From: Pycnococcus provasolii
Taxonomy: Eukaryota; Chlorophyta; Pseudoscourfieldiophyceae; Pseudoscourfieldiales; Pycnococcaceae
NCBI GenBank assembly: GCA_938743325.2
Contig: OW568871.1
Span: forward strand, 310,001-374,000
DNA: 64,000 bases
Direction: 5' to 3'
The notes below the pieces were generated by a model. That model was not told the DNA's origin, did no database searches, and saw nothing but the letters and a program-made list of their open reading frames with translations. Each line of letters begins with the position of its first letter. Within the stretch, counting starts at the first letter, position 1. Both the position numbers and the translations under genes were made by a program. Of this stretch, positions 1-64,000 are shown one piece after another.

Positions 1-944
1 TGCGATTGTCCGACCCGCTGTCTCCACCTATTCTTGCCAAACTCACGCTCGATGACGCATCTTGGACATGGCAAATACTCACCAAGCCCAGTCCCGATGT
101 GCCGCCGCCAAAGGGAGCGTACTGGGGATGCATATCGCTGCCGGGCGAGGAGGAGTCCCTCGTCGTTGGGTCGAGTGTTGTTCTTCGACCAGCTGCGGAC
201 GTTGAGGTGAAGGGAGTGATTCTGCTTCCTCACGGCGGACCTCACACCACCTCGACGGCGCAATTCTTCGCCTCCACGCGTCTTTTCCTCGAGATGGGAT
301 ACGCCGTCATCTTGGCAAATTACCGAGGCAGTCTGGGCTTTGGGCGACAACTTCAAATGCAGCTTCCTGGTAACGTCGGTCGACTGGATGTGCGAGACTG
401 TGTCGCGGCTCTGGAGAGTGGCATGAAAAAAATGGACATCGATGATGCTTTGCCAAAAGCGATCTTCGGAGGTTCTCACGGAGGATTTCTGGGCGCACAT
501 CTCGTAGGACAGCATGCTGATCTCTTCAAGGCTGCTATATTGCGCAATCCCGTGACAAACCTCGTTTCGATGGCATCGACCACTGATATCCCTGACTGGT
601 GCTGCGTCGAAGCTTTCGGCAAACCTGCGGACGTGGAGCAGCAACCAAGTGCACGCATGGGTGACGGCTCATTTCCTCCATCGCCTGAGGCTCTTGCCCG
701 CCTTCACGAGGTGAGTCCTATTGCACACGTGGACAACGTCAAAACGCCCATCTTGCTCTTGCTCGGTTCCGGTGATGAGCGAGTGCCGGTGGAACAGGGC
801 CTACAATATCGTCGCGCCTTGGCGATGCGTGGTCAAGACGTCGAGACGTACCAGTATGATGGCGAGGGCCATTCTCTTGCCAAGCCTCAGACGGAATTTG
901 AATGCCTTTCCCACACTATTCGCTTTCTGGATGAAAAGATGTAA
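1..944 (+). CDS. acylaminoacyl-peptidase-like serine peptidase (family S9), 3' part
   Basis: This is the C-terminal catalytic domain of an alpha/beta-hydrolase peptidase of the prolyl oligopeptidase family, most like acylaminoacyl-peptidase, which removes N-acylated residues from peptides in the cytosol. Visible landmarks, in order, are HGGPH (oxyanion region), NYRGSLGFG, the nucleophile elbow GGSHGGF with the catalytic Ser, GSGDERVP with the catalytic Asp, and GEGHSL with the catalytic His, so the triad is complete. The frame is open to the first base of the window, so the N-terminal beta-propeller and the true start lie upstream; about 314 codons are present. TGTAA overlaps the stop and recurs at 948-952, a possible chlorophyte-type poly(A) signal. 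The exact S9 subfamily is inferred from motif order. Confidence 0.87.
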   Translation, partial: RLSDPLSPPILAKLTLDDASWTWQILTKPSPDVPPPKGAYWGCISLPGEEESLVVGSSVVLRPAADVEVKGVILLPHGGPHTTSTAQFFASTRLFLEMGYAVILANYRGSLGFGRQLQMQLPGNVGRLDVRDCVAALESGMKKMDIDDALPKAIFGGSHGGFLGAHLVGQHADLFKAAILRNPVTNLVSMASTTDIPDWCCVEAFGKPADVEQQPSARMGDGSFPPSPEALARLHEVSPIAHVDNVKTPILLLLGSGDERVPVEQGLQYRRALAMRGQDVETYQYDGEGHSLAKPQTEFECLSHTIRFLDEKM

Positions 945-1067
945 ACGTGTAAATGTGTGTTACGATTATGAACGGATCTTCGCAGATTTTGAAGGAACGA
1001 ACGAAGGAAGGAAAAGTACCCGGGTACTCCTGTTACAGGAAAAAAGGATATCAAAGCATAAATAATA

Positions 1068-2432
1068 TTATGACTCCTTAATGGTGACATCAGTTCTGCG
1101 CCTCAGAACACGTCGAAGGCCAACTGCCAGGAGCGTGAACCAAGTCAGATTTAGCACGTAACCGATGGTGAGCAAGTGCGGCACAACGAGCAGGCACTGC
1201 GAAAGCACGCCGAGGCCACTGACATCCGCCGCGGCTGCTTCCATCGCTTCGACGGAAATGCCGCCACTCACTGGCGAAAAAAATGGAATGCGCCACGACG
1301 CCAGCGCGGGCGCTTTCTTGCCGCTGCCACGCATGACGACGTCAACGATAAGTTCATAATGCCGCCACAGATGAGAGAGCCCGTATCCGTAGAGAAACAC
1401 GCGCACGGCGGCGAATGCCACAAGGAGAGCCACGCAGACCGCGAGATACATGTTCCCGCGACTTCGCTTACTTGCCGCGAGCATCCATCGAATGGAGAGA
1501 AGTGGCGTGGACATCTCACCGGCAATTAGCCACGCAAACGGAAATTTGAAGAACGAGCCCTGCTTGCATACCATGGCGCACGTGATGAAGAGCGCGTGGT
1601 GCACGAGAAGTCCCGCGGAACGCATAGACGGCGAGGCGACGATCAGCGCGAGGTCGTAGAAGAGGTATCCAAGGAACATGCCGCACACCCGAGCGGGAAG
1701 CCATCGGTACCCGAAGAAGCACGCGACGGCGTCGTCGTTGCGGCTCTGCCACAGGCACAGCAAGCCGCCAACCGTGACAGCAGGTGCGTGAAGCAGACTG
1801 ACGAGGTTACTGTACCACTCCGTGTGGAACTTCCGCTTCACACCTGCGACATCCGGTCGAAGTTCCCACACGTCTTTCCGCAGTTTTGAAGCACCCGCAG
1901 GCTTTTCGTGCTTTGGAGCGACTCTGAAGAGCACGTATCGGAAGATCCAGTATGCCGCCCCAAAGAAGCACGCCCACGCCACCGCCTCTGGGTCGAGCGC
2001 ACGCAAGACGGCAAACACAGGAAGGAATGTCTGTATGACCACCACCGTGCGCTGCTCCTGCACAGTTGTTTTTTTCGCGTATGCCTTCCCAGTCGTGGTA
2101 GTTTTTGACGACGACGACGACGACGACGCCGGCGCTGTCCCTAATCGCGTCTTGACGCTGAAGAGTCCACCATGCACGCTCCTACTCCTCCCCCCTGACT
2201 TGTCTTTAAGATCATTCGCGTATGTTTTTTCATGTGGTGCCTGAAAAGGCCCCCCGGGCCCGGGACTTGTAGGTATGACGTGAGGGTCAACGGAAGCTGC
2301 GACATCTGCACGAACGGAATCACAGAGGGACAGAAACAACACGATGAAGACGGCGAGAGAGTAACAACAAGGGCGAAGCGGAGGGAGAGTTGTCGTGCGC
2401 CTCCCTCGACATGGCGCCATTATGGACACCAT
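1068..2432 (-). CDS. TLC-domain (TRAM-LAG1-CLN8) multi-pass membrane protein
   Basis: The protein has about 454 residues with a hydrophobic N-terminal segment after an Arg-rich start, a Ser/Lys-rich linker, then a C-terminal TLC domain of several membrane spans. The domain is recognised by the HH pair in LLVHHALF, the AGEMSTPLLSIRW stretch typical of TLCD4/TMEM56-type proteins, and the spacing of hydrophobic helices. TLC proteins act in ER or plasma membranes on lipids (ceramide synthase relatives or lipid sensors); the lack of a clear Lag1 motif argues for a TLCD type. Two in-frame ATGs, at 2432 and 2420, both have A at -3 and G at +4; either may be used. Frame stays open upstream to 2567, but that part reads as promoter with CCCTAA motifs. 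Divergent from the hydrolase gene at 2682. Confidence 0.8.
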   Translation of the reverse strand: MVSIMAPCRGRRTTTLPPLRPCCYSLAVFIVLFLSLCDSVRADVAASVDPHVIPTSPGPGGPFQAPHEKTYANDLKDKSGGRSRSVHGGLFSVKTRLGTAPASSSSSSSKTTTTGKAYAKKTTVQEQRTVVVIQTFLPVFAVLRALDPEAVAWACFFGAAYWIFRYVLFRVAPKHEKPAGASKLRKDVWELRPDVAGVKRKFHTEWYSNLVSLLHAPAVTVGGLLCLWQSRNDDAVACFFGYRWLPARVCGMFLGYLFYDLALIVASPSMRSAGLLVHHALFITCAMVCKQGSFFKFPFAWLIAGEMSTPLLSIRWMLAASKRSRGNMYLAVCVALLVAFAAVRVFLYGYGLSHLWRHYELIVDVVMRGSGKKAPALASWRIPFFSPVSGGISVEAMEAAAADVSGLGVLSQCLLVVPHLLTIGYVLNLTWFTLLAVGLRRVLRRRTDVTIKES

Positions 2433-2542
2433 TTTAGGCCAAGTGAGAAGGGAGAGGGGCGACGCCGGTGTGTGGTGGGGCCCAGGCCTGGGGGAACCCC
2501 GAAAAGTCGAACACGAACCCCGAAACGAAAACGATCCGCACG

Positions 2543-2586
2543 CTAACCCTAACATAAACCCTAACACAGGGTACAGGGTTAGGGTT
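2543..2586. promoter_or_regulatory. telomere-like CCCTAA / TTAGGG cluster in a divergent promoter
   Basis: CTAACCCTAA and AACCCTAAC on the top strand are followed at 2575-2586 by AGGGTTAGGGTT, giving an inverted arrangement. It lies between the starts of two divergent genes (2432 minus, 2682 plus). In land plants AAACCCTAA telo-boxes are promoter elements; here such a role is inferred from position only. Confidence 0.5.
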
Positions 2587-2681
2587 GTACCAATACACTT
2601 GTAACGCCCTTCTACAGTTTTGTAGTTCGACGGGTGGTCTCAGGTCTCTGGAGGGAAGGTTGTTTTTGTTTTTGTCATTCT

Positions 2682-3614
2682 ATGGACGACGCCTTCACCT
2701 TGGTTCCACCTGTGTTCGAGTCAAGTTTGTCAAAGTCGTTCATCTGGTACACGGTCGCTCTTGCACTTCTTGTCAGCGTCGTCGTGTGGTCATTAGCAGT
2801 TGTACTCATCAACTCGTCAGAAAAAAATATGGCGGCGGGTCTACCTTCTCGTCTCTACTTTCGACAGCTTCTTGCCGGTGAACACGTCGCGACCACGCCA
2901 AAGGCACAGCAAGACGGCATCCTCTTCCACATCGCACGACAAATGGTGAACTACATGTACGTCGTTGGAGACGCACAAACAAAGCAAGCGGTCGTCGTGG
3001 ATGCTTGCTGGGACGTCGACTCCGTTATGCGCATCGCACAGAAGGATGGAATGACGGTAACTTCCGCCGTTGCCACGCACTACCACTTCGACCACATTGG
3101 CGGGGCGTTGCCAAAGAAGATGGGCGTACCCATAGAGCTGAACATTCCAGGCTTCAAGGAGCTTAACGAGAACTACGAGCTGCCTTTGTACTTGCACGCG
3201 TCGGAACACGACGCCGCGTCGAAGCAGACTGGCGCGCCAACAAGCGCAATGCGGCCGCTCGTTGATGGCGAGCGCGTTGCGGTGAGCGACGCCGTGTCTC
3301 TGAAGGTTCATCACACGCCAGGACACAGCATGGGTGGTTGCTGTCTCGTGGTCGAGGTGGACGGCACGCCAGCCGTGTGCATATCGGGTGACACTGTGTT
3401 TCCCGGCTCGTGCGGCCGGCTGGATTTGCCCGAGAGCAACCGCGACTCGATGTTCGATTCGTTATCCCGCCTTCGCCGCGACTTAACTCCCGACTCTCTG
3501 CCCATCTACCCTGGTCACGCGTACGGCGGCAAGAGCTCAACGGTGGGAGCGGAGAAGGCGCGCGGCCTGCTTCGCGAGATGAGCAAGGAGCAGTGGAGGG
3601 CTATGCACGGCTGA
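2682..3614 (+). CDS. membrane-anchored metallo-beta-lactamase-fold hydrolase (glyoxalase II-like)
   Basis: The protein has 310 residues. A single hydrophobic helix (about residues 16-41) precedes a metallo-beta-lactamase domain. The dinuclear metal site is visible: THYHFDHIGG (H-x-H-x-D-H), HTPGHSMGG (third His), SGDTVFPGSCGR (bridging Asp) and YPGHAYGG (last His). This pattern fits hydroxyacylglutathione hydrolase, persulfide dioxygenase or MBLAC2-type thioesterases; I cannot separate these by eye. The insertion between the second and third metal motifs, about 75 residues, is longer than in a compact lactamase. Start chosen at 2682 because it opens the hydrophobic helix; the frame runs open 16 codons further upstream. 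Likely an ER or other endomembrane enzyme with its active site held at the membrane. Confidence 0.8.
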   Translation: MDDAFTLVPPVFESSLSKSFIWYTVALALLVSVVVWSLAVVLINSSEKNMAAGLPSRLYFRQLLAGEHVATTPKAQQDGILFHIARQMVNYMYVVGDAQTKQAVVVDACWDVDSVMRIAQKDGMTVTSAVATHYHFDHIGGALPKKMGVPIELNIPGFKELNENYELPLYLHASEHDAASKQTGAPTSAMRPLVDGERVAVSDAVSLKVHHTPGHSMGGCCLVVEVDGTPAVCISGDTVFPGSCGRLDLPESNRDSMFDSLSRLRRDLTPDSLPIYPGHAYGGKSSTVGAEKARGLLREMSKEQWRAMHG

Positions 3615-3718
3615 ATATTACGCCGCACGGTGTACCGTAAAATACAATACATACAGGTATGTTACAGAAAGTAACACAACCACGCAAAACTCCCCAGATG
3701 AGCCAAAGGCGGAAAGCG

Positions 3719-3739
3719 AACCCTAACCCTAACCCTAAC
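3719..3739. promoter_or_regulatory. three tandem CCCTAA units upstream of the next gene
   Basis: Three perfect CCCTAA telomere-type units lie about 108 bases upstream of the start codon at 3847. Placement just upstream of a gene, as at 2543, 18188, 19743 and 25884, suggests a promoter element or an insertion bias rather than a chromosome end. Confidence 0.5.
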
Positions 3740-3846
3740 TCGTCTTTGCTCCTGCAGTCAAGTCCCGGGTGCCGCTCGTCGTCCGCCTCGCCCTCCCTCC
3801 TTCCCCCCCCGGGCCCCGGCCAGCCCCGGCTCCCATCGTCGGCGGC

Positions 3847-6135
3847 ATGGACGGGTTGTTCGCCCGCTCCGCTCTTTCCGTGGCGCCCTTGCTCTGGCGC
3901 CGAATAAGTGGTGGTGGTGGTGGTGGTGGTGGTGCTACTACTTATGCTACTTCGGTGATAGTGCGAGGATTTGCGACGGAACCTCCTCCTACTCCTTCTC
4001 CTTCTTTCCGAATGCGGCGTGACCCGTACGAGCACATGCAGAAAATGCACCCACCCCTCTATGCGCCGCCGCCTGAGAACCGTGTCAAGCCGCCTAAGCA
4101 GGCGTGGGGAAACAGGAGGCCAAAAGCACGCAAAAGGTTCAAGATTCACCAGGACGCACGCGTCGCACACGAGGTGTTGTCCAACGCACGCTCGCCGAGT
4201 ATCGTGCTGCACTACGCCACGACCCTGCTAAAGCGTGTGCCACACTCGCGGACAGGAGAGCTGCCGCCCTACCACGATCCGGAGGCAGTCGCACGCAGCT
4301 CCGAAGGTGCACCTCCCTTCCCACTTGGCGCTATGAATCCGCACCTGGCGACGCTCGCGCTTCAGAGGGTTGCTCGGACCGCGACGACGTTTCCTGGCGA
4401 GGATCACGTGCAAACAAAGAAACAGCGTGAGCAAGCGTTGCGATCGACGCTGAACGACGAGCGATACTGGCTGCTGTGCAACGCGCTAATCCAGGGTCGT
4501 GAGTATTTGGATGACATGCACATCAACCGAATCCTGTGGTCTCTGCAGAGGCTCCTCCCGGGCTATGCGACCGTCTTCGGTGCGGACGACGCCCCAGGCG
4601 CTGTGACTGTCCTGTCGGCACCACCGAACCATGAACGGCACTTTAAGAAGGAAGTGATGCAAGACGTGGACGAAGGCGACATCGTGGAAGAAAAGCACGA
4701 GAGCGATCACGAGCTCGGACAGTCGGAAAAGAACGGTGACGAGGACGGCGAAGATAAAGAATCCGAAACGGACAAGAAGATTTCAGCACTCGTATCCGCG
4801 CCTATCATGAAGCACGAGGCGTCGTATACGCTGCTTCTTAATTCGCTGCACGAGCTAAAGGACCGTCTTGAGGACGACTCCGTGTCTGCCTTGGCGCTCT
4901 GCGGCAGCGTGTGGGCGCTGGGTGGACTTGGGCTTGGTCCGACGTGGTTGGCAGGTGAGGAAGTTCGACAGTATGTAGGCATGGCGGTGAATTCTACGCC
5001 ATGGCAGCGGTGGGTCGCAGACTTACCAAGCGGCAGCGCAGCAGTGAATGCGCTTGTTGGCTTGGCTAAGCTTGGTGGCCCACCACCATCGCCCAGATCG
5101 AGCCAAATCGTCGATTCGCTTCCCGAGCAGGACGAACCAGATTTCAAACATGATCGCCTTGTTGGCGCCGTGACGGCAGCCGTGGATGTGGCCACGGCCA
5201 ACGCGAGGGATAGGCAAGCGAATGGTGCTGCTCTCGTTGCAGCTTTGGCGCGAGCAGTGAGCACGGACATCCAGGAAGTCAATGACCAAGGGCTTGCCAA
5301 CGTGCTGTGGGCATATTCCATGCTCTGGCGTAAGAACGGCGCGGGATGTGGATTCACCTCGAATCTCATGGCAGGCGGCCTTAATGCAGTGGAGCAACGG
5401 GAGGGGGCTGGTGAGAATGAGGCTTCAACGAACGGGTCTTACGATCTTGATGCCGCTTCAAATGAGGTGAGTCGAAGATGCGCAGACCCTACCCGTGTTC
5501 CGAATCTGTCATCCCTCAGCCGCATTCTCTTCGCGTGGTCTCGACTCTACCGGTCTCGAGGATACGAGCCACCCGCTGAGGCATTCATGGAAGTTTGCAA
5601 GGCGGTCGAGCGCGTTCTGAAGGCACGCTACGAGAGGATACGAGCAGTCGCGGCTGACGCGAAGGATGATTCGATTTTGGGATCGCGGCAGATTTGCAGC
5701 CACCAGGATTTGATGAGTTTGCTCGTCGCATTAAGTCACTTACCCCATGGCATGGATCAGGGCCTGTACGCGCTCGCATGGTCGATCGCAGGAATACAGT
5801 TCCCTGACGCAACTCTTTCATACCAGCATGCGGAGAAAATTCGCCAGTCGCCGCTTCCTGCCCCGCGAGTGGTGAAGTATATGCTTGAGCGTACTGGTAA
5901 GCGCATCAACGGTAAGCGCATTCCAAAACGCGCATCAGAGGATGATAAGAGGGCCATGCGCATTCCGGAGAATCTTCGAAACGTGCCGCGTTTGTCGCGC
6001 AAGGAGGTGGCTCAGCTGGAAGCTTTGCTTGGTCAGAGAGAGACGACGCGGCAGCTGCACCCACGTCTCGTTCGTCGCCTTCAGCAGACGACCGCTGCTG
6101 CGTCGGCGATGGAGGCGAAAAAAAGTGACAAGTAA
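3847..6135 (+). CDS. organelle-targeted helical-repeat protein (OPR/FASTK-like), function unknown
   Basis: This 762-residue protein is not assigned to a family with confidence. The N-terminus is Arg/Ala/Ser-rich with a Gly run and the segment RGFATE, which resembles a mitochondrial presequence with a cleavage site. The body has repeated helical segments with Leu-Trp-Ala signatures (LANVLWAYSML, LSRILFAWSRL, DLMSLLVALSHL), like the helices of octotricopeptide or FAST-kinase-like organellar RNA-binding proteins. An acidic Glu/Asp/Lys stretch lies near residues 285-320. A role in organellar RNA metabolism is inference. Start chosen at 3847 because the presequence begins there; upstream frame is proline-rich noise. 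(GGT)n codons at 3909-3935 encode the Gly run. Confidence 0.6.
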   Translation: MDGLFARSALSVAPLLWRRISGGGGGGGGATTYATSVIVRGFATEPPPTPSPSFRMRRDPYEHMQKMHPPLYAPPPENRVKPPKQAWGNRRPKARKRFKIHQDARVAHEVLSNARSPSIVLHYATTLLKRVPHSRTGELPPYHDPEAVARSSEGAPPFPLGAMNPHLATLALQRVARTATTFPGEDHVQTKKQREQALRSTLNDERYWLLCNALIQGREYLDDMHINRILWSLQRLLPGYATVFGADDAPGAVTVLSAPPNHERHFKKEVMQDVDEGDIVEEKHESDHELGQSEKNGDEDGEDKESETDKKISALVSAPIMKHEASYTLLLNSLHELKDRLEDDSVSALALCGSVWALGGLGLGPTWLAGEEVRQYVGMAVNSTPWQRWVADLPSGSAAVNALVGLAKLGGPPPSPRSSQIVDSLPEQDEPDFKHDRLVGAVTAAVDVATANARDRQANGAALVAALARAVSTDIQEVNDQGLANVLWAYSMLWRKNGAGCGFTSNLMAGGLNAVEQREGAGENEASTNGSYDLDAASNEVSRRCADPTRVPNLSSLSRILFAWSRLYRSRGYEPPAEAFMEVCKAVERVLKARYERIRAVAADAKDDSILGSRQICSHQDLMSLLVALSHLPHGMDQGLYALAWSIAGIQFPDATLSYQHAEKIRQSPLPAPRVVKYMLERTGKRINGKRIPKRASEDDKRAMRIPENLRNVPRLSRKEVAQLEALLGQRETTRQLHPRLVRRLQQTTAAASAMEAKKSDK

Positions 6136-6786
6136 GAATGGAAACGTTTCCTTACTATCCATAAGAAGTAGTCCTCACCTTTTTGTTTTGGAAAACAATT
6201 GACCATACCACCCTGGTAAACTTTTCCGGCAGTTGATACGGCAACGTCACGTGGGGAGCGACGAAACCCCTGAATAGGAATCCAACCTACATGTCGCCCC
6301 CACAGTCGCACCCCGAGAGGCGAGAGCTCTTCTGCAACGGACTGACGGGAACGTCTGCCTGCCTGCAGGTTGCACGAAAAAGCAGTTTGTAGAAGTATTA
6401 GGTGTTTGCACCTGCAGTTTGCGCCCAGGTTTTGCGCCCCATGCAACGAGGAGGTCCAACATTTGACGTGTTTGGTGGGGGAATGCACACTGCACCGGCC
6501 CTCTCCGCCCCGGGCAGCCGGGGGCCCTCCCGGCAACTGGGGCATTGAGGAGCCCCCATTGAGGCTCGCTGGCTCTGCTCGCCTTCCCCCGGCCGGAGGC
6601 GAGGAGAACAAGTCCGTTTCCACTTTCCGGCCCCGGCCCCGGCCCCGTTCCGTTCGGCACAAACGCTGCACGCCCCACGCTGCAAGCTGCACGCTGCAAG
6701 CTGGCCTGCGTTAAGGTTGGCGTCGCGGAGGCTCCGTCTTGGCACCAGACGTTTTTTGTGCTGAGGTCAAACGCGTGGGCGCCGCC
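6136..6786. other. intergenic region, no gene seen
   Basis: The stretch separates two plus-strand genes. It holds GC-rich tracts (three CCCC runs around 6631-6650) and short imperfect repeats of GCTGCAAGCT/GCTGCACGCT at 6664-6705 close to the next start codon. All open frames here are short and low in complexity. Confidence 0.5.
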
Positions 6787-8430
6787 ATGGACGACTCGTC
6801 GTCGTCCGATATCCTTAACAGATTAAGGAACTTGCCGCCGCGGTCCACGGCCGCTGCGCCGCAGTCGCGGTATGCCGCAGCCTACGCCGAAAGCATGGGC
6901 AGAAGCACGAACTTGCCCTACTCGTACGGCTCGTCAGTTCCGTCGGCGAGCGCGGCGAGCAAACGTGAAAGCCTGGGCATGTACCGTACCACGAGCTCGG
7001 AGTACGGCGTGGGTGCAGCAACGCCGCTGTCTACTTCACCGCTCTCGTCGTCAGCGCTGCCCACCTCGTCGCCTCTCTCGTCGTCAGCGCTGCTGTCGTC
7101 GTCGCCTCTTTCCACGTCGCCAGCTGCACGCCTGGGGAGACGTAGCTACAGCCGCCACGAGCCTGCGGGGCCTACTGACGTGCTCGCGACGACTCCGCCG
7201 AAATACCTAACCTCCACAACCTTGACAAGTTCAGCCCGGCCGGGTATGAGATTGTCGTCCAGCGGACGACTCGGTGCGAACGAAGATGACAGCGCGGCGG
7301 GGACAAGCACAACAACGCCATCGCGCACTCCGCCGTCCGCGTCGCGCAGTGTGGACTTTCGTTCTCCAGCAAAGACCGGGCTTGCTAACCTCGGCAACAC
7401 CTGCTTCATGAACTCCATCCTACAGTGTCTCTGCGCGACGCCGGAGCTGCTTGAGCTTTGCTACTCCGGCAGCCTCGCCAGTCAGCAGAGGAGAGGGAAG
7501 CTGAGCACCGAGCTGCAGAGCCTGTTTTTGAAAATGCACGAAAGCCGCGCGTCGAAGCACGTCTCGCCATCTGCTTTCCTGTCCAAGATGCAGAGTCACG
7601 ACAAGCGCTTTGGCGGCCGGCGGCAGCACGACAGCCAGGAGTTCTTCATAAGCCTTCTGGACGGCGTGTCGAAGGAGACGAACACCGTGGTGACGAAGCC
7701 CAAGTACAAGGAGCTCAGCTCCAAAGGCACGGCGGAGGAGCAGAGCGAGGAGGCCTGGTCGTACGCGAAGAGCTTCGAGGACGGACCCGTGCTCGACGTC
7801 TTCCAAGGCCAGCTGCAGGCGACGACGAAGTGCAAGAAGTGCGGCCACGAAAGCCACTGCTTCGACCCCTTCTTGGACATTTCGCTGCCGCTCGGCTCCT
7901 CACGCGGCAAGGACGTCGCGTCGTGCTTCTCGAAGTTCACGGAGATTGAGTCGCTGTCGGAGAGCGAAGGCTACAAGTGCGAAAAGTGCAAGAGCGGGAA
8001 CGTGTCTCGGCGGATCCTGCTGCGACGATACCCGCCAATCCTCGTCGTGCACCTGAAGCGCTTTAGCGGCGGCAGCAGCGTGAGCTTCCTTTCACGCAGC
8101 CCTTCGTTTTCAAGCTACTCCAAGGACAGCACGACCATTGACCTTAGGCCCAACGACGTACTTGACCTTCGCGACTTCTGCGTGACTGACGGCGGCGCAC
8201 GGTGCACGACGTCGGACTCCGTGCCACCCCGCTACCGGCTGTACGGGATGTCGAATCACTTTGGCAGCATGGGAGGTGGTCACTACACGGCAGACTGCCG
8301 GTCGTTCACTTCGGACAGCTGGAGCCACTTCGACGATAGCCACGTATCGGAGGGCGGCCCGAAAGGCGACGGCGGCTCGGCGTACGTGCTTTTCTACAGA
8401 CTCGACAGACTTCCGGCGCCGAAGAGATGA
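6787..8430 (+). CDS. ubiquitin carboxyl-terminal hydrolase (USP, peptidase C19)
   Basis: A 547-residue deubiquitinase of the USP2/USP21 type, cleaving ubiquitin from substrates. The first 195 residues are Ser/Thr/Ala-rich and probably disordered. The catalytic domain starts with GLANLGNTCFMNSILQCL, the Cys box with its Asn/Asp context, and continues with a QQD-like RRQHDSQEFF box. Two Cys pairs, CKKCGH and CEKCKSG, form the usual structural zinc site. The His box is seen in MGGGHYTADCR, followed by WSHFDDSHV, and the protein ends at YVLFYRL as USPs do. All catalytic residues are present. The start at 6787 sits in a near-perfect Kozak context, GCCGCCATGG; the frame extends 16 codons upstream but without support. 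Confidence 0.92.
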   Translation: MDDSSSSDILNRLRNLPPRSTAAAPQSRYAAAYAESMGRSTNLPYSYGSSVPSASAASKRESLGMYRTTSSEYGVGAATPLSTSPLSSSALPTSSPLSSSALLSSSPLSTSPAARLGRRSYSRHEPAGPTDVLATTPPKYLTSTTLTSSARPGMRLSSSGRLGANEDDSAAGTSTTTPSRTPPSASRSVDFRSPAKTGLANLGNTCFMNSILQCLCATPELLELCYSGSLASQQRRGKLSTELQSLFLKMHESRASKHVSPSAFLSKMQSHDKRFGGRRQHDSQEFFISLLDGVSKETNTVVTKPKYKELSSKGTAEEQSEEAWSYAKSFEDGPVLDVFQGQLQATTKCKKCGHESHCFDPFLDISLPLGSSRGKDVASCFSKFTEIESLSESEGYKCEKCKSGNVSRRILLRRYPPILVVHLKRFSGGSSVSFLSRSPSFSSYSKDSTTIDLRPNDVLDLRDFCVTDGGARCTTSDSVPPRYRLYGMSNHFGSMGGGHYTADCRSFTSDSWSHFDDSHVSEGGPKGDGGSAYVLFYRLDRLPAPKR

Positions 8431-8531
8431 CCGCCTTAAAAATTCTTAAAGAAAGTACTCTTAACTAAAATTAAAAGGTTAAAGATACACTTTGACAAGT
8501 TCTTAAGGAATAGGTTGTGCTCCTGAGCTTT

Positions 8532-8936
8532 CTACGGCAGTGCCATGCCCTCGTCCTTTTCCTTCTTGCACTCGCTCATCATCTGTACGAACGTCTCGTA
8601 GTCAGTCACCATGGTTAGAAAGCTGAGCGACATTTTCTTCTCCGCCATGGCTTCGTCGTCGTCAGGCGCGTTGATCACCTTTTCGCACAAGCTTTCGAAC
8701 TGTTCCATGGTAACTCCGCACGTTTCGACGAAGGCTGCGAGTTTGCTTTCGAAGAGGCTTTGCATCTTCTGGTACAGTTCCATGTACTCAAGTTTCTGCT
8801 CGGCGTGTATTCCGTCTTCGGTGACGTTGAATGCGTCGCAGTTGCTTCGTGCGAACTCCTCGATATCGTTCACGACGTCGTCGGAGAGCGCGTGCGTGAT
8901 GACTTTGTCGAACACGTCGCCCATGTCGTCGCCCAT
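8532..8936 (-). CDS. BART-domain protein, ARL2-binding-protein-like
   Basis: The 134-residue acidic, all-helical protein matches the BART fold of ARL2BP and CFAP36: an N-terminal helix pair, the EYMELYQKMQSLFESKL helix, a VTMEQFESLCEK helix and a closing FLTMVTDYETFVQMMSECKKEK helix, in the same order and spacing as ARL2BP. Such proteins bind GTP-loaded ARL2/ARL3 and act at cilia, centrosomes or mitochondria. The length is close to the family minimum. It is convergent with the USP gene, only about 100 bases apart. Family membership is recognised from pattern; the partner GTPase is inferred. Confidence 0.75.
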   Translation of the reverse strand: MGDDMGDVFDKVITHALSDDVVNDIEEFARSNCDAFNVTEDGIHAEQKLEYMELYQKMQSLFESKLAAFVETCGVTMEQFESLCEKVINAPDDDEAMAEKKMSLSFLTMVTDYETFVQMMSECKKEKDEGMALP

Positions 8937-8969
8937 CGCAAGCTAAACTAAGAGGAGGTTGTGTCCTTA

Positions 8970-9020
8970 CCTTGCAGACACCTTGTAGACACCTTGTGCA
9001 CACCTTGCAGACACCTTGCA
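8970..9020. repeat. 11-bp tandem repeat, about 4.6 copies
   Basis: Units read CCTTGCAGACA, CCTTGTAGACA, CCTTGTGCACA, CCTTGCAGACA and a partial CCTTGCA. It lies 33 bases upstream of the BART gene start codon, so within its promoter or 5' UTR. Confidence 0.85.
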
Positions 9021-9037
9021 CCTCGTTCCACCGCAGC

Positions 9038-9070
9038 GATGGCCTAGCAGCGTACGGGATGGCCTAGCAG
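9038..9070. repeat. 20-bp-period direct repeat (two copies)
   Basis: GATGGCCTAGCAG occurs at 9038-9050 and again at 9058-9070, in the promoter region shared with the 11-bp array. Confidence 0.8.
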
Positions 9071-9640
9071 TTCAGGTGAATGAGGTGATGAAACTCCGAC
9101 CAGGAGAGGTGACCAGGAGGCCCCCGACCTCCCGTTCACCGTTGTAGAATACCGTTCAAGGGAAAGGGAATTTCGGCCCCCCCGTTGTATTCTGCCGTTA
9201 TTTTCCCTCGTAGACCACCTACTTCACGACGCACTGACGGCGTTCTACTGGTCGGTTTTGAGTGCTGTTTTGTTCTAAACACCATCACGAGAGACGAGGA
9301 ATTCAGCGCAACAAACCGTGTCTTCAGCGCACAAATAGGGTAGCGCACAAGTTCATTTTTTGGGCTTCCGACAAAAGGGCCAATAAACCTGGTTTTCTCG
9401 CAAACCCCTGTTAAAATATTTGGTCAGGCATCAGGGTAGTTGCCCAACCTCGTGGGCCGTGGTGCAACTCGCGCATATGTGTGTTGTGTTGTTGCACACG
9501 TTGTGCAAGTTAAAGGGGGAGGCCTCGGGGGAGTGTTTCTTACGTGCGTGCGTGGTCAAACCATCCCAACCAACTGTTCGGATCCTGGCCTTGCAGGGAA
9601 AGTCGTGCATCCCTCGACATCTTGGGGCATCCATCCATCC

Positions 9641-12600
9641 ATGGCGGAGGAAGCGCGACTTGCCACGCACGTCGCCTTAACAATACCCTCCACCGAAGAC
9701 AATAGTCATGCGCACACAACTCGTTCCTCAACGAACACGGCGGAAGGTGCACATAACGACTCGGCGCCGCAAATTCAAAACGGGCACGCAACGCACACGA
9801 CGGAAGCGGGGGAAGATGTCAAGCCAGAAGTGTACCAACAGACCGTAAAAGCCGCGCAATTCCCTGCGACGCCGAACGTAAAGACGAACGCCGTCGTGCC
9901 TGAGCCGGTCGCGACGTACGGCGGCGGCAACACAGTTGACTCCGCGGGTCCCGGCGCTATGGAGGGCGACTTGGGCAGCATGAGAAGGCAGCACTCAAAA
10001 CTTAAGCCAGCGCAGTTCACGCAAAGAAAGTATCGCGTGAGCGAACAGGCGGGCGAAGTGCACCTGACAGTTACGCGAACCGGAAAGCTGGATAGCCGGA
10101 CGAAGGGAATGTGGCCAGTCATCGACCTGCACGTGTCAACAAGGGATGGACGTGGCAGTATCATGGCAATCGAGGGAGAGCACTACGGAGGCGTGAGAAG
10201 CGCGCTTACGCTCGACTCTGACGACCAAAAGAAAGTGTTCACCATTCCCATCTACGAGCGAGAGGAAATCGAGCCTTTGGTAGAATTCTTCGTCGAACTG
10301 CACGACGCCATCACGGGAGAGCTCGTCGACTCTACCACTGTGCTGATATCGGACATGGACAGCAAACTGCAGGTGGCCCTATCGCGCATCACCAACCACA
10401 TTGCCTTCGACGTGGTGGTCATTTCTCTGTACACAGCTGCGATGCTCGGGCCAAATCTGCAGTACATCTTCGTCGATCGTAAGTACGATGTGTGGTTTCA
10501 GTACGCGTACACGGCCTTGTCGGCTCTATTCTTGGTCGACATGTTGGTAAGTCTCCTGCTCCATAGAATGAATTACATCATGAGCAGCCTCGCCTTACTC
10601 GACCTATGCGCGCAGCTTGGCGTGCTGGTGCTGTGTGACTGGTTTGTCGAAGTCACGCTGGGCAGGTATACCTTCACTGGCGCGGGTTACACGATGGTGA
10701 GCGAAATTCGATTTGTCTGGGGTCATATAATGCGCTGCATGAAAGTTGGCCTCGTTATCGGCAACGCGACGAACGGCATCGTTATGACGCTCTACAAGTA
10801 CCAGTCGGAGAAGGAGCAGAGGAAGAAGCGAAGGACTGCCAAGAAAAGCGACAAAATCGGCAAGAGCGAATCGTTGCATGAATTGACCGCGTCAATGTCC
10901 TACGACGTTAAGAGTGAAAAGTCACTTTCAGGCACTTTCACGTCGGACAGAGTCAAATCGCTTACCAGGCCTCAGGACAGCAAAGGCGTCGCAAAACCTG
11001 GATTGGATGCCAACTCACTTGGCGAACATCGCCCCCATCTTTCGAAGCACAACATACAGCTCGTTACATCCATTACCGCCAAGATTGTGCTCATGGCTGG
11101 TCTTCTGCTCGTAATTTCCAACGGTATCTACATGATAACGAGGCATATGGATCAAAAGCACTCGTTGCGAGCGACCGCACATGCGTACAGGACTTATGGT
11201 TCGAATTCCTCGACTTTCTACCAGATGACTGCCGTGCTTGTTTGGGAAGGCGACCACATGTCCGACAATTTTGAAGATGCAACAGTGTATGATAAACAGG
11301 CTGGGCATTATGTGCCAAAAACGAACGAGCTCGTGTATTTTTCTGTGTGGGGAAATGTCCAGCTTCCGTACACGAAGAATGTGATCTTTCCCGATGCTTA
11401 TTACAATGCCTTGAATACGAAGGATATTCAAGAGCTGCCGTACAACACGGTAATGTCAGCCCCGTTGAAGCTGGGTGGAAAGCTGGACGAATTGCGCATA
11501 CCATTGGAAATTTCCTTCGCGGGCTTTCACTACAACGAAGCTAAGCAAAAGTACGTACTTTGTGAGCGTCCGTACACGACCAAACTTAGAACACTGCTCA
11601 GCAGCTCTTGTGAAACGATGGTTGTTTTGGACCACTCCGAGCAGACGAGAACTATGGCGTATGCGAATTTGAAGGTTCTTGCGGCTATTGCCTCCACGAT
11701 TTTTGCAGGCCTATTCATGGTTCTTCTCGACATTAGCGGCAAACTTTTCGTCCCCCTTATGCGACTTCATGACATGGCCATAAAGGTTCGTGAAGCCTAC
11801 GAAGAGACGGCCGTCCCATTCTCAGAAAGGTATCGCAAATTGGTTGAAGAGCGTACTGATCGCATTAAGAAGTCTGGTATTCCAGACGCGCAAACCTCGC
11901 CAAACGTGATCGATGTGCAAATGATTAAGCGAGAGGCGGCGATCATGGAGAACTCGTACAGCCCTGTATTGTTTGCCGACGTTTTTATCGACAGATATCT
12001 CAAAATTGTCGATGCTCCGCTGGACGCACTTGCCGTAGCATGCACCGATTTGGAAAAGGCTTTAGGATTTCCACTCGCTACTGAGGCGAATGCCCTGCGC
12101 GCCATGTCAACGTTGCTTGAGACCAAGCTGCCGACACTTCATGCCCTATGCGTTTCCATTGGCGATCGAAGCTTAACTCCGATTCAATTCATGTCATTCC
12201 TGCACCTGCTTCAGCTATCTATTCCACAGCCTGTGAAAAAAACAAACGAATGGAAAGCTTTCGTGGAAATGTACGGGAACAAGGAGTTGACGCTCGATAA
12301 GGACATTCTAATCGGATTTCGGAAACTAATGCGGCCTGCGGAGCGCGCGATGTTTGACGCTTTGCAAACCCTTAGCACTGTGGTGATGCCCACCGTCGAA
12401 GACGAAGATCCTGTATCCGACGCGACTGCGGTGAATGCCCTGAGAATTGCAAAGACCATGGGTCCCGCCAAGACGAAACGCATTTCGACAAACGATGTGC
12501 CCGTGAGTTTGGTCAACCTGTCCTTGGGAGATCTCGAATTACAGCTTTGCAATGCGATGCGCCCACATTTGAGCTGGGCCATCATGCTGATGAAGGGCGA

Positions 12601-15445
12601 CAACATCAAGCTGTCCACAAGTGCTGAGAAACTGCTCGATGCTGGTACGCTACCCGAGCTATTCTTTTTCCTACAAGTTGTCATCAAACACCGTGTCTGC
12701 TTGTATGCTAGGTCGCACTTAAACATTGAGATCGATGCAAATGAGGTAGACGGCATGAAAGAATTATTCAAACTTCTTGAGAATCGTGGTGTTTCGAAGC
12801 TTGTCCCTCGCGCCGAAGAGCTCGGTCTCGTTTCGGCGGGGATCAAAACTACTACATTTGCGGGATTGCGTGATGCGGTCGAGGAAGAGGCGATCGAAAA
12901 GATGCGCTCGCACATTAAAACGCAGTTTGACGTGGACGTGCCCAAGGTGAAAAGCTTGTCGAAATTCCGTACAGAGCTGATGGATACGCTGCAAAACCTT
13001 TCGCCAACCATCCGATTCAGTGTTCACCTTACAAAGCGCTTGGTGGTGCTTCACAGCACGATACTTTATTCAGGGTCGTTAGGCGGTCCTCTAGCTGTCA
13101 CATCGCTTCTGCAAGACGAAATTCTTATCAACGAATCTTACGAATGCGTCAAGGAGTTGCTTTCATACGTCGGTGAGCTTGGAAAGGACGAAGCTGGACG
13201 GAAGCCAGGTGACTCTTTTGTGGTTGGAGCGCTCAACGAGACTATCCAAGAAATCAAAGATACGGTCGTCGCCATGCTCGAGGCGTTTCGCTACGCCGCC
13301 GCGCGGGCGGTAGAAGCACGCGACGCCATCAATTCTGGTGCTGAGCAGGCTGAGCGAGTTCTGGACGAGATATTGAAGCCTCTTCTGACGACGATAGACA
13401 CGACGTGTGCGGCTCTCGAGGTTGGAGAACGTCGTATCGCAGTTGCAGCAGTGGAAGCGAATGAGGCGATGAAACAACCTCTCGAGGCCGCACGCCGTGC
13501 AATGGTCACTGTTATCACACTGTTTCGCCATATTCATGCGCTGGCATCCAGCAAGGATGCTCGCGTGCCCGCTTCACAGCTTGGGTCCTTTATGCAATCC
13601 ATGTGCAACGAGCAACTGCTTCGACTGTTGCCGGCAGGACTTTTAAGTAAGATAGACAAGGTGTCGCTCGATGCCCTCGGCTTACCGAGCTGGTCGGCAA
13701 TTGCTGAGGGCATGTTCAATTCGCACGAAGAAGCTACGAAACTGTTCGAGATCCTGTCCGCGATGGTTTCTGGCGAGTACTTTAGTGCAATGCGAGCCAT
13801 GTTGTTCAATACGATAGGTGTGGAGTCGCTCGATTTCGCCGAACTGATTGGGGGTGCAAGTAACACCATCAAGGGCGGTACTCACGTGTCTCGCCTGATG
13901 CTCGAATCCAGCTTCGGTGATCAAGGCATTATGGCTGTGATTCGCGAGAAAGTTCAGGCGTACGCAAACTCGTTTGGCCAAATTCTCAAAGCATACATCG
14001 CAATATTCGTTGACAGACTAAGTGTAGACGGACCGGGTGCATTGCTCACGACAACGCTTATAAGTCTGTCACCGGAACGCATTGGCACCACGACAAGGAC
14101 TATCGTCGAGAAAATGTCACCTGAATTGGCATGGAATGCCGCCTCTCAGCTAGCGACCACGCTCCCACTTGAGGCAGTCGCCTCATTTGCACAAGCGGCG
14201 ATTGAGTACGCCAAACGTGCTGCACCGGACATTGTGCCAACCATCATCAGGCATGCTAACACGTCTTTAGAGGCGGGGACGTCTGACCTTTCTGCACTTC
14301 GCTCCAATTTTGCCACAATGCTTGCGGCGATATTCGCGAAATTGCCCTCATATGGTGACGCTCGTGATGCTTTTGAGGAAAGAATCACGGCATTATCGGA
14401 ACGGATTATCAAAGACCCGCAGCGTCGCCAAGACATCATTGCGGACATTGTCAATGCAAAGGATGCTCCTGTGGATGCGATGTTGCGCTTGCTAGGACAC
14501 GTTGAAGGGGATGGTAAAATGCTCGCGTCAACTGTATCTGATTTCATCCGAGATCTTTGGAGCTCGGTATCTGAAAGCTTGGAGGGGCGCGAGCGCATTT
14601 ACTCATCGCTGATGCAGTATCTCTCGCAAAATCGCTCAACACTTCTACATGCCACGGAGTCTGCGGTAAAGCTTGTCGTTGACAACCTCGTGGCGAACGC
14701 ATCTGTAGAGCGCTTGCGGATGGCTGCGGTAGATGCTCTCGCAAATCTGCCTGCCGACACGCTGACATCCTCAATCGCGCGCGCTGCGGCATTCGCTCGT
14801 GATCTGCAGCCAACTGAACTGATCTCAGAACTTGTGGAGGGTCTGGTGTCTCTTCATTCAGAATACGCGGGACAAATAACCCCCACGGCCGTATTGCACA
14901 AGCTGAACGAACTTTCAGCCGCTTTGCCAAGCTCGGAAGAAGCGCGGGCTAATATTCAAATAGCGCGTGCCACCCTTGAGGAGGCGGCGCAGAGCGCGGC
15001 AAAGCCTGTGGACGCGCTCGCCGTCGCTGCCGCAAAGTTGCAAAATGACACTGCGGCACTTGCACTATTTTTCCAGGCTCTTCTTCACATTTCGCGCGAA
15101 ACGTCGGATAGTGCAAAGATGTGGGTGTCTCGTGCCCTTGACGTTATCATCCCTGGACACGTTGATATGGAACCCAGCAAAATTCTGGCTGTGCTGCGCA
15201 CGGCGCTTCCCACTCGCATTGATGCGCTCGCACTGATGTCAATTGATTTCAACGTTTTACCTGAAATGCTTGCATCAGCCTTCCGCTTGCTGACATCGTC
15301 GGCCGATCGGAACAAAATTTTGTCGGCAGTGTCGAGTGCTCTGGTGCGAGCCTTTGACCCGGCGACGCGTGCCGACATTCTGTCTCGTCTCACACGCAAG
15401 GGTGGAGACGTCAGCGAGGAGGAGACGGTCGTCGTGGATTTGTAG
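9641..15445 (+). CDS. large Calx-beta / S1-S4-like membrane protein with long helical tail
   Basis: An intronless gene for 1,934 residues. After a disordered N-terminus without signal peptide, residues about 130-240 read as a Calx-beta domain (YRVSEQAGEVHLTVTRTG, then an ISDMD end). Residues about 253-373 hold four membrane helices resembling an ion-channel S1-S4 unit, with FLVDML in the second, LLDLCAQL in the third and an Arg/Lys-bearing fourth followed by a KEQRKKRR basic end. A fifth helix (about 470-497), a loop of about 170 residues with a few Cys, and a sixth helix (about 670-705) follow, like a CHASE/Cache-type sensor. The remaining 1,200 residues are alanine-rich amphipathic helices. 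No pore or catalytic domain is seen. Function unknown; a calcium- or voltage-related sensor is inference. Start chosen at the ATG before MAEEARLATH. TGTAA at 15492-15496. Confidence 0.8.
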   Translation: MAEEARLATHVALTIPSTEDNSHAHTTRSSTNTAEGAHNDSAPQIQNGHATHTTEAGEDVKPEVYQQTVKAAQFPATPNVKTNAVVPEPVATYGGGNTVDSAGPGAMEGDLGSMRRQHSKLKPAQFTQRKYRVSEQAGEVHLTVTRTGKLDSRTKGMWPVIDLHVSTRDGRGSIMAIEGEHYGGVRSALTLDSDDQKKVFTIPIYEREEIEPLVEFFVELHDAITGELVDSTTVLISDMDSKLQVALSRITNHIAFDVVVISLYTAAMLGPNLQYIFVDRKYDVWFQYAYTALSALFLVDMLVSLLLHRMNYIMSSLALLDLCAQLGVLVLCDWFVEVTLGRYTFTGAGYTMVSEIRFVWGHIMRCMKVGLVIGNATNGIVMTLYKYQSEKEQRKKRRTAKKSDKIGKSESLHELTASMSYDVKSEKSLSGTFTSDRVKSLTRPQDSKGVAKPGLDANSLGEHRPHLSKHNIQLVTSITAKIVLMAGLLLVISNGIYMITRHMDQKHSLRATAHAYRTYGSNSSTFYQMTAVLVWEGDHMSDNFEDATVYDKQAGHYVPKTNELVYFSVWGNVQLPYTKNVIFPDAYYNALNTKDIQELPYNTVMSAPLKLGGKLDELRIPLEISFAGFHYNEAKQKYVLCERPYTTKLRTLLSSSCETMVVLDHSEQTRTMAYANLKVLAAIASTIFAGLFMVLLDISGKLFVPLMRLHDMAIKVREAYEETAVPFSERYRKLVEERTDRIKKSGIPDAQTSPNVIDVQMIKREAAIMENSYSPVLFADVFIDRYLKIVDAPLDALAVACTDLEKALGFPLATEANALRAMSTLLETKLPTLHALCVSIGDRSLTPIQFMSFLHLLQLSIPQPVKKTNEWKAFVEMYGNKELTLDKDILIGFRKLMRPAERAMFDALQTLSTVVMPTVEDEDPVSDATAVNALRIAKTMGPAKTKRISTNDVPVSLVNLSLGDLELQLCNAMRPHLSWAIMLMKGDNIKLSTSAEKLLDAGTLPELFFFLQVVIKHRVCLYARSHLNIEIDANEVDGMKELFKLLENRGVSKLVPRAEELGLVSAGIKTTTFAGLRDAVEEEAIEKMRSHIKTQFDVDVPKVKSLSKFRTELMDTLQNLSPTIRFSVHLTKRLVVLHSTILYSGSLGGPLAVTSLLQDEILINESYECVKELLSYVGELGKDEAGRKPGDSFVVGALNETIQEIKDTVVAMLEAFRYAAARAVEARDAINSGAEQAERVLDEILKPLLTTIDTTCAALEVGERRIAVAAVEANEAMKQPLEAARRAMVTVITLFRHIHALASSKDARVPASQLGSFMQSMCNEQLLRLLPAGLLSKIDKVSLDALGLPSWSAIAEGMFNSHEEATKLFEILSAMVSGEYFSAMRAMLFNTIGVESLDFAELIGGASNTIKGGTHVSRLMLESSFGDQGIMAVIREKVQAYANSFGQILKAYIAIFVDRLSVDGPGALLTTTLISLSPERIGTTTRTIVEKMSPELAWNAASQLATTLPLEAVASFAQAAIEYAKRAAPDIVPTIIRHANTSLEAGTSDLSALRSNFATMLAAIFAKLPSYGDARDAFEERITALSERIIKDPQRRQDIIADIVNAKDAPVDAMLRLLGHVEGDGKMLASTVSDFIRDLWSSVSESLEGRERIYSSLMQYLSQNRSTLLHATESAVKLVVDNLVANASVERLRMAAVDALANLPADTLTSSIARAAAFARDLQPTELISELVEGLVSLHSEYAGQITPTAVLHKLNELSAALPSSEEARANIQIARATLEEAAQSAAKPVDALAVAAAKLQNDTAALALFFQALLHISRETSDSAKMWVSRALDVIIPGHVDMEPSKILAVLRTALPTRIDALALMSIDFNVLPEMLASAFRLLTSSADRNKILSAVSSALVRAFDPATRADILSRLTRKGGDVSEEETVVVDL

Positions 15446-15901
15446 AGAAGTTGTATCAAAGCAACATGTGAGTATTATTTAAGTACAGTACTGTAAGATT
15501 ACTATGGATATGTACATTTAGAACCTACAGTTCTCCTATAAACTTTTAAATTTTACCGATAATAAGTACACGAGACCCCTTTGCGTGCGTGTGTTGGAAA
15601 AAGACGAACCGCGAGATTAGAGGATGCGATAGGCAGTAAACCCTTTAGGCACCGGCCATGGAAGCCAACTGGCGTTGCGAGGGTGGTCAAGTCAAGTGGT
15701 CAACGAGAGAAGCCCATCGGGGCAGAGGGTCCGGGTCGTGACGCACCACCAGGCTGCCAGGTGGGGCGAACTGGAGAACTCGTCCCCTCCCGCCCGGCCT
15801 CGCCCGGTCTCCCCCCCATTCTCACCCTGCACACGCGATCGGCGCGGCAAAGCACAACGATAAACTTTACAAGCGCGCTGCCGGGTGCGAAACGCTCAAA
15901 G
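15446..15901. other. intergenic/promoter region
   Basis: The first 130 bases are AT-rich 3' flank with a TGTAA motif; the rest is GC-rich 5' flank of the next gene. The downstream frame is open from 15581 but protein-like sequence starts only at the signal peptide at 15902. Confidence 0.45.
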
Positions 15902-16990
15902 ATGGCGCGCGCTGTGTTTTTCTTGTTCACAGCAAGCCTCGTGCTCATCTTATGCACGCTTCAGAGCGCCGTAGCTAATATCGACCTTTCGTCGATTAAG
16001 AAGTCAGAACTGGAGGCGATCGTTCAGGCTGCAGGTGCGACCTGTGACGGGTGCACCAAGAAGCAACTGGTTGCCAAGGCGACAGAGTTAATGAGCTCAG
16101 GTACGCTGAAGTCTTCAAAGCCCAGCGAGGGTACATGCCCAGCGGGTGACGATTCATGCAAGGCGGAAGGCGGCGGCCAACGTCAACCAGGTGCTCCCCC
16201 GAAGCCGGGCTTTGCGGACTTCACGTTTGCGAGCTATATCTTGGCGCTAAACGCACAGAGCCTTCTCGAGACGGGTGAGTGGCGGCGCGCAGTCGGTGTG
16301 AGCGACAAGGTTGATCCTAAGACGGAAAAACCACAGAGGCCGCCGCGCGCGACGATCGATAAATACTACTCAGAAGTGGGTGCGCTGTATGCGGATGAGC
16401 TGGAGCGACTCGGCCATCCACCACCAGCCAACCAGAGCGACATTCCCAAGGAGGGGACCGGCGAGTGCGAGGATCCAGTGACATTTTCTGCTTACTTGTG
16501 TGCGCAGCACAAGGTGGCGAGCCGCTTTCTCACGAAACAGAAACAGCGCGATACTGTGCGGCAGCGCATTGGAACTCGCATCTACCAGGCAATCACGCAG
16601 TACCTCGACGAAGACAAGCGCGAGGTTGACGGCGACGACATCAAACAGCTTTCAAAGCACGTCAAGTCAATCGTTGCACAGTTTGCGAAACTTGGCATCT
16701 ACAGCAAGGCAAGCGTGCAGTGGGAGCCGAAGGCTAAGAAGGTTTACTTGGACACGGGAAGTGCCACCTTCTTGCTGACGACGCAACAGCCGATCTATGA
16801 GGCGTGCAACGAGGTTGTGAATTCTGACAAGAGCATGAAGGGCTTCACCACGGACTTGATTGGTGGCGCTATTGATGCAGCGTTCACCGCATCTTTGATG
16901 GAGGTGGAGCGCAGACCTCCCGCACCCGATAGCGTTGAGCAAGCACCCGCTGACGTGCGCCTCGAAGAGTGGACTGTAAGCTCGATGTAA
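15902..16990 (+). CDS. secretory-pathway protein with MANF-C/SAP-like segment
   Basis: The 362-residue protein starts with a clear signal peptide (MARAVFFLFTASLVLILC, cleavage near SAVA-NI). Right after it comes a short helical segment, KKSELEAIVQAAGATCDGCT, then KKQLVAKATELM; this resembles the C-terminal SAP-like domain of MANF/CDNF or ARMET-type proteins, with the same C-x-x-C between the helices. Pro-rich linker, then a conserved-looking globular region of about 250 residues with two Cys near ECEDPVTFSAYLCAQH. There is no KDEL-type ending (it ends TVSSM). An ER-lumen or secreted role is inferred; the main domain is not recognised. TGTAA overlaps the stop codon. The gene is convergent with the small minus-strand gene ending at 17079. 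Confidence 0.7.
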   Translation: MARAVFFLFTASLVLILCTLQSAVANIDLSSIKKSELEAIVQAAGATCDGCTKKQLVAKATELMSSGTLKSSKPSEGTCPAGDDSCKAEGGGQRQPGAPPKPGFADFTFASYILALNAQSLLETGEWRRAVGVSDKVDPKTEKPQRPPRATIDKYYSEVGALYADELERLGHPPPANQSDIPKEGTGECEDPVTFSAYLCAQHKVASRFLTKQKQRDTVRQRIGTRIYQAITQYLDEDKREVDGDDIKQLSKHVKSIVAQFAKLGIYSKASVQWEPKAKKVYLDTGSATFLLTTQQPIYEACNEVVNSDKSMKGFTTDLIGGAIDAAFTASLMEVERRPPAPDSVEQAPADVRLEEWTVSSM

Positions 16991-17057
16991 AAAGTGCCGT
17001 CTGTTGAATTTTCGTAGCGCAAGTCAAAAAACAAACCGAGTTCTTGCCTATTAAAAC

Positions 17058-17063
17058 TTTATT
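17058..17063 (-). promoter_or_regulatory. AATAAA-type poly(A) signal of the minus-strand gene
   Basis: TTTATT on the top strand reads AATAAA on the minus strand, 16 bases after the stop codon at 17079. It supports a real minus-strand transcript here. Confidence 0.45.
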
Positions 17064-17078
17064 GCACACATGATTTTG

Positions 17079-17609
17079 TCAGCCGAGAAGACCAGGCATG
17101 GCCTCGTCGTTCTCCTTCCCTAGCCGCGGGTTCAAGTCCACCTTCCTGCCCTTAGCTGGCTTGGAATCGTCGAAGCTTGGTGTGCGATTGCTCGCCGCTC
17201 TTAACTCCGGTGTAGTCATCCGTGCCTCCGTGTCGAATAGTACCACCTCCGTTATCTCGCAGCGCTCGTCGTATGTGTTGGATAAGCCCCTAGCAATTGT
17301 CGCACCTTCCCAAGCAGCGTTCTCTCGACGCGGCGACGACGACACGTTTTTTCGCTCTGTCTGCTGATATCGCATCGAACTTGGCGACTGTAAGTTTTGA
17401 TTGTGGGTCGTGGGTTGCGTGTCGTCAGCACTTACAAGCTTGTTCCGCTACTACTTTCACGACATCAATAGGTTGCTGCGGAGACGCACGAAAGGCATAT
17501 TAGCGTTCGCCGTGTTCGCGCTCGCTGTGTCAACGACGTTTGGCGACGCCAACTGTGTCGCCGGCGTGCTCTTGCCCTTTTTTGCTTGTTGGCTCTGACC
17601 CTGTCCCAT
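17079..17609 (-). CDS. two-exon N-myristoylated small protein, function unknown
   Basis: Exon 1 is 17609-17490 (40 codons, starting MGQGQSQQAKKG) and exon 2 is 17387-17079 (102 codons plus stop). The intron of 102 nt has donor GTGCGT and acceptor CTTACAG and joins phase 0 to phase 0, giving 142 residues. The N-terminus fits the N-myristoylation pattern M-G-x-x-x-S followed by Lys. The middle is Ser/Arg/Asn-rich, then EVVLFDTEARMTTPELRAA and a C-terminal LNPRLGKENDEAMPGLLG tail. No family recognised; a membrane-tethered adaptor is only inference. A poly(A) motif follows the stop. A competing donor, GTAAGT, at the same intron (minus strand near 17440) could be an alternative site. Confidence 0.55.
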
Positions 17610-18522
17610 GCTGAAGTTGCCTGCGTATTCCCTTTTATCTTATGTTGCCCAATGGCCTATGCAGTCGCAAGAACAGGGGAAGCACTGCGGTGGTTGATGG
17701 CGGAGTGCAGAGTCACCGGTGGATGCGAACGTCCTGTACAGTACTATGGGAACTCGAAGGGCCCGTGGCCGTGGCCGTGGGGGAGCTGGTGATGGGAGGG
17801 GGAGGGGGGGGGAGCGATTGATGTGAAACAGACAGCGTCTGGGAGGGGACGGGAAAGGACGGGAAAGGAGGCCCCTCTTCTCTTCTGCTCCACTTCCTAA
17901 AGTTTAAGGCGGCCTGGTGCCTGGGGCCCCACCCACCATGGGCGGCCGTCCCCTGATCCCCTCCCCTTCGGCCTTTCCCTTCCCTCTTGCAGGACCTCTT
18001 TTGGCGAAGTTATCCGCACACTCTGCTCTGTAGTCTGTGCTCTGTGCGTCGTTTGGTCGGGGCAAACGGCGCAGGCTCTGCCAGTCGGAGCGGTTAGTAA
18101 ACCTTTAGGGCTACGATAGACTAAGGTTTAGGTTCCTCTGCCGGCTCGTGCCTCGAACTGCATGCACAGTGCTGTCGCCTCCTTGGTGGGTTAGGGTTAG
18201 GGTTATGAGGAGGGCGCACTGCCGCACTCGTGCCTCCACCACCGTCCCCCGACCTACCGATGGTCAATCGCATAGACTACATACCCGGTAAGTTACTCAC
18301 CATACCAACCTAGCAAGATGAAATCTACTGTACCTCGATCAAGGTGGTCGATCACAGCGCCAGTCGATATTGGTACCCGGTAGTGGTATTTCCGTATTGG
18401 GAGTAGGAAGAAGGAGAAGATTCGTCGCCTCGGCAAAAGAGCCACCTGTTTCCCTAAGCCTTTAGCTCGCTCCTATCGCACGCACCGCGCACGCGCACGC
18501 GCACATTTGTCGAAACAAAGAC
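17610..18522. other. intergenic region between divergent genes
   Basis: It separates the small myristoylated-protein gene (minus) and the NDR gene (plus). It contains G-rich runs near 17790-17815 and 17840-17875, a TTAGGG tract at 18188-18205 and CGCACGCGCACGCGCACA-like alternating sequence at 18479-18504 just before the NDR start. No gene seen. Confidence 0.45.
18188..18205. promoter_or_regulatory. TTAGGG-type telomere-like tract
   Basis: GGGTTAGGGTTAGGGTTA, nearly three units, lies about 320 bases upstream of the NDR start codon. Same class of motif as upstream of several other genes in the window. Confidence 0.45.
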
Positions 18523-19590
18523 ATGACGAGCACCGGCGGGCTTGAGAACGGCGTGCAGATGGTGGCTGTCGACGGACACGCATCGATCGGCCTCGACTGG
18601 TTCGCCGGAGAACTCGCGCTTGTACACACGCCGCACGGCGCGCTGCGTGTGACGATCACCAAGGGGTCAGGTGCGCCAGATCAGCCACTCCTCCTGACGG
18701 TGCCAGACGTAGGCACCTCCAGCCGAGACTGCTTCGCGGCCACCATGGCCGTACCGCTTCGCGCCTCCTCCGTGGGAAAAGCGGAATTGGCGCTACCCGA
18801 CATATTCAGGCTTGCGCACGTACACCACCCTGGGTGTGCAGATGCAGACGCCAACCCCGTGCGAGTGATTGGCGTGCCTGGAGGGAACGGCAGCGCGTCG
18901 CCGAGCACGTTGGACGCGTTCGGAGATGCCGTGGGTGCAGTGGCCGCGGCACTCAGCAGCGAGCTTGGTACCGCCCCCGTCGTTGGACTTGGTCAGGGTG
19001 CCGGCGGATATGCGCTCGCACTTGCGGCAAGCCGAAAACGCGCGGTTCTTAAGGGTCTGGTTCTCGTAAGCCCGCTCTCTCGCTCCGCAGGATGGACGGA
19101 GACGTTCAACGTTCGCACGACAGCGGCGAGCTTGAGCTACCGCGGTGGTGCGTCGAACGGTGTCGTGAACTACGTTGCCAGCCGTATCTTTGGGCACATC
19201 GCGCTAGGTGGCGGTGGCCCCGGCGGCGACTGTGCGCGTGCGTACCGCCAACGGCTGGCGGAGCACCTGAACGGAAGTTCTGACGCCCGAGCTGCTTTAT
19301 CTGCGAGCCTTTCCATGCTCGCGAGCCGTCCGAACCTGGTGGAGCGCGGCGACGTGGGTCGCATCGCGTGCCGCACGCTGATCATCTGTGGCGTGCATTC
19401 GGCGCACCGCGACGACGCGCTCGCGCTCAGCGGCGGCCTTCCTATGACGTCTCGTTGCTCGTTCCTAGAAGTTGACAACGCCGGCGCGATGGCTGAGGAG
19501 GAGTCGCCTGGCACCATCGCCGGTCCAATTCGCGCGTTGCTCGCGTCTATGAAGGCGACGGGCTTGCTGTCTCCGCTGCTCGCTCTTTGA
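18523..19590 (+). CDS. NDR (N-myc downstream regulated) family protein
   Basis: The 355-residue protein follows the NDRG layout: a starting strand pair HTPHGALRVTI, the LLTVPDVGTSSRDCFAA block (equivalent of LTYHDVGLNHKxCF in NDRG/NDL), a lid region, and the degenerate nucleophile elbow GLGQGAGGYALALAA, where NDRGs have GxGxGA instead of the hydrolase Ser. KGLVLVSPLSRSAGWTE matches the conserved EGLVLVNIDPNGKGWIDW region. NDR proteins are catalytically inactive alpha/beta-hydrolase-fold signalling proteins; plant NDLs bind the G-protein beta subunit. The N-terminal methionine directly follows an A-rich leader with A at -3. Partner and pathway are inferred from the family. Confidence 0.8.
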   Translation: MTSTGGLENGVQMVAVDGHASIGLDWFAGELALVHTPHGALRVTITKGSGAPDQPLLLTVPDVGTSSRDCFAATMAVPLRASSVGKAELALPDIFRLAHVHHPGCADADANPVRVIGVPGGNGSASPSTLDAFGDAVGAVAAALSSELGTAPVVGLGQGAGGYALALAASRKRAVLKGLVLVSPLSRSAGWTETFNVRTTAASLSYRGGASNGVVNYVASRIFGHIALGGGGPGGDCARAYRQRLAEHLNGSSDARAALSASLSMLASRPNLVERGDVGRIACRTLIICGVHSAHRDDALALSGGLPMTSRCSFLEVDNAGAMAEEESPGTIAGPIRALLASMKATGLLSPLLAL

Positions 19591-20080
19591 GGAGCCATGT
19601 CTGTCACACTACGGTAACCTTTCTTTCCCCTGGAACCTTGTGAGGGGCGACGACAACATCGTGACATCACACTTCACCAGCACTTAAGGTACACGCCGTC
19701 CAAGGCTCCCTCTGGTACGTACGTCTTCGGGTTTCCTCCCCCAAAACCCTAACCCCAGGGCGTACCTACTTGCCCTGTCCAGAAGCCCTAACCCCGCCAG
19801 CCAAGGCGTCATCGTCTCCATCGAAATCCCCGGAGAGGGCGAGGGCGAGGGAGGGAGATGCCTCTTGGCACAAAGCCCAAGGGCCCTTTTGGTTGGTTCC
19901 GCCTTCGCCTTCGCCTTCGCCTTCGCTGGCTGAGGGGGGGAATTCTGCCGGCCCCTCCCTGCCCTTTTTTCCCCTCCCCTGCCCTCGGCCCCCTCTCCTC
20001 TCGGTGTTTCTGAGAAGCGTGCCGTGCATTTCTGCAGTCAGCTATCGCACCTTCCTCATCAGGCACTTGTTGTTTCACTC
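19591..20080. other. intergenic/promoter region with GCCTTC microsatellite and CCCTAACCCC motifs
   Basis: The 3' flank of NDR and the 5' flank of the CRAL-TRIO gene. It holds AACCCTAACCCC-like motifs at 19743-19756 and 19785-19795, a run of TTCGCC hexamers at 19901-19926 and polypyrimidine tracts. The long frames here are low-complexity and unsupported. Confidence 0.45.
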
Positions 20081-21277
20081 ATGGGCGCCGCTCTTTCGTG
20101 CTGCTGCGGGGACAGTGGGGACAGCAGCTTGTCGTCGTCGGCGTCGGCGTCGCAAGCAGATGCGTATGCGCACAAAAGACGAGGGAGTGGAGGGAACTCA
20201 GGGGAGATGGATAGCCACGCCTCAGCCAGGGGAACGAAGATCGAAGGCGACTGGTTCTACACACCGCCGAGTACGCCAACGCGAGTCTCCTTCGAGAACC
20301 TCAAGGAGCTGGTGGATGAAGACGGCGACGACTCGCTCGAGGCTGCAAACAAACGGAGACGTGTGCCATACCCGACGAAGCTCAAGGAGGGGTATGTCAA
20401 CCTCACGCAGGATCAACGACGAGCTGTCAGGCAGCTGCGGCTACGTGTGCAGGACGACTACCCAGAGGTGTGGGACGAGGACATGCGTCCTATATTTGAC
20501 CTCGTCATGACGCGGATGCTGCGCTCGCGTAAGTTCGACGTGATAAAGGCGGAGCCGCTGTTCCGCGTGCACCTCGCGTGGCGTCGTGAGTACAACCCGA
20601 GAAAGGTGATGCACGAGCAGGAGGCGCTGCGCGGCGAGCCTACAAAAATAGCCGCCACCACCACAGCTCCTGCACCAGCCTCGAGCGAGAATGGGCAGTC
20701 ATCAAGGTCCGACGACTCGACCGCGAGGACGACGTCGTCGACTTCGACGTCGTCGTCGGCGTCGAAGTTGCAATACGTGAGCGTGAGCGGCCGCGACGCG
20801 GACGGCCATCCTGTGTTGATTATGCGCGTGGCTCTGAAGTTCAACCAGTGGAAAGGTGAGGTGAAGAGACAACCCAAACTCACGGATGCTGACGCAAAGA
20901 AGCAGAGTGCCGGTTTGCTCGCGCACCACAGCAGCATCGAGGAACGTATGCTCATCGAGCTTGCGGACACAAATGTCGAGAGCATGGTGAGCGTCGTTGA
21001 CCTCACGGGCGTGAATACCATGGACTTCTTCAGACTTGGCGGGCGAATCGCCAAGGTGATGCGTCCGTACACGGTTGCAATCCAGGAGCAGTACCGTGGC
21101 ACGATGCACAAGACATACGTTTACCCAGCTGGTGCTCTCTTCAGGTTTATGGTGACTCTCGCAACGCCGTTCGTCAGGGCGCACGTGCTGGCTAAGGTGC
21201 AGGGCATCACGAAGAGTGAGCTGAAGACGAAGTTGAATGTGCTCGTACCAGATTTCGAGCCTCTGTATGATGACTGA
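20081..21277 (+). CDS. CRAL-TRIO (Sec14-like) lipid-transfer protein, dually acylated N-terminus
   Basis: A 398-residue protein. The start MGAALSCCCGDSG fits N-myristoylation at Gly2 with palmitoylation of the three Cys, so it should be membrane-tethered. A helical N-lobe (RMLRSRKFDVIKAEPLFRVHLAWRREYNP) precedes a Ser/Thr-rich insert (about residues 195-235), then the CRAL-TRIO lobe: YVSVSGRDADGHPVLIMR, SVVDLTGVNTMDFFRLGGR, the YVYPAGALFRFMVTLATPF helix and VLAKVQGI. This order matches Sec14-type phosphatidylinositol/lipid-binding proteins. The start at 20081 is preferred over an upstream in-frame ATG at 20024 because it creates the acylation motif. Ligand unknown. Confidence 0.82.
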   Translation: MGAALSCCCGDSGDSSLSSSASASQADAYAHKRRGSGGNSGEMDSHASARGTKIEGDWFYTPPSTPTRVSFENLKELVDEDGDDSLEAANKRRRVPYPTKLKEGYVNLTQDQRRAVRQLRLRVQDDYPEVWDEDMRPIFDLVMTRMLRSRKFDVIKAEPLFRVHLAWRREYNPRKVMHEQEALRGEPTKIAATTTAPAPASSENGQSSRSDDSTARTTSSTSTSSSASKLQYVSVSGRDADGHPVLIMRVALKFNQWKGEVKRQPKLTDADAKKQSAGLLAHHSSIEERMLIELADTNVESMVSVVDLTGVNTMDFFRLGGRIAKVMRPYTVAIQEQYRGTMHKTYVYPAGALFRFMVTLATPFVRAHVLAKVQGITKSELKTKLNVLVPDFEPLYDD

Positions 21278-21708
21278 GTTGGATTACAATATATGAGTGC
21301 TGTGTTTGAGTTGTTGTGTTTGTGAAGGAGTGTTTGAAAAAAATTGTGGGTGTGCGTGTTTGTGTTTGTGTTTGTGTGCGTGAAGAGGCCAAAAAAATAG
21401 AAGAAAAAGTTTGAAGTTATCGTAGAAAGAACGAACAGACAACTTATGATTAGTAATAGACGTATAGGATTGTTTTTAATTTGTTTTTTTTGTTTCTCAC
21501 TTCATGGAAATGTGTTACTTCTTGTTGTTGATGATTTTTTCTTCAAAAAGATTATGAATGCTGGATGATTATTGGTTTTGTGTTGGTTCAAGAGATCTTG
21601 TGCTGTTGGTTTATGCGGTAGTCTGTTCAAAACGAACGCCGAAGAAATCAACGTAAAAAATACTGCGTGAGGGAATCAACATGCGTCTATCTGGTGTTCT
21701 TCTATCTA
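21278..21708. other. AT-rich convergent 3' flanks
   Basis: Lies between the CRAL-TRIO stop and the MYB stop, both transcribed towards it. It is T-rich and carries TGTTTG/TGTGTTTGTG imperfect repeats at 21300-21380. No gene seen; it likely holds both 3' UTRs. Confidence 0.5.
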
Positions 21709-22803
21709 CTAAACCCTCAATGGCGACTTCGACGTGTCTGGAGCACGATCTGTTGCCATTGGCTTGACACGCTTGGCATGCGGTTGCAGTACCGTGTCAC
21801 CTCCCATGAAACCTCCTGGTTGAGATGCATGCTGTCCCCACGCGGCATTCGGGAAGATGTTATTCATCCATGGAGACCCTGCCGCGCCTCCCTGCGTAGC
21901 CGCCGACCACGCGTACTGCATGTATGCAGCCTGAGCAGCGATCATGGCAGATGCCTGCTGCTGCTGCTGCTGCGCAGCCTGGTGCCACGATGGACCGGCA
22001 TCTGAAGGACCGGCTATTGATGATCCACCATTTGCACCTGCCGCAGCCGCGGCATCGGGGGGGCAATATGCGGCGGCAGACAGCGCCGCGAGGGCAGCCG
22101 CGGCATTCACACTGCTGGCAGCTCCATTGCTGCTGTTGATGTTGTTGTTGTTGTTGTCTTGCACCATAGCCGTGGGGGTGGCTACAGGAGAGAAACCTGC
22201 GATGTTGGCACCGTTGGCGTTGCCTCGGTTCTGATTCGCTGCCGTTGTTGACGTTGTTGCTGTCGTCGTCCCCGCCGTCCCCGTCTGCTGACCGAGCTGT
22301 GCCATTTGCATGCCCTGCAACGCCCATATCATCCATGGGTTGGAGTTTGCGGCATTCCAAGCAGGCTGCGTCGATGCTCCGTTGGTGGCGGCTGTAGCAA
22401 GGGCGGACGGAAGCATCGAGAGATCCTGCCCCTGCTGCTGCTTGTGTGCCGCAGTCGATGTAGGCTTTTGAGGCAAAGGCTTCGATGCAGCTGTGGTCGT
22501 CGTCTTGAGTGCAGCTGGCGTTGTTGGGGCACCACTGCTACGCGTCTCCGCCTCCATCTTCTGGAAGTGTTTCTGCGCATGGCTTCGAATCTGAATGACG
22601 GTTTTGGTAAGCACGTGCTCCTCCACCTTCCTCCATGCGCGCCCGTACTTCTGCAACGCCTCGAGAAAACGCCTGTGCTCCTCCTCCGTCCACCTCTCCC
22701 TTTTCTTGGTGATGGTGTACGGCTTTCGCGGCTTGTGCGGCGTGTTCGAGCCCTCGCCCGTGGACATCTTCTTGCTGTTCATGGGAGGAGGCGGGGGCGT
22801 CAT
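21709..22803 (-). CDS. REVEILLE/LHY-type single-repeat MYB transcription factor (SHAQKYF class)
   Basis: The 364-residue form starts [12 protein letters not shown]. The DNA-binding repeat follows at about residues 25-80: [36 protein letters not shown], and [11 protein letters not shown], the class-defining SHAQKYF motif with His for Tyr. The RKPYTITK lead is typical of plant LHY/CCA1/RVE clock-related factors that bind evening-element-like sites. The rest is Ala/Gln/Asn-rich, with a Gln run, as in activation or interaction regions. On the minus strand TTTTTTGACTGCAG at about 22840-22827 is a good 3' splice site 23 nt before the ATG, so an upstream exon exists; joined to a donor GTGAGT at 23451-23446 it could add 27 in-frame residues from an ATG at 23509. 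A 5' UTR intron is equally possible. Confidence 0.87.
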
Positions 22804-22826
22804 TGCGATAATACCGTCGAGGAGTC

Positions 22827-23451
22827 CTGCAGTCAAAAAACAAGGTGCGGAAAAAGGATATCTTTTTTGCTCTTTTTCCTTCGCGCTTTTCGCAGCCTTT
22901 TTTATTTTTTCGGTTAGGACGGTGTACTTTTCCAAGATATTTATTTGAGCTCCCGGATTTTCTTTTCTCAAAACTCCCCGGAAGAAACGAGTTGAAAAAA
23001 CAGAAATTTGCCCCTTGGTTCGTCTTAAGGCTGCGTAGTGTTTGTCGCAGTCGTGTGATGAGCGTCGGGAACGAGTACGTGGGTGCTGCAAGGTGCGCGC
23101 GTGCGAGCGTGTGCGTCGTGCGCGTGCCCGTTGCGTGTAGACAGTTGCGTGTAGTGTGTGTGTGCGGGGGGGGGGGGAGGGGGAGTGCAGAGGGAGGTGT
23201 TGTGCGCGTTCCTTGGGCTGGACTTAGGTCGCAGGAGGGTGCTTTTTGCGTCCTTCTTCCTCGGGGGGAGGGCAAAAGCGCCGTTGCGAGATTCTTCGCG
23301 TGCACTTTTTTCTCTTTTTGTCGAGGTGGCGCACAGTCTCCGTAGGTCGAGATGCGCGAGGAGATATTTACCATCGGCCTTCTGCAGCGTGCAGTTGCTT
23401 GCCCACTAAGAAAGGGAAGTGCCGAGATTGATGCCGGCTGATGATACTCAC
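22827..23451 (-). other. candidate intron at the 5' end of the MYB gene
   Basis: Minus-strand donor GTGAGT (23451-23446) and acceptor TTTTTTGACTGCAG (ending 22827) delimit 625 nt, longer than the other introns here. Exon 1 would be 23509-23452 and joins in frame (phase 1), but its ATG has a weak context. The interval has a long C-run (minus strand) near 23167-23177. Confidence 0.4.
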
Positions 23452-23509
23452 CGGGCTCGGCTTCTATCAGAAAGATCAAAGACGGACAACATTGGATGCT
23501 ACAGTACAT

Positions 23510-24977
23510 TGGGTGATTTGCGCGCAGGTGAGAAACCACTGGGAAATTTACGACAAATCAACACGCGAAATCTACACCCTATGGGCGATTTTTGATCCAT
23601 TCGGTCGAGGAGATTGGTCCATCGACGCTTCGCCCCGTATTGCCGCCTACGCCCGAGACTTCTTGACACCAGCAAATTCCATACAAATATCTTCTTCACC
23701 GTCCATCAAATCGTTCAGAAAATATATCCTGACAGAATGTTCTCGAGTTCGCCTGAAAAAGTTCAAGTGCACAGAATTGATTGAGCACAAATCACTTCCG
23801 CGTCCCATGGCACAGGAGAAAAATCAAAGAGCAACTCGGAGCAACGCCAACACGAGAATCATGGGATACAGCGTTGAACTAAGACAATTCTCCCGATATC
23901 GCTGACGCGCTTCCAGGTTGCCGCGTTGGCACCGACGGCCTGATCTAGCTGGCTGTATAGAAAGTGTGGAGTGCGAAGAAGATTGCGCGCACGCATTGAT
24001 GACTGTGGCTACCGTAGGTGCGCATGGGTCAGACCACAACCGTCGCTGTAAGAAAAGGTTTCATTCCACCACTCGAGTCTCCAGTGGATAAGCTTAAGGG
24101 CAACTAGTTATTATCGGCTACGCGACGTAGACACATCAGCGTCACGTAGATGACCAAAAGCTGGCAATAACAATGTCCTCCCTACGACATAGGTTGCAAG
24201 TTGCAGTCGACATGTACTTAACTACACCGCCCTGATGTTGCGCATGACTCCAGGCCGCGGCGATGCGTGCAGGTCGTGAGGTTAGGCACAAGTTCGTCTT
24301 CCCCTCTTCCCCCGTCCCCAGACCGCGTGAAACCCGAACCGGCAAATTTGACCCGCTCGTTTCGTTCACTATCCGGCCCCTCAGCGGGTATCAGCGGGGC
24401 ACGCGCCATACCTCTTGCCACCTAGGACTAGGACATGAAGGACCCCACCTCGAGGCGGCGTCTCGCGTACGCGTATCGCAGGAACAACGGCAGCCACAGC
24501 CACAGCCACAGCCACAACGCGCGATGTACGTCTACCACCACACCCGCAAGCAACAAAACTACGTCACACAACATTCGGCGACTAACCACCCGACCAACAT
24601 TTTCCTTCTCTCAAAAATGTAGACAACAACAACTTCAATAACGCGAGAGCTGGCAATAACAACGTCTTGTATCAACTTGCTTGTTGGTTCTACATTAGCG
24701 AGCTAAAACGATACCTCGCATTTCGCATTCGTCGTGAACGGCGGCGCATCATGAACGCGAATGTCGAAGCAACAAGACCTTTTCGTCGACCGGGACCCTG
24801 CCTACCGCACTATAAGCTCGGCATCCCCAACGTCGACTCAACAAACTTGGAGCAAATGTCTTACGCGTAAAGCAGTTGGATAATATCTTCCATTCACTTT
24901 TTGAGTTGTGTGTGTTTTTTTCAAGCGGTGCTGTTTTTTGTACAGAGTATAATACAAGAAATACTGTAACTGTTTTT
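23510..24977. other. gene-poor stretch with a separated direct repeat
   Basis: About 1.5 kb with lower GC than its neighbours and no convincing coding frame; the longest (23441-23905 plus) lacks family-like features and runs over the MYB 5' region. AGCTGGCAATAACAA followed by T/C and GTC occurs at 24159-24177 and 24648-24666, 489 bp apart. A CAGCCA microsatellite sits near 24490-24515. It could be a decayed element or simply long UTR and promoter sequence. Confidence 0.4.
24159..24666. repeat. 19-bp direct repeat pair, 489 bp apart
   Basis: Copies at 24159-24177 and 24648-24666 differ at one base (AGCTGGCAATAACAAYGTC). No terminal inverted repeat or coding sequence was recognised between them. 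Confidence 0.6.
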
Positions 24978-25859
24978 CTAGTCACCATACTTGCCGATCA
25001 AGCATAGCTTATATGCAAGGTCGTTGAGAAGTTGCTTCGCTCGTAGACTAAGCTCACAGCCCACGTTCTGATGGTTAACGGGTGCGCTCAGCAGCTGCGC
25101 CACAGTCTTTACGTCGTCACGACGGCAAGCATCGTCCATGCGACGCGCAAACGCACTCACGTATGTTTCGACGTTTGTGCTTGGCTCATCAGTCTCATCT
25201 TCGAACATGTAACTTTGCCGTAGGTCGTGTGGAAGCCACATGGGTCTACTGGAAGGTACTGGAAAAGGTAACGGCGTTCCATTCGACGGCGGCGAGAAAA
25301 TTGCGCACACGCAGCACTGTTGATACAAACCTGCGCCGACGCAAAGTGACCCTAAGTCAGCCAAGAAAGCGTCTGCCCACGCGAGTGCGTGTTCCCCACT
25401 CACGTGAAGGAGAACACCCTTAAACGGTGGTTCGTGGTTCGCCGCTTTTATGCCTTCACCAGTGTCCATGGCTAGCGCAGCGGCTGCAGCCGCCGCGACG
25501 CGCGTCGACGTCGTCGGTACGTCATCTGCCCCATCCGCGACGTGCGTGAGCACCTCAATGGACTCGCCATCGAATTTCTGCGCGAAGCGTGCGTGCAACT
25601 CACTAGCGGCCAGCCCCTCTTGTTCGCCGACTCCTTTCTCAGCCAGCGCCGCGCCCAAGCACCACCTTTGCCGACCCTCCGCGCGCGCCGCGGTCGTCTC
25701 GTCGTCGCCGCCGCATCGGCGGTGGTTGTGCCAGACGAGTCCGCACGACGCGCCCTCGACGAGTTGGTCGAGTGCGTGGAGCGGCTGCTGCGTGGTGCCA
25801 CTGCGCGTCCCTACCTCGACGAGAAGCAGGCGGCGGCTGAAGCACACGCGGTCAGACAT
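24978..25859 (-). CDS. hypothetical protein (293 aa)
   Basis: Not recognised. The protein starts MSDRVCFSRRLLLVEVGTRS, is Ala-rich in the middle (an Ala run inside ARVAAAAAAALAMD-like sequence) and ends with a probable helical region, ETYVSAFARRMDDACRRDD, and RAKQLLNDLAYKLCLIGKYGD. Residues about 177-200 look intron-like: on the minus strand a donor GTTTGT at 25330 and acceptor CCTTTTCCAG ending at 25259 bound 72 nt that can be removed without changing frame, leaving 269 residues. Frames on the opposite strand over 25450-26061 are also open, so coding strand is the main doubt. The gene is divergent from the TPR gene at 26031, sharing a promoter with an AACCCTAACCCC motif. Confidence 0.5.
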   Translation of the reverse strand: MSDRVCFSRRLLLVEVGTRSGTTQQPLHALDQLVEGASCGLVWHNHRRCGGDDETTAARAEGRQRWCLGAALAEKGVGEQEGLAASELHARFAQKFDGESIEVLTHVADGADDVPTTSTRVAAAAAAALAMDTGEGIKAANHEPPFKGVLLHVSGEHALAWADAFLADLGSLCVGAGLYQQCCVCAIFSPPSNGTPLPFPVPSSRPMWLPHDLRQSYMFEDETDEPSTNVETYVSAFARRMDDACRRDDVKTVAQLLSAPVNHQNVGCELSLRAKQLLNDLAYKLCLIGKYGD

Positions 25860-25883
25860 ATGGGTGGGCGCCGAGTGGCAAGG

Positions 25884-25895
25884 AACCCTAACCCC
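25884..25895. promoter_or_regulatory. AACCCTAACCCC motif in a divergent promoter
   Basis: A telomere-like motif 25 bases upstream of the minus-strand start at 25859 and about 136 bases upstream of the plus-strand start at 26031. GAACCCC/CGACCCC variants follow within 40 bases. Confidence 0.4.
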
Positions 25896-26030
25896 GAATA
25901 ATCGACCCCCGGGAATGCGAACCCCTAATTGGAACTCCCGCCCCCTCGTTCCCTTCCTTTTCCCTTTCCCTCCGTCTAGAAGCATCCGAAAACAGCCTGG
26001 TCATTTCTGTAACGGTTCTACCTGCCCGCC

Positions 26031-27557
26031 ATGGACGTGCACGCACTCCGGGCTGCGCTAGACGCCACCGCGGCGAGGACCAAACAGCAGCCGCTGCAGC
26101 TCTCCGAAGAAGAACTCGAGGACGCGCACGGCATCGCAAAACGCGTACTCGCCAGGGAAACGCAGCCGCTCATCATACGTGCTCACGACGGAACGCCAGT
26201 CGCCGTGCACGAGCTGCAGGCGGAGGCGGAGGATCTTCCGTCGACGGCAACAACGAAATTGGCAACAGGAGTGGCAGCATCAGAGATGAAAAGTAGGCGA
26301 CACCTTCCAACTGAACATGCACCACGAAGGCGCGACGACGAAAACAGCAGCAGCAACAACAACGGCGGCGGCGGCGACGACGACGACGACACGGTGCATC
26401 GCGACCAGCTGCCCGAGTCGATTGCGTTGTTGGAAAAAAGTGAGAGCGAAAAGCAAAGAGGCAACGCGCTCTATCAAGAGGGAAGTTTTGACATGGCACG
26501 CGTATGCTACGAGCGTGCGCTGACCATACTCGACACACCGCCGCTCGTCTGCACACCTTCGGCGAATCGAGCGTCTGTTCCACTACGAACCAATCTGGCG
26601 AGCACGCTGCTCAACCTGGGCGAGGACGCGCTCGCTCTACGCCAGTGCGACCTTGCTCTTCACACCGACGCGACATGCGTCAAGGCGCTGTACCGTCGCT
26701 CGCTCGTGTACCAAAGACGAGGCCTGTATCGAGCTGCGATGAGCGACCTTGACAAGGCACTCGCGCTCCTGGGCGACGGCGGCAAGGGGTCGGCTGACAT
26801 TAAGGCTGCTCTGGACGCTTGCGAGGATGCTCTACTCGAGCAGAATGACGCAGGCCCGGATGCCATGGAAGAGCTTCGTGCTGAGGCAAGCGCAAAGGCT
26901 GCAAAACAAGGTGGCAAGGGTGACTATGCAGCTGCTTCTGACGATGCCGACGCGGGCAACAGCGCGGGGGAGAGCAGTACCAGCCAACTTGCAACCAAGG
27001 CTGCTCGCAAATTCCTCGAACAAGTGGTTGCAGACGCACGACACGAGTACAGCATTAAAGGTCACTGTGATGCCCGCGTCATGCTTCGCCATCCTCACAG
27101 CCATGATGGTGCATTATCGGCATCGGAGGGCGATGACGGAACAACGGAATCAACAACACCAACCCATGGTGTGGGACGCATTAACATCGAGCACGCGTTT
27201 TCCACTGCACAGAGCCTCGACGAATGCCTGTGTTTCGTTCGAGGACAGCACGTGCTCACGAGTGCAGATGCGGTTGCGTTTGTGGTTCGGAAACGCGACG
27301 TACTGTATCCTAAGGTGTGGTGGGCAAGCGCCGACTGGCCCTTCGCCGTGGGCGAGGGAACGGAGGATGACAACGGCACGGTGGACGAAGCGGACGCCGC
27401 CGTCGACGGTGTGTTTGTGGAGGTGGAGGAGCGCGACACAGGACGACGCGCCAGCGTCTTCCTCCTCGCAGATCACGCCACGAAGGAGCTTGGAGAACCC
27501 ATCGCGCTTTCAGAGGATTGCTCGCTTCTCGCGGGCGAAAGTCGCATTCTTGTGTAA
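26031..27557 (+). CDS. TPR-domain protein (co-chaperone-like)
   Basis: A 508-residue protein. Residues about 143-260 form three TPR units: SEKQRGNALYQEGSFDMARVCYERAL, NLASTLLNLGEDALALRQCDLAL and VKALYRRSLVYQRRGLYRAAMSDLDKAL. This is the three-repeat clamp arrangement of Hsp90/Hsp70 co-chaperones (TOMM34, FKBP, STIP types); Lys and Arg in the third unit would suit a carboxylate clamp. The N-terminus is helical, then an Asn/Gly/Asp low-complexity run encoded by AAC/GGC/GAC repeats near 26345-26392. The C-terminal 220 residues contain a conserved-looking block (FVVRKRDVLYPKVWW) that I do not recognise. The ATG sits in GCCATGG context. Function beyond chaperone binding is unknown. Confidence 0.7.
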   Translation: MDVHALRAALDATAARTKQQPLQLSEEELEDAHGIAKRVLARETQPLIIRAHDGTPVAVHELQAEAEDLPSTATTKLATGVAASEMKSRRHLPTEHAPRRRDDENSSSNNNGGGGDDDDDTVHRDQLPESIALLEKSESEKQRGNALYQEGSFDMARVCYERALTILDTPPLVCTPSANRASVPLRTNLASTLLNLGEDALALRQCDLALHTDATCVKALYRRSLVYQRRGLYRAAMSDLDKALALLGDGGKGSADIKAALDACEDALLEQNDAGPDAMEELRAEASAKAAKQGGKGDYAAASDDADAGNSAGESSTSQLATKAARKFLEQVVADARHEYSIKGHCDARVMLRHPHSHDGALSASEGDDGTTESTTPTHGVGRINIEHAFSTAQSLDECLCFVRGQHVLTSADAVAFVVRKRDVLYPKVWWASADWPFAVGEGTEDDNGTVDEADAAVDGVFVEVEERDTGRRASVFLLADHATKELGEPIALSEDCSLLAGESRILV

Positions 27558-27697
27558 CACATTCACTCTTCTTGCGTTTCTGCGCCAGAGTTGGGGAAGG
27601 GAGGGTGGGAGGCGGCGGGCATGTCGTCGTTGGTTCAATTTTTTTCTTTTTACCAAGCTTCGGAAGAAGTCGAAAGTTGCCGCTTGCACTACCACCT

Positions 27698-29213
27698 CTA
27701 ATTCGGATAGAGGTAGCCACTCGACGTCGTCTTCGAGGCGTAGTGGATGCGAGGCAATCCCTCGCCTGGTCGGAGCAGGTGGTAGAACTTCTCGGCGTTG
27801 CTCTTGCCATTTTCGCTCACCGAGATCGTACCGCCGGTGAAGAATCCCATAGTGCCATCCATACCGTTGCGGAAGTTGGCATTGTCAACCGTCGGGTGCT
27901 CCCTGCGATGGCATTCGAAGTTCACCTTGCCCGTCGTTGTCATCACCGATGGCGGCTGCGGCAACTTGAAATTGTTCGGGTCACGCGTGCGGTATCCGAG
28001 GTATCCTGGTACCATTCCGCGGCTGTACTGGTCCATTGCGCTGTACATTCGTGCGTTAGACTTGGCGTCCTCGCGCAATGCAAGACCGCCGGAGTGCTCG
28101 ATGGCACGCGGATTCTTGCCGCTTCGCTGCATGAAACCTGCGTAACCAGGAATTTGCTTCACACCTCCTCGTGTCGTGCCGAGGTTCAGTGTCCTTGTGG
28201 TTGCCGTGCCTGTCATCTGATCTGCGGTGTTCACCGAAAGTGACAGCGGGTCGCTGCCGTACTTTCCGAAGTTGTCGCCGTAGACGGTCTCGCCGTCGAA
28301 GCGCGAGCGCAGTCCCTTACGTTCCACCTTTGCGCGGTCGAAAGTAGCCGGCGCGGTCATGGTGAGTTCACGTCCTGGTGCTGCGCTGCCGCCCGTTTTG
28401 GGGTCCTTCACAACCATAGCCGTGTACGTGCTCACGTATCCCGTCGTCTTCTCGAGGGCATTTAGCCCGCCATTTTTTAGCTGCGTGCCAGCCTTGAGAT
28501 GGCTGATGGTCGGCCGCACATCCTGCGTGCGATTCAGCGCCGCATCCGCGTGTGCTGTGCTACGAAGGAGCTCGCCCTGGTATGTGGATTTGGCGATGAA
28601 GGGTCGGGTGTTCGAGCCCTCGAGGTTGGTACCTGTCCAGTAGCTCGTCTCCGAGCCGTGACCGCCACCTTGGCCGACATCCATGATCCAGTACCCACCG
28701 CCAGTCTTATCCCTCGGTTTTGTGGCGCCAGGCACCGCCTTCAGCGTTTTCACGTACGTGCTCTCCATGTCTTGGCCAGGAAAAAGGGCAAAGTCGCGCG
28801 CTTTTGTGGCTGTTGCGGGGTCCACCGCTTTGCCAGTTCTTAGGTTGGCATCCTTCGACGGAACGAGCACGCCACCGCTCGCAGGAATCACACCTGTGTA
28901 TCCAGGAACTCCCACATCGCAGCGGTAGCTAAGCAACGACTTGTTTGAAGCCTGTGTAATTGTAAGACGTGAAGATGTGTGCAAGTGTCAAGGTATCGGC
29001 AGGGCAAGTTAGTCAAGCAAGTTGGACAATGCAGTGCAAGTCGTTTCATTCGCTTTTGTGTCGCACGTCTGCACACCGACTCAAAGCAAAAGCAGCCTCA
29101 ACACGCGCGTAGGCAGGCAGGCATGCAGGCATATCAAAGTCGTCACTCACGTTACCGGGTCCCTTGTGGTGCGTGTCGAGGCCGATACCCTTGTGGTACT
29201 GTCCTGCGGACAT
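27698..29213 (-). CDS. CIMIP2/FAM166-like ciliary microtubule inner protein, two exons
   Basis: Exon 1 is 29213-29151 (21 codons: MSAGQYHKGIGLDTHHKGPG then Asn) and exon 2 is 28951-27698; the 199-nt intron has donor GTGAGT and acceptor TTACACAG, phase 0 on both sides. The joined protein has 438 residues. The family signature is the repeated P-G-Y-x-G element: VPGYTGVIP near the N-terminus, IPGYAGFM and VPGYLGYRT further on, as in FAM166/CIMIP2 proteins that line the inside of ciliary doublet microtubules. Low-hydrophobicity, Gly/Thr/Asn-rich extended sequence also fits a microtubule inner protein. It implies a flagellated stage. Convergent with the TPR gene (stops 140 nt apart). Confidence 0.75.
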
Positions 29214-29755
29214 GGCGCGCTCGCTCTCTCAGAGTGTGTCGTCGGCGCGGAGAGTTGGTTGGGTGCGTTGCGTCGTTCGCTGTTCGGTGCGGTGCTGCTG
29301 GTCGGGGGACGGAGGGGTGGGGGTGTGGGAGGAGGGGGGGAGCGATGCGACGGGCGAGGCCACAGGGAGGGGAGGGGAAGGCGCAAAGGGCAAGCCCGGC
29401 TAACCTTACCTTTAGGCGGAAAGCATCGCACGCCACAGGCAGGCCCAACGCCCGAGGGCGAGGAAAGGAGGGAACGAAAGAGGGGAAGGGAAGGACGGCT
29501 GGTCGGGCTGGAAGGATTCCGACCGGCCGACAACGCGCACCACCAACCCACGCTTGCAAGGTGACCTTCAACGAGGGGTACCCGAAAGTGACCGTTATTA
29601 AGGTTACGCCCGCTTCCATATCGCAGTCCCCCCGTCCGGGCCCATGTCAGGCACGCACGGCACACAACTTCATGTGCGAGGCAAAATGTCAATTATCATA
29701 AGATGTAAGGTAACAACTATCGTAGTTCGGAATTTTTCCGTCACAACCGTCTTCG
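29214..29755. other. intergenic region, no gene seen
   Basis: Separates two minus-strand genes. It is G-rich around 29310-29390 and 29450-29500; open frames on both strands are low-complexity and lack family features. Confidence 0.45.
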
Positions 29756-30908
29756 TCATCCGCCGCTGCCGCCGCTGAGGAGGGCACGTGGTGAGGGTAG
29801 GTCCTGTGGTGAGCCACAACACACAAAACAAGCTGCCTGCTCGCTCAGCGTTCGAACTTCGCCTCCTCCAGCTAGAACCCGCCCTTCGCTGTGATCGAGG
29901 AGCAGCTGGCGCACAGCCTCCCGGTCCTTTTGCTTGTGCGGGGGATATTGAGTGTTCGTGAGCAGCTCGTACGGTGTACACCCCGCGTCATCGCGAGCAT
30001 CTAGGTGCGCATTTGATCGCAGCAGCATCTCAGTGATCCGGACTTGCGTGAGCCGCGCGGCGACGTGCAGAGCTCGTCTCCCTCGTTCGGCGTCATGTTG
30101 TGGAAAGAGCTCGTTTACGGCTAATTCAGCGCCAGGTGCGCACAGGAGCATCGCAATTCGCAAGGATGTCGGCATTTGCGCCACAAACAGCCCATTGCAG
30201 CGGGCTGCGCGCAGGTCTTGGCACCTCGTTGTGCGCAGCGATTTCGCCGTCTGACGCTACGCCAATTTCGTCCGCAATTCCAAACTTGTGCAGAACGGGC
30301 GCGAGACTCTGCCGCAGGCGGCCTGCCCTCGTGCTCATCGGTGAGGCACCCGCTGCCTTCTGTGGGATTCTACTAGCGGCCGCGGCAAGTAAGCCGTCGG
30401 GCGTCCAACCACCGTCCGCCCTCGCACTGTGCTCGAGCAGCAGTCGGCACGCCGCCTCGTTGCCGTCTCTTGTTGCAAGGGCGAGTGCCGTAACGCCGCC
30501 GTCAAACGCCATATCCACCGTGGCACCACTGTCAAGCAAGAGGCCTACGACGTCGAGAGCACGCCTTCCTGACGCTTCCCCTTGCGTTCGACTTAGGATG
30601 TTCGCAGTCTCGACCGCCACGTGCAGTGGCGTTCGTCCACGCGCATCTGTGATGTCAAGCTCAGCGCCTGTCTTAATGAGGTATGAAACGATCTGAGCGC
30701 TGCTTTCACTCTCGGTCACCAGGGCGCATGCCAGGTGAAGTGAGGACCTTCCTCGTGCGTCCCTGACGTTGACGTCAACCAGCGGCTTGTTGCCGCGCCC
30801 CACGAGGCTTAGCGTTAGCTGCACGCTCTTCAAGCGTCCGTTCGCCGCGGCATCGAGCAGTTTATCCGCGAGCTTGCCGCTCTCCGTTCGAGGCACCGCC
30901 GACGCCAT
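29756..30908 (-). pseudogene. ankyrin-repeat protein with an internal 1-nt frameshift
   Basis: The start MASAVPRTESGK at 30908 (GCCATGG context) opens a frame that runs to 30126 and codes for ankyrin repeats such as DARGRSSLHLACALV, DARGRTPLHVAVETAN, GGVTALALATRDGNEAACRLLL and SPLQWAVCGANADIL. It then loses the repeat and stops. Ankyrin sequence resumes at once in another frame (LRIAMLLCAPGAELAVNEL, then RRALHVAARLTQVRITEMLL and AGCTPYELL) ending at 29756. The two halves would align if one G were absent in the CTTGCGAATTGC stretch near 30159. No intron can explain it because the sequence is contiguous. Either a true disabling mutation, a sequencing or assembly error, or recoding; the intact flanking frames favour error or a very recent mutation. 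Binding partner unknown. Confidence 0.7.
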
Positions 30909-31274
30909 GGCGCGTCGTCGTTGGCCGTCGCCGTTGCGCGTGCGATTTGGGAGGGGAGTGGTCGTCGTGCGGGTCTGCGGCTGGCGCGAGGGGGGGCGGG
31001 AAAAGGGGAAAGGGGGAAGGGGAAAAGGGGAAGGGGAAGGGCGTCGTTGTAACGTTGTTTTTCTAACGCCTGGGGGCATCGCCCAAAGGCGTGGTCAGGC
31101 TCAGGGTCAGGGTCAGGTTGCCCTCGTCCTCCGCCCCCGCCTCACGCCTCACGCCTCAGTCGCCTCACGCCCCAGCCTTACGTGGGCATCCGTCGCCTTG
31201 GGCCGTCGTTGACCGCCTCGCGCCCTCGAACGCGAGACCTCACCGCGTGCACAGCCGAACCACACCCGAACCAC
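30909..31274. other. divergent promoter region
   Basis: Lies between the ankyrin gene (minus) and the TTL-like gene (plus). It contains GGGGAAA-type purine repeats at 31005-31050 and CTCAGGGTCAGGGTCAGG and CGCCTCACGCCTCAC repeats at 31100-31165. No gene seen. Confidence 0.45.
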
Positions 31275-32696
31275 ATGGCCGCGCTCAGCGACCGTGTCGC
31301 CGACGTCGTGCGGGAAAAACACGATGCGCACTCTCCGAAAACTGCGGCCCAGTTCCGCTACGTCGTCCTACCCGGCAACGAGGCGCGCATGTTTGCTGAG
31401 TGCCTGCGCGCTCGCCCGTGGTGGGCTCCTGCAGAGCCACGCAGCAAGGGAGGTGCGTCGCGTCCGGCGAAAGGGACGCGAGAGTACAGCCTCTGGTACG
31501 CGAGTAATGGCCAGCGCTTCGACTTCTCCTCCTTGAATGGCGCTGCCACGGGCAAGCGCTTCTCCGTCAACCGCTTTGCAAACCACCGTGTCATATGCAC
31601 CAAGACGGGTCTGGCAATGACTATGGCGAGCTACGCTCGGCGTTTGAACTTGCCCAGTGCAGAGCGCGTCGGCTTGCCGAAGACATATATACACGCAGGT
31701 GCTGACGGTCGGCTTGGTCTGGAAAAGGTGCGTAAAATGGCTGAGCAGCACGCCAAGGCGCACTCGGGCGAGTCTGTTTGGATCGTCAAGCCTGCAGCAC
31801 TCAATCGAGGATTCGGCATCGAGGTATTCCACGAGGTGGACACCATGCTCGCCTTCCTCACAACGAAGGCGACGGCAGGCAGTCAGTGGGTCGTGCAGAA
31901 GTACATTGAGAGGCCACTGCTGGTGCACGGCCGCAAGTTCGATATAAGACAGCTCGTTCTCGTGACGCCAAGCATGCATGTGTACATGTACCGCGACAGC
32001 TACGTTCGAACGTGCGCCGCTAAATACGAGAAAGACAGCAAGGGCGACTTAAGTGTCCATCTCACGAACGACTATCTGCAAAAGCATCTCGACAGCTATG
32101 GAAAGTTCGAGGATGCGAACAAACTTGATTTCGACGGGCTGCAGGCAGCAATCGATGCCGGCGTGGAGGGGGGTGCCAATCCGCCGATGAGCGTACGCGA
32201 CGACATCTGGCCTGGCATGTGCGAAGCCATTGCGCACGTCTTCGCCGCCTGCCTCGACCAAATTAACAAGCCGCACGCAGCCGCCCCGGAGAATGTGCCA
32301 CCGCCAACTTCCGACAAGCAGAGGCGCACTTTGTTCTGGGAGCTGTTCGGCGCAGATTTCATGGTAGACCTAGGCGGTGAACGGCCAAAGGTTGTGCTTA
32401 TAGAGATCAACACAAGCCCAGCGCTCTTCCGTCACGGTGCCGTGCTCGAGGATCTCATGCCGCGGATGATCGAGGAAGTTGTGCAGCTTTGCATCGATCC
32501 GTACTTCCCACCTCCCCCGGACCACAAAAGTTTCGACATCGGCGCACGTCTTCCCAAGGGCCGTCGATTCGATAAGATCGACATTCCGGTGGCGCCATCG
32601 CGTCGTTCGCCGTCGCCGTTTAAGAGCGTTGCGCTCGCGTCGAAAGGGACACTACCTCCCATCGCAGCCTCCCCGAAGAGGGCGATATTTCGATAG
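31275..32696 (+). CDS. tubulin-tyrosine-ligase-like (TTLL) enzyme
   Basis: A 473-residue ATP-grasp ligase of the TTL family, which adds amino acids (Tyr, Glu or Gly) to tubulin. The conserved blocks are present in order: WIVKPAALNRGFGIEVF (Lys of the P-loop-like strand and the glycine-rich turn), WVVQKYIERPLLVHGRKFDIR (adenine and substrate contacts), VYMYRDSYVRTCAAKY, HLTNDYLQKH, and the metal-binding end DFMVDLGGERPKVVLIEINTSPALF with its Asp and E-x-N. Which modification it makes cannot be told by eye. ATG at 31275 is the first in-frame methionine codon. TGTAA at 32750-32754 follows the stop by 54 nt. Fits with the ciliary and microtubule genes nearby. Confidence 0.88.
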   Translation: MAALSDRVADVVREKHDAHSPKTAAQFRYVVLPGNEARMFAECLRARPWWAPAEPRSKGGASRPAKGTREYSLWYASNGQRFDFSSLNGAATGKRFSVNRFANHRVICTKTGLAMTMASYARRLNLPSAERVGLPKTYIHAGADGRLGLEKVRKMAEQHAKAHSGESVWIVKPAALNRGFGIEVFHEVDTMLAFLTTKATAGSQWVVQKYIERPLLVHGRKFDIRQLVLVTPSMHVYMYRDSYVRTCAAKYEKDSKGDLSVHLTNDYLQKHLDSYGKFEDANKLDFDGLQAAIDAGVEGGANPPMSVRDDIWPGMCEAIAHVFAACLDQINKPHAAAPENVPPPTSDKQRRTLFWELFGADFMVDLGGERPKVVLIEINTSPALFRHGAVLEDLMPRMIEEVVQLCIDPYFPPPPDHKSFDIGARLPKGRRFDKIDIPVAPSRRSPSPFKSVALASKGTLPPIAASPKRAIFR

Positions 32697-32781
32697 ATTC
32701 TTACTGTGTTTCTTTTTTGTATTTTCGTTGCACTAAATTGTATACAATTTGTAAGAACGCTTGATTGTTCCACTATCTTCG

Positions 32782-34737
32782 TCAGCAGTGTCCTTCATCG
32801 GGCACGTTTGTGCAAGCGAGGCCGGCGCGCGTGCGAATGAGACACAGCAACGAAGAGAACGAGGAAAACCCGCTCTTTCTTCCGTCGCGCTTTTTCTGGC
32901 CTGCGGTATACGCCGTTCCCGGCGCCGCGGCAGCAATCTCAAAACTCAAGGCTTCGATCGCCACAGGCGGGAAGCGCATGCTTGAGCTTGGAACGAGGTC
33001 GTCGAGAACAAAGGAGTGCGCAAAATTTGCCTTGAACTTCTTCAGAGCCTGAGGGTCATTCACGGTGGTAGCAATAAAGAGGCCAGCCTTGAAGTCGTCG
33101 AATTGATATTTGTCCTTGAAGCTTTGGCTTTCCATGACGCTGCTAATCGCCTTGTCTGCACGCTCATACGTACTGCGCTGCTCGAGCGGCGTTTCGCATC
33201 CACGCTCTTCCTCGCGCCATTTTGCACCATGCTCAGCTATAGCACCCGCATCCGGAATTTCCTGGCTCCAGTGCAACACGTCGAAGCTCGAGAAGTTCGT
33301 TCCCAGATGCTGGATAGCACGCTCAGCCGCGTGCGTAATGACGCGATTCGGCTGCACCGCGGCAACAGCATCCATGCAACCTGGCATTGACGTGCAGATC
33401 TCGTACTTGTGCACGGGAATTGCGACGACGAGGGGTGGAAAGGCGTAGTGAATGTACTTCACCACCCTTTCGCCCGCGGTGGCAGCGTCTTTGGCTGCCG
33501 AAAGAGAGCGATCAATGTGGATTTTGTTGACCAGCTGCTCAGCACTTTGGAAGCCTTGCATGAGCTTTGTGTGCGCATGCTTATTTGGGCCAAGGCAGAA
33601 CGAGTCGTCGCCGACGACGCCGCGTCTGCGTCTGTCTTGCACCACCGCGGGGTCGCTACGGCAGTCGTCGAAGGAGACGGTTGCCGTCGCCTCGTCCTTT
33701 CCTGGATATCCTACCTCTCGTGGTAGATTTGCAACCACCTCAATGCCGAGCTTCTCCTTTGCGATGTCTACGAACTTGGAGGCATCGAAGATGTAGCCGA
33801 AAGGCATCGCAAGCGGCGGCGTCTTGAAGATCCTTTCACCCGCGTCGCGCCATGGCGGGAGGTACGCCGGTTTTACCTGGTCGCGCGCAGGCGCTCGCCA
33901 CTCGGCAAAAGGTTCAAAGTGAAGATCCTTAGGTGGTTTTTTGTGCCCCGTCGGCTGCACCTGCGCGCGCTTCGCCGCCTCCGCCTTCTTTTCCACATCC
34001 TTCTTCTCTTTCTTGGCGCGCTCCTTCTCCTTCTTCTTCTCCTTCTTCTCCGTCTTCTCATCCTTCTTGCGCTGCGTCCTCTGCTCGTGCGTCTCGAGAT
34101 CGTTAGCTGGTCCATCCGGAAACGCGAGTAGCCGTCTACGCCTCCGCCCCAACCGGGAACCGCCCGCGTGTTTCGGCGCTACCTCCTCGCCCTGAACGTA
34201 CGGCTTGTCTAAATCGACGACGTTGCCGTCCTTGTCAAGACCCTGTGTTACCGTATTCGGAGGCTGAACGAAAGGTGCATCTGGTGGTGCCGCCGGCGCC
34301 ATGAGCCCAAGAACAACCGCCTGCTCGGTATTCTCCGGCGAGCCAAAGTCACCAGGAACGTGGAACAGGGACGTTGGCAGCCCGTTGCCAGGTCCCACCT
34401 CGTTCGGATACGGGAAGACGGTAGGCATCACCAGCGTTGCGTTGAGCCTCCTCGCAAGTAGGAGTGCCGCAGTGACCGCTCGCCACTGGCTCGCGTATGA
34501 GCCGGACAGAGGCTCGTACGTGAGGTAAGCCTTCGCCGTCTGTGTTGCGATGGTCGCGAACGGCGCTGTGGCTCCACCTTGCATCAAGGTCGGGTCGCGC
34601 AAGGCGGCCTGGTGCGCGCGCGCTTCGCGGAACATCTGCGAGAGGCGGCTTTGGGGTGGCTTGGCCTGCACGGCCAATCCGGCGCTTACCAGAAGCGCGA
34701 GCACCAGCAGAGGCTTCTGCGTCCGCGTCGCGGCCAT
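32782..34737 (-). CDS. O-fucosyltransferase-like secretory-pathway protein
   Basis: The 651-residue protein has a signal peptide or anchor (PLLVLALLVSAGLAVQA). YLTYEPLSGSYASQWRAVTAALLLARRLNATLVMP resembles the start of the GDP-fucose protein O-fucosyltransferase fold (G-x-x-N-Q-like turn replaced by GSYASQW). The C-terminal block, VAIEALSFEIAAAAPGTAY then KSGFSSFSSLLCLIR, resembles the family's end where the donor loop lies (F-x-G-N-x-x-S-S-F-S). A Lys/Glu-rich charged insert (about residues 215-265) separates the halves. The critical HxRxxD-type motif was not found, so activity and donor are uncertain. Probably Golgi/ER. Confidence in the family is moderate; it could be another GT-B-fold protein. 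Confidence 0.55.
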   Translation of the reverse strand: MAATRTQKPLLVLALLVSAGLAVQAKPPQSRLSQMFREARAHQAALRDPTLMQGGATAPFATIATQTAKAYLTYEPLSGSYASQWRAVTAALLLARRLNATLVMPTVFPYPNEVGPGNGLPTSLFHVPGDFGSPENTEQAVVLGLMAPAAPPDAPFVQPPNTVTQGLDKDGNVVDLDKPYVQGEEVAPKHAGGSRLGRRRRRLLAFPDGPANDLETHEQRTQRKKDEKTEKKEKKKEKERAKKEKKDVEKKAEAAKRAQVQPTGHKKPPKDLHFEPFAEWRAPARDQVKPAYLPPWRDAGERIFKTPPLAMPFGYIFDASKFVDIAKEKLGIEVVANLPREVGYPGKDEATATVSFDDCRSDPAVVQDRRRRGVVGDDSFCLGPNKHAHTKLMQGFQSAEQLVNKIHIDRSLSAAKDAATAGERVVKYIHYAFPPLVVAIPVHKYEICTSMPGCMDAVAAVQPNRVITHAAERAIQHLGTNFSSFDVLHWSQEIPDAGAIAEHGAKWREEERGCETPLEQRSTYERADKAISSVMESQSFKDKYQFDDFKAGLFIATTVNDPQALKKFKANFAHSFVLDDLVPSSSMRFPPVAIEALSFEIAAAAPGTAYTAGQKKRDGRKSGFSSFSSLLCLIRTRAGLACTNVPDEGHC

Positions 34738-35164
34738 GGCGAGCCCTGCGGCCGTGGGGAAGTGGCGATCCAGGGCGAGACCCCGGGGGGAAGGGGAAGG
34801 GGACGCCCACAGGGTTTGGGGGTGCCACCTTGCAGAGTGCTGTAGGTGAGTGCTGTGCCGCGGCCGGGGAGGGGGAGAGGAATCCGCTTGGCGCCTTGTG
34901 GTGTGACGTCATGCATGCCAGAAGGCTCAGGCCGTGGGGTCAGCGCTACCTTTACTGCCTCCCATGGGTGGTATGTAACACGGACCTGGCACGGTCCTAC
35001 GTTGGAGTGAGACTATGAGCGAGGAACGGAGGATAACGTGCCGCACTCGCGCAGCTTATTCCAAGGCAGCACCTTGGAGGGGAGGGTGCGTCAGTACGAC
35101 AGCGGACGTCACCAAAAAAGTGAAGGTGAGGGACATAGATTAAAGACGTTACAGTTTTTAGTCT
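34738..35164. other. intergenic region, no gene seen
   Basis: Between two minus-strand genes, so it holds the promoter of the fucosyltransferase-like gene and the 3' flank of the YGGT gene. Purine-rich near 34785-34802; no supported frame. Confidence 0.45.
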
Positions 35165-36049
35165 TTAAATGCCTTCTCCGCCAAGCGCGCTCAAAGAAGC
35201 CTCCCTTTCCAAGTCCTGCCGCCGCCACTCGCGAAGCCTGAGAACCTCGTCCACGTCCACGTCCTCCGCCCACTCCACCTCGTCGTCGGGGAACTGCGAC
35301 GAGTTGGGAAACTCTGAGCCACCGCCGCCCTGCACGTCGAGCACCGTCGAGAGGAACTGCAGGACGATGAAGCCGAGGATGGGCGTGAAGTCGATCTGAC
35401 CGAGCAGTGGCGGAATAATTCCACGGAATATGTTCAGATACGGATCCGTCACCTGGCGAAGCGTATTCCAAGGTTGTCCCACCCAGTCGAAGTTCGGGAA
35501 CCAAGTCAGGAGCACGCGAAGGAAGAGCAATAGGAGGTAAATCTTAACGAAGCTGGCAATGGCGGAGGAGATGATTGGCACAGTCGCCATATCAAGCTTC
35601 AGCTTGAAGCCCGAAGGGTCGCCACGCGTTGCGTACGATACGGCGATATCGGCGATGGGAGCAACGCACGCCATGGCGCGCATCTGGCGCCACCGCCGCA
35701 GTGGAAGAAGCGGGCTCAGCTTTGACGCGACCCAGTGGAACACGTTGAGAAAGGCTGCCACCTGCTTCCAAGTTGGCGAAGGACGGTTAGGCTCCTCATT
35801 ATCTGCTCCGTCGGGAGACATCGCACCCGCGCTGGACGCGGCTTCGACGCGTCCGGTGTCAGCTCTGCGGCACCTCTCATACGACGCCATGCGTGGTGCG
35901 GTGCGCGCCGACTCGAGGCCGAGCGGCAGAGAAGTGCTCAGCCCACGAGCAGAGGGTGCGCGAGGAGCACGCGCCCATGCACCTGGCGCAGAAAGCACCC
36001 GGCGGTTCACGCGCACGGCCCGACTTGCGTTGGCGGCGGCGAGCGCCAT
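35165..36049 (-). CDS. YGGT/YlmG family plastid membrane protein
   Basis: A 294-residue protein. The N-terminal 70 residues are rich in Ala, Arg and Ser with almost no acids (MALAAANASRAVRVNRRVLS), as in a chloroplast transit peptide. The C-terminal half carries the YGGT domain: IASFVKIYLLLLFLRVLLTWFPN, then WNTLRQVTDPYLNIFRGIIPP and DFTPILGFIVLQFLSTVL, two membrane helices around the conserved P-Y-L-x-x-F-R segment. In plants and cyanobacteria YlmG proteins affect nucleoid distribution and assembly of thylakoid complexes. The start at 36049 has a GCCATGG context; the frame stays open upstream but is GC-rich noise. It supports a plastid-bearing organism. Divergent from the gene at 36245. Confidence 0.83.
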   Translation of the reverse strand: MALAAANASRAVRVNRRVLSAPGAWARAPRAPSARGLSTSLPLGLESARTAPRMASYERCRRADTGRVEAASSAGAMSPDGADNEEPNRPSPTWKQVAAFLNVFHWVASKLSPLLPLRRWRQMRAMACVAPIADIAVSYATRGDPSGFKLKLDMATVPIISSAIASFVKIYLLLLFLRVLLTWFPNFDWVGQPWNTLRQVTDPYLNIFRGIIPPLLGQIDFTPILGFIVLQFLSTVLDVQGGGGSEFPNSSQFPDDEVEWAEDVDVDEVLRLREWRRQDLEREASLSALGGEGI

Positions 36050-36244
36050 GGTGAACTTTTTGTCAAAGTGTGTTTTGTAGCCTTTTCGTTTTTGGATAAC
36101 GAGAGTTGGGAAATCAAGCAACCGGTATCCCCTCCGGGTCCCCAACCCCGAACTAATGCTCCCCCCTGCCTTCCTCCCAGGGGCCAGGGGCCAGCGAAGC
36201 CCCCAACTCTTTTCCCAAACCTCCCGGCGCTTGTCTGACCCGTG

Positions 36245-36763
36245 ATGGAGGCGGCGGCGCAGGCAGAAGGCGGCGCAGGGGCGGGGGCGCAGGCGGAAGC
36301 TCCCTCGTTTCGCGTCGGAGGCCGATTCTGTGTGCGTGCCACAGCGAATATCGCCATACAGCCGCTCACAATGCGGCGAGGAGTCTCGTACGACGAGGCG
36401 GCGGCGGCGACCCGGGCGTTCGCCACATCGTCGGGCGTGCCAACAGAGCTCGCGGCGCAGGCGCGTGTCGTCGCCGAGTCTCTGGAAGCCGCGGCGAAGG
36501 CGGCGGCATCTCTGGCAAGTCACGTCGCCACGCCGTCGAGTGCTCGTGAGCGAGCAGGCGAGGGCACCGTGAACGGAACTCGAAAGAAGAAGAAGGAACG
36601 TGACAAGGTTGACGACGTCGACGCGGAAAAGGAGGAGAGAAGGCTGGCGAAGAGGGCGAGAAAGGAGGAGAAACGACGCGGCAGTAAGGAGGAGAATTTA
36701 CCTTCGTCATCTTCCAAGGAGAAGAAGAAAAAGAAGGAAAAGAAGGAAAAGACGCGGGAGTGA
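36245..36763 (+). CDS. small Lys-rich protein, function unknown
   Basis: A 172-residue protein: Ala/Gly-rich N-terminus, a short conserved-looking middle (FRVGGRFCVRATANIAIQPL, RRGVSYDEAAAATRAFA) and a long Lys/Glu/Arg C-terminal tail (KKKKERDKVDDVD ... KEKKKKKEKKEKTRE). Such tails are common in nucleolar or ribosome-biogenesis proteins, but no family is recognised. TGTAA at 36787-36791 follows the stop by 24 nt. It shares a 195-nt divergent promoter with the YGGT gene and is convergent with CutA1. Confidence 0.5.
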   Translation: MEAAAQAEGGAGAGAQAEAPSFRVGGRFCVRATANIAIQPLTMRRGVSYDEAAAATRAFATSSGVPTELAAQARVVAESLEAAAKAAASLASHVATPSSARERAGEGTVNGTRKKKKERDKVDDVDAEKEERRLAKRARKEEKRRGSKEENLPSSSSKEKKKKKEKKEKTRE

Positions 36764-36860
36764 TTGGTGGCGATTTCTGTACTTTGTGTAAAATATTTCA
36801 TATACCATTAGCAACACATGAATGAGATACGGCACGTAAGCTGCAGCCCACCCTTTTTTA

Positions 36861-37450
36861 TCAGGTTGCGCTAATGGTATTCTCTTCGACCCAGCTCAGG
36901 TAGCTCTGTCCGCCACCCACCACTGGAACGGCAATCACCTCAGGAACGTCGTATGGATGAAGACTACCAATTGCTGTGCTGAGCTGTGGAACCAAGCTCC
37001 TCCTCGTCTTAATTTTTAGAATCAGCTCCTCGCTCACCTCCATCTTTCCTTCCCACGTGTACCTTGTTTTGTGCGTTGCATAAACACGTTTATTTTTTGT
37101 CGTGTGTGTGTGTGTGTGTGTGGATGTGGCTGGAGTCAGGAAAAAGAAATGCATCAAATTTGCACGTGAAACTATGTAGTCACGTACATCGACTCCACAC
37201 CAGGTATCATGTTCACGCACGCCACGAGCTTTTGACTTAAGAGCTCGCTTGCAATCTTGCGACCAGTCTCCTTATCCGGAACGGTGCAGAATACGACAGC
37301 TACGTCCTCGCCTGCTTCAGTGCTTGCCATTGCGCCGACGCGTCCTGTTGAGTTCAGTTTTACGTGAGGTACACGAGCGGTTGGTACACGTGCGTGGAAG
37401 GAAAGTGCAGGAGAGCGTAGCCATGGACACATGCGAAGAACACGTGCCAT
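36861..37450 (-). CDS. cutA: CutA1 divalent-cation-tolerance family protein, two exons
   Basis: Exon 1 is 37450-37188 and exon 2 is 37062-36861; the 125-nt intron has donor GTACGT and acceptor ACAAG and splits an ATG codon (phase 2). The joined protein has 154 residues. About 55 N-terminal residues are Arg/Ser/Ala-rich, a probable plastid or mitochondrial transit peptide. The CutA core is complete: VVFCTVPDKETGRKIASELL, LVACVNMIPGVESMY, TWEGKMEVSEELILKIKTR and HPYDVPEVIAVPVVGGGQSYLSW, matching the trimeric ferredoxin-like CutA1 fold. CutA1 is linked to copper binding in plants, though its true role is unsettled. A possible 45-nt 5' UTR intron (donor GTAAGA at 37515, acceptor AAGCAG ending 37471) precedes the ATG. 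The coding intron contains a CA dinucleotide run. Confidence 0.85.
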
Positions 37451-38104
37451 GACGGACGAGTGTTGCTTTTCTGCTTGTTTTGGCAAAGCCAGAGACACAC
37501 ACCCTTAGTTCTTACCTGCTTGCTTCGCGAAGTTCGTCCTTGTGCCCAGCGCGAGCACGAGCAGAAGAAGTCCGACGGCAACGGACGCGCGTGTCGTCGT
37601 CGTCGTCGTCGTCGTCGTCTTTTGTTATCGTGAACGCAGCGAAATTGCGACGCTAAGGTACAAGCGAGATCCGTCTACGTGTCTCGATTTGTAAATCCAC
37701 CTCCTCAGGTTTTTAGGGGTTGGAAAGAACACAAGCCGTACAGGTATCCCCTGCAGGGCACGTGCAAGCGCCCACCAGTATCTCACATAGGCAGGGAGGG
37801 GTTTGTGTGTACATCCAATCCAGTACAACAACACATCCTCTGGCCTACCAACCCGTGGTTGGTAACGCTATTTCCTACGGTTGGTAACGCTATTTCCACT
37901 TGCCAGACTTGCCCCGTACGTTTTGTGTGAGGAGGAGCTCCTGGTCGCCACCCCCCGACCAAGACGGACCAAGGCAATAAGCAGCACATTCCTCCACTCC
38001 ATCACGACCAAACTTAAGCCTACTTAAGGTTCGGTGCCTACTAACGCAACCTTGCGATATCTTGACAAAGGTGCGAACGAACATAGTAGTTAAGGTGTCG
38101 TAGT
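37451..38104. other. intergenic/promoter region with repeats
   Basis: The divergent promoter of CutA1 (minus) and the giant gene (plus). It holds a GTC trinucleotide run at 37593-37619, a 22-bp tandem duplication at 37857-37899 and two ACTTAAG motifs near 38010-38030. No gene seen. Confidence 0.5.
37857..37899. repeat. 22-bp tandem duplication
   Basis: GGTTGGTAACGCTATTTCC occurs at 37857 and 37879 in direct tandem with three differing bases in each spacer, about 225 bp before the giant gene's start codon. Confidence 0.8.
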
Positions 38105-41100
38105 ATGAGGAGCGCCGTGAGATGGCTGCTCGGAACGGCAGCTTTGCTGTACGCCGTTTCCGTCTACTCGCAGAGGACTCCTTGGGATATTTGCATGACT
38201 GGTGGACAGGTGATAAGTTCAACTTGTCACCACGGCGACGTTGTGTACGTCAACACCAAAGCGGGTGGCTCCTGGCAGGCGCTGCGTGCGTATAAGTTGC
38301 CCGCGTGGACGCCGGGTGACGCGAGTGGGAACGCGAGCTCCGGCTCCGCGTACGGTGCCGCGACAGACCACTGGGGCACAGACGGAAACGGCGACGTGAT
38401 CACCCTACCGCTCGCGCAGTACACAGCCCCAACGATGGGTTTTGACACGTTCTTCCTCGACTTTGACCTTGCACTTGAGGTTCCTGACGGCGCTGCCGAA
38501 GAATTTAGCGACCCTGATGCTGGCGTGACGAGCGCTTGCACAACGCCAGGCGCGCAATTCACCACCACGGTGGATAACAACTGCGTGAGGCCAAGCTGCG
38601 GGGGTGCGACGTGCGTGGACATACCTGCGGATCCTCCTCCACCCCCTCCGCCACCTCCGCCACCCACTGCAGCGCCGGCACCCATACCACCCTTCGCGGC
38701 GACACGCGCTTGGACTCAACGTGTTACAACACTTAAGCCGCCGCGCGCCATGGCGGCGTGCGGCAGTCACACTTTCGTCGTGGGAGACTCGAACGACGGC
38801 GTGTCGGGCGAGGTGTCCATGACACGCGTTACAAAGCCTCGAGTGACCGACACGCTCACTGGCGAATACGCTCATGAAGCGGAGTTCTACCAAGAGTTAC
38901 CAGCCACCATCAAGGACGCCCGTCTTTACGGCGCTAGCGACGTCGCCTGCTTCAGTCGCAAGAGCGCTGTGGAGGAGGTTGCCAACGGAGCTGTGAGGGC
39001 GCATCTGACGACTCGCTTCGCTTACGTCGTTATCGCGAACAGAGGGCTCGCTTTTATTTCCTTTCCAGAGGATGGCCCGCCGGTGATCGTGGACTACATA
39101 GACAACGAAGCGTTGAATCAGAAGCTGACCGGCCCGCAGAACTTTTATGCAACTCGTATCCGCCTACTCGACTCGTACGGCACTGGAGATCGCGCCATCA
39201 TCGCCCTTCTGTCAAATAATGACAACGACCTAAAGCTACTCGAATTCACGGGTGGTGCTGGATCAACGAGGGAACTGCTGCCCAGCTTAAGAGATGAGTA
39301 CAACAAGCTCTATGCCGGGGGTGACATGAGCATGTTTGATGCCCCGTGGAGGTCCGTCGAATTTATCCCCGACGATCAGCCCGTTGCCATGGCAGGATAC
39401 TTCGACACTCGCAACTTACAAATCTCCATCGTGGGCTCCGCGGATACCGCCTTTATTGGACTTGTGACAGTCGCGATGTCAATGAATGGCAACGTACTCG
39501 AAGCGGCTTTGTCATCTTTCAAGGTGTCTTTCGAAGCTGGGCTCTTTCTTGCGAGAGACTCATGCGCAATAAATTCGGCGAGAACGAAGCTGTACGTTGC
39601 GCTGACAAACGGCCTTGCAGTTTACAATCTGAACATCGATGACGCTGGCCCACTAGATCCAACGCTAGACTCGAGCGTGGGTATGGGAAATGATGCAGAT
39701 ATTGTCGCGATCGCTTGTCCGAACGGTGGTGATCGGGTGCTTCTGTCTGCGACCGGGGGTTCAAATGCTGGTAAGATTCTTGCCGTAGATAGGACTGCCG
39801 CAGGACTGCCTCCGGTGATTCCTTTTGGCGCCGATGACGCAGGAACGTACTTTCCCGCCGGCCGTGCCGCAATGGTGCATGGCAGATATGTCGTTGCGTG
39901 CCAGAATTCGGGAGGTAGCGGTTACTTATCCCGCGCAGATATTCTTGATGGCTATTTATATACCGCAGAATTGATCTCGACATCTCAGGACTTTGGCTTT
40001 TGTGCCCCACCTTACGGTCTACACATGGCTGCAGATCCGACAGCTCCAGTTCAGGTGAATTTTCCGACTAGGAGCTCGTGCGTCGCAGCGGGATTTCGCT
40101 GTGGAGACACAAATAATGATGGAAACCTCGCGGATCCTGCGGATTCTAGCCTGAATAGCAACCGTAATGCCATAGGCTGCGAAAACGCGGGCGGAACCAC
40201 ATCTCAAAATACAATTTGTCAGTTTTGGAGCGCTGACGTCGACGGCGACATGATAGTCACGTCATTAGACATGTACGTGCTCGGTGCGATCCAGCTAGGA
40301 GAGCTAACAACGGCCGGATTGACCACTGCATGCAGTGTTCCTGCCGCAGTAACGCCTACGCCTGGGCCTGCACCTGCGCCGGGGGTTACACCTGCGCCCA
40401 TGCCAGGTGAGACTCCAGTGGCACCAACACCTGGGGTTGACCCCCCGACTAATGGAACAACACCAACGCCTGGCGGGGACAACTCAACGACTGTGGCACC
40501 GACACCGGGAGACGGCAATTTTACAAACACAACAACTTTGCCGGTCAATTATACAAACACAACAACTTTGCCGGTAAACACGACTACGGCACCGGTGAAC
40601 GCTACGACAGCACCCCCGGAACTTAAGGACTTTCCCGGAGTTATCTTGACACCAACGACGTTGAATCTTGAGGAGGCAGAGAAAATCGGGGAGCGTGGCG
40701 CAGTTCAGTCGTACGATATCACGCTTTCTTCTGCTCCTGTCGTTCCACTGAACGTTACGTTGAGCATTCCGCAGTCTGAACAATCCCAGGTGGATATTCA
40801 ACGAGACGGGGATGTCGAGTTCTTCAAGACGATCAACTTCAAATTCACTCCTGAAGCGTGGGATGCGACTCCAAAAGTGGCAGTGCACGTATTTGCTCTT
40901 GCTGATGGAGTCGCAGAGGGCAACCACTATGCTTCGCTTCAGCATAGAGTAAATGTGAGTGATGCAGCAGATCTTGCTTTGTTTCGCCATAACAGCCTCG
41001 GAGGTAGCACCAACGTGAAGCTAAATTTGCGTGATCACGCATCGGTCTCGGCAAGTCTGCTGTTCACGCCATCAGGAAGTCTGACGATTAACGAAGGCTC

Positions 41101-44100
41101 CAACGTTACAATTCAGGTGTCGCTATCAAGCCGCCCTGATGCAGATGTCACTGTCACATTTACCGTATCCGCAGATTTTGTGAGTTCAGTAAATCTTCGA
41201 AACGGCACAAATGCTGATCCTAAGCTCGGAGGTGCATCAAGCTTTACGATGCGATTCACGCCTGAGGGTTTCGACGCCAAACAATCTATGCTCATATCTA
41301 ATCAGGAAAACAGTATTGCTCACGGTCGACGGAATACTCAGCTTACTATCGGCGTTAGTTCCTTGAATCCAGTTTATGCAGCTCTCAAGCCTGATCCGGT
41401 ACCGCTCACGCTTCTCGACGATAGCTCGGCTGGAATTAATGTCAGCCCGTCGAGTGGCTTAGTCGTAAGAGAGGGTTCCTCGAACGGTGCAAAAGTGTCA
41501 ATCGCGCTAAACACTCGTCCTTTAGCAACGGTTCAGATATCGTTTGAAGAGGTGGATAAGGATGGTAATGTCGTTGCTAGCGAATTGCGGGGGTTGGACA
41601 TCACGCCGCGCACACTGACATTCACCGTGTCGAATTGGGATGAGGCGCAAGCTGTGACTCTCTTCGGTAGAGCAGATGGCGTGGTGCGTGGTAATGCTGG
41701 GAGAATCGTCACGTTGAAGGGATCTAGTGACGACTCGTCCTACGTGCTCACAAGAACACTGTCAACGACAGTTGAAGACGTGGACACTGCTTCGCTCAAG
41801 GTTTCTTCTACAGAAATCGCTTTCGAGGAAGGTAAATTCAAGCGCCTTGACGTGTCCCTTGGCAGCAAGCCCTTGTCTGAAGTGAGTGTAGTCGTTGGAT
41901 GCACTGGAAGTGTGGACACGAAAGACGATGCTTACTGCCGCGATCTTGCATCGGGTGCCATCGCACAACCAATCCTTGCCGTCGCAACAGAGCCTAGCGA
42001 TATTGCCAGTCTCGACAAAACGTCAACCGGCTTAATGCTTAGTTACGAAGCGTTTTCGACAGACTCAGGTCGTGCTTACCTGGCGATGCCTGCTGATGGA
42101 AGATGTCGTGTTGCCTCAAACGGTGTACTTGGGAAGCTACAGATTCCAATGGCCTCAGTCTCATCTGATTCTTACTACAGCGGACTTACCACAAATGTCA
42201 CCGTGACTGTTACGGAGACAGATGTTGCAAGGATCTGCTGGGGTGCCACGACGTGCGAGCAGGCGTTGACGAACCAGGTGATAGATGGAGTGCTAGACAC
42301 ATCAATCACCGTTCGGGAATCACCCACGCCATCATCAATTTCGCTGTCATTTGCACTGCAGACAATTCCCATTTCGCCAGTCACGGTGCGTATTTTGGTT
42401 TTCACCCTAACACCCATAAAACCGTCATTTTCCCTCCCCTGCCACCAAATCAGCATAAATTTCAAAAGAGGAGACTACAAGTTCGTACCCTAACTAACTC
42501 TAGCCCTAACTCTTACCCACTCGCCAGATCAAGCTCACTCCAGACGACCAGCTCACAGTGGAGCCAAGCTCGTTTACGATCGATCCGTAAGTTTTATCTT
42601 TAACTATCCCGGATAAACAATAGCCACGCACAAAATCTAACACACTTAACTAAACTAAATAGAAGCGACTATGATGACGGTGACGTGCCATCTGGTGAAT
42701 TCAGAGTTGCTGCAAAGGATGACTTGATTGAAGAACGTATGCACACTGGCAAGCTGTCCGTGACTATGACAACAGATGATCCTTGCTACTCTGTACTTGA
42801 GCCTGTGCAGCTCTCTGTACGCATCAAGGATGATGAACTTTCAGCACCAGTTGTTAGGCCTATTGAAGTCAGCGAAGAGAAGGAGGTAGATTTTGAGACT
42901 GATCTTGGTCTGACTATCAAATTTCCAGCGGCGTGGCTTCCTGTCGCGAAGAAGGGATCGGTCACTGATTTGAATGTCAATGTGACAGAAATGAAGCCGG
43001 AGAGTGTGCCGAAGCCAATTGATGTCAAGGTATTTTCGCCACAGACAATCGTTAGCATCCGCATTGAAGCTATAGATAGCACGGACAGGTTCGCTGCTCC
43101 CGTACCTCTGTCAATACCCATCTCCCCATCTACGAATCCTGAGCTAGCAGCCATAGTCTGGTCGTATGGGCGATCGGCGAGTGATGGTTGGAACGTCCTT
43201 GAGAACACAATCTTTGACCCAGCTACAGGAACAATTAAAGGCTTAGCTGAGCACTTCAGCATCTACGTGTCAACGGAGGTGCTACCATCCGTGGTTATAA
43301 CGAGTACTACAAGTTCACTTGGCGATGAGCCACTCGTGTACACCGAAGATCAGCCAGAAGCTCTTTATCCATTTGATGGCGCCAACGCGGTATTTGAGGA
43401 TGGAGTCACAGTGCTCTCTGAGTATATCTGCGGACTCGATGTATCTCTCGTAAACTCCAACGATGGGGCGAACGCATTGGATGGATCAGAGGATCAGCTG
43501 GCGTTTGGACCGTCATCGGAGTCGTCTGCTGACGCGCAGGGCTTCTCTGCATTCTACAATGCTTCCAACCTTGTTCTATACCTGCGCAAGGGAGACGCCG
43601 ACGGCAGCGCTCTGGCAGACGATCCTGCGAAGGGCTCGCAGTGCGCCGGAAAAGCATCACTCGTCGAGTACGCCAAGGCTCTGCAAATGATTCGCTATCG
43701 CAATCCGAGTCAAAATCCGAAGAACACTGGCGATAATCGCGCGCTGCGTGTTCGCGTGCACGAAATGCACGCGAAAAAGACGCACACGTATCCTGCACGC
43801 ATCAAGGTGAACTCCTTGAATGACCCACCGACTGTGCAGCCATCGTCGAACGAGATGGTGTATAATGAGGGCACCGCATCTCGCTCACTCGATGGCGGTC
43901 TGACCATCTTTGACCCAGAAGATCATAGCTTGATCCGGGCTCGTGTGACAATCGAACCATTTGACGATACCTCGGACGTCTTCCTGTTTGATAGCTCAAA
44001 CTCAGCCTTTGAAGATGGCGCTAGTTTGCCAACGATATCCAAGGACTCAAGCAATCCGTCTGTTGGAGCGTACGATATCTCGGGCGCATTTCCGTTACTG

Positions 44101-47100
44101 ACGTACGTAAATGTTCTGCGAAGCTTTAAGTTCAAGAATGACGGGCCAGCAATTCGCTTCTTGAAACGGACGGTGACCTTCAGGGTGGAGGACGTTGATG
44201 GCGGCGTGTCAAATGCGACACGAACGCTGACGATTCGTGAGCGTAACGACCCGCCCAAGGCGGAGGATCTCGCGTTGAATGTCCGTGAGGATGAAAGCGT
44301 TGAAGGATTCGGAACTAACGGCATGCAAGCTACTGATCCCGAAGGAAACAAATTGACGTTCCGTGTGGTATGTCCAGGTTCAAAGGGCGACCTTGTTCTC
44401 GTCAACGCACAATCTGGTTCTTTCAAATACACGCCCTATCCTAACGAATTCGGCGTCGATACGATTGTATATGTTGCTCGCGATGATAAGGGTTTGGATA
44501 GCAACTTTGCTACGATCACGGTGAACATTGAGGCGACGCCAGATGCACCTGTGGCCAACGATGCCATATACAACAATGTCTTTGATGGGATCGATTTCGT
44601 CGAGAACCTCCCGGTGTCAGACTCTGATGGTGACCACGATATCAAGTTCATTCACATTGTGGTTCCTCCAATCTACGATAAGGAGGCTGTCCAATTAACG
44701 CCTGCGCCTGGTGATAGCCAAAATACGGATCAAACGCGACAACGTGGCATTAATCCGTTTCGCTATTTCATTAAGGAGGACTCTGAAACAGCAAAGCAAG
44801 AGTACGATGAGTTCAAGTACCAAGTGGAAGATCAAGGTGGTGCTCTTAGCAATCTAGCCACTGTTAAAATCTATATCAAGCGCCAGTCACAGATCGTGAA
44901 TCAGAAACCTGTGTTGTTTCCATCAGATGAGTACGTACGTGAGCATGGTAAAAAAGTGTTCCTGATCAATGCCACGGACGATCGCACCAAGAATCTTGCC
45001 TTTTTCTATGCAGGCGGGTCTCGCCCTGAGCTTGGAACACTCCACTCGTGCGACCGAACCGATGCAGCTCTGCCATTGAAGGAGCTCTGTGATGGAATTG
45101 TTGGCCCAGGCGATGGAAGCGCAGGTGATCCAGTCGAGGACACTGAATTTATTGGATATGGCGGAAAGGTTGTGTACTCAGCCAAGCGTCACCGACATGG
45201 AGTGGATGCCTTTTCCGTCGTCGCTAGGGATGTGCAGGATAAGCGTTCCACTCCTGGGGAGCTTCGGATTGAGGTGCGAGAGCAAAATGATGTTCCGGTG
45301 CCCGCATGCTCCACGAGGAGTGAATTTGGTGGCGTGCCACCAACAGCTTTTGCTACTCAGTGGAGAGCGAGTAACGTGACCGAGGCCCTCCTCGTGCTTC
45401 CTGATACTCCGGCTGATATCGATGGGGTTGACGCTGGCAAGATTCATGAGGAAGCAGCATTGCACTTCCGCGACGTCCATGCAACTGGTATGCTCAAGAC
45501 ACAGAATGTGGATGAGCTGTCGATGCTTCTACCAGTCGAACTTGCGGGAACAACGTTCGATCAGCCAGCAGCCTATACGATCTGCAACGATACGGGTAGA
45601 ATTGTCGCGATTTCACGGCCGGTTCCCCCGAAGGATGATAGGCGAGTAGGCGGTCCATCGCGCCCGCCGCCAGGATCGCGCCCGCCACCGCCGGAGCTTC
45701 ACCCGCAGCCGGTGCGGAAGGACACTTTCGTGGCGCTTCTTGCGTTCGATCCCGATGAGCCCACGAATGGCACGCTTCTCTACGAGATCATGGATCCACC
45801 AAAGATGGGTAATCTCACGCTCGTGCCTCGCGATGAGCTGCGGGTTGGTGCTTTTGAGCCGAGTAATGTCAACTTCACCGTTCGGCAAGGTGAGCCCATC
45901 TTCATGCGCTTCGCAGCATTCGAGGGGGTTCGTGGCACCGACGCCTTCCGATGGACAGCACGAGATTCGCGCCGCGGCCGCGATCTATCGTCGCGTGCAG
46001 GTTTCCTCGTGAGCATTTCGGTCATGTGTCCACCAGGCAGCATTATCGATCCTGGCAACGAAACAAAGTGTACGCCCTGTGAGCCAGGTTTTTACAATGA
46101 TCCTGACGTGTTTGATCAAGTAGACTGCTATCCGTGCGTGGAGGGAACTTACAACAGCAAGCACGGCGCCACGCAATGCGAGCTCTGCCCCGAGGGTACA
46201 TATGAGCCATCGCAGGGAATGTTGCAATGCACACCTTGTCCTCATTCCAATCAGACCACTCCAACGGGAGCAAAGCAGCAGAAAGAGTGCAAATGTGGCC
46301 TCGGCTACTGGCAGACGTGGCCAGAGACGTGGGCGCATCTCTTTCCCAATTTGGATCCATCTGGCAGCGGCGTGTGCGTTCCTTGCGACCCAGAGCGAAC
46401 AGTGTGCGACATAATCGGGCAGCGCATTCCAAAGCCTCGTTCTCGCAAGTACTTTGTGAATCCCAAAAATGCATTCGACGTCGCCACGTGCGATCCAGAG
46501 GCTTCGTGTCTCAGGCACAGGACGACACAGGATGTACTCGTGGGGACATGCGCGGTTGGATATCAATGGCCAGGTCGTGGAAGTACCGAAAATGTCACCG
46601 GAGATGCGTGCACAGAGTGCCAGCAGAAGTATTATCGCGACAATCGTCTGTGCAAGAAGTGTCCAAAGGAGGCGTGGCTGGTTTTCGTGGTCTTCGGTGC
46701 GGTTGCAGTTGCTATTGCGCCTGTCCTTGTCAAGCTCGCGCAAGCTTCGCAGGGATTTAGCGCAGTGAACATTGCAATATCGTACTTCCAGGTGAATGCA
46801 ACATTCCGGCAATTCAACTTTCAGTGGCCCAGTATCGTCGTCGACTGGTTTGACTTCCTCGCTATCCTAAATATCGACGTTGCATGGCTTGCTCCGGAGT
46901 GCTTAGTATCGTGGTCATTCTTGAATAAGATGGCAATGATTCAGGCGATGCCCGTGCTATATATGGCCATCTTCGGATTCAACTATGCCGTTTATTTTGT
47001 GTACATCCTCTATCAAGATTGGCGCTCACTGGAAAACAAATCAGAGAGCGACTCTGACCCGCAAACGCCTCATGCTTCTCGAAGCCTCAAACGCAAATTG

Positions 47101-50100
47101 GCGGAAGTGTACTCATCTGCAAAGGCGCATGCCGCTGCAGATCTCGGCGAGCACTACGGCCGTGTGAAGAGTGCCTTTTCTCTTTTCCTCCTGTGGGGTT
47201 ATCTTATCATTGGAACTGTCACATTCGAGTACTTCAACTGCTCTCAGGTTGGAGACACGTGGCGCATGCGCGTGGATCCGAGCGTGCGATGCACATGGTT
47301 CCCGTGGATTGACGAGTCGCAGCGCACCAGGCAAGGCATGCACTATCGTCTCGCCCCTGTTGCAGTTATCAGTTTTTTCTTGTATCCGGTTGGCATCCTT
47401 GTGCACTTCGCGTGGGTTCTATTTTCTAACAGAGATGTTCTGAAGAATAGGTACATGATCGAGTCCTGGCTCAGCGATGCAAAAGACGAGCTTGACAAAG
47501 ACTTCAAGAAGGAGAAGCAAGAGAAGGAACAGAAGGAGGAGAAGGAAGAGAAGGAGCGGAGAAAGTCTTCTACGGAGATCGACGTTTCCATGGCGAAGGC
47601 TCGTGGAATTTTCGCGTGGATGACTCTGTGGTTTACGAGCTTCGTCACCTTTACGAAACACCAAGAGGCACGAAGTCCGTTCCAGGTTCTTCGCGAGAAT
47701 GATGCCAAAAGCGAGGACTTGCTGAGCCACACAAAGGTGGAAGCATTTAAAGGTGAAAGTGGTGAGGCAAATGTGAAGAATGCACTCCGCCTGCGTACGC
47801 TGCAAGTTGCGTATGGTTTTTTGTTCAAGCGGTACGAAAGTGGTACGTTATTTATATTTGTTCGTTGTTTCCTGTGTTATCCACAGTCACTCACTCCCTT
47901 GCTCACTTGTCCACTCACTCTTACTTCATCAAATTCAATCAGACTATTACTGGTGGGAGATCATGGCATTCCTGCGCAAGCTTGCCATTGCAGCCGTGCG
48001 ACTGCTGCACAACCCGTTGGACCAGGTGGTTGGCGTTGCCGCGATTTTGCTCGTGAACATCGCGGCGACGGCCCAGTGTGACCCTTATGAGGAGCAGTAC
48101 CTCGACTACATGGAGCTTGTCGCTCTCATGTGCAACCTAATGATTTTATTCAGCGGATACCTCTTCTACAGCGACTTGCTCAGCGATAATGAGATGAACA
48201 CTGCTGGTATTTTGATCGTGCTTTTGATGGCTGGCAGCATAGTAGCCATGGTCATATGGGTGCTGTGGGATATATCTCCACTAATTCGCAAAGGTGCCCA
48301 GCTTTACCTGCCGAATACCTACATTGTTCTGCCTCTCGTGAAGTTCAATCCCAACTTTAGGAAGAAGAAAGGTTCATCGATGAAGTCGTGGATTCCATTT
48401 AAGATCCAATTTGTTCAAATCCGACTGGGAATTTACCGCCAAGAGAGGCTGAACAGGCAAAAGTCGATCAGTCAGAAAGTGAATGAGAAAGAGAATGTGG
48501 TGTCGCATCATGAAGTACGACGCAGTGAAATTGCCGGATATAAAAAGGAGGCAAAAGTGAGACTTCAGCTTCAAGCGACGCGTAGCGGACAGCTCGTACT
48601 TGCAAGTGAAGAAGATGATGATCCTAATGACCCTTCGGACTCTCAACCATCGGATCAAGATGGACAGAAAGGCTCTTCTTTCGTGGACGTCACTGAAGCG
48701 CAGAAGGGCCTTGCAGCGATGAAGGTTATTCGAGCTTTTATCATGGACCCCAAAACGTCAAAGGTACTACAGAATGCGCGGGCAACCTTGGACAGTAAGG
48801 CGTACTTGACTCTAAAGCAATGGATTGAGGATGATCGTGCCGAACGATTTGAGAATCCAGATGCCTATGATGGATCGAAGCGTGAGATTGTGGACTTGGC
48901 CATGAATCTTCTCTTCGATGCTCTCCCCACGACATTTAAGGATGAGGTGAGCAAGGAGAATGAGAACACATTGCTTCGCTCCATACGCAAGTTTGCCAAG
49001 CAACAGTACAATCATGACCAAAAACATCAACATGGGCGTGATGGACGCCGTATGATGAGCGAGGCTGATGTTCAAGCCGTTCGCTTCCGTCGCAATTCGA
49101 ATCCGAACATCCATCAGATTCCCCTTGTTGGAGGCGTTATAAAAAGCTCGAGCGCAGAGAACGTGTGGAATTACGTATGCTTCGAGATGGGCGATGTTTG
49201 GATTCTGCAACCTGGAGCAAGGATTGTGCTCCCCAAGGGCAACCGTGGCGTTACGCTTCTTGGCCTGCCCGCGGGTACTGAGATTCAGCCGCCCAAACAT
49301 TGCGAGTTTGCCACCGAGGACGTACCACGCAAGAAGCACTTTGTTGTGCGCAAGGGTGATCGTCGCCGCTCATTGCGTGTCCAGGGACATGCCACAATCT
49401 TGATTCCGTCGAGCCTGCTCGAACCAATCATGACTAGCCTGCCCGTTGGAACCACAGTCATCGATCATCCCAAAGTGGACAGTGCCAATGATGATCAGGA
49501 AGGCGGTCTCCAGGAAACCCCAACTCTAAAACGATTTGATTCGCTTGGTGGGAAAAAGTCGCGCTCCATTGCGGGACTCGACGCGGCGACGCGGCGCAAG
49601 CGCTTGCTAGCGTATCTTGATAGAATTCATTCCCAGGTTGAGGCTAATCAAAGAAGCCAATACACGTCGAGTGTGCTTGAATGGGAAAAGCTAAGCAGCA
49701 CAATGCAGCAGCAATCTAGCAGCATCGCAGGGAAAAGGGATAGCACGGAGACTTCGAAGAATCGAGTCGTGACGGCAATCGGACGAGCGGGGGTTGCGCT
49801 TAGGACGATGATGGTGACCGCAATGCTTGGCTTCCTTGGATTCGCTAAGGTCAGCGAAGCTGCGCTTGTGCTGCCTGAGCCTGGCTGGGTGCCAGCTAGC
49901 GCAGATGATCTCGGAATTGGAGCCATTTTGAACATTCATGAGGTTCGTTTTCACTGCTTCATTGCTTGAATGCTTAGAAATTTGCTCCTGGGGACATTTC
50001 ATTTCATATTGACATCTAACACCGAACAAAAACTTCAATACTCTAGGATACTCCCTTCAAGGGAAACTTGGATCAGGCGATTAAAATGCAAGATGGAAAT

Positions 50101-53100
50101 GCTCAAATGAGTGCTCTGGATTATCGTGACTTTCAGGTTGCATGCGAGCCTCAGTTGGGTACTCTAAATGTGACGTCTGGAGATACATTTACGTACACAC
50201 CGTTTGAAGATAAATTTGGCGAAGATATTTTTTCGTTCCAGTACTTCGACCAGAATGTGCTTGTGGATACACCTGGACAGAACGAGCTTCCACCCCAGGC
50301 GCAGCGACTGCTCGTTAAAGTTAAGATTGCTCCGAGAAATGACGCCCCGCTGGTTGACCCTACGTACGAGATCCCGACGAGCTTGGTGCCAAATAAGGTG
50401 CCAGACGCAAATCAACGCAAGGGGCTGCCCACCGACCCGCCCCAGCGCCTTGTGCACATTCTCAAACCGGAGTCTGGCGTTGATGCTGATGGTGACAATC
50501 TCAGATACAGCATTATTTCGCCACCAAAACGTGGCGATGCAGAAATTTATGACACGAACACGCTGAGCTACATTCCATTCGCTTATGTTGAGGATGTTCG
50601 AGACGCATTAGAATACCGCGTGGATGACTGCGGCTTAGGCTTAGGGGACGCGAACGAGCTTCTGATTTGCAATCCAGAGACAAGAAAATGCGAAGTAGAG
50701 GCTGGAAAGGAAGAGAGAGCTAAGAGTGAGGGTGATAACCTACCCATTGGGCGCGAATGCGCATTCCAAGACGGACAAATTACACTTTCTATTGGCAGTC
50801 CTGTTGGTCTACCACCGCCGCTGAAATCGATGGACATGAATATTCTTGAAGACGCTGTGCTCATTGGGCACCTGCGGCGCGGTTCGCTCCCCGCAGAGCT
50901 CACGTCGTCTGACGTGCGTTACAAGATAGCCCGCGGCCGCCAACCCAAACATGGCAAGGTGGAGATACTCTGCAACAAAATGGATTGTCCGCTAACACAG
51001 GATGGAATCGTCGACGACAGCTTTGATATGGGCGCATATCGATATACACCGGATTCTCACTGGAGCGGAGAAGATTCCTTTGCTTTCGGCCTTGTCAGTA
51101 GCAATGATGATTACGATGCAATTAACCCTGATCCGGTGGCTGAGGTGAAGATCATCGTTACACCCGTGAACGATGCTCCGTCGGTGCTTAATGATGCAAG
51201 TTTGGAACGCGCAGAGGAGGCTCTTGGTGTGCTCAACGTGATTGACAAGGTTGTAAGCGGTAGTCCGAAACCGCTCATGCAACGGCCGCAATCGAACAAT
51301 GCACAGCTCAACGAAATACTCGGAAACTTCAAACGCGTGAATGAGACTCTCGCTCGACTTGCTGGCGCCCCTATGAGATTGCCACCAGGTCAAGAGCCAA
51401 GCACTCCCTTACGCAGCGCGAAGACGCTCGAGTTTGCGCTGAAGCGTTACGGACGCATCTGGATTATCGCGGAGGACAATGACAGTGCAGATCTAGAAAT
51501 TGCCCTGCGTGTGGCACCTCAGCATGGAACGCTTTTCTTGAAATTGGGCGAGAATAACACTGACCCGGATCCCTACTATGATGTCTGGACACCTGAAGTC
51601 AAGAAGATGCCAATGGTGAAGCGTAAGATTCGCAACAAAGCACTGGGAGGACAGGAGCGCACCTACCACGTATATCAAGCATGGTTTCAGGTCAATGCTC
51701 TCTTGCGCGGTTCCCCTCTTGAGCTTCTTCAGTTCAATATCACGGACGACGAGGGTGCCATGACAGTTGCACAGATTCCTGTGTCTGTACCTTGTTCACC
51801 TGGTTATCACGTTTCAGGCGACGACAACGAGGTTTGCACGCCATGTGCGCGTGGCACATTTGCGCCGCGGAAAGAAATGATTCGGTGCTCTCTTTGCATC
51901 GAAGGATATTCTTCAAAGGAGGGCTCCAAAGCTTGTGATCCGTGCCCACTTAATACATACGCAGAGAAAAAAGGCGCCCCGAAATGCTCGAGCTGCCCGG
52001 CGAATGCCGATGGCGGGGGAACAAGTGTCACGCTCACGATCGGCTCCACGAATCGAACGGCGTGTGTGTGCGCACCAGCAATCGCTCCTGAGCTGACGCG
52101 CGAGTACGATGAGGAGGGAAGATTGGTTTCCGAGCGCGCGATGTACGAAGATGGCATGCGAGGCTACTACGGATCACCTGGGGGACAGTGTCTACCATGT
52201 CCAGGGCCCGGTCCGCAACCTGATGGAAAGCGTGTGCCAGAGTGGACGATGTGCAACAGCCATGCCATGCGATGGCCGGTAAGTCGTTCTGGCTTCTTCG
52301 TCGAGATTCCACGTGGACTTCCACCATCCCCACCGCCAGGCATGCAGCCAGAAATAGCTCCGATTTCAGAGAAGGTGATCACGCGCGAGTGCTTCCCGAC
52401 AAAGGCTTGCCCAGACCACGGAGGAGATCTAGTCAAGATGCTCGCGCAGCCATGTGGCACCGGTTATGACGGCATCGCATGCTCGGACTGCGCGAACGAC
52501 TATTACCGATTCCGGGGAGTTTGCAACGAATGTCCTGAAAATGCCACAGCCTGGTTCACTATATGGGTCATGATCCTCATCGCCATCGCCGTTCCCGCGG
52601 CTTTCAGGTTCTCGAATATGCTTCAGCGCATGCCGAGCTTTAACCAGATAATCAACCTTACGCAGATGATTGGTGTGTACGGATTGATGGCACTTAATTT
52701 TGTCGGACCGCTCAAGTGGCTCGTCGAAAATATTTCAATCTTCAACTTCGACCTAGCACTCGTGCACCCAGGGTGTGTGGTGTCTGGCTTCACGTGGGAT
52801 CGCAAGTGGGTTGGCTCACTTGCATTTCCTTTGCCATTTGTTGCTATACTTTTGGGCAATATCGCGCGCATCTGGCTCACAAGCAAGTTTGCTGAGCGGT
52901 ATGGCACGTTCCTCATAGAGCACTTACCTGAATGGTTTATGCATCCTGGAACGCAATTCAGGCGTAGCGCCACGAAATCTCCCTCGAAGGACGTCGAGGG
53001 TGCCTCCACAAACGGGAGTGGCGGTGGTTCAGCAGAAGAAGGCAAAAAAGATGACGATCACGATCACGACGACAATGGACTTCTTGCACAAGGCTTTAAG

Positions 53101-55453
53101 AAAGTTGTCCTTTTTTTGAGATCTATGGCGATGCCGTTTTGCTACCCGCTTCACACCGACGACTTAAGCAAGAGGATTCGCTCAAATCTCCGCTCTGGCT
53201 TGGCGCTTGCCAAATTTGCCTTTGTGCCGTTGACACTTACACTTGTCGAGTTCGTGGACTGCAATCAAGACGTTAGCACGGGGCGCTATTTCCTTGAGTC
53301 TGAGCCAACGATCGAGTGCTTTGTCTTAGACAGGAGCAAATATGTATGGGCGGAAATGCTTCCAGTATTCATTTTTTTCGTCATCTTTTACCCCGTTTGT
53401 CTACTTGGCGGCTTCGTGTGGATAATGTATTCTGCTCGCGGCAATCTGAACTCGCCCGCCGTTAAAGATGTGCTAGGTTTTATTACACAGCACTACAACG
53501 CAAAATACTATTATTTTGGTATGGCAAACGAAAAGATTTTGTTCGAGAGAGACATCTCAGATCCAAATTCTCACCACAACACACCACAAACCACCCACCT
53601 TCCACTATAAACATACAGAGGTCGTATCGATGGTACGAAGGGCAAGCGTCATGATTACCATGGTGATGTTCACCGGAGCAGAGCAATCTGCATCAATGCG
53701 GCAGGCTGTCGTGAGTACGCTAATCAACTTCACCACCCTCATTATAAACCAGCGCACGAAGCCGCATAGATTACCCTGGCTAAATCGTCTTGAGGCAGGA
53801 TCACAGCTAACTGAGCTGCTTGTGCTGCTGACGGGTCTCATTACGCTCAGCAGAAAAACAAGCGGCCAGTTTGGGTACGATATGGGTTTGTTCACCACAA
53901 TCGTCACCTTGGCGCAGTACGGCTGTATCCTCTTCGCGTGCGCGGTTGAATGGAATGAGAAGAGTGGATTCTTTGATCATCAACAAGACTCTGTGGCAAA
54001 TGTTATGAGAGAAATGAGGAAGAGTGCGGCGAAACGCGAGCATAAGTATAGACAATATGAGAAATTGAGCGAAACTTTGGTGAAGAAGGCCAAGAAGGGA
54101 AATCTCAATGAAGCTTATGCGTATAAAATCATCGCTAAAATTCTCCGCGATTTCGCACCCGACGAAAAGACGCGTAATGCAAAGGTGAAGAAGCTCATTA
54201 CATTTTTCCCGGTGATGACAGAACGCGTGGAAGAATTGTTGAATGCTCTGCATGAATTTGAAAAAAATCCCCACGTCGCCGAAGCGAAGGAATCTGTGGA
54301 GAGATGCGCGAGAGATGTCAAGGACGGTCTTCACAAGGTGATCAGAGGTTCGGCCAGCAAGTTTTGGGCCGTTGTCAAGGCGCACGAATTTGCACGGATG
54401 CTTCTTGCTAGGCGTAGTGCCTTCCGTGTGCTTACCGGTGCCGCGATTCGACAGAGCCAGGATACGGCAACGTCGCAAGACGTATTCGAGCGTAAGGAGA
54501 TAGTACTGATGCATCACGAGAACATAAAGACGGCAGAAAGTGACGAAGAAGCAAAACGTTTAATGCAGAGGTTGCTCGTAGATCTGTCGATTCTGCTGCG
54601 AACTATCGATAAGCTGCTGAGCATAGCTGGGGTCAGAGGGAATGGTGAGACCGACGGTGCAAGCAGTAGCACCAAATTAGATGCACGTGAGATGCTTTTC
54701 TCTGCGATTCCGCCTTCCCGCAAGGACATCTACAAGAAGTGGTTCTCAGGAGAGGAACGTTCAAAAACTTGGAAGGATTTTGTCGAGCAAACTACCCAAA
54801 AGCAGTGCCTCGAAACTCTGATGGATCTTAAGGATGCTCTTGAGAAGATCAGCACGAAGGCGAAACAGGTGGAAGACGATGCGTTCAATGCGGGCAAGAT
54901 CCATCGCCTGCCGTCGAAGCTGCGTGAGGGAACTAGTGTGCATACAAATGCGTTGTCAGCCACAACGAGTGCAGACGCGGAGAGCGGGGTTATACCGCCG
55001 CTAAGCCGTTTTGAGGCTTCGCGATGCCTTGAAGAGATCAACGAAATCAACAAGCCCAGGCAGGCGATCACTCTAACGCGTGGTGGTAGCAGGCCGGTGC
55101 ATCATGCGTTGGAGCCAAAGTACCGCACTCAGATGATGGAGAGCCTGGCTCGCAGCATGGGAACATCAGAAGCATACGATAAGCTTCAGAAGATTATCAA
55201 TATAGACAGTCAGCTCGACGAAGACGACGACGACGTTGGCGTGGCTATTCGCCACGGCATTGATACCGCATGTGAAGATATGTTGTATCCTCACCGACGT
55301 CGCGCGATCGATTCCGACGACCGACAGGAGAGTTTTGGTATCATCACTCGTGATCGCAGTAGGACGGAGGCTAATGGAGGCTGGAACACGGTAGCCGTGG
55401 GTGCGAAAGCGGCTGGTCAACTGAGGACGCGCAATCGTGCTCAAACGGTGTGA
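38105..55453 (+). CDS. giant surface receptor/adhesion protein: dockerin-like, Calx-beta, cadherin-like, Cys-rich and duplicated multi-TM modules (six exons, ~5,607 aa)
   Basis: Exons: 38105-42385, 42528-42586, 42666-47842, 47943-49942, 50047-53518, 53619-55453; introns of 142, 79, 100, 104 and 100 nt, all GT-AG. Phases match at every join and total 16,824 nt (5,608 codons with stop). Order: signal peptide (MRSAVRWLLGTAALLYAVSVYS); propeller-like region; dockerin-like pair (about aa 664-735); Thr/Pro/Asn linker with many N-glycosylation sites; four or five Calx-beta repeats (to about 42830); a beta-rich region; cadherin-like repeats (about 43800-45300); Cys-rich GCC2/GCC3-like repeats (46025-46660); a TM cluster; a cytosolic helical stretch; a return TM (about 49770-49870); then a second cadherin-like, Cys-rich (51790-52540), TM cluster and cytosolic tail. 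Probably a plasma-membrane, calcium-dependent adhesion or sensing protein; function is inference. The main alternative is two or more separate genes. Confidence 0.75.
40095..40310 (+). other. dockerin-like calcium-binding pair inside the giant protein
   Basis: CGDTNNDGNLADPADSSLNS and ADVDGDMIVTSLDMYVLGAI form two F-hand-like loops with Asp/Asn at calcium-binding positions, separated by about 30 residues, as in type I dockerin modules (G-D-x-N-x-D-G ... D-x-x-x-L). A short Cys loop sits between the halves. Identification is by motif only. Confidence 0.55.
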
Positions 55454-55550
55454 GGATGCTGCGCATTTTGGAACAAAATACTGGGAGATTTGAATGGTTT
55501 AATTTGTGTCACATCAATTTTTGTTTCAAAAATATCGTTTAGTAGGTCCA

Positions 55551-56191
55551 TCAGGCGAACGGATTGTTTGCAGAGTACGTAATGGACGGTGCCGCCTGTT
55601 GTTGTGCTATTGTTGTCATCGTCGGCGCACCCATGCTGCTCGCAGGCAGACCTGTGCTTGCCGGGGTGGTCTGAGGAAAAGATGGCATGCCCGACGCAGC
55701 TTGAGACATCGGTGCGATTTGAGGCTGGGAGGACATCATGCCCGATGTCACGTTTGGAGGTGGCATGGCCATGTTCGTGCCCATGCCATTACCAAACGCT
55801 GCCGCGTTGCTCGGAGGTTGCATACCTGGCGCGCTTGTGGTGAACGGCGTGGATGTGACGACTTTCGTCTTTGGTAGACCGAGGTCAGATCCAAGATTGC
55901 TGAATGGATCTGGGGCTTCGGAGGCTGCTGCCATCTGTTGTGCTCCCGGCGCTGGGCTCATACCCATGCCCATGCCGCCGCTGCCCGCCGCGGCGCTGCT
56001 CGGAGGCTGCATGCCCATGCCCGTGCTCATGCCCATGCCCGTGCTCATGCCCATGCCCACGCCGCCAACACCGCCAGCCATAGCGTTTGGAGGCTGCATG
56101 CCCATGCCCATGCCGCCAACACCCGCCATAGCGTTTGGAGGCTGCATGCCCATGCCCATGCCTACACCGCCCGCCATAGCGTTTGGAGGCT

Positions 56192-56229
<38 letters not shown>

Positions 56230-56323
56230 GCGCCTACACCGCCCGCCATAGCGTTTGGAGGCTGCATGCCCATGCCCATGCCCATGCCCGCGCCTACACC
56301 GCCCGCCATAGCGTTTGGAGGCT

Positions 56324-56367
<44 letters not shown>

Positions 56368-57840
56368 GCGCCTACACCGCCCGCCATAGCGTTTGGAGGC
56401 TGCATGCCCATGCCCATGCCGCCACCGACCGCCGTTGCGCTGCTCGGAGGCTGCATACCCATGCCTGTACCCATGCCCATACCCGTGCTCATGCCCATGC
56501 CAGCACCGCCCGCCATTGCATTCGGAGGCTGCATACTCATGCCACTTGACATACCCACAGCATGGCCTCCCATACCAAACACGCTCGGCGCTGAATATCT
56601 AGCAGGTCCCATCACACCGCCTGTCTGAGGTGCCCCTCCATAGCTTGGTGGTGGACTTGGCGACGCGGCGAAAAGATCTTCATCCAACTCGCCAAGACGC
56701 GCCACGCCCGTTTTAAGTTTGGGCGAATTCGATTCAGATTCGTCAAACGCATCTACCCCTGCGGTAGAAGCTGTCGTTGGTGCCATCGACAATGCGAATG
56801 GATCTGCCGTTTGCGCCGTTGACGCCGGTGCCATTGACGATGTGAATGGATCTGCGGGCGCCGCCGGGGCTGGTGCTGGTGCACCGAATGCAGCGAAGGA
56901 GTTGTCTGCGGGCGCCGCCGGGGCTGGTGCTGGTGCACCGAATGCAGCGAAGGAGTTGTCTGCGGGCGCCGCCGGGGCTGGTGCTGGTGCACCGAATGCA
57001 GCGAAGGAGTTGTCTGCAGGCGCCGCCGGGGCTGGTGCTGGTGCACCGAATGCAGCGAAGGAGTTGTCTGCGGGCGCCGCCGGGGCTGAAGCTGGTGCAC
57101 CGAATGCAGCGAAGGAGTTGTCTGCAGGCGCCGCCGGGGTGAAGGACGCTTCTGGAGGCGGTTGTTGGCTCGTAAATCCTGATCCGAAAGAACCGAAGTC
57201 AACAGGAGCTGAAGTTGAAGCTGCCGTGCCATCGCCAAACGCGCCCGCAAAGTCGGTCCCGAATCCATGCGTCACCTGTTGCGTCTGCTGCACCACGCGC
57301 GTTTGCGCCGGCGCCGGCACCTGCGCCGATGACTGTGCTACCTGCGCAGTTGGCTGTCCAAGCCACCTCTTTCGAACAAACACTTCCGAGATGAAGGCTT
57401 TTGTTCGCTGGCGCTCTTTGCCGTTCGGCAGTGGGAAGTCGTGTGGCTCCCAGCTTGCAAGCCACGTCTCAAGCGCTTTGCCGTTTCCCTGACGCTGCAG
57501 CGCAGCCACCTCCGCGGCAGAAAACGTAGCCATTGAAATGGATTTGACCTTGAACTGAAGCTCGCGGTGAAGGCCGGAGCAAGCTGTGCATACGAACGTT
57601 CCAAAATCCGTGCCTGTGCGTGCGTGTGTGTGTGTGTTTGCGTCATGACAAGTGAGTATATGTTTCTTAATCCGTCGTTTCGTTCGCGCGTTTCTCGCGT
57701 GCTGGTCTTGACGAGCACGTACACACATACTGCGGCCCTAGCGCTTCGCAGGTAAAGCACCGTTTGTTGAAGCTCTCCTTGAGCATGGCCCTGATCATCT
57801 TCTCGTGCTTCGCCTCGAGCGCCTTGCTGGCCATGGCCAT
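55551..57840 (-). CDS. AGFG-type ArfGAP with FG-rich and GMQ-rich repeats, two exons
   Basis: Exon 1 is 57840-57723 and exon 2 is 57613-55551; the 109-nt intron has donor GTACGT and acceptor CACAG and splits a Cys codon (phase 1), giving 726 residues. The ArfGAP zinc finger is built across the junction: CFTCEALGPQYVC then TDFGTFVCTACSGLHRE (C-x2-C-x16-C-x2-C) plus the arginine-finger region; then MATFSAAEVAALQRQGNGKALETWLA as in AGFG/HRB proteins, which activate Arf GTP hydrolysis and act in vesicle traffic. Next come five 18-residue repeats containing NSFAAFG, and a Gly/Met-rich region of MGMGMQPPNAMAGG repeats; the protein ends NNPFA, an NPF-type EH-domain ligand. The arginine-finger residue was not verified. 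Divergent from the gene at 58510. Confidence 0.85.
55965..56530. repeat. coding minisatellite: CCCATG hexamers and PPNAMAGG units
   Basis: On the top strand, CCCATG/CCCATGCCCATG hexamers alternate with a longer unit carrying GCCATAGCGTTTGGAGGC, repeated about eight times with variable hexamer number. It encodes the Gly/Met/Gln-rich tail of the ArfGAP on the minus strand. All length changes seen are multiples of three. Confidence 0.9.
56851..57140. repeat. 54-bp coding minisatellite, five copies plus a partial
   Basis: Units start at 56851, 56905, 56959, 57013 and 57067, with a partial from 57121. Each encodes 18 residues around PAAPADNSFAAFGAP in the ArfGAP. Copies differ by only one or a few bases, indicating recent expansion or homogenisation. 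Confidence 0.92.
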
Positions 57841-58509
57841 GGCGCGAGTGCCTGTGCTGGCGTAGGGTGGTAGGTTTGAAGTTGGGTGCGGGAAAGGAGT
57901 GCGGGAAGGGGAGGGAAGGGGAGGGGTCAGGGGGAGGTTGCCGGTTCGCCTGCCCTGCCCTTCCCTTCTCTCCTCCGCTCTCCAACGATACGGCACGGCA
58001 TGGCACCCACGTGGGGACCCGCGGTTGACCACCTGCCAGGCCGGTGAGGGCAGGTGGCCATGGCGCCGGAATGGCCGGAAGACCTCCGCGGACGCGGGGG
58101 AGCCTCGCCCGTAGGACGAAGACCGCAGGTGCGCATACCTGGTGCGCATCTGGTTGGGGAGAGGGAGACCTAGTTGGTAAGTGGGAGGTGGTCTGCTTCG
58201 TTCCTCCCGGCCCAGGTGCTGTGCTCCCCTGTGACGCCATACATGGAACCCTGAGGGGAATTGTGAGTTGTCCCTTCGCCGTTTGTCCCCCAGTCCCCCT
58301 CCCTCCCTCCTCCTCCGAGACCGATGCCGAGGGGAAGGAAGGAAGGGGTCAGAGCAGGACGGGTAGTTGGTAGGGTTGTTCCCCCCCTCCTCGCCCTGCC
58401 CCCCCCTCCCCACACACACACTCCAAATACCACATACAAAATCTCGCCATCGCAACACAACCAACGTGACCGATAACACACGCACATAACCAAGGAAAAA
58501 GAGCGAAAT
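57841..58509. other. divergent promoter region, no gene seen
   Basis: Between the ArfGAP start (minus) and the gene at 58510 (plus). It contains G-rich runs near 57905-57940, a CCTCCCTCC-type tract at 58300-58320 and 58383-58412, and CA repeats just before 58420. Frames across it are low-complexity. Confidence 0.45.
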
Positions 58510-59136
58510 ATGGCGAGCGACCTGCGCCAGGCGCTATTCAGGCAACTAGAGCAGGACGCCACGGATAACAGGTCCAATGCGCAAGCGACGACGTCAGAGG
58601 CGGCGCGCTTCCAACAGGAAAAACTCGCAACAGATGCGAGGGGTGTGAAATCAACAGGGGCACGCGGCACCTCTGCTGGGGCGTCCGGACTTGCGCTCGA
58701 CGCGCGTGAAGACGGTGCGAACAAGGCGAGCAAAGCGAGGGAGCTGCACACGCCGGACTCGCTCTACGCCGCATGCCGCCGGGCAGTCATCTCGCCAGGT
58801 GAGCCGCATAGGCGTTCTGTGGAGTCGCTGCCGCGACAAAACGAGCTAATAGAGACGCCGCCTCGACTACCACCACCTCTCAGGGCTCGCGCGGACGACG
58901 ATGAAGACGTCCAGCGACCGCCCAAAATGCCGCGCGGCGTGGTGGACGGCGTGGATGCCACGGGAACGCGCGAGCGTGCTGAGGAACTGCTCCGCGAGCA
59001 CCTGAAGCACTGGCGCAGCGTTCGCGAATACTTCAAACAACGCTCAAAGGATAAGGCAAAAATGTACCGCGAGCGTATGCGCATCTTATGTGAACCCCCA
59101 CTCACACCCAAGGCACCGCCAAGGGAAGAGACGTAA
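58510..59136 (+). CDS. hypothetical protein with C-terminal basic helix (208 aa)
   Basis: Not recognised. The N-terminal 120 residues are polar and Ala/Arg/Asp-rich (QALFRQLEQDATDN). The C-terminal 70 residues look conserved and helical: RERAEELLREHLKHWRSVR, EYFKQRSKDKAKMYRERMRI, then LCEPPLTPKAP. This could bind nucleic acid or another helix; no assignment is made. The ATG has A at -3 and G at +4. Convergent with the minus-strand gene at 59195. Confidence 0.55.
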   Translation: MASDLRQALFRQLEQDATDNRSNAQATTSEAARFQQEKLATDARGVKSTGARGTSAGASGLALDAREDGANKASKARELHTPDSLYAACRRAVISPGEPHRRSVESLPRQNELIETPPRLPPPLRARADDDEDVQRPPKMPRGVVDGVDATGTRERAEELLREHLKHWRSVREYFKQRSKDKAKMYRERMRILCEPPLTPKAPPREET

Positions 59137-59194
59137 TCGTGATATTCACTTCAAACCACATCAAAAAAACAAAAACAAATAACTTTTAGTTTAT

Positions 59195-59692
59195 TTACTC
59201 GTCCGAGCGAGCAGCAGTCAGTGCGCGGACGTCAGTTAGCAAGGCACGAGCTTCGTTGAGACCTTCCTCGGCACGACGCACGGCTACATCTGCGTTGTGC
59301 CCGTCGGTGCGTGCAAGAGATATTGCGTCGCTCAGCTTGTCGAGTGCGGACGACATCTTCGACGTGGCATCCTCGAGGCTGTCCGCGTTTTCGCCCGATG
59401 CGAGTGAGGCAACGAGCGTCGTCGCGTCGATGGCGCCACGGTATGCGACGTCGAGGGACGCGAGTGACCGTGTCTTGCTCGTATCGTCGGTAAGGCCAAC
59501 CACAGGTCGTACCTGCCGCCTTGCCCGTGGTTGCCCGGACACTTTTGACAGGAAGAACGGCCGGTTCTCCGGCGTTGCACTTGCCACAGTCGTTATCTGT
59601 GTTCGTCGTCGCCGCCGCACGTTTCTTGTCGCGCTGTGTGCTTCGTGTCTGACAGTTTGCGTGTTGGTGATCACGTATGCGCCCGCCATCAT
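59195..59692 (-). CDS. hypothetical alpha-helical protein, possibly organelle-targeted (165 aa)
   Basis: Starts MMAGAYVITNTQTVRHEAHS, with an Arg-rich stretch (RNVRRRRRTQ) and no acids in the first 40 residues, which could be a targeting peptide. The C-terminal 100 residues form amphipathic helices (DATSKMSSALDKLSDAISLA, RRAEEGLNEARALLTDVRAL) suited to a coiled coil. No family recognised. Upstream codons remain open to 59716 but contain no ATG before 59692; the second ATG at 59689 is an alternative. Confidence 0.5.
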   Translation of the reverse strand: MMAGAYVITNTQTVRHEAHSATRNVRRRRRTQITTVASATPENRPFFLSKVSGQPRARRQVRPVVGLTDDTSKTRSLASLDVAYRGAIDATTLVASLASGENADSLEDATSKMSSALDKLSDAISLARTDGHNADVAVRRAEEGLNEARALLTDVRALTAARSDE

Positions 59693-59952
59693 CGCCCGGC
59701 GTGGTGTTCTTTTCACGATGGGAGTGAGTCGGACGGACGGGCTGGATAGTCGACTGTTGGATTTTCGGGCTCCCCCCGACTGATCCGCAATTATCCCCTA
59801 CGATTCTACCACCATCATAGGCCGACCAAACACCCGCCGAAGGGGCCGAGGACTGGGCAGGCGGTCCTGCGTCTCGCCAGTCTACCACCCTAAACCCCGC
59901 ACGGCGGCACCTCCGACCCTCACTCCCACGGTAACGCGCGTCCAAAATTAAA

Positions 59953-60786
59953 ATGAGCACCGCGCCGACGCGACGGCTGCGCACGACGACGACGACACAC
60001 GAGGACGACGACACGCCCGCCGAGACTCCAAAGTCACAAACCAGCAGTCATGCACGCACTGCCGTTTGGCGTGCTGTGGCAGTGCTCACGCTCGTCCTTG
60101 CGATCTTCGCTTGTTACACGCTCGCGCCGAAGATAAGAGCGGGCGGAGCGCAGCGCACGGTGTCACGCGCAGAGCTCGCGCGTCACGACGGCAAGGATGG
60201 CAGGCCCATCTGGCTCAGTGTTGGTGGCGAGGTCTTCGATGTGAGTGACGGTGCCAAGCACTACGGCCCTGGCGGAGGTTACTCGTTCTTCGCGGCAACC
60301 GATGGCACGCGCGCATACATCACCGGCGAGTTCGAGAAGGAGATTAACGACAACATCGACGACTTCACCGACGAGCAGTGCCTGGGAGTGGTTGACTGGG
60401 CAAAGTTTTACCACGAAACCTACAAGTTCGTTGGTGTTCTCGCCGGTGGCGCATTCTTCGACAACTCTGGAACGCCCACGGCACGGCGTGTCTCGCTGCT
60501 TTCGCGCGCTGACTCCGCCAAAGCAGCTCAGGCTCTCGCGAAGGAGCAGGAGAAGCAGTTCCCTGCGTGCTCGTCGCGCTGGACACAGCAGGATGGCGGC
60601 ACCGTCTGGTGCGATGCTGGCGAGTACCCTCGCCGCATCGACAAGCCATCCGCTCCGGGCGGTGTTGTGGCGGAGAGGTGCGCGTGCTTCTCGGACGTGG
60701 GAGTTAATGACCAGAGGCGACTGTACGACGGATGCGCGCCACACAGCTCGAAGTGCTCAACTTCCAAGCCGAAAACAAATGTATGA
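59953..60786 (+). CDS. neuferricin-like cytochrome b5 heme/steroid-binding domain protein
   Basis: A 277-residue protein with an N-terminal transmembrane anchor (VWRAVAVLTLVLAIFACYTLAP, about residues 38-60) and a MAPR-type cytochrome b5 domain: RTVSRAELARHDG, PIWLSVGGEVFDVSDGAKHYGPGGGYSFFAATDGTRAYITGEF, then FYHETYKFVGVLAGGAFFDNSGTPT, the closing element typical of neuferricin/CYB5D2. The b5-like GGxYxFFAxxDxTRA pattern is the MAPR heme pocket with a Tyr ligand rather than bis-His. A C-terminal Cys-rich part (six Cys) follows. It probably faces the ER lumen or cell exterior. TGTAA at 60797-60801 lies 11 nt after the stop. Exact ligand unknown. Confidence 0.85.
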   Translation: MSTAPTRRLRTTTTTHEDDDTPAETPKSQTSSHARTAVWRAVAVLTLVLAIFACYTLAPKIRAGGAQRTVSRAELARHDGKDGRPIWLSVGGEVFDVSDGAKHYGPGGGYSFFAATDGTRAYITGEFEKEINDNIDDFTDEQCLGVVDWAKFYHETYKFVGVLAGGAFFDNSGTPTARRVSLLSRADSAKAAQALAKEQEKQFPACSSRWTQQDGGTVWCDAGEYPRRIDKPSAPGGVVAERCACFSDVGVNDQRRLYDGCAPHSSKCSTSKPKTNV

Positions 60787-60832
60787 TAATAAATGTTGTA
60801 AAATGCTTCTTTTAACTTACTACTACTGCTGC

Positions 60833-61837
60833 TCACTCCGTCGTCGCGATGGGTGCGTCTGGCATACTCGCGTATTCGCTCCATGAGCCGTCGTAAACGC
60901 TCCACGGCACAGCTGGCATGCCCGATTCCGCCGCCACAAGCTCCGTCGCGAGAGCTAGCGTACACGCAGTCACGCCCGTGCCGCAGCTGAATACGAGAGG
61001 CTTGCCAACTTTGGAAACGCCAGCGGCGTCGAAGCGCGCCTTGAGATCCTCGACGGGTGCCATCGTCGTGTACTTGTCTCCATCTGGCGTCTCCGCGGAA
61101 ACGAGCAGAGAGCTGAACGGCACGTTTAAGCTACCCGGCGCGTGACCAGATGGCAGTCCAGGTCTGGGCTCAGGCTCCGTTCCACCGAAGCGTCCTGCGG
61201 ATCGCGCATCCACAACCTGCACATTAGCCTGCCCGTCGTCAACCGCGCGTCGAACATCGTCAAAGTTGGAAATCCTACTTGCGTCGTACGTCGCCACTCC
61301 GGCACTCTCCGCGATACGCACGCCCTTCTCGACAGCTGCCAACCTCTCGCCGCTCTCAACCTCGCCACCACTGGCGATCCACGCGTTCAGTCCGCCGTCC
61401 AGCACGACGGGTGTGATCGGCATGGTGTCGTTTATGCGTAGACACGAGCACATCCACCAAAGACGCGGCGCGGCGAAGATGCCCGTTGCGTCGTAGCACA
61501 CGACGGTGTCCCCCTCCTCCACTCCTAAGTCAGCGAGAGCGAGGCACATGTCCGACGGTGTTGGGAGCATGTGCGGCATATTAGATGCTTTGTCGCAGAC
61601 GGCGTCGATGTCAAAGAATTGCGACGTGGGTATTCGCCTTTTGAGAAACTCAGCCGGACCCGAACGCTTGAGGAGAGGCATGTGCCACGAGCTGTCTAAT
61701 ATTTTAACCTCGGACTTGCTCATGTTGTCCTTGAGCCACCGAGGTGAGACCAGAGGAGATGTGAGAGCAGCTGCCGTAGACGACATGGCGCGGGGTATGG
61801 CACGTCGGGCGGTGAGGCTTGTCGTGGTGGTCGCCAT
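60833..61837 (-). CDS. 3-mercaptopyruvate sulfurtransferase (tandem rhodanese)
   Basis: A 334-residue protein with two rhodanese domains. The N-terminal 25 residues (Thr/Arg/Ala-rich, no acids) suit a mitochondrial presequence. Domain 1: VSPRWLKDNMSKSEVKILDSSWHMP, PTSQFFDIDAVCDKAS, MLPTPSDMCLALADLG. Domain 2 ends with the active-site loop CGTGVTAC, whose Cys carries the persulfide; the CG-S/T-GVTA form is that of mercaptopyruvate sulfurtransferase, whereas rhodanese has CRKGVTA. It moves sulfur from 3-mercaptopyruvate to acceptors in cysteine catabolism, making persulfides or H2S. The start has a GCCATG context. Convergent with the neuferricin-like gene, 46 nt between stops. Confidence 0.9.
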   Translation of the reverse strand: MATTTTSLTARRAIPRAMSSTAAALTSPLVSPRWLKDNMSKSEVKILDSSWHMPLLKRSGPAEFLKRRIPTSQFFDIDAVCDKASNMPHMLPTPSDMCLALADLGVEEGDTVVCYDATGIFAAPRLWWMCSCLRINDTMPITPVVLDGGLNAWIASGGEVESGERLAAVEKGVRIAESAGVATYDASRISNFDDVRRAVDDGQANVQVVDARSAGRFGGTEPEPRPGLPSGHAPGSLNVPFSSLLVSAETPDGDKYTTMAPVEDLKARFDAAGVSKVGKPLVFSCGTGVTACTLALATELVAAESGMPAVPWSVYDGSWSEYASMPDAPIATTE

Positions 61838-62165
61838 GATGGTTGGTGAAGTGAGGTTGTGTTGGTCACGCAGGAAGCCGGGAGCGGAGGGGGAGGGGAT
61901 ACCTGTTCCTTAGGGAACGTTTTTGGGTCCAGGAACAGACAGGGCTCCCGAAATCCCGAACGTAATTGCCCCGCCTTGTGAGCCGGTAGAAATCGAGTTC
62001 CCAAAAATTGGTCCCTCGCATTCTTAGCGATAAAAAACAGCTTCCCTACCGACAAAAAACAGCTTCCCTCCCCCCCCAGCCCCGTACTACCCCGCCTAAA
62101 TTCGCCTCGTGTGACGAAAACGTTGGTTTGTCACATTTCACAACGCACAAGAAAAAGCAAACGAC
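61838..62165. other. divergent promoter region, no gene seen
   Basis: Between the sulfurtransferase (minus) and the triple-repeat secreted protein (plus). It carries a short direct repeat, ACAAAAAACAGCTTCCCT and GATAAAAAACAGCTTCCCT, at 62032-62068. Confidence 0.5.
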
Positions 62166-62973
62166 ATGGCGTACTCAGCTGTCGCGCTCCTCGCATTCTT
62201 TGCCGCATTTCACAACGCCGATGGCGTCCTCGGTGGTGACTCGATGGCGACTGACGAGCCCATGATGATGGCACCCGAACCAGAATTCGATCTTGCGACT
62301 TCGCGCTCGCGTGTCAACCAAGATCCGGCGACGCTCTCGCGCCCGGAGCTGCGATTCGGAAACTACCTGCCGCTGCTCGGTCAAAGTGGACGCAAGCTAC
62401 TCGAGGAGGCAGCCGCCCCCGCGCCGGAGGCTGGTGAGCTGGATCTTGCGACGGAGCGTGGTCGTTTGGGGGGCCGAACAGGCTACAATTTCGGATCGGG
62501 AACGCTTTACACGCAGAACCGCTTCGACAACCGCCGTCATCTTCTGGAGGCGCATGACGACCACGACGACCACGACGACCACGACCACGACCACGACCAC
62601 GAGGCGGAGGCGGAGGCGGAAGCGGAGCCTGCTGCTGCTGTCGTCGATGATGAGATGGCGTCGATGATGATGATGATGGCACCCGAGCCAGAATTCGATC
62701 TTGCGACGTCGCGCGCGCGTGTCAACCAAGATCCGGCGACGCTCTCGCGCCCGGAGCTGCGATTCGGAAACTACCTGCCGCTGCTCGGTCAAAGTGGACG
62801 CAAGCTACTCGAGGAGGCAGCCGCCCCCGCGCCGGAGGCTGGTGAGCTGGATCTTGCGACGGAGCGTGGTCGTTTGGGGGGCCGAACAGGCTACAATTTC
62901 GGATCGGGAACGCTTTACACGCAGAACCGCTTCGACAACCGCCGTCATCTTCTGGAGGCGCATGACGACCACG

Positions 62974-63007
<34 letters not shown>

Positions 63008-63341
63008 GGCGGAGGCGGAAGCGGAGCCTGCTGCTGCTGTCGTCGATGATGAGATGGCGTCGATGATGATGATGATGGCACCCGAGCCAGAATTCGATCT
63101 TGCGACGTCGCGCTCGCGTGTCAACCAAGATCCGGCGACGCTCTCGCGCCCGGAGCTGCGATTCGGAAACTACCTGCCGCTGCTCGGTCAAAGTGGACGC
63201 AAGCTACTCGAGGAGGCAGCCGCCCCCGCGCCGGAGGCTGGTGAGCTGGATCTTGCGACGGAGCGTGGTCGTTTGGGGGGCCGAACAGGCTTCAATTTCG
63301 GATCGGGAACGCTTTACACGCAGAACCGCTTCGACAACTAA
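62166..63341 (+). CDS. secreted protein of three near-identical units with His/Asp-rich linkers
   Basis: A 391-residue protein with a signal peptide (MAYSAVALLAFFAAFHNADG). The mature part is three copies (units starting near 62273, 62681 and 63080; 408, 399 and about 262 nt) of one sequence: APEPEFDLATSR, VNQDPATLSRPELRFGNYLP, LLGQSGRKLLEEAAAPAPE, ERGRLGGRTGYNFGSGTLYT, QNRFDN. Copies are joined by HDDHDDHDHDH-type linkers plus an acidic and Met-rich bridge (MASMMMMMAPE), good candidates for metal binding. Dibasic pairs (GRK-LLEE, NRR-HLLEA) recur in register, as in peptide precursors. The third copy lacks the linker and has Phe for Tyr in NFGSG. No family recognised; roles as a cell-surface protein, metal buffer or peptide precursor are inference. 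Confidence 0.72.
62273..63341. repeat. ~400-bp tandem repeat, three copies (coding)
   Basis: Copies begin at 62273, 62681 and 63080 and are almost identical at the nucleotide level, including silent positions. The 9-nt length difference lies in the GACCAC array coding the His/Asp linker. The pattern indicates recent tandem duplication or gene conversion. Confidence 0.93.
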
Positions 63342-63467
63342 GAATATGGGGAGAAAGAGAACAACAATTGAATGTACTGTTGCGCGTGTACACGACGAGT
63401 TGCACTAAGAATTTGGGGAGAAAGAGAACAACAATTGAATGTACTGTTGCGCGTGTACACGAGTTGC
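63339..63467. repeat. ~67-bp tandem duplication covering the stop codon and 3' UTR
   Basis: The block starting TAAGAATATGGGGAG at 63339, including the gene's TAA stop, is repeated from 63406 as TAAGAATTTGGGGAG. Copies match closely (a 3-nt indel near CACGACGAG/CACGAG). Confidence 0.9.
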
Positions 63468-63847
63468 GCAGTCAATACGTGTATGGCAATAATTTTTGAA
63501 AATCAAACAAACTTTTTTCTACGAGCAACAACACAACAAACACGTAAAACATTTCGCACAAATAAACTCCCAATCCCCAATCAATTGAAGCCGACCGACC
63601 GATCAGGAATCAGGATATTTTTCTCGGGGGATCTCTCGGCAGGTGCGCTTAGAGGAAGCGGTGCGGTTGAGGTTTCGGATCGGTTCGGATCCGAGGATTA
63701 CCCCAGTTCAAAACTCCAATAGAAATCATCCTCGTACGCCCTCCTTTGCCTCTCGCCCGTTCACCCGTTCACCCGGTCACCCCGACCTACTCATCCCACT
63801 CCATCACAATCACAACAAACAAGTGCGTGATCACCACAATTACGACG
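63468..63847. other. intergenic region, no gene seen
   Basis: AT-rich 3' flank, then the CACCCGTTCACCCG-type promoter of the next gene. No supported frame. Confidence 0.45.
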
Positions 63848-64000
63848 ATGGCGATGAAGACGACGACGACGTTCTCTGCGATACTCGTGCTCCTCCTCGT
63901 GGCACTCTACTACACGCCGCAGCAGGGCGCACTCGCGCAAGAATCTGACACCGCGGCGGTAGCTACTCCTCCAGCAGGTCCTCTCGCTACCTTGATCACG
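63848..64000 (+). CDS. start of a secreted or membrane protein (cut by window end)
   Basis: From ATG at 63848 the frame is open for 51 codons to the last base of the window. It begins MAMKTTTTFSAILVLLLVAL and continues into a probable cleavage site (GALAQES) and an Ala/Thr/Pro-rich stretch, so this looks like a signal peptide with the rest of the gene beyond the window. No product can be named. Confidence 0.55.
   Translation, partial: MAMKTTTTFSAILVLLLVALYYTPQQGALAQESDTAAVATPPAGPLATLIT

Follow-up and report, generated by a model that had tools for sequence, protein, structure and literature searches.

One gene of the green alga Pycnococcus provasolii is predicted to encode two different TRP-like receptor modules in a single chain

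A gene of six exons and its paralogs

The window analysed here is a 64,000-nucleotide stretch of P. provasolii contig OW568871.1 (positions 310,001 to 374,000), whose forward strand carries the long gene considered below (C11). The genome holds 51 matches to PF00504, which mark it as algal. The gene's exact rebuild from six exons gives 16,824 nt, a multiple of three, and a single open chain of 5,607 residues with one terminal stop, as the initial annotation had calculated. None of the five intron lengths is divisible by three, and GC content is 0.32-0.45 in the introns vs 0.51-0.54 in the exons. The parts of the gene are listed below with their state in two paralogs, C19 and C33.

38105..42385, + strand: exon 1 (aa 1-1427), with a signal-peptide-like leader (hydrophobic N-terminus), N-terminal head, Pro/Thr-rich linker and the start of the repeat array
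42386..42527, + strand: intron 1, 142 nt; missing from C33 and C19
42528..42586, + strand: exon 2, 59 nt; contiguous in C33 and C19
42587..42665, + strand: intron 2, 79 nt; missing from C33 and C19
42666..47842, + strand: exon 3 (to aa 3172), with the remaining ectodomain A, Ephrin_rec_like repeats and the first predicted module A TM helices; C33 copy 77% identical
47843..47942, + strand: intron 3, 100 nt; common to C33, missing from C19
47943..49942, + strand: exon 4, with the last predicted module A TMs, cytosolic linker and hydrophobic linker segment (C19 and C33 alignments)
49943..50046, + strand: intron 4, 104 nt; missing from C19
50047..53518, + strand: exon 5, with ectodomain B (cadherin-like/Big_9, Ephrin_rec_like) and the first predicted module B TMs
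53519..53618, + strand: intron 5, 100 nt; missing from C19
53619..55453, + strand: exon 6, with the last predicted module B TMs, cytosolic tail and stop

Frame arithmetic by itself lends this model weak support; once the donors of introns 3-5 are left free, 16 models stay open (eight intron-3 donors combined with two intron-5 donors), the annotated one among them. Strong support for the predicted model comes from comparison with the paralogs. C19 carries the same chain in a single intron-free frame of 6,118 residues, where the two modules follow one another as in C11 and meet at a homologous junction. This frame aligns with model residues 1826-5286 (33% identity, E 0.0) and 744-1817 (26% identity, E 7e-62) and therefore spans all five joins. 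The alignment is gapless at joins 3/4, 4/5 and 5/6, which picks out the annotated donors, and has small gaps near joins 1/2 and 2/3. Joins 1-3 are backed by C33, which matches residues 838-3172 in one frame at 75% identity (its homology to the window gene begins only at residue 838), has one-residue gaps near the sites of the two introns that it lacks and possesses an intron at the intron-3 site. The dN/dS ratio against C33 was 0.10-0.44 in all ten stretches compared; the 20-codon stretch at the 59-nt exon had 0.10. The proposal of one gene with six exons is thus borne out by the rebuild, the colinear C19 frame and C33, and the comparison shows that, as far as sequence can tell, its 5,607 residues make up two complete receptor modules in one chain.

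Extracellular domains and membrane blocks of the two modules

Both modules, A (aa 1 to ~3790) and B (~3813 to 5607), have an ectodomain and Cys-rich Ephrin_rec_like repeats, then a CxxCP motif in juxtamembrane position ahead of the membrane block. The features on which this description rests are as follows.

44215..44523, + strand: Cadherin_4/Big_9 domain, module A (PF17803 67.4 bits, PF17963 51.5 bits)
46144..46290, + strand: best Ephrin_rec_like (GCC2/GCC3) stretch, module A (PF07699 46.7 bits)
46675..48265, + strand: predicted membrane block, module A (aa 2784-3280, across intron 3); hydropathy, and A-type group against TRP-scoring group, hhalign E 4.7e-32
48986..49465, + strand: conserved unnamed stretch of the predicted cytosolic linker (aa 3521-3680); 68% identity and dN/dS 0.18 with C33, kept in C19
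49793..49861, + strand: hydrophobic linker segment (aa 3790-3812), at the leader position of standalone B proteins and aligned with the C17 minus-strand gene (C17m)
51904..52065, + strand: best Ephrin_rec_like stretch, module B (PF07699 43.8 bits)
52549..53947, + strand: predicted membrane block, module B (aa 4674-5106, across intron 5); hydropathy, and B-type group against TRP-scoring group, hhalign E 2e-29

Cadherin-like profiles passed their cut-offs in exons 3 and 5 (29.6 bits for PF17803 and 46.1 bits for PF17963 in exon 5), and together with the C19 alignment they uphold the cadherin-like repeat annotated across exons 4-5. An NCBIfam search placed a tandem-95 repeat under its cut-off in the same two exons. 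The GCC2/GCC3-like label proved correct in both modules, and PF07699 was found in all ten rows of profile A2. At the one juxtamembrane CxxC..CxxCP motif, DUF7630 rose above its cut-off in C20 only, one of ten scanned. The conserved stretch of the cytosolic linker returned no match in a Pfam search.

Two other labels were given up. The repeat annotated as Calx-beta across exons 1-3 does run unbroken in C33 and C19; the name itself found no support, as neither exon 1 nor exon 3 yielded a PF03160 hit (cut-off 27 bits) up to E 1, in searches whose HMMER filters drop most matches above 0.1, and none of the nine PF03160 matches of the genome lies within the gene. When five repeats were compared by hhalign with seven of these nine Calx-beta domains, the best E value was 0.054 vs 0.067 for the best of four controls, in what is a small test. 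A dockerin-like part had also been proposed; exon 1 gave no PF00404 match at E<=1, and the only hits of the 90-residue segment by itself were two sequences annotated as "serine protease" (E 0.0056 and 0.0058).

The two multi-TM blocks of the initial annotation are supported by C19 and C33. Ten hydrophobic peaks, eight strong and two weak, may be read as nine membrane crossings per block. This topology is favoured by a nearly invariant Cys in the TM5-6 loop, by the C2 domain found in one module, which by alignment is an insertion in the TM4-5 loop of C23, and by the N-glycosylation sequons of the window gene, which numbered 26 vs 18.1 expected in ectodomain A, six vs 3.3 in ectodomain B and none vs ~5.3 in the three predicted cytosolic stretches. 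The picture in C19 was mixed (observed/expected: ectodomain A 9/12.8, ectodomain B 9/5.6, linker 1/1.5, tail 3/3.3).

The blocks were compared with PF06011, which we take to be the family of S. pombe Pkd2 and the yeast Flc proteins (Pfam gathering cut-off 28.5 bits). Scanned exon by exon, so that the blocks were split at introns 3 and 5, the window gene stayed under this cut-off, with 11.5 bits (E 0.13) in exon 4 and nothing listed up to E 1 for exons 3, 5 and 6. Module 1 of C19 (17.5 bits) and C17m (18.0 bits) also fell under it; it was passed by five of ten paralogous modules scanned and at 11 of 13 places genome-wide. The TRP-scoring group used in the TM-only hhalign comparisons listed above comprises seven genome-mates, each above the cut-off, and reversed controls against this group gave E 0.35 for the A group and 0.29 for the B group. 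TM-only profiles of the A and B groups matched each other at E 7e-43, with reversed controls at 0.21-0.35, and a BLASTP comparison of exons 4 and 6, the last parts of the modules, gave no match (E 0.73). The comparison by way of these genome-mates shows both predicted membrane blocks to be homologous to TRP-type proteins of PF06011.

Among the matches of protein searches, relatives of the membrane blocks came from this alga itself or one close to it (metagenomic; P0001, P0002, P0028); the number of proteins passing E<=0.001 was 25, 2 and 16 in these searches, the last two scoring only the top word-sharing candidates, and since they need shared five-residue words and a length window, absence from other species does not follow. 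The other matches appear to arise through the cadherin-like or Cys-rich parts, judging by Pfam labels and low coverage. Likewise, for the 60 chains of solved structures retrieved at E<=10, the best stretches lay in the Cys-rich part and the rest were at chance level.

Two module types and the linker that joins them

In a tree of 18 modules, the first modules of C11, C33 and C19 grouped at 100/100, as did the second modules of C11 and C19. C30, C36, C4:241k, C12, C8, C5, C2, C28:399-401k, C3:277k and C23:108k, incompletely fetched or partial matches, are absent from this tree. In a 15-row tree, from which the long branches C18, C42 and C4 had been dropped, the second modules joined C17m and C3 at 99/97. 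C17p and C23 joined module 1 at 84/89 only, or 60/77 with the long rows kept, in which case C18 landed among the B rows (88/92). The comparison shows that, by sequence, the modules belong to two old paralogous types. Both types also occur as separate genes, and in C17 they stand head-to-head, 1.2-1.4 kb apart (candidate start codons at 114877 and at 116122 or 116269). Because these A and B genes are divergent, the fusion would not have come from simple read-through.

That the chain arose instead by recent internal duplication of one receptor, as the shared domain order and mutual match of its halves could suggest, is very improbable. A single clade of the five C11, C19 and C33 modules was rejected by the AU test (p 0.0024 with 18 rows, 0.0004 with 15), a hypothesis set after inspection of the first tree; with the long rows removed, module 2 has closer kin in the single-module proteins C17m and C3 than in module 1; and introns 3 and 5 do not share one site in the two modules but are about five codons apart. 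We also regard it as improbable that two adjacent or overlapping genes lie here, A being terminated within an unspliced intron 4 and B using a separate ATG inside the linker. Standalone B genes do begin at the corresponding point, two Met codons lie in the linker segment (aa 3795-3796) and retention of intron 4 would bring a stop eight codons on, leaving module A alone. Against this, C19 holds A, linker and B in a single stop-free frame at 33% identity, and separate genes would hardly have been kept in frame over such a time; a stop does occur there in C33, whose examined 22 kb contain A only. More credit, if still rather little, goes to a single translated chain that yields two proteins, signal peptidase cutting after the linker (aa ~3812) to release equimolar A (~3,800 aa) and B (~1,795 aa). 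The linker segment stands where standalone B proteins start with a signal-peptide-like leader, aligning with that of C17m, and the B-type gene of C3 likewise begins with a leader. Small residues precede a signal peptidase cut (the -3/-1 rule), and they are found before the putative site in both C11 (S-E-A) and C19 (V-A-G). The C33 protein, ending inside the linker segment, is an instance of A standing alone. On the other side, the leaders were called by eye and hydropathy only, and an internal segment behind a 500-residue cytosolic linker may remain a plain membrane helix. An extension, which we put forward tentatively and rather doubt, is that the gene would be a nuclear "polyprotein" receptor, its 16.8-kb frame supplying the two nine-pass subunits, A and B, of a TRP-like receptor-channel in strictly equal amounts by a cut at a mid-chain signal peptide, with retained intron 4 giving A alone.

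A possible surface receptor and its relation to known systems

Our preferred reading, to which we assign a probability of about 55%, is that the chain is a covalent A-B pair of TRP-like surface receptors of two old types, with PF06011-related blocks of nine crossings each, acting at the cell surface. After its nine crossings module A would end in the cytosol, and the linker, at the site of B's former signal peptide, would re-enter the ER membrane, so that ectodomain B would lie outside too. Since other genes make A and B separately, the two probably work as a pair, which the fusion would lock together. The large exchangeable heads might bind the cell coat, the matrix or another cell, and a pull or ligand would then alter the TRP-like pair, most simply leading to Ca2+ entry. 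Channel activity, A-B pairing and cleavage at the linker are all proposed here from sequence.

The plan of each half is known. CRMPA and CRMPB of T. gondii, proteins with nine TMs each, pair as a heterodimer whose model places the contact in the membrane blocks; two juxtamembrane EGF-like domains and nine TMs make up the conserved core of the family, which falls into two clades, A and B, and the membrane contact is a model, no homolog structure having been solved at the time of writing (available text of PMC9815656). Like the CRMPs, the window gene has Ephrin-receptor-like Cys-rich repeats ahead of a TM block, a likeness of plan and not of sequence comparison. Its own modules fall into two clades. 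The window gene differs from the CRMPs in uniting two types in one chain, A and B of the CRMPs being separate proteins, and in carrying cadherin-like repeats and other heads. With the PF06011 family it shares membrane blocks homologous through genome-mates above the cut-off; it departs from that family in having two blocks per chain, themselves under the cut-off, and Ephrin_rec_like and cadherin-like ectodomains. Fission yeast Pkd2 is described as a putative stretch-activated channel whose oligomer structure is largely unknown (PMC12028594, as far as its available text goes), and in Chlamydomonas the mastigonemes are joined to the PKD2 channel (PMC10846610, likewise). The Chlamydomonas mastigoneme protein Mst1 (8tx1) shares the Ephrin_rec_like repeats (profile A2, E 1.1e-45), the best of seven stretches covering profile positions 7-92 of 601, in the Cys-rich part.

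The CRMPs also furnish the alternative that deserves most attention, to which we give appreciable but lesser credence: a non-conducting protein that would serve as a structural adhesin or trigger secretion, in which the blocks would only anchor and dimerise, as modelled for CRMP. Proteins with Ephrin-receptor-like repeats and nine TMs act there in rhoptry secretion, and the available text of PMC9815656 reports no channel activity for them; on the other hand, the genome-mates pass the threshold set for a family of TRP channels.

The initial annotation had noted that no characterised protein was known to combine these parts. For the whole chain none was found, and the literature, judged from titles and abstracts, yielded no description of two such modules in one chain; each half matches a plan already described, that of the CRMPs and of the PF06011 TRP family. 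Fused genes are among the best clues to proteins that act together. Should A and B prove to be partners, P. provasolii would offer a ready test of heteromeric pairing in TRP/CRMP-like nine-pass receptors and, if the reading is true, a clear case in which gene fusion has given a signal peptide a new role inside a chain, as membrane segment or as cleavage site.

The giant gene and its paralogs

The six-exon gene proposed in the initial annotation at window 38105..55453 on the plus strand (five long frames plus a 59-nt exon, 5,607 residues) was exactly reconstructed by script, and its joins are backed by paralogs on contigs C19 and C33. That annotation assigned to the protein dockerin-like, Calx-beta, cadherin-like and GCC2/GCC3-like parts and two multi-TM parts. 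Frame arithmetic alone is weak, since 16 models, the annotated one among them, remain in frame if introns 3–5 are not tied to a fixed donor. Composition helps: GC content is 32–45% in introns vs 51–54% in exons, and none of the five intron lengths is divisible by three. The decisive support comes from paralogs elsewhere in this genome (32.3 Mb, 46 contigs; that of an alga, with 51 PF00504 matches). The C19 paralog is one stop-free 6,118-aa frame (689225 to 670872, minus strand), colinear with the model from aa 744 to aa 5286 (identity 26%, then 33%), and the alignment runs across the sites of all five introns. The C33 frame (at least 4,561 aa) has 75% identity to model aa 838–3172, and its match extends at 54% as far as aa 3806; introns 1 and 2 are absent from it, and an intron is retained at the intron-3 site. 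The dN/dS ratio between the giant gene (C11) and C33 was 0.10–0.44 in the ten stretches tested. The giant gene is real, and it is a single gene.

Within window 40616-49843, dS between C11 and C33 was 0.49–0.85 over aa 838–3290, except for the 20-codon exon 2 (1.43), and 1.30–1.55 over aa 3291–3806, an unevenness that suggests gene conversion of the common part. Residues 3521–3680 (window 48986-49465), predicted to be cytosolic, are conserved among C11, C19 and C33 and gave no Pfam match.

The N-terminal parts vary among paralogs. The 75% identity between C11 and C33 starts only at aa 838, and the C11 and C19 heads do not align with each other. The C19 head contains an LVIVD match barely above cut-off (21.5 vs 20.2 bits), and in the plus-strand gene on C17 (C17p) there are LamG and PA14 domains and numerous Cadherin_3 repeats. 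Such variation in the heads above similar bodies would fit receptors for different ligands. In C19, TPWEVC comes directly after a hydrophobic leader, at the place where the giant-gene model has TPWDIC, so the start codon of the model is probably correct.

Neighboring window frames are:

9440-15445, plus strand: separate single frame of 2,001 aa containing one Calx-beta domain (PF03160, 34.5 bits)
55551-57737, minus strand: ArfGAP frame (PF01412, 64.6 bits)

The former does not match the giant protein in sequence; the latter converges toward the giant gene's stop, leaving a gap of 97 bases (window 55454-55550). Elsewhere, light-harvesting genes form two clusters of six copies each, on both strands (C31:133072-142609 and 360395-366434), and all 12 copies have an identical score.

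Two module types and their join

The cadherin-like and GCC2/GCC3-like parts noticed earlier were recovered as cadherin-like/Big_9 domains and Ephrin_rec_like repeats in each half of the protein, module A (aa 1 to ~3790) and module B (~3813 to 5607), and each half also has a juxtamembrane CxxCP motif. BLASTP matches the two modules in their front parts (23%, E 2e-25); exon 4 vs exon 6 gave no match (E 0.73). In a tree of the 18 module copies with enough sequence, the first modules of C11, C33 and C19 form a clade (support 100/100), as do the second modules of C11 and C19 (100/100). With three long rows removed (15 rows), second modules group with the single-module genes C3 and C17m, the latter on the minus strand of C17 (99/97), and first modules with C17p and C23 (84/89; 60/77 with the long rows, when C18 is placed among the B rows, 88/92). 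The 18-row and 15-row sets both rejected a single clade of all five C11/C19/C33 modules (p 0.0024 and 0.0004, respectively), in a test devised after the first tree had been seen. On these groupings and this rejection, the giant chain unites two old module types, A and B.

The hydrophobic segment at aa 3790–3812 lies between them. The standalone B gene of C17 opens with a leader that can be aligned to this segment, and after it comes the same cadherin-like domain (E 8.5e-14 for this region); the C3 B gene likewise begins with a leader. Leaders were called by eye and hydropathy. The C33 protein terminates within the segment, and no B match was found within the 22 kb examined, a pattern resembling loss of module B. 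Judging from these leaders and the C33 stop, the segment looks like the former signal peptide of B, and the giant chain might be cleaved there.

Membrane blocks and topology

The two multi-TM parts of the initial annotation correspond to about ten hydrophobic peaks per half; in the averaged profile, eight peaks are strong and two are weak. If the weak peaks are counted as one crossing, each block would have nine. The TM5–6 loop, with its nearly invariant cysteines, would then lie outside, and the charged TM6–7 loop, linker and tail inside. One row of the module alignment contains a C2 domain (PF00168, E 9.7e-10); judged from a long insertion, this row is most likely C23 and the site its TM4–5 loop, which nine crossings would place inside. 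N-glycosylation sequons of C11 number 0 in the three inside stretches (about 5.3 expected) and exceed expectation in the ectodomains (26 and 6 vs 18.1 and 3.3). Those of C19 are mixed (ectodomains, 9 vs 12.8 and 9 vs 5.6 expected; inside, 1 vs 1.5 and 3 vs 3.3). Nine crossings would also leave the end of module A inside, so that the B ectodomain would need to be brought out again, which the aa 3790–3812 segment could do.

PF06011 (TRP), the Pfam family to which Pkd2 and Flc proteins belong, scored above cut-off in five of the ten modules scanned (C20, C28, C41, C42 and C11b) and, genome-wide, at 11 of 13 places; the giant gene's own membrane blocks, scanned exon by exon, fell below it. TM-only profile comparison ties these blocks to the TRP-scoring group (A, E 4.7e-32; B, 2e-29; A vs B, 7e-43; reversed controls, 0.21–0.35). 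Extra Cys-rich sequence was left in the cut for four members of that group; since the A and B profiles start after the CxxCP motif, the match sits in the membrane part.

Possible partnership of A and B

Contig C17 has a head-to-head pair of an A-type gene (5,508-aa frame) and a B-type gene (1,839-aa frame), with candidate start codons 1.2–1.4 kb apart (C17:114877-116269). Fusion in two genes and adjacency in a third suggest that A and B act together. PMC9815656 describes T. gondii CRMPA and CRMPB, Cysteine Repeat Modular Proteins, as a complex required for rhoptry secretion, each with Ephrin-receptor-like repeats and nine TMs, and modeled as a heterodimer via the TM blocks. The giant protein resembles them in its Ephrin-receptor-like repeats, and would do so in its TM plan if each block has nine crossings. 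Fission yeast Pkd2 is presented in PMC12028594 as a putative, force-sensitive Ca2+ channel. The giant protein might involve pairing, force or ligand gating, and Ca2+ entry. Nine-pass TRP/CRMP-like surface proteins are known already; what is new here, as read from the sequence, is an A–B pair fused.
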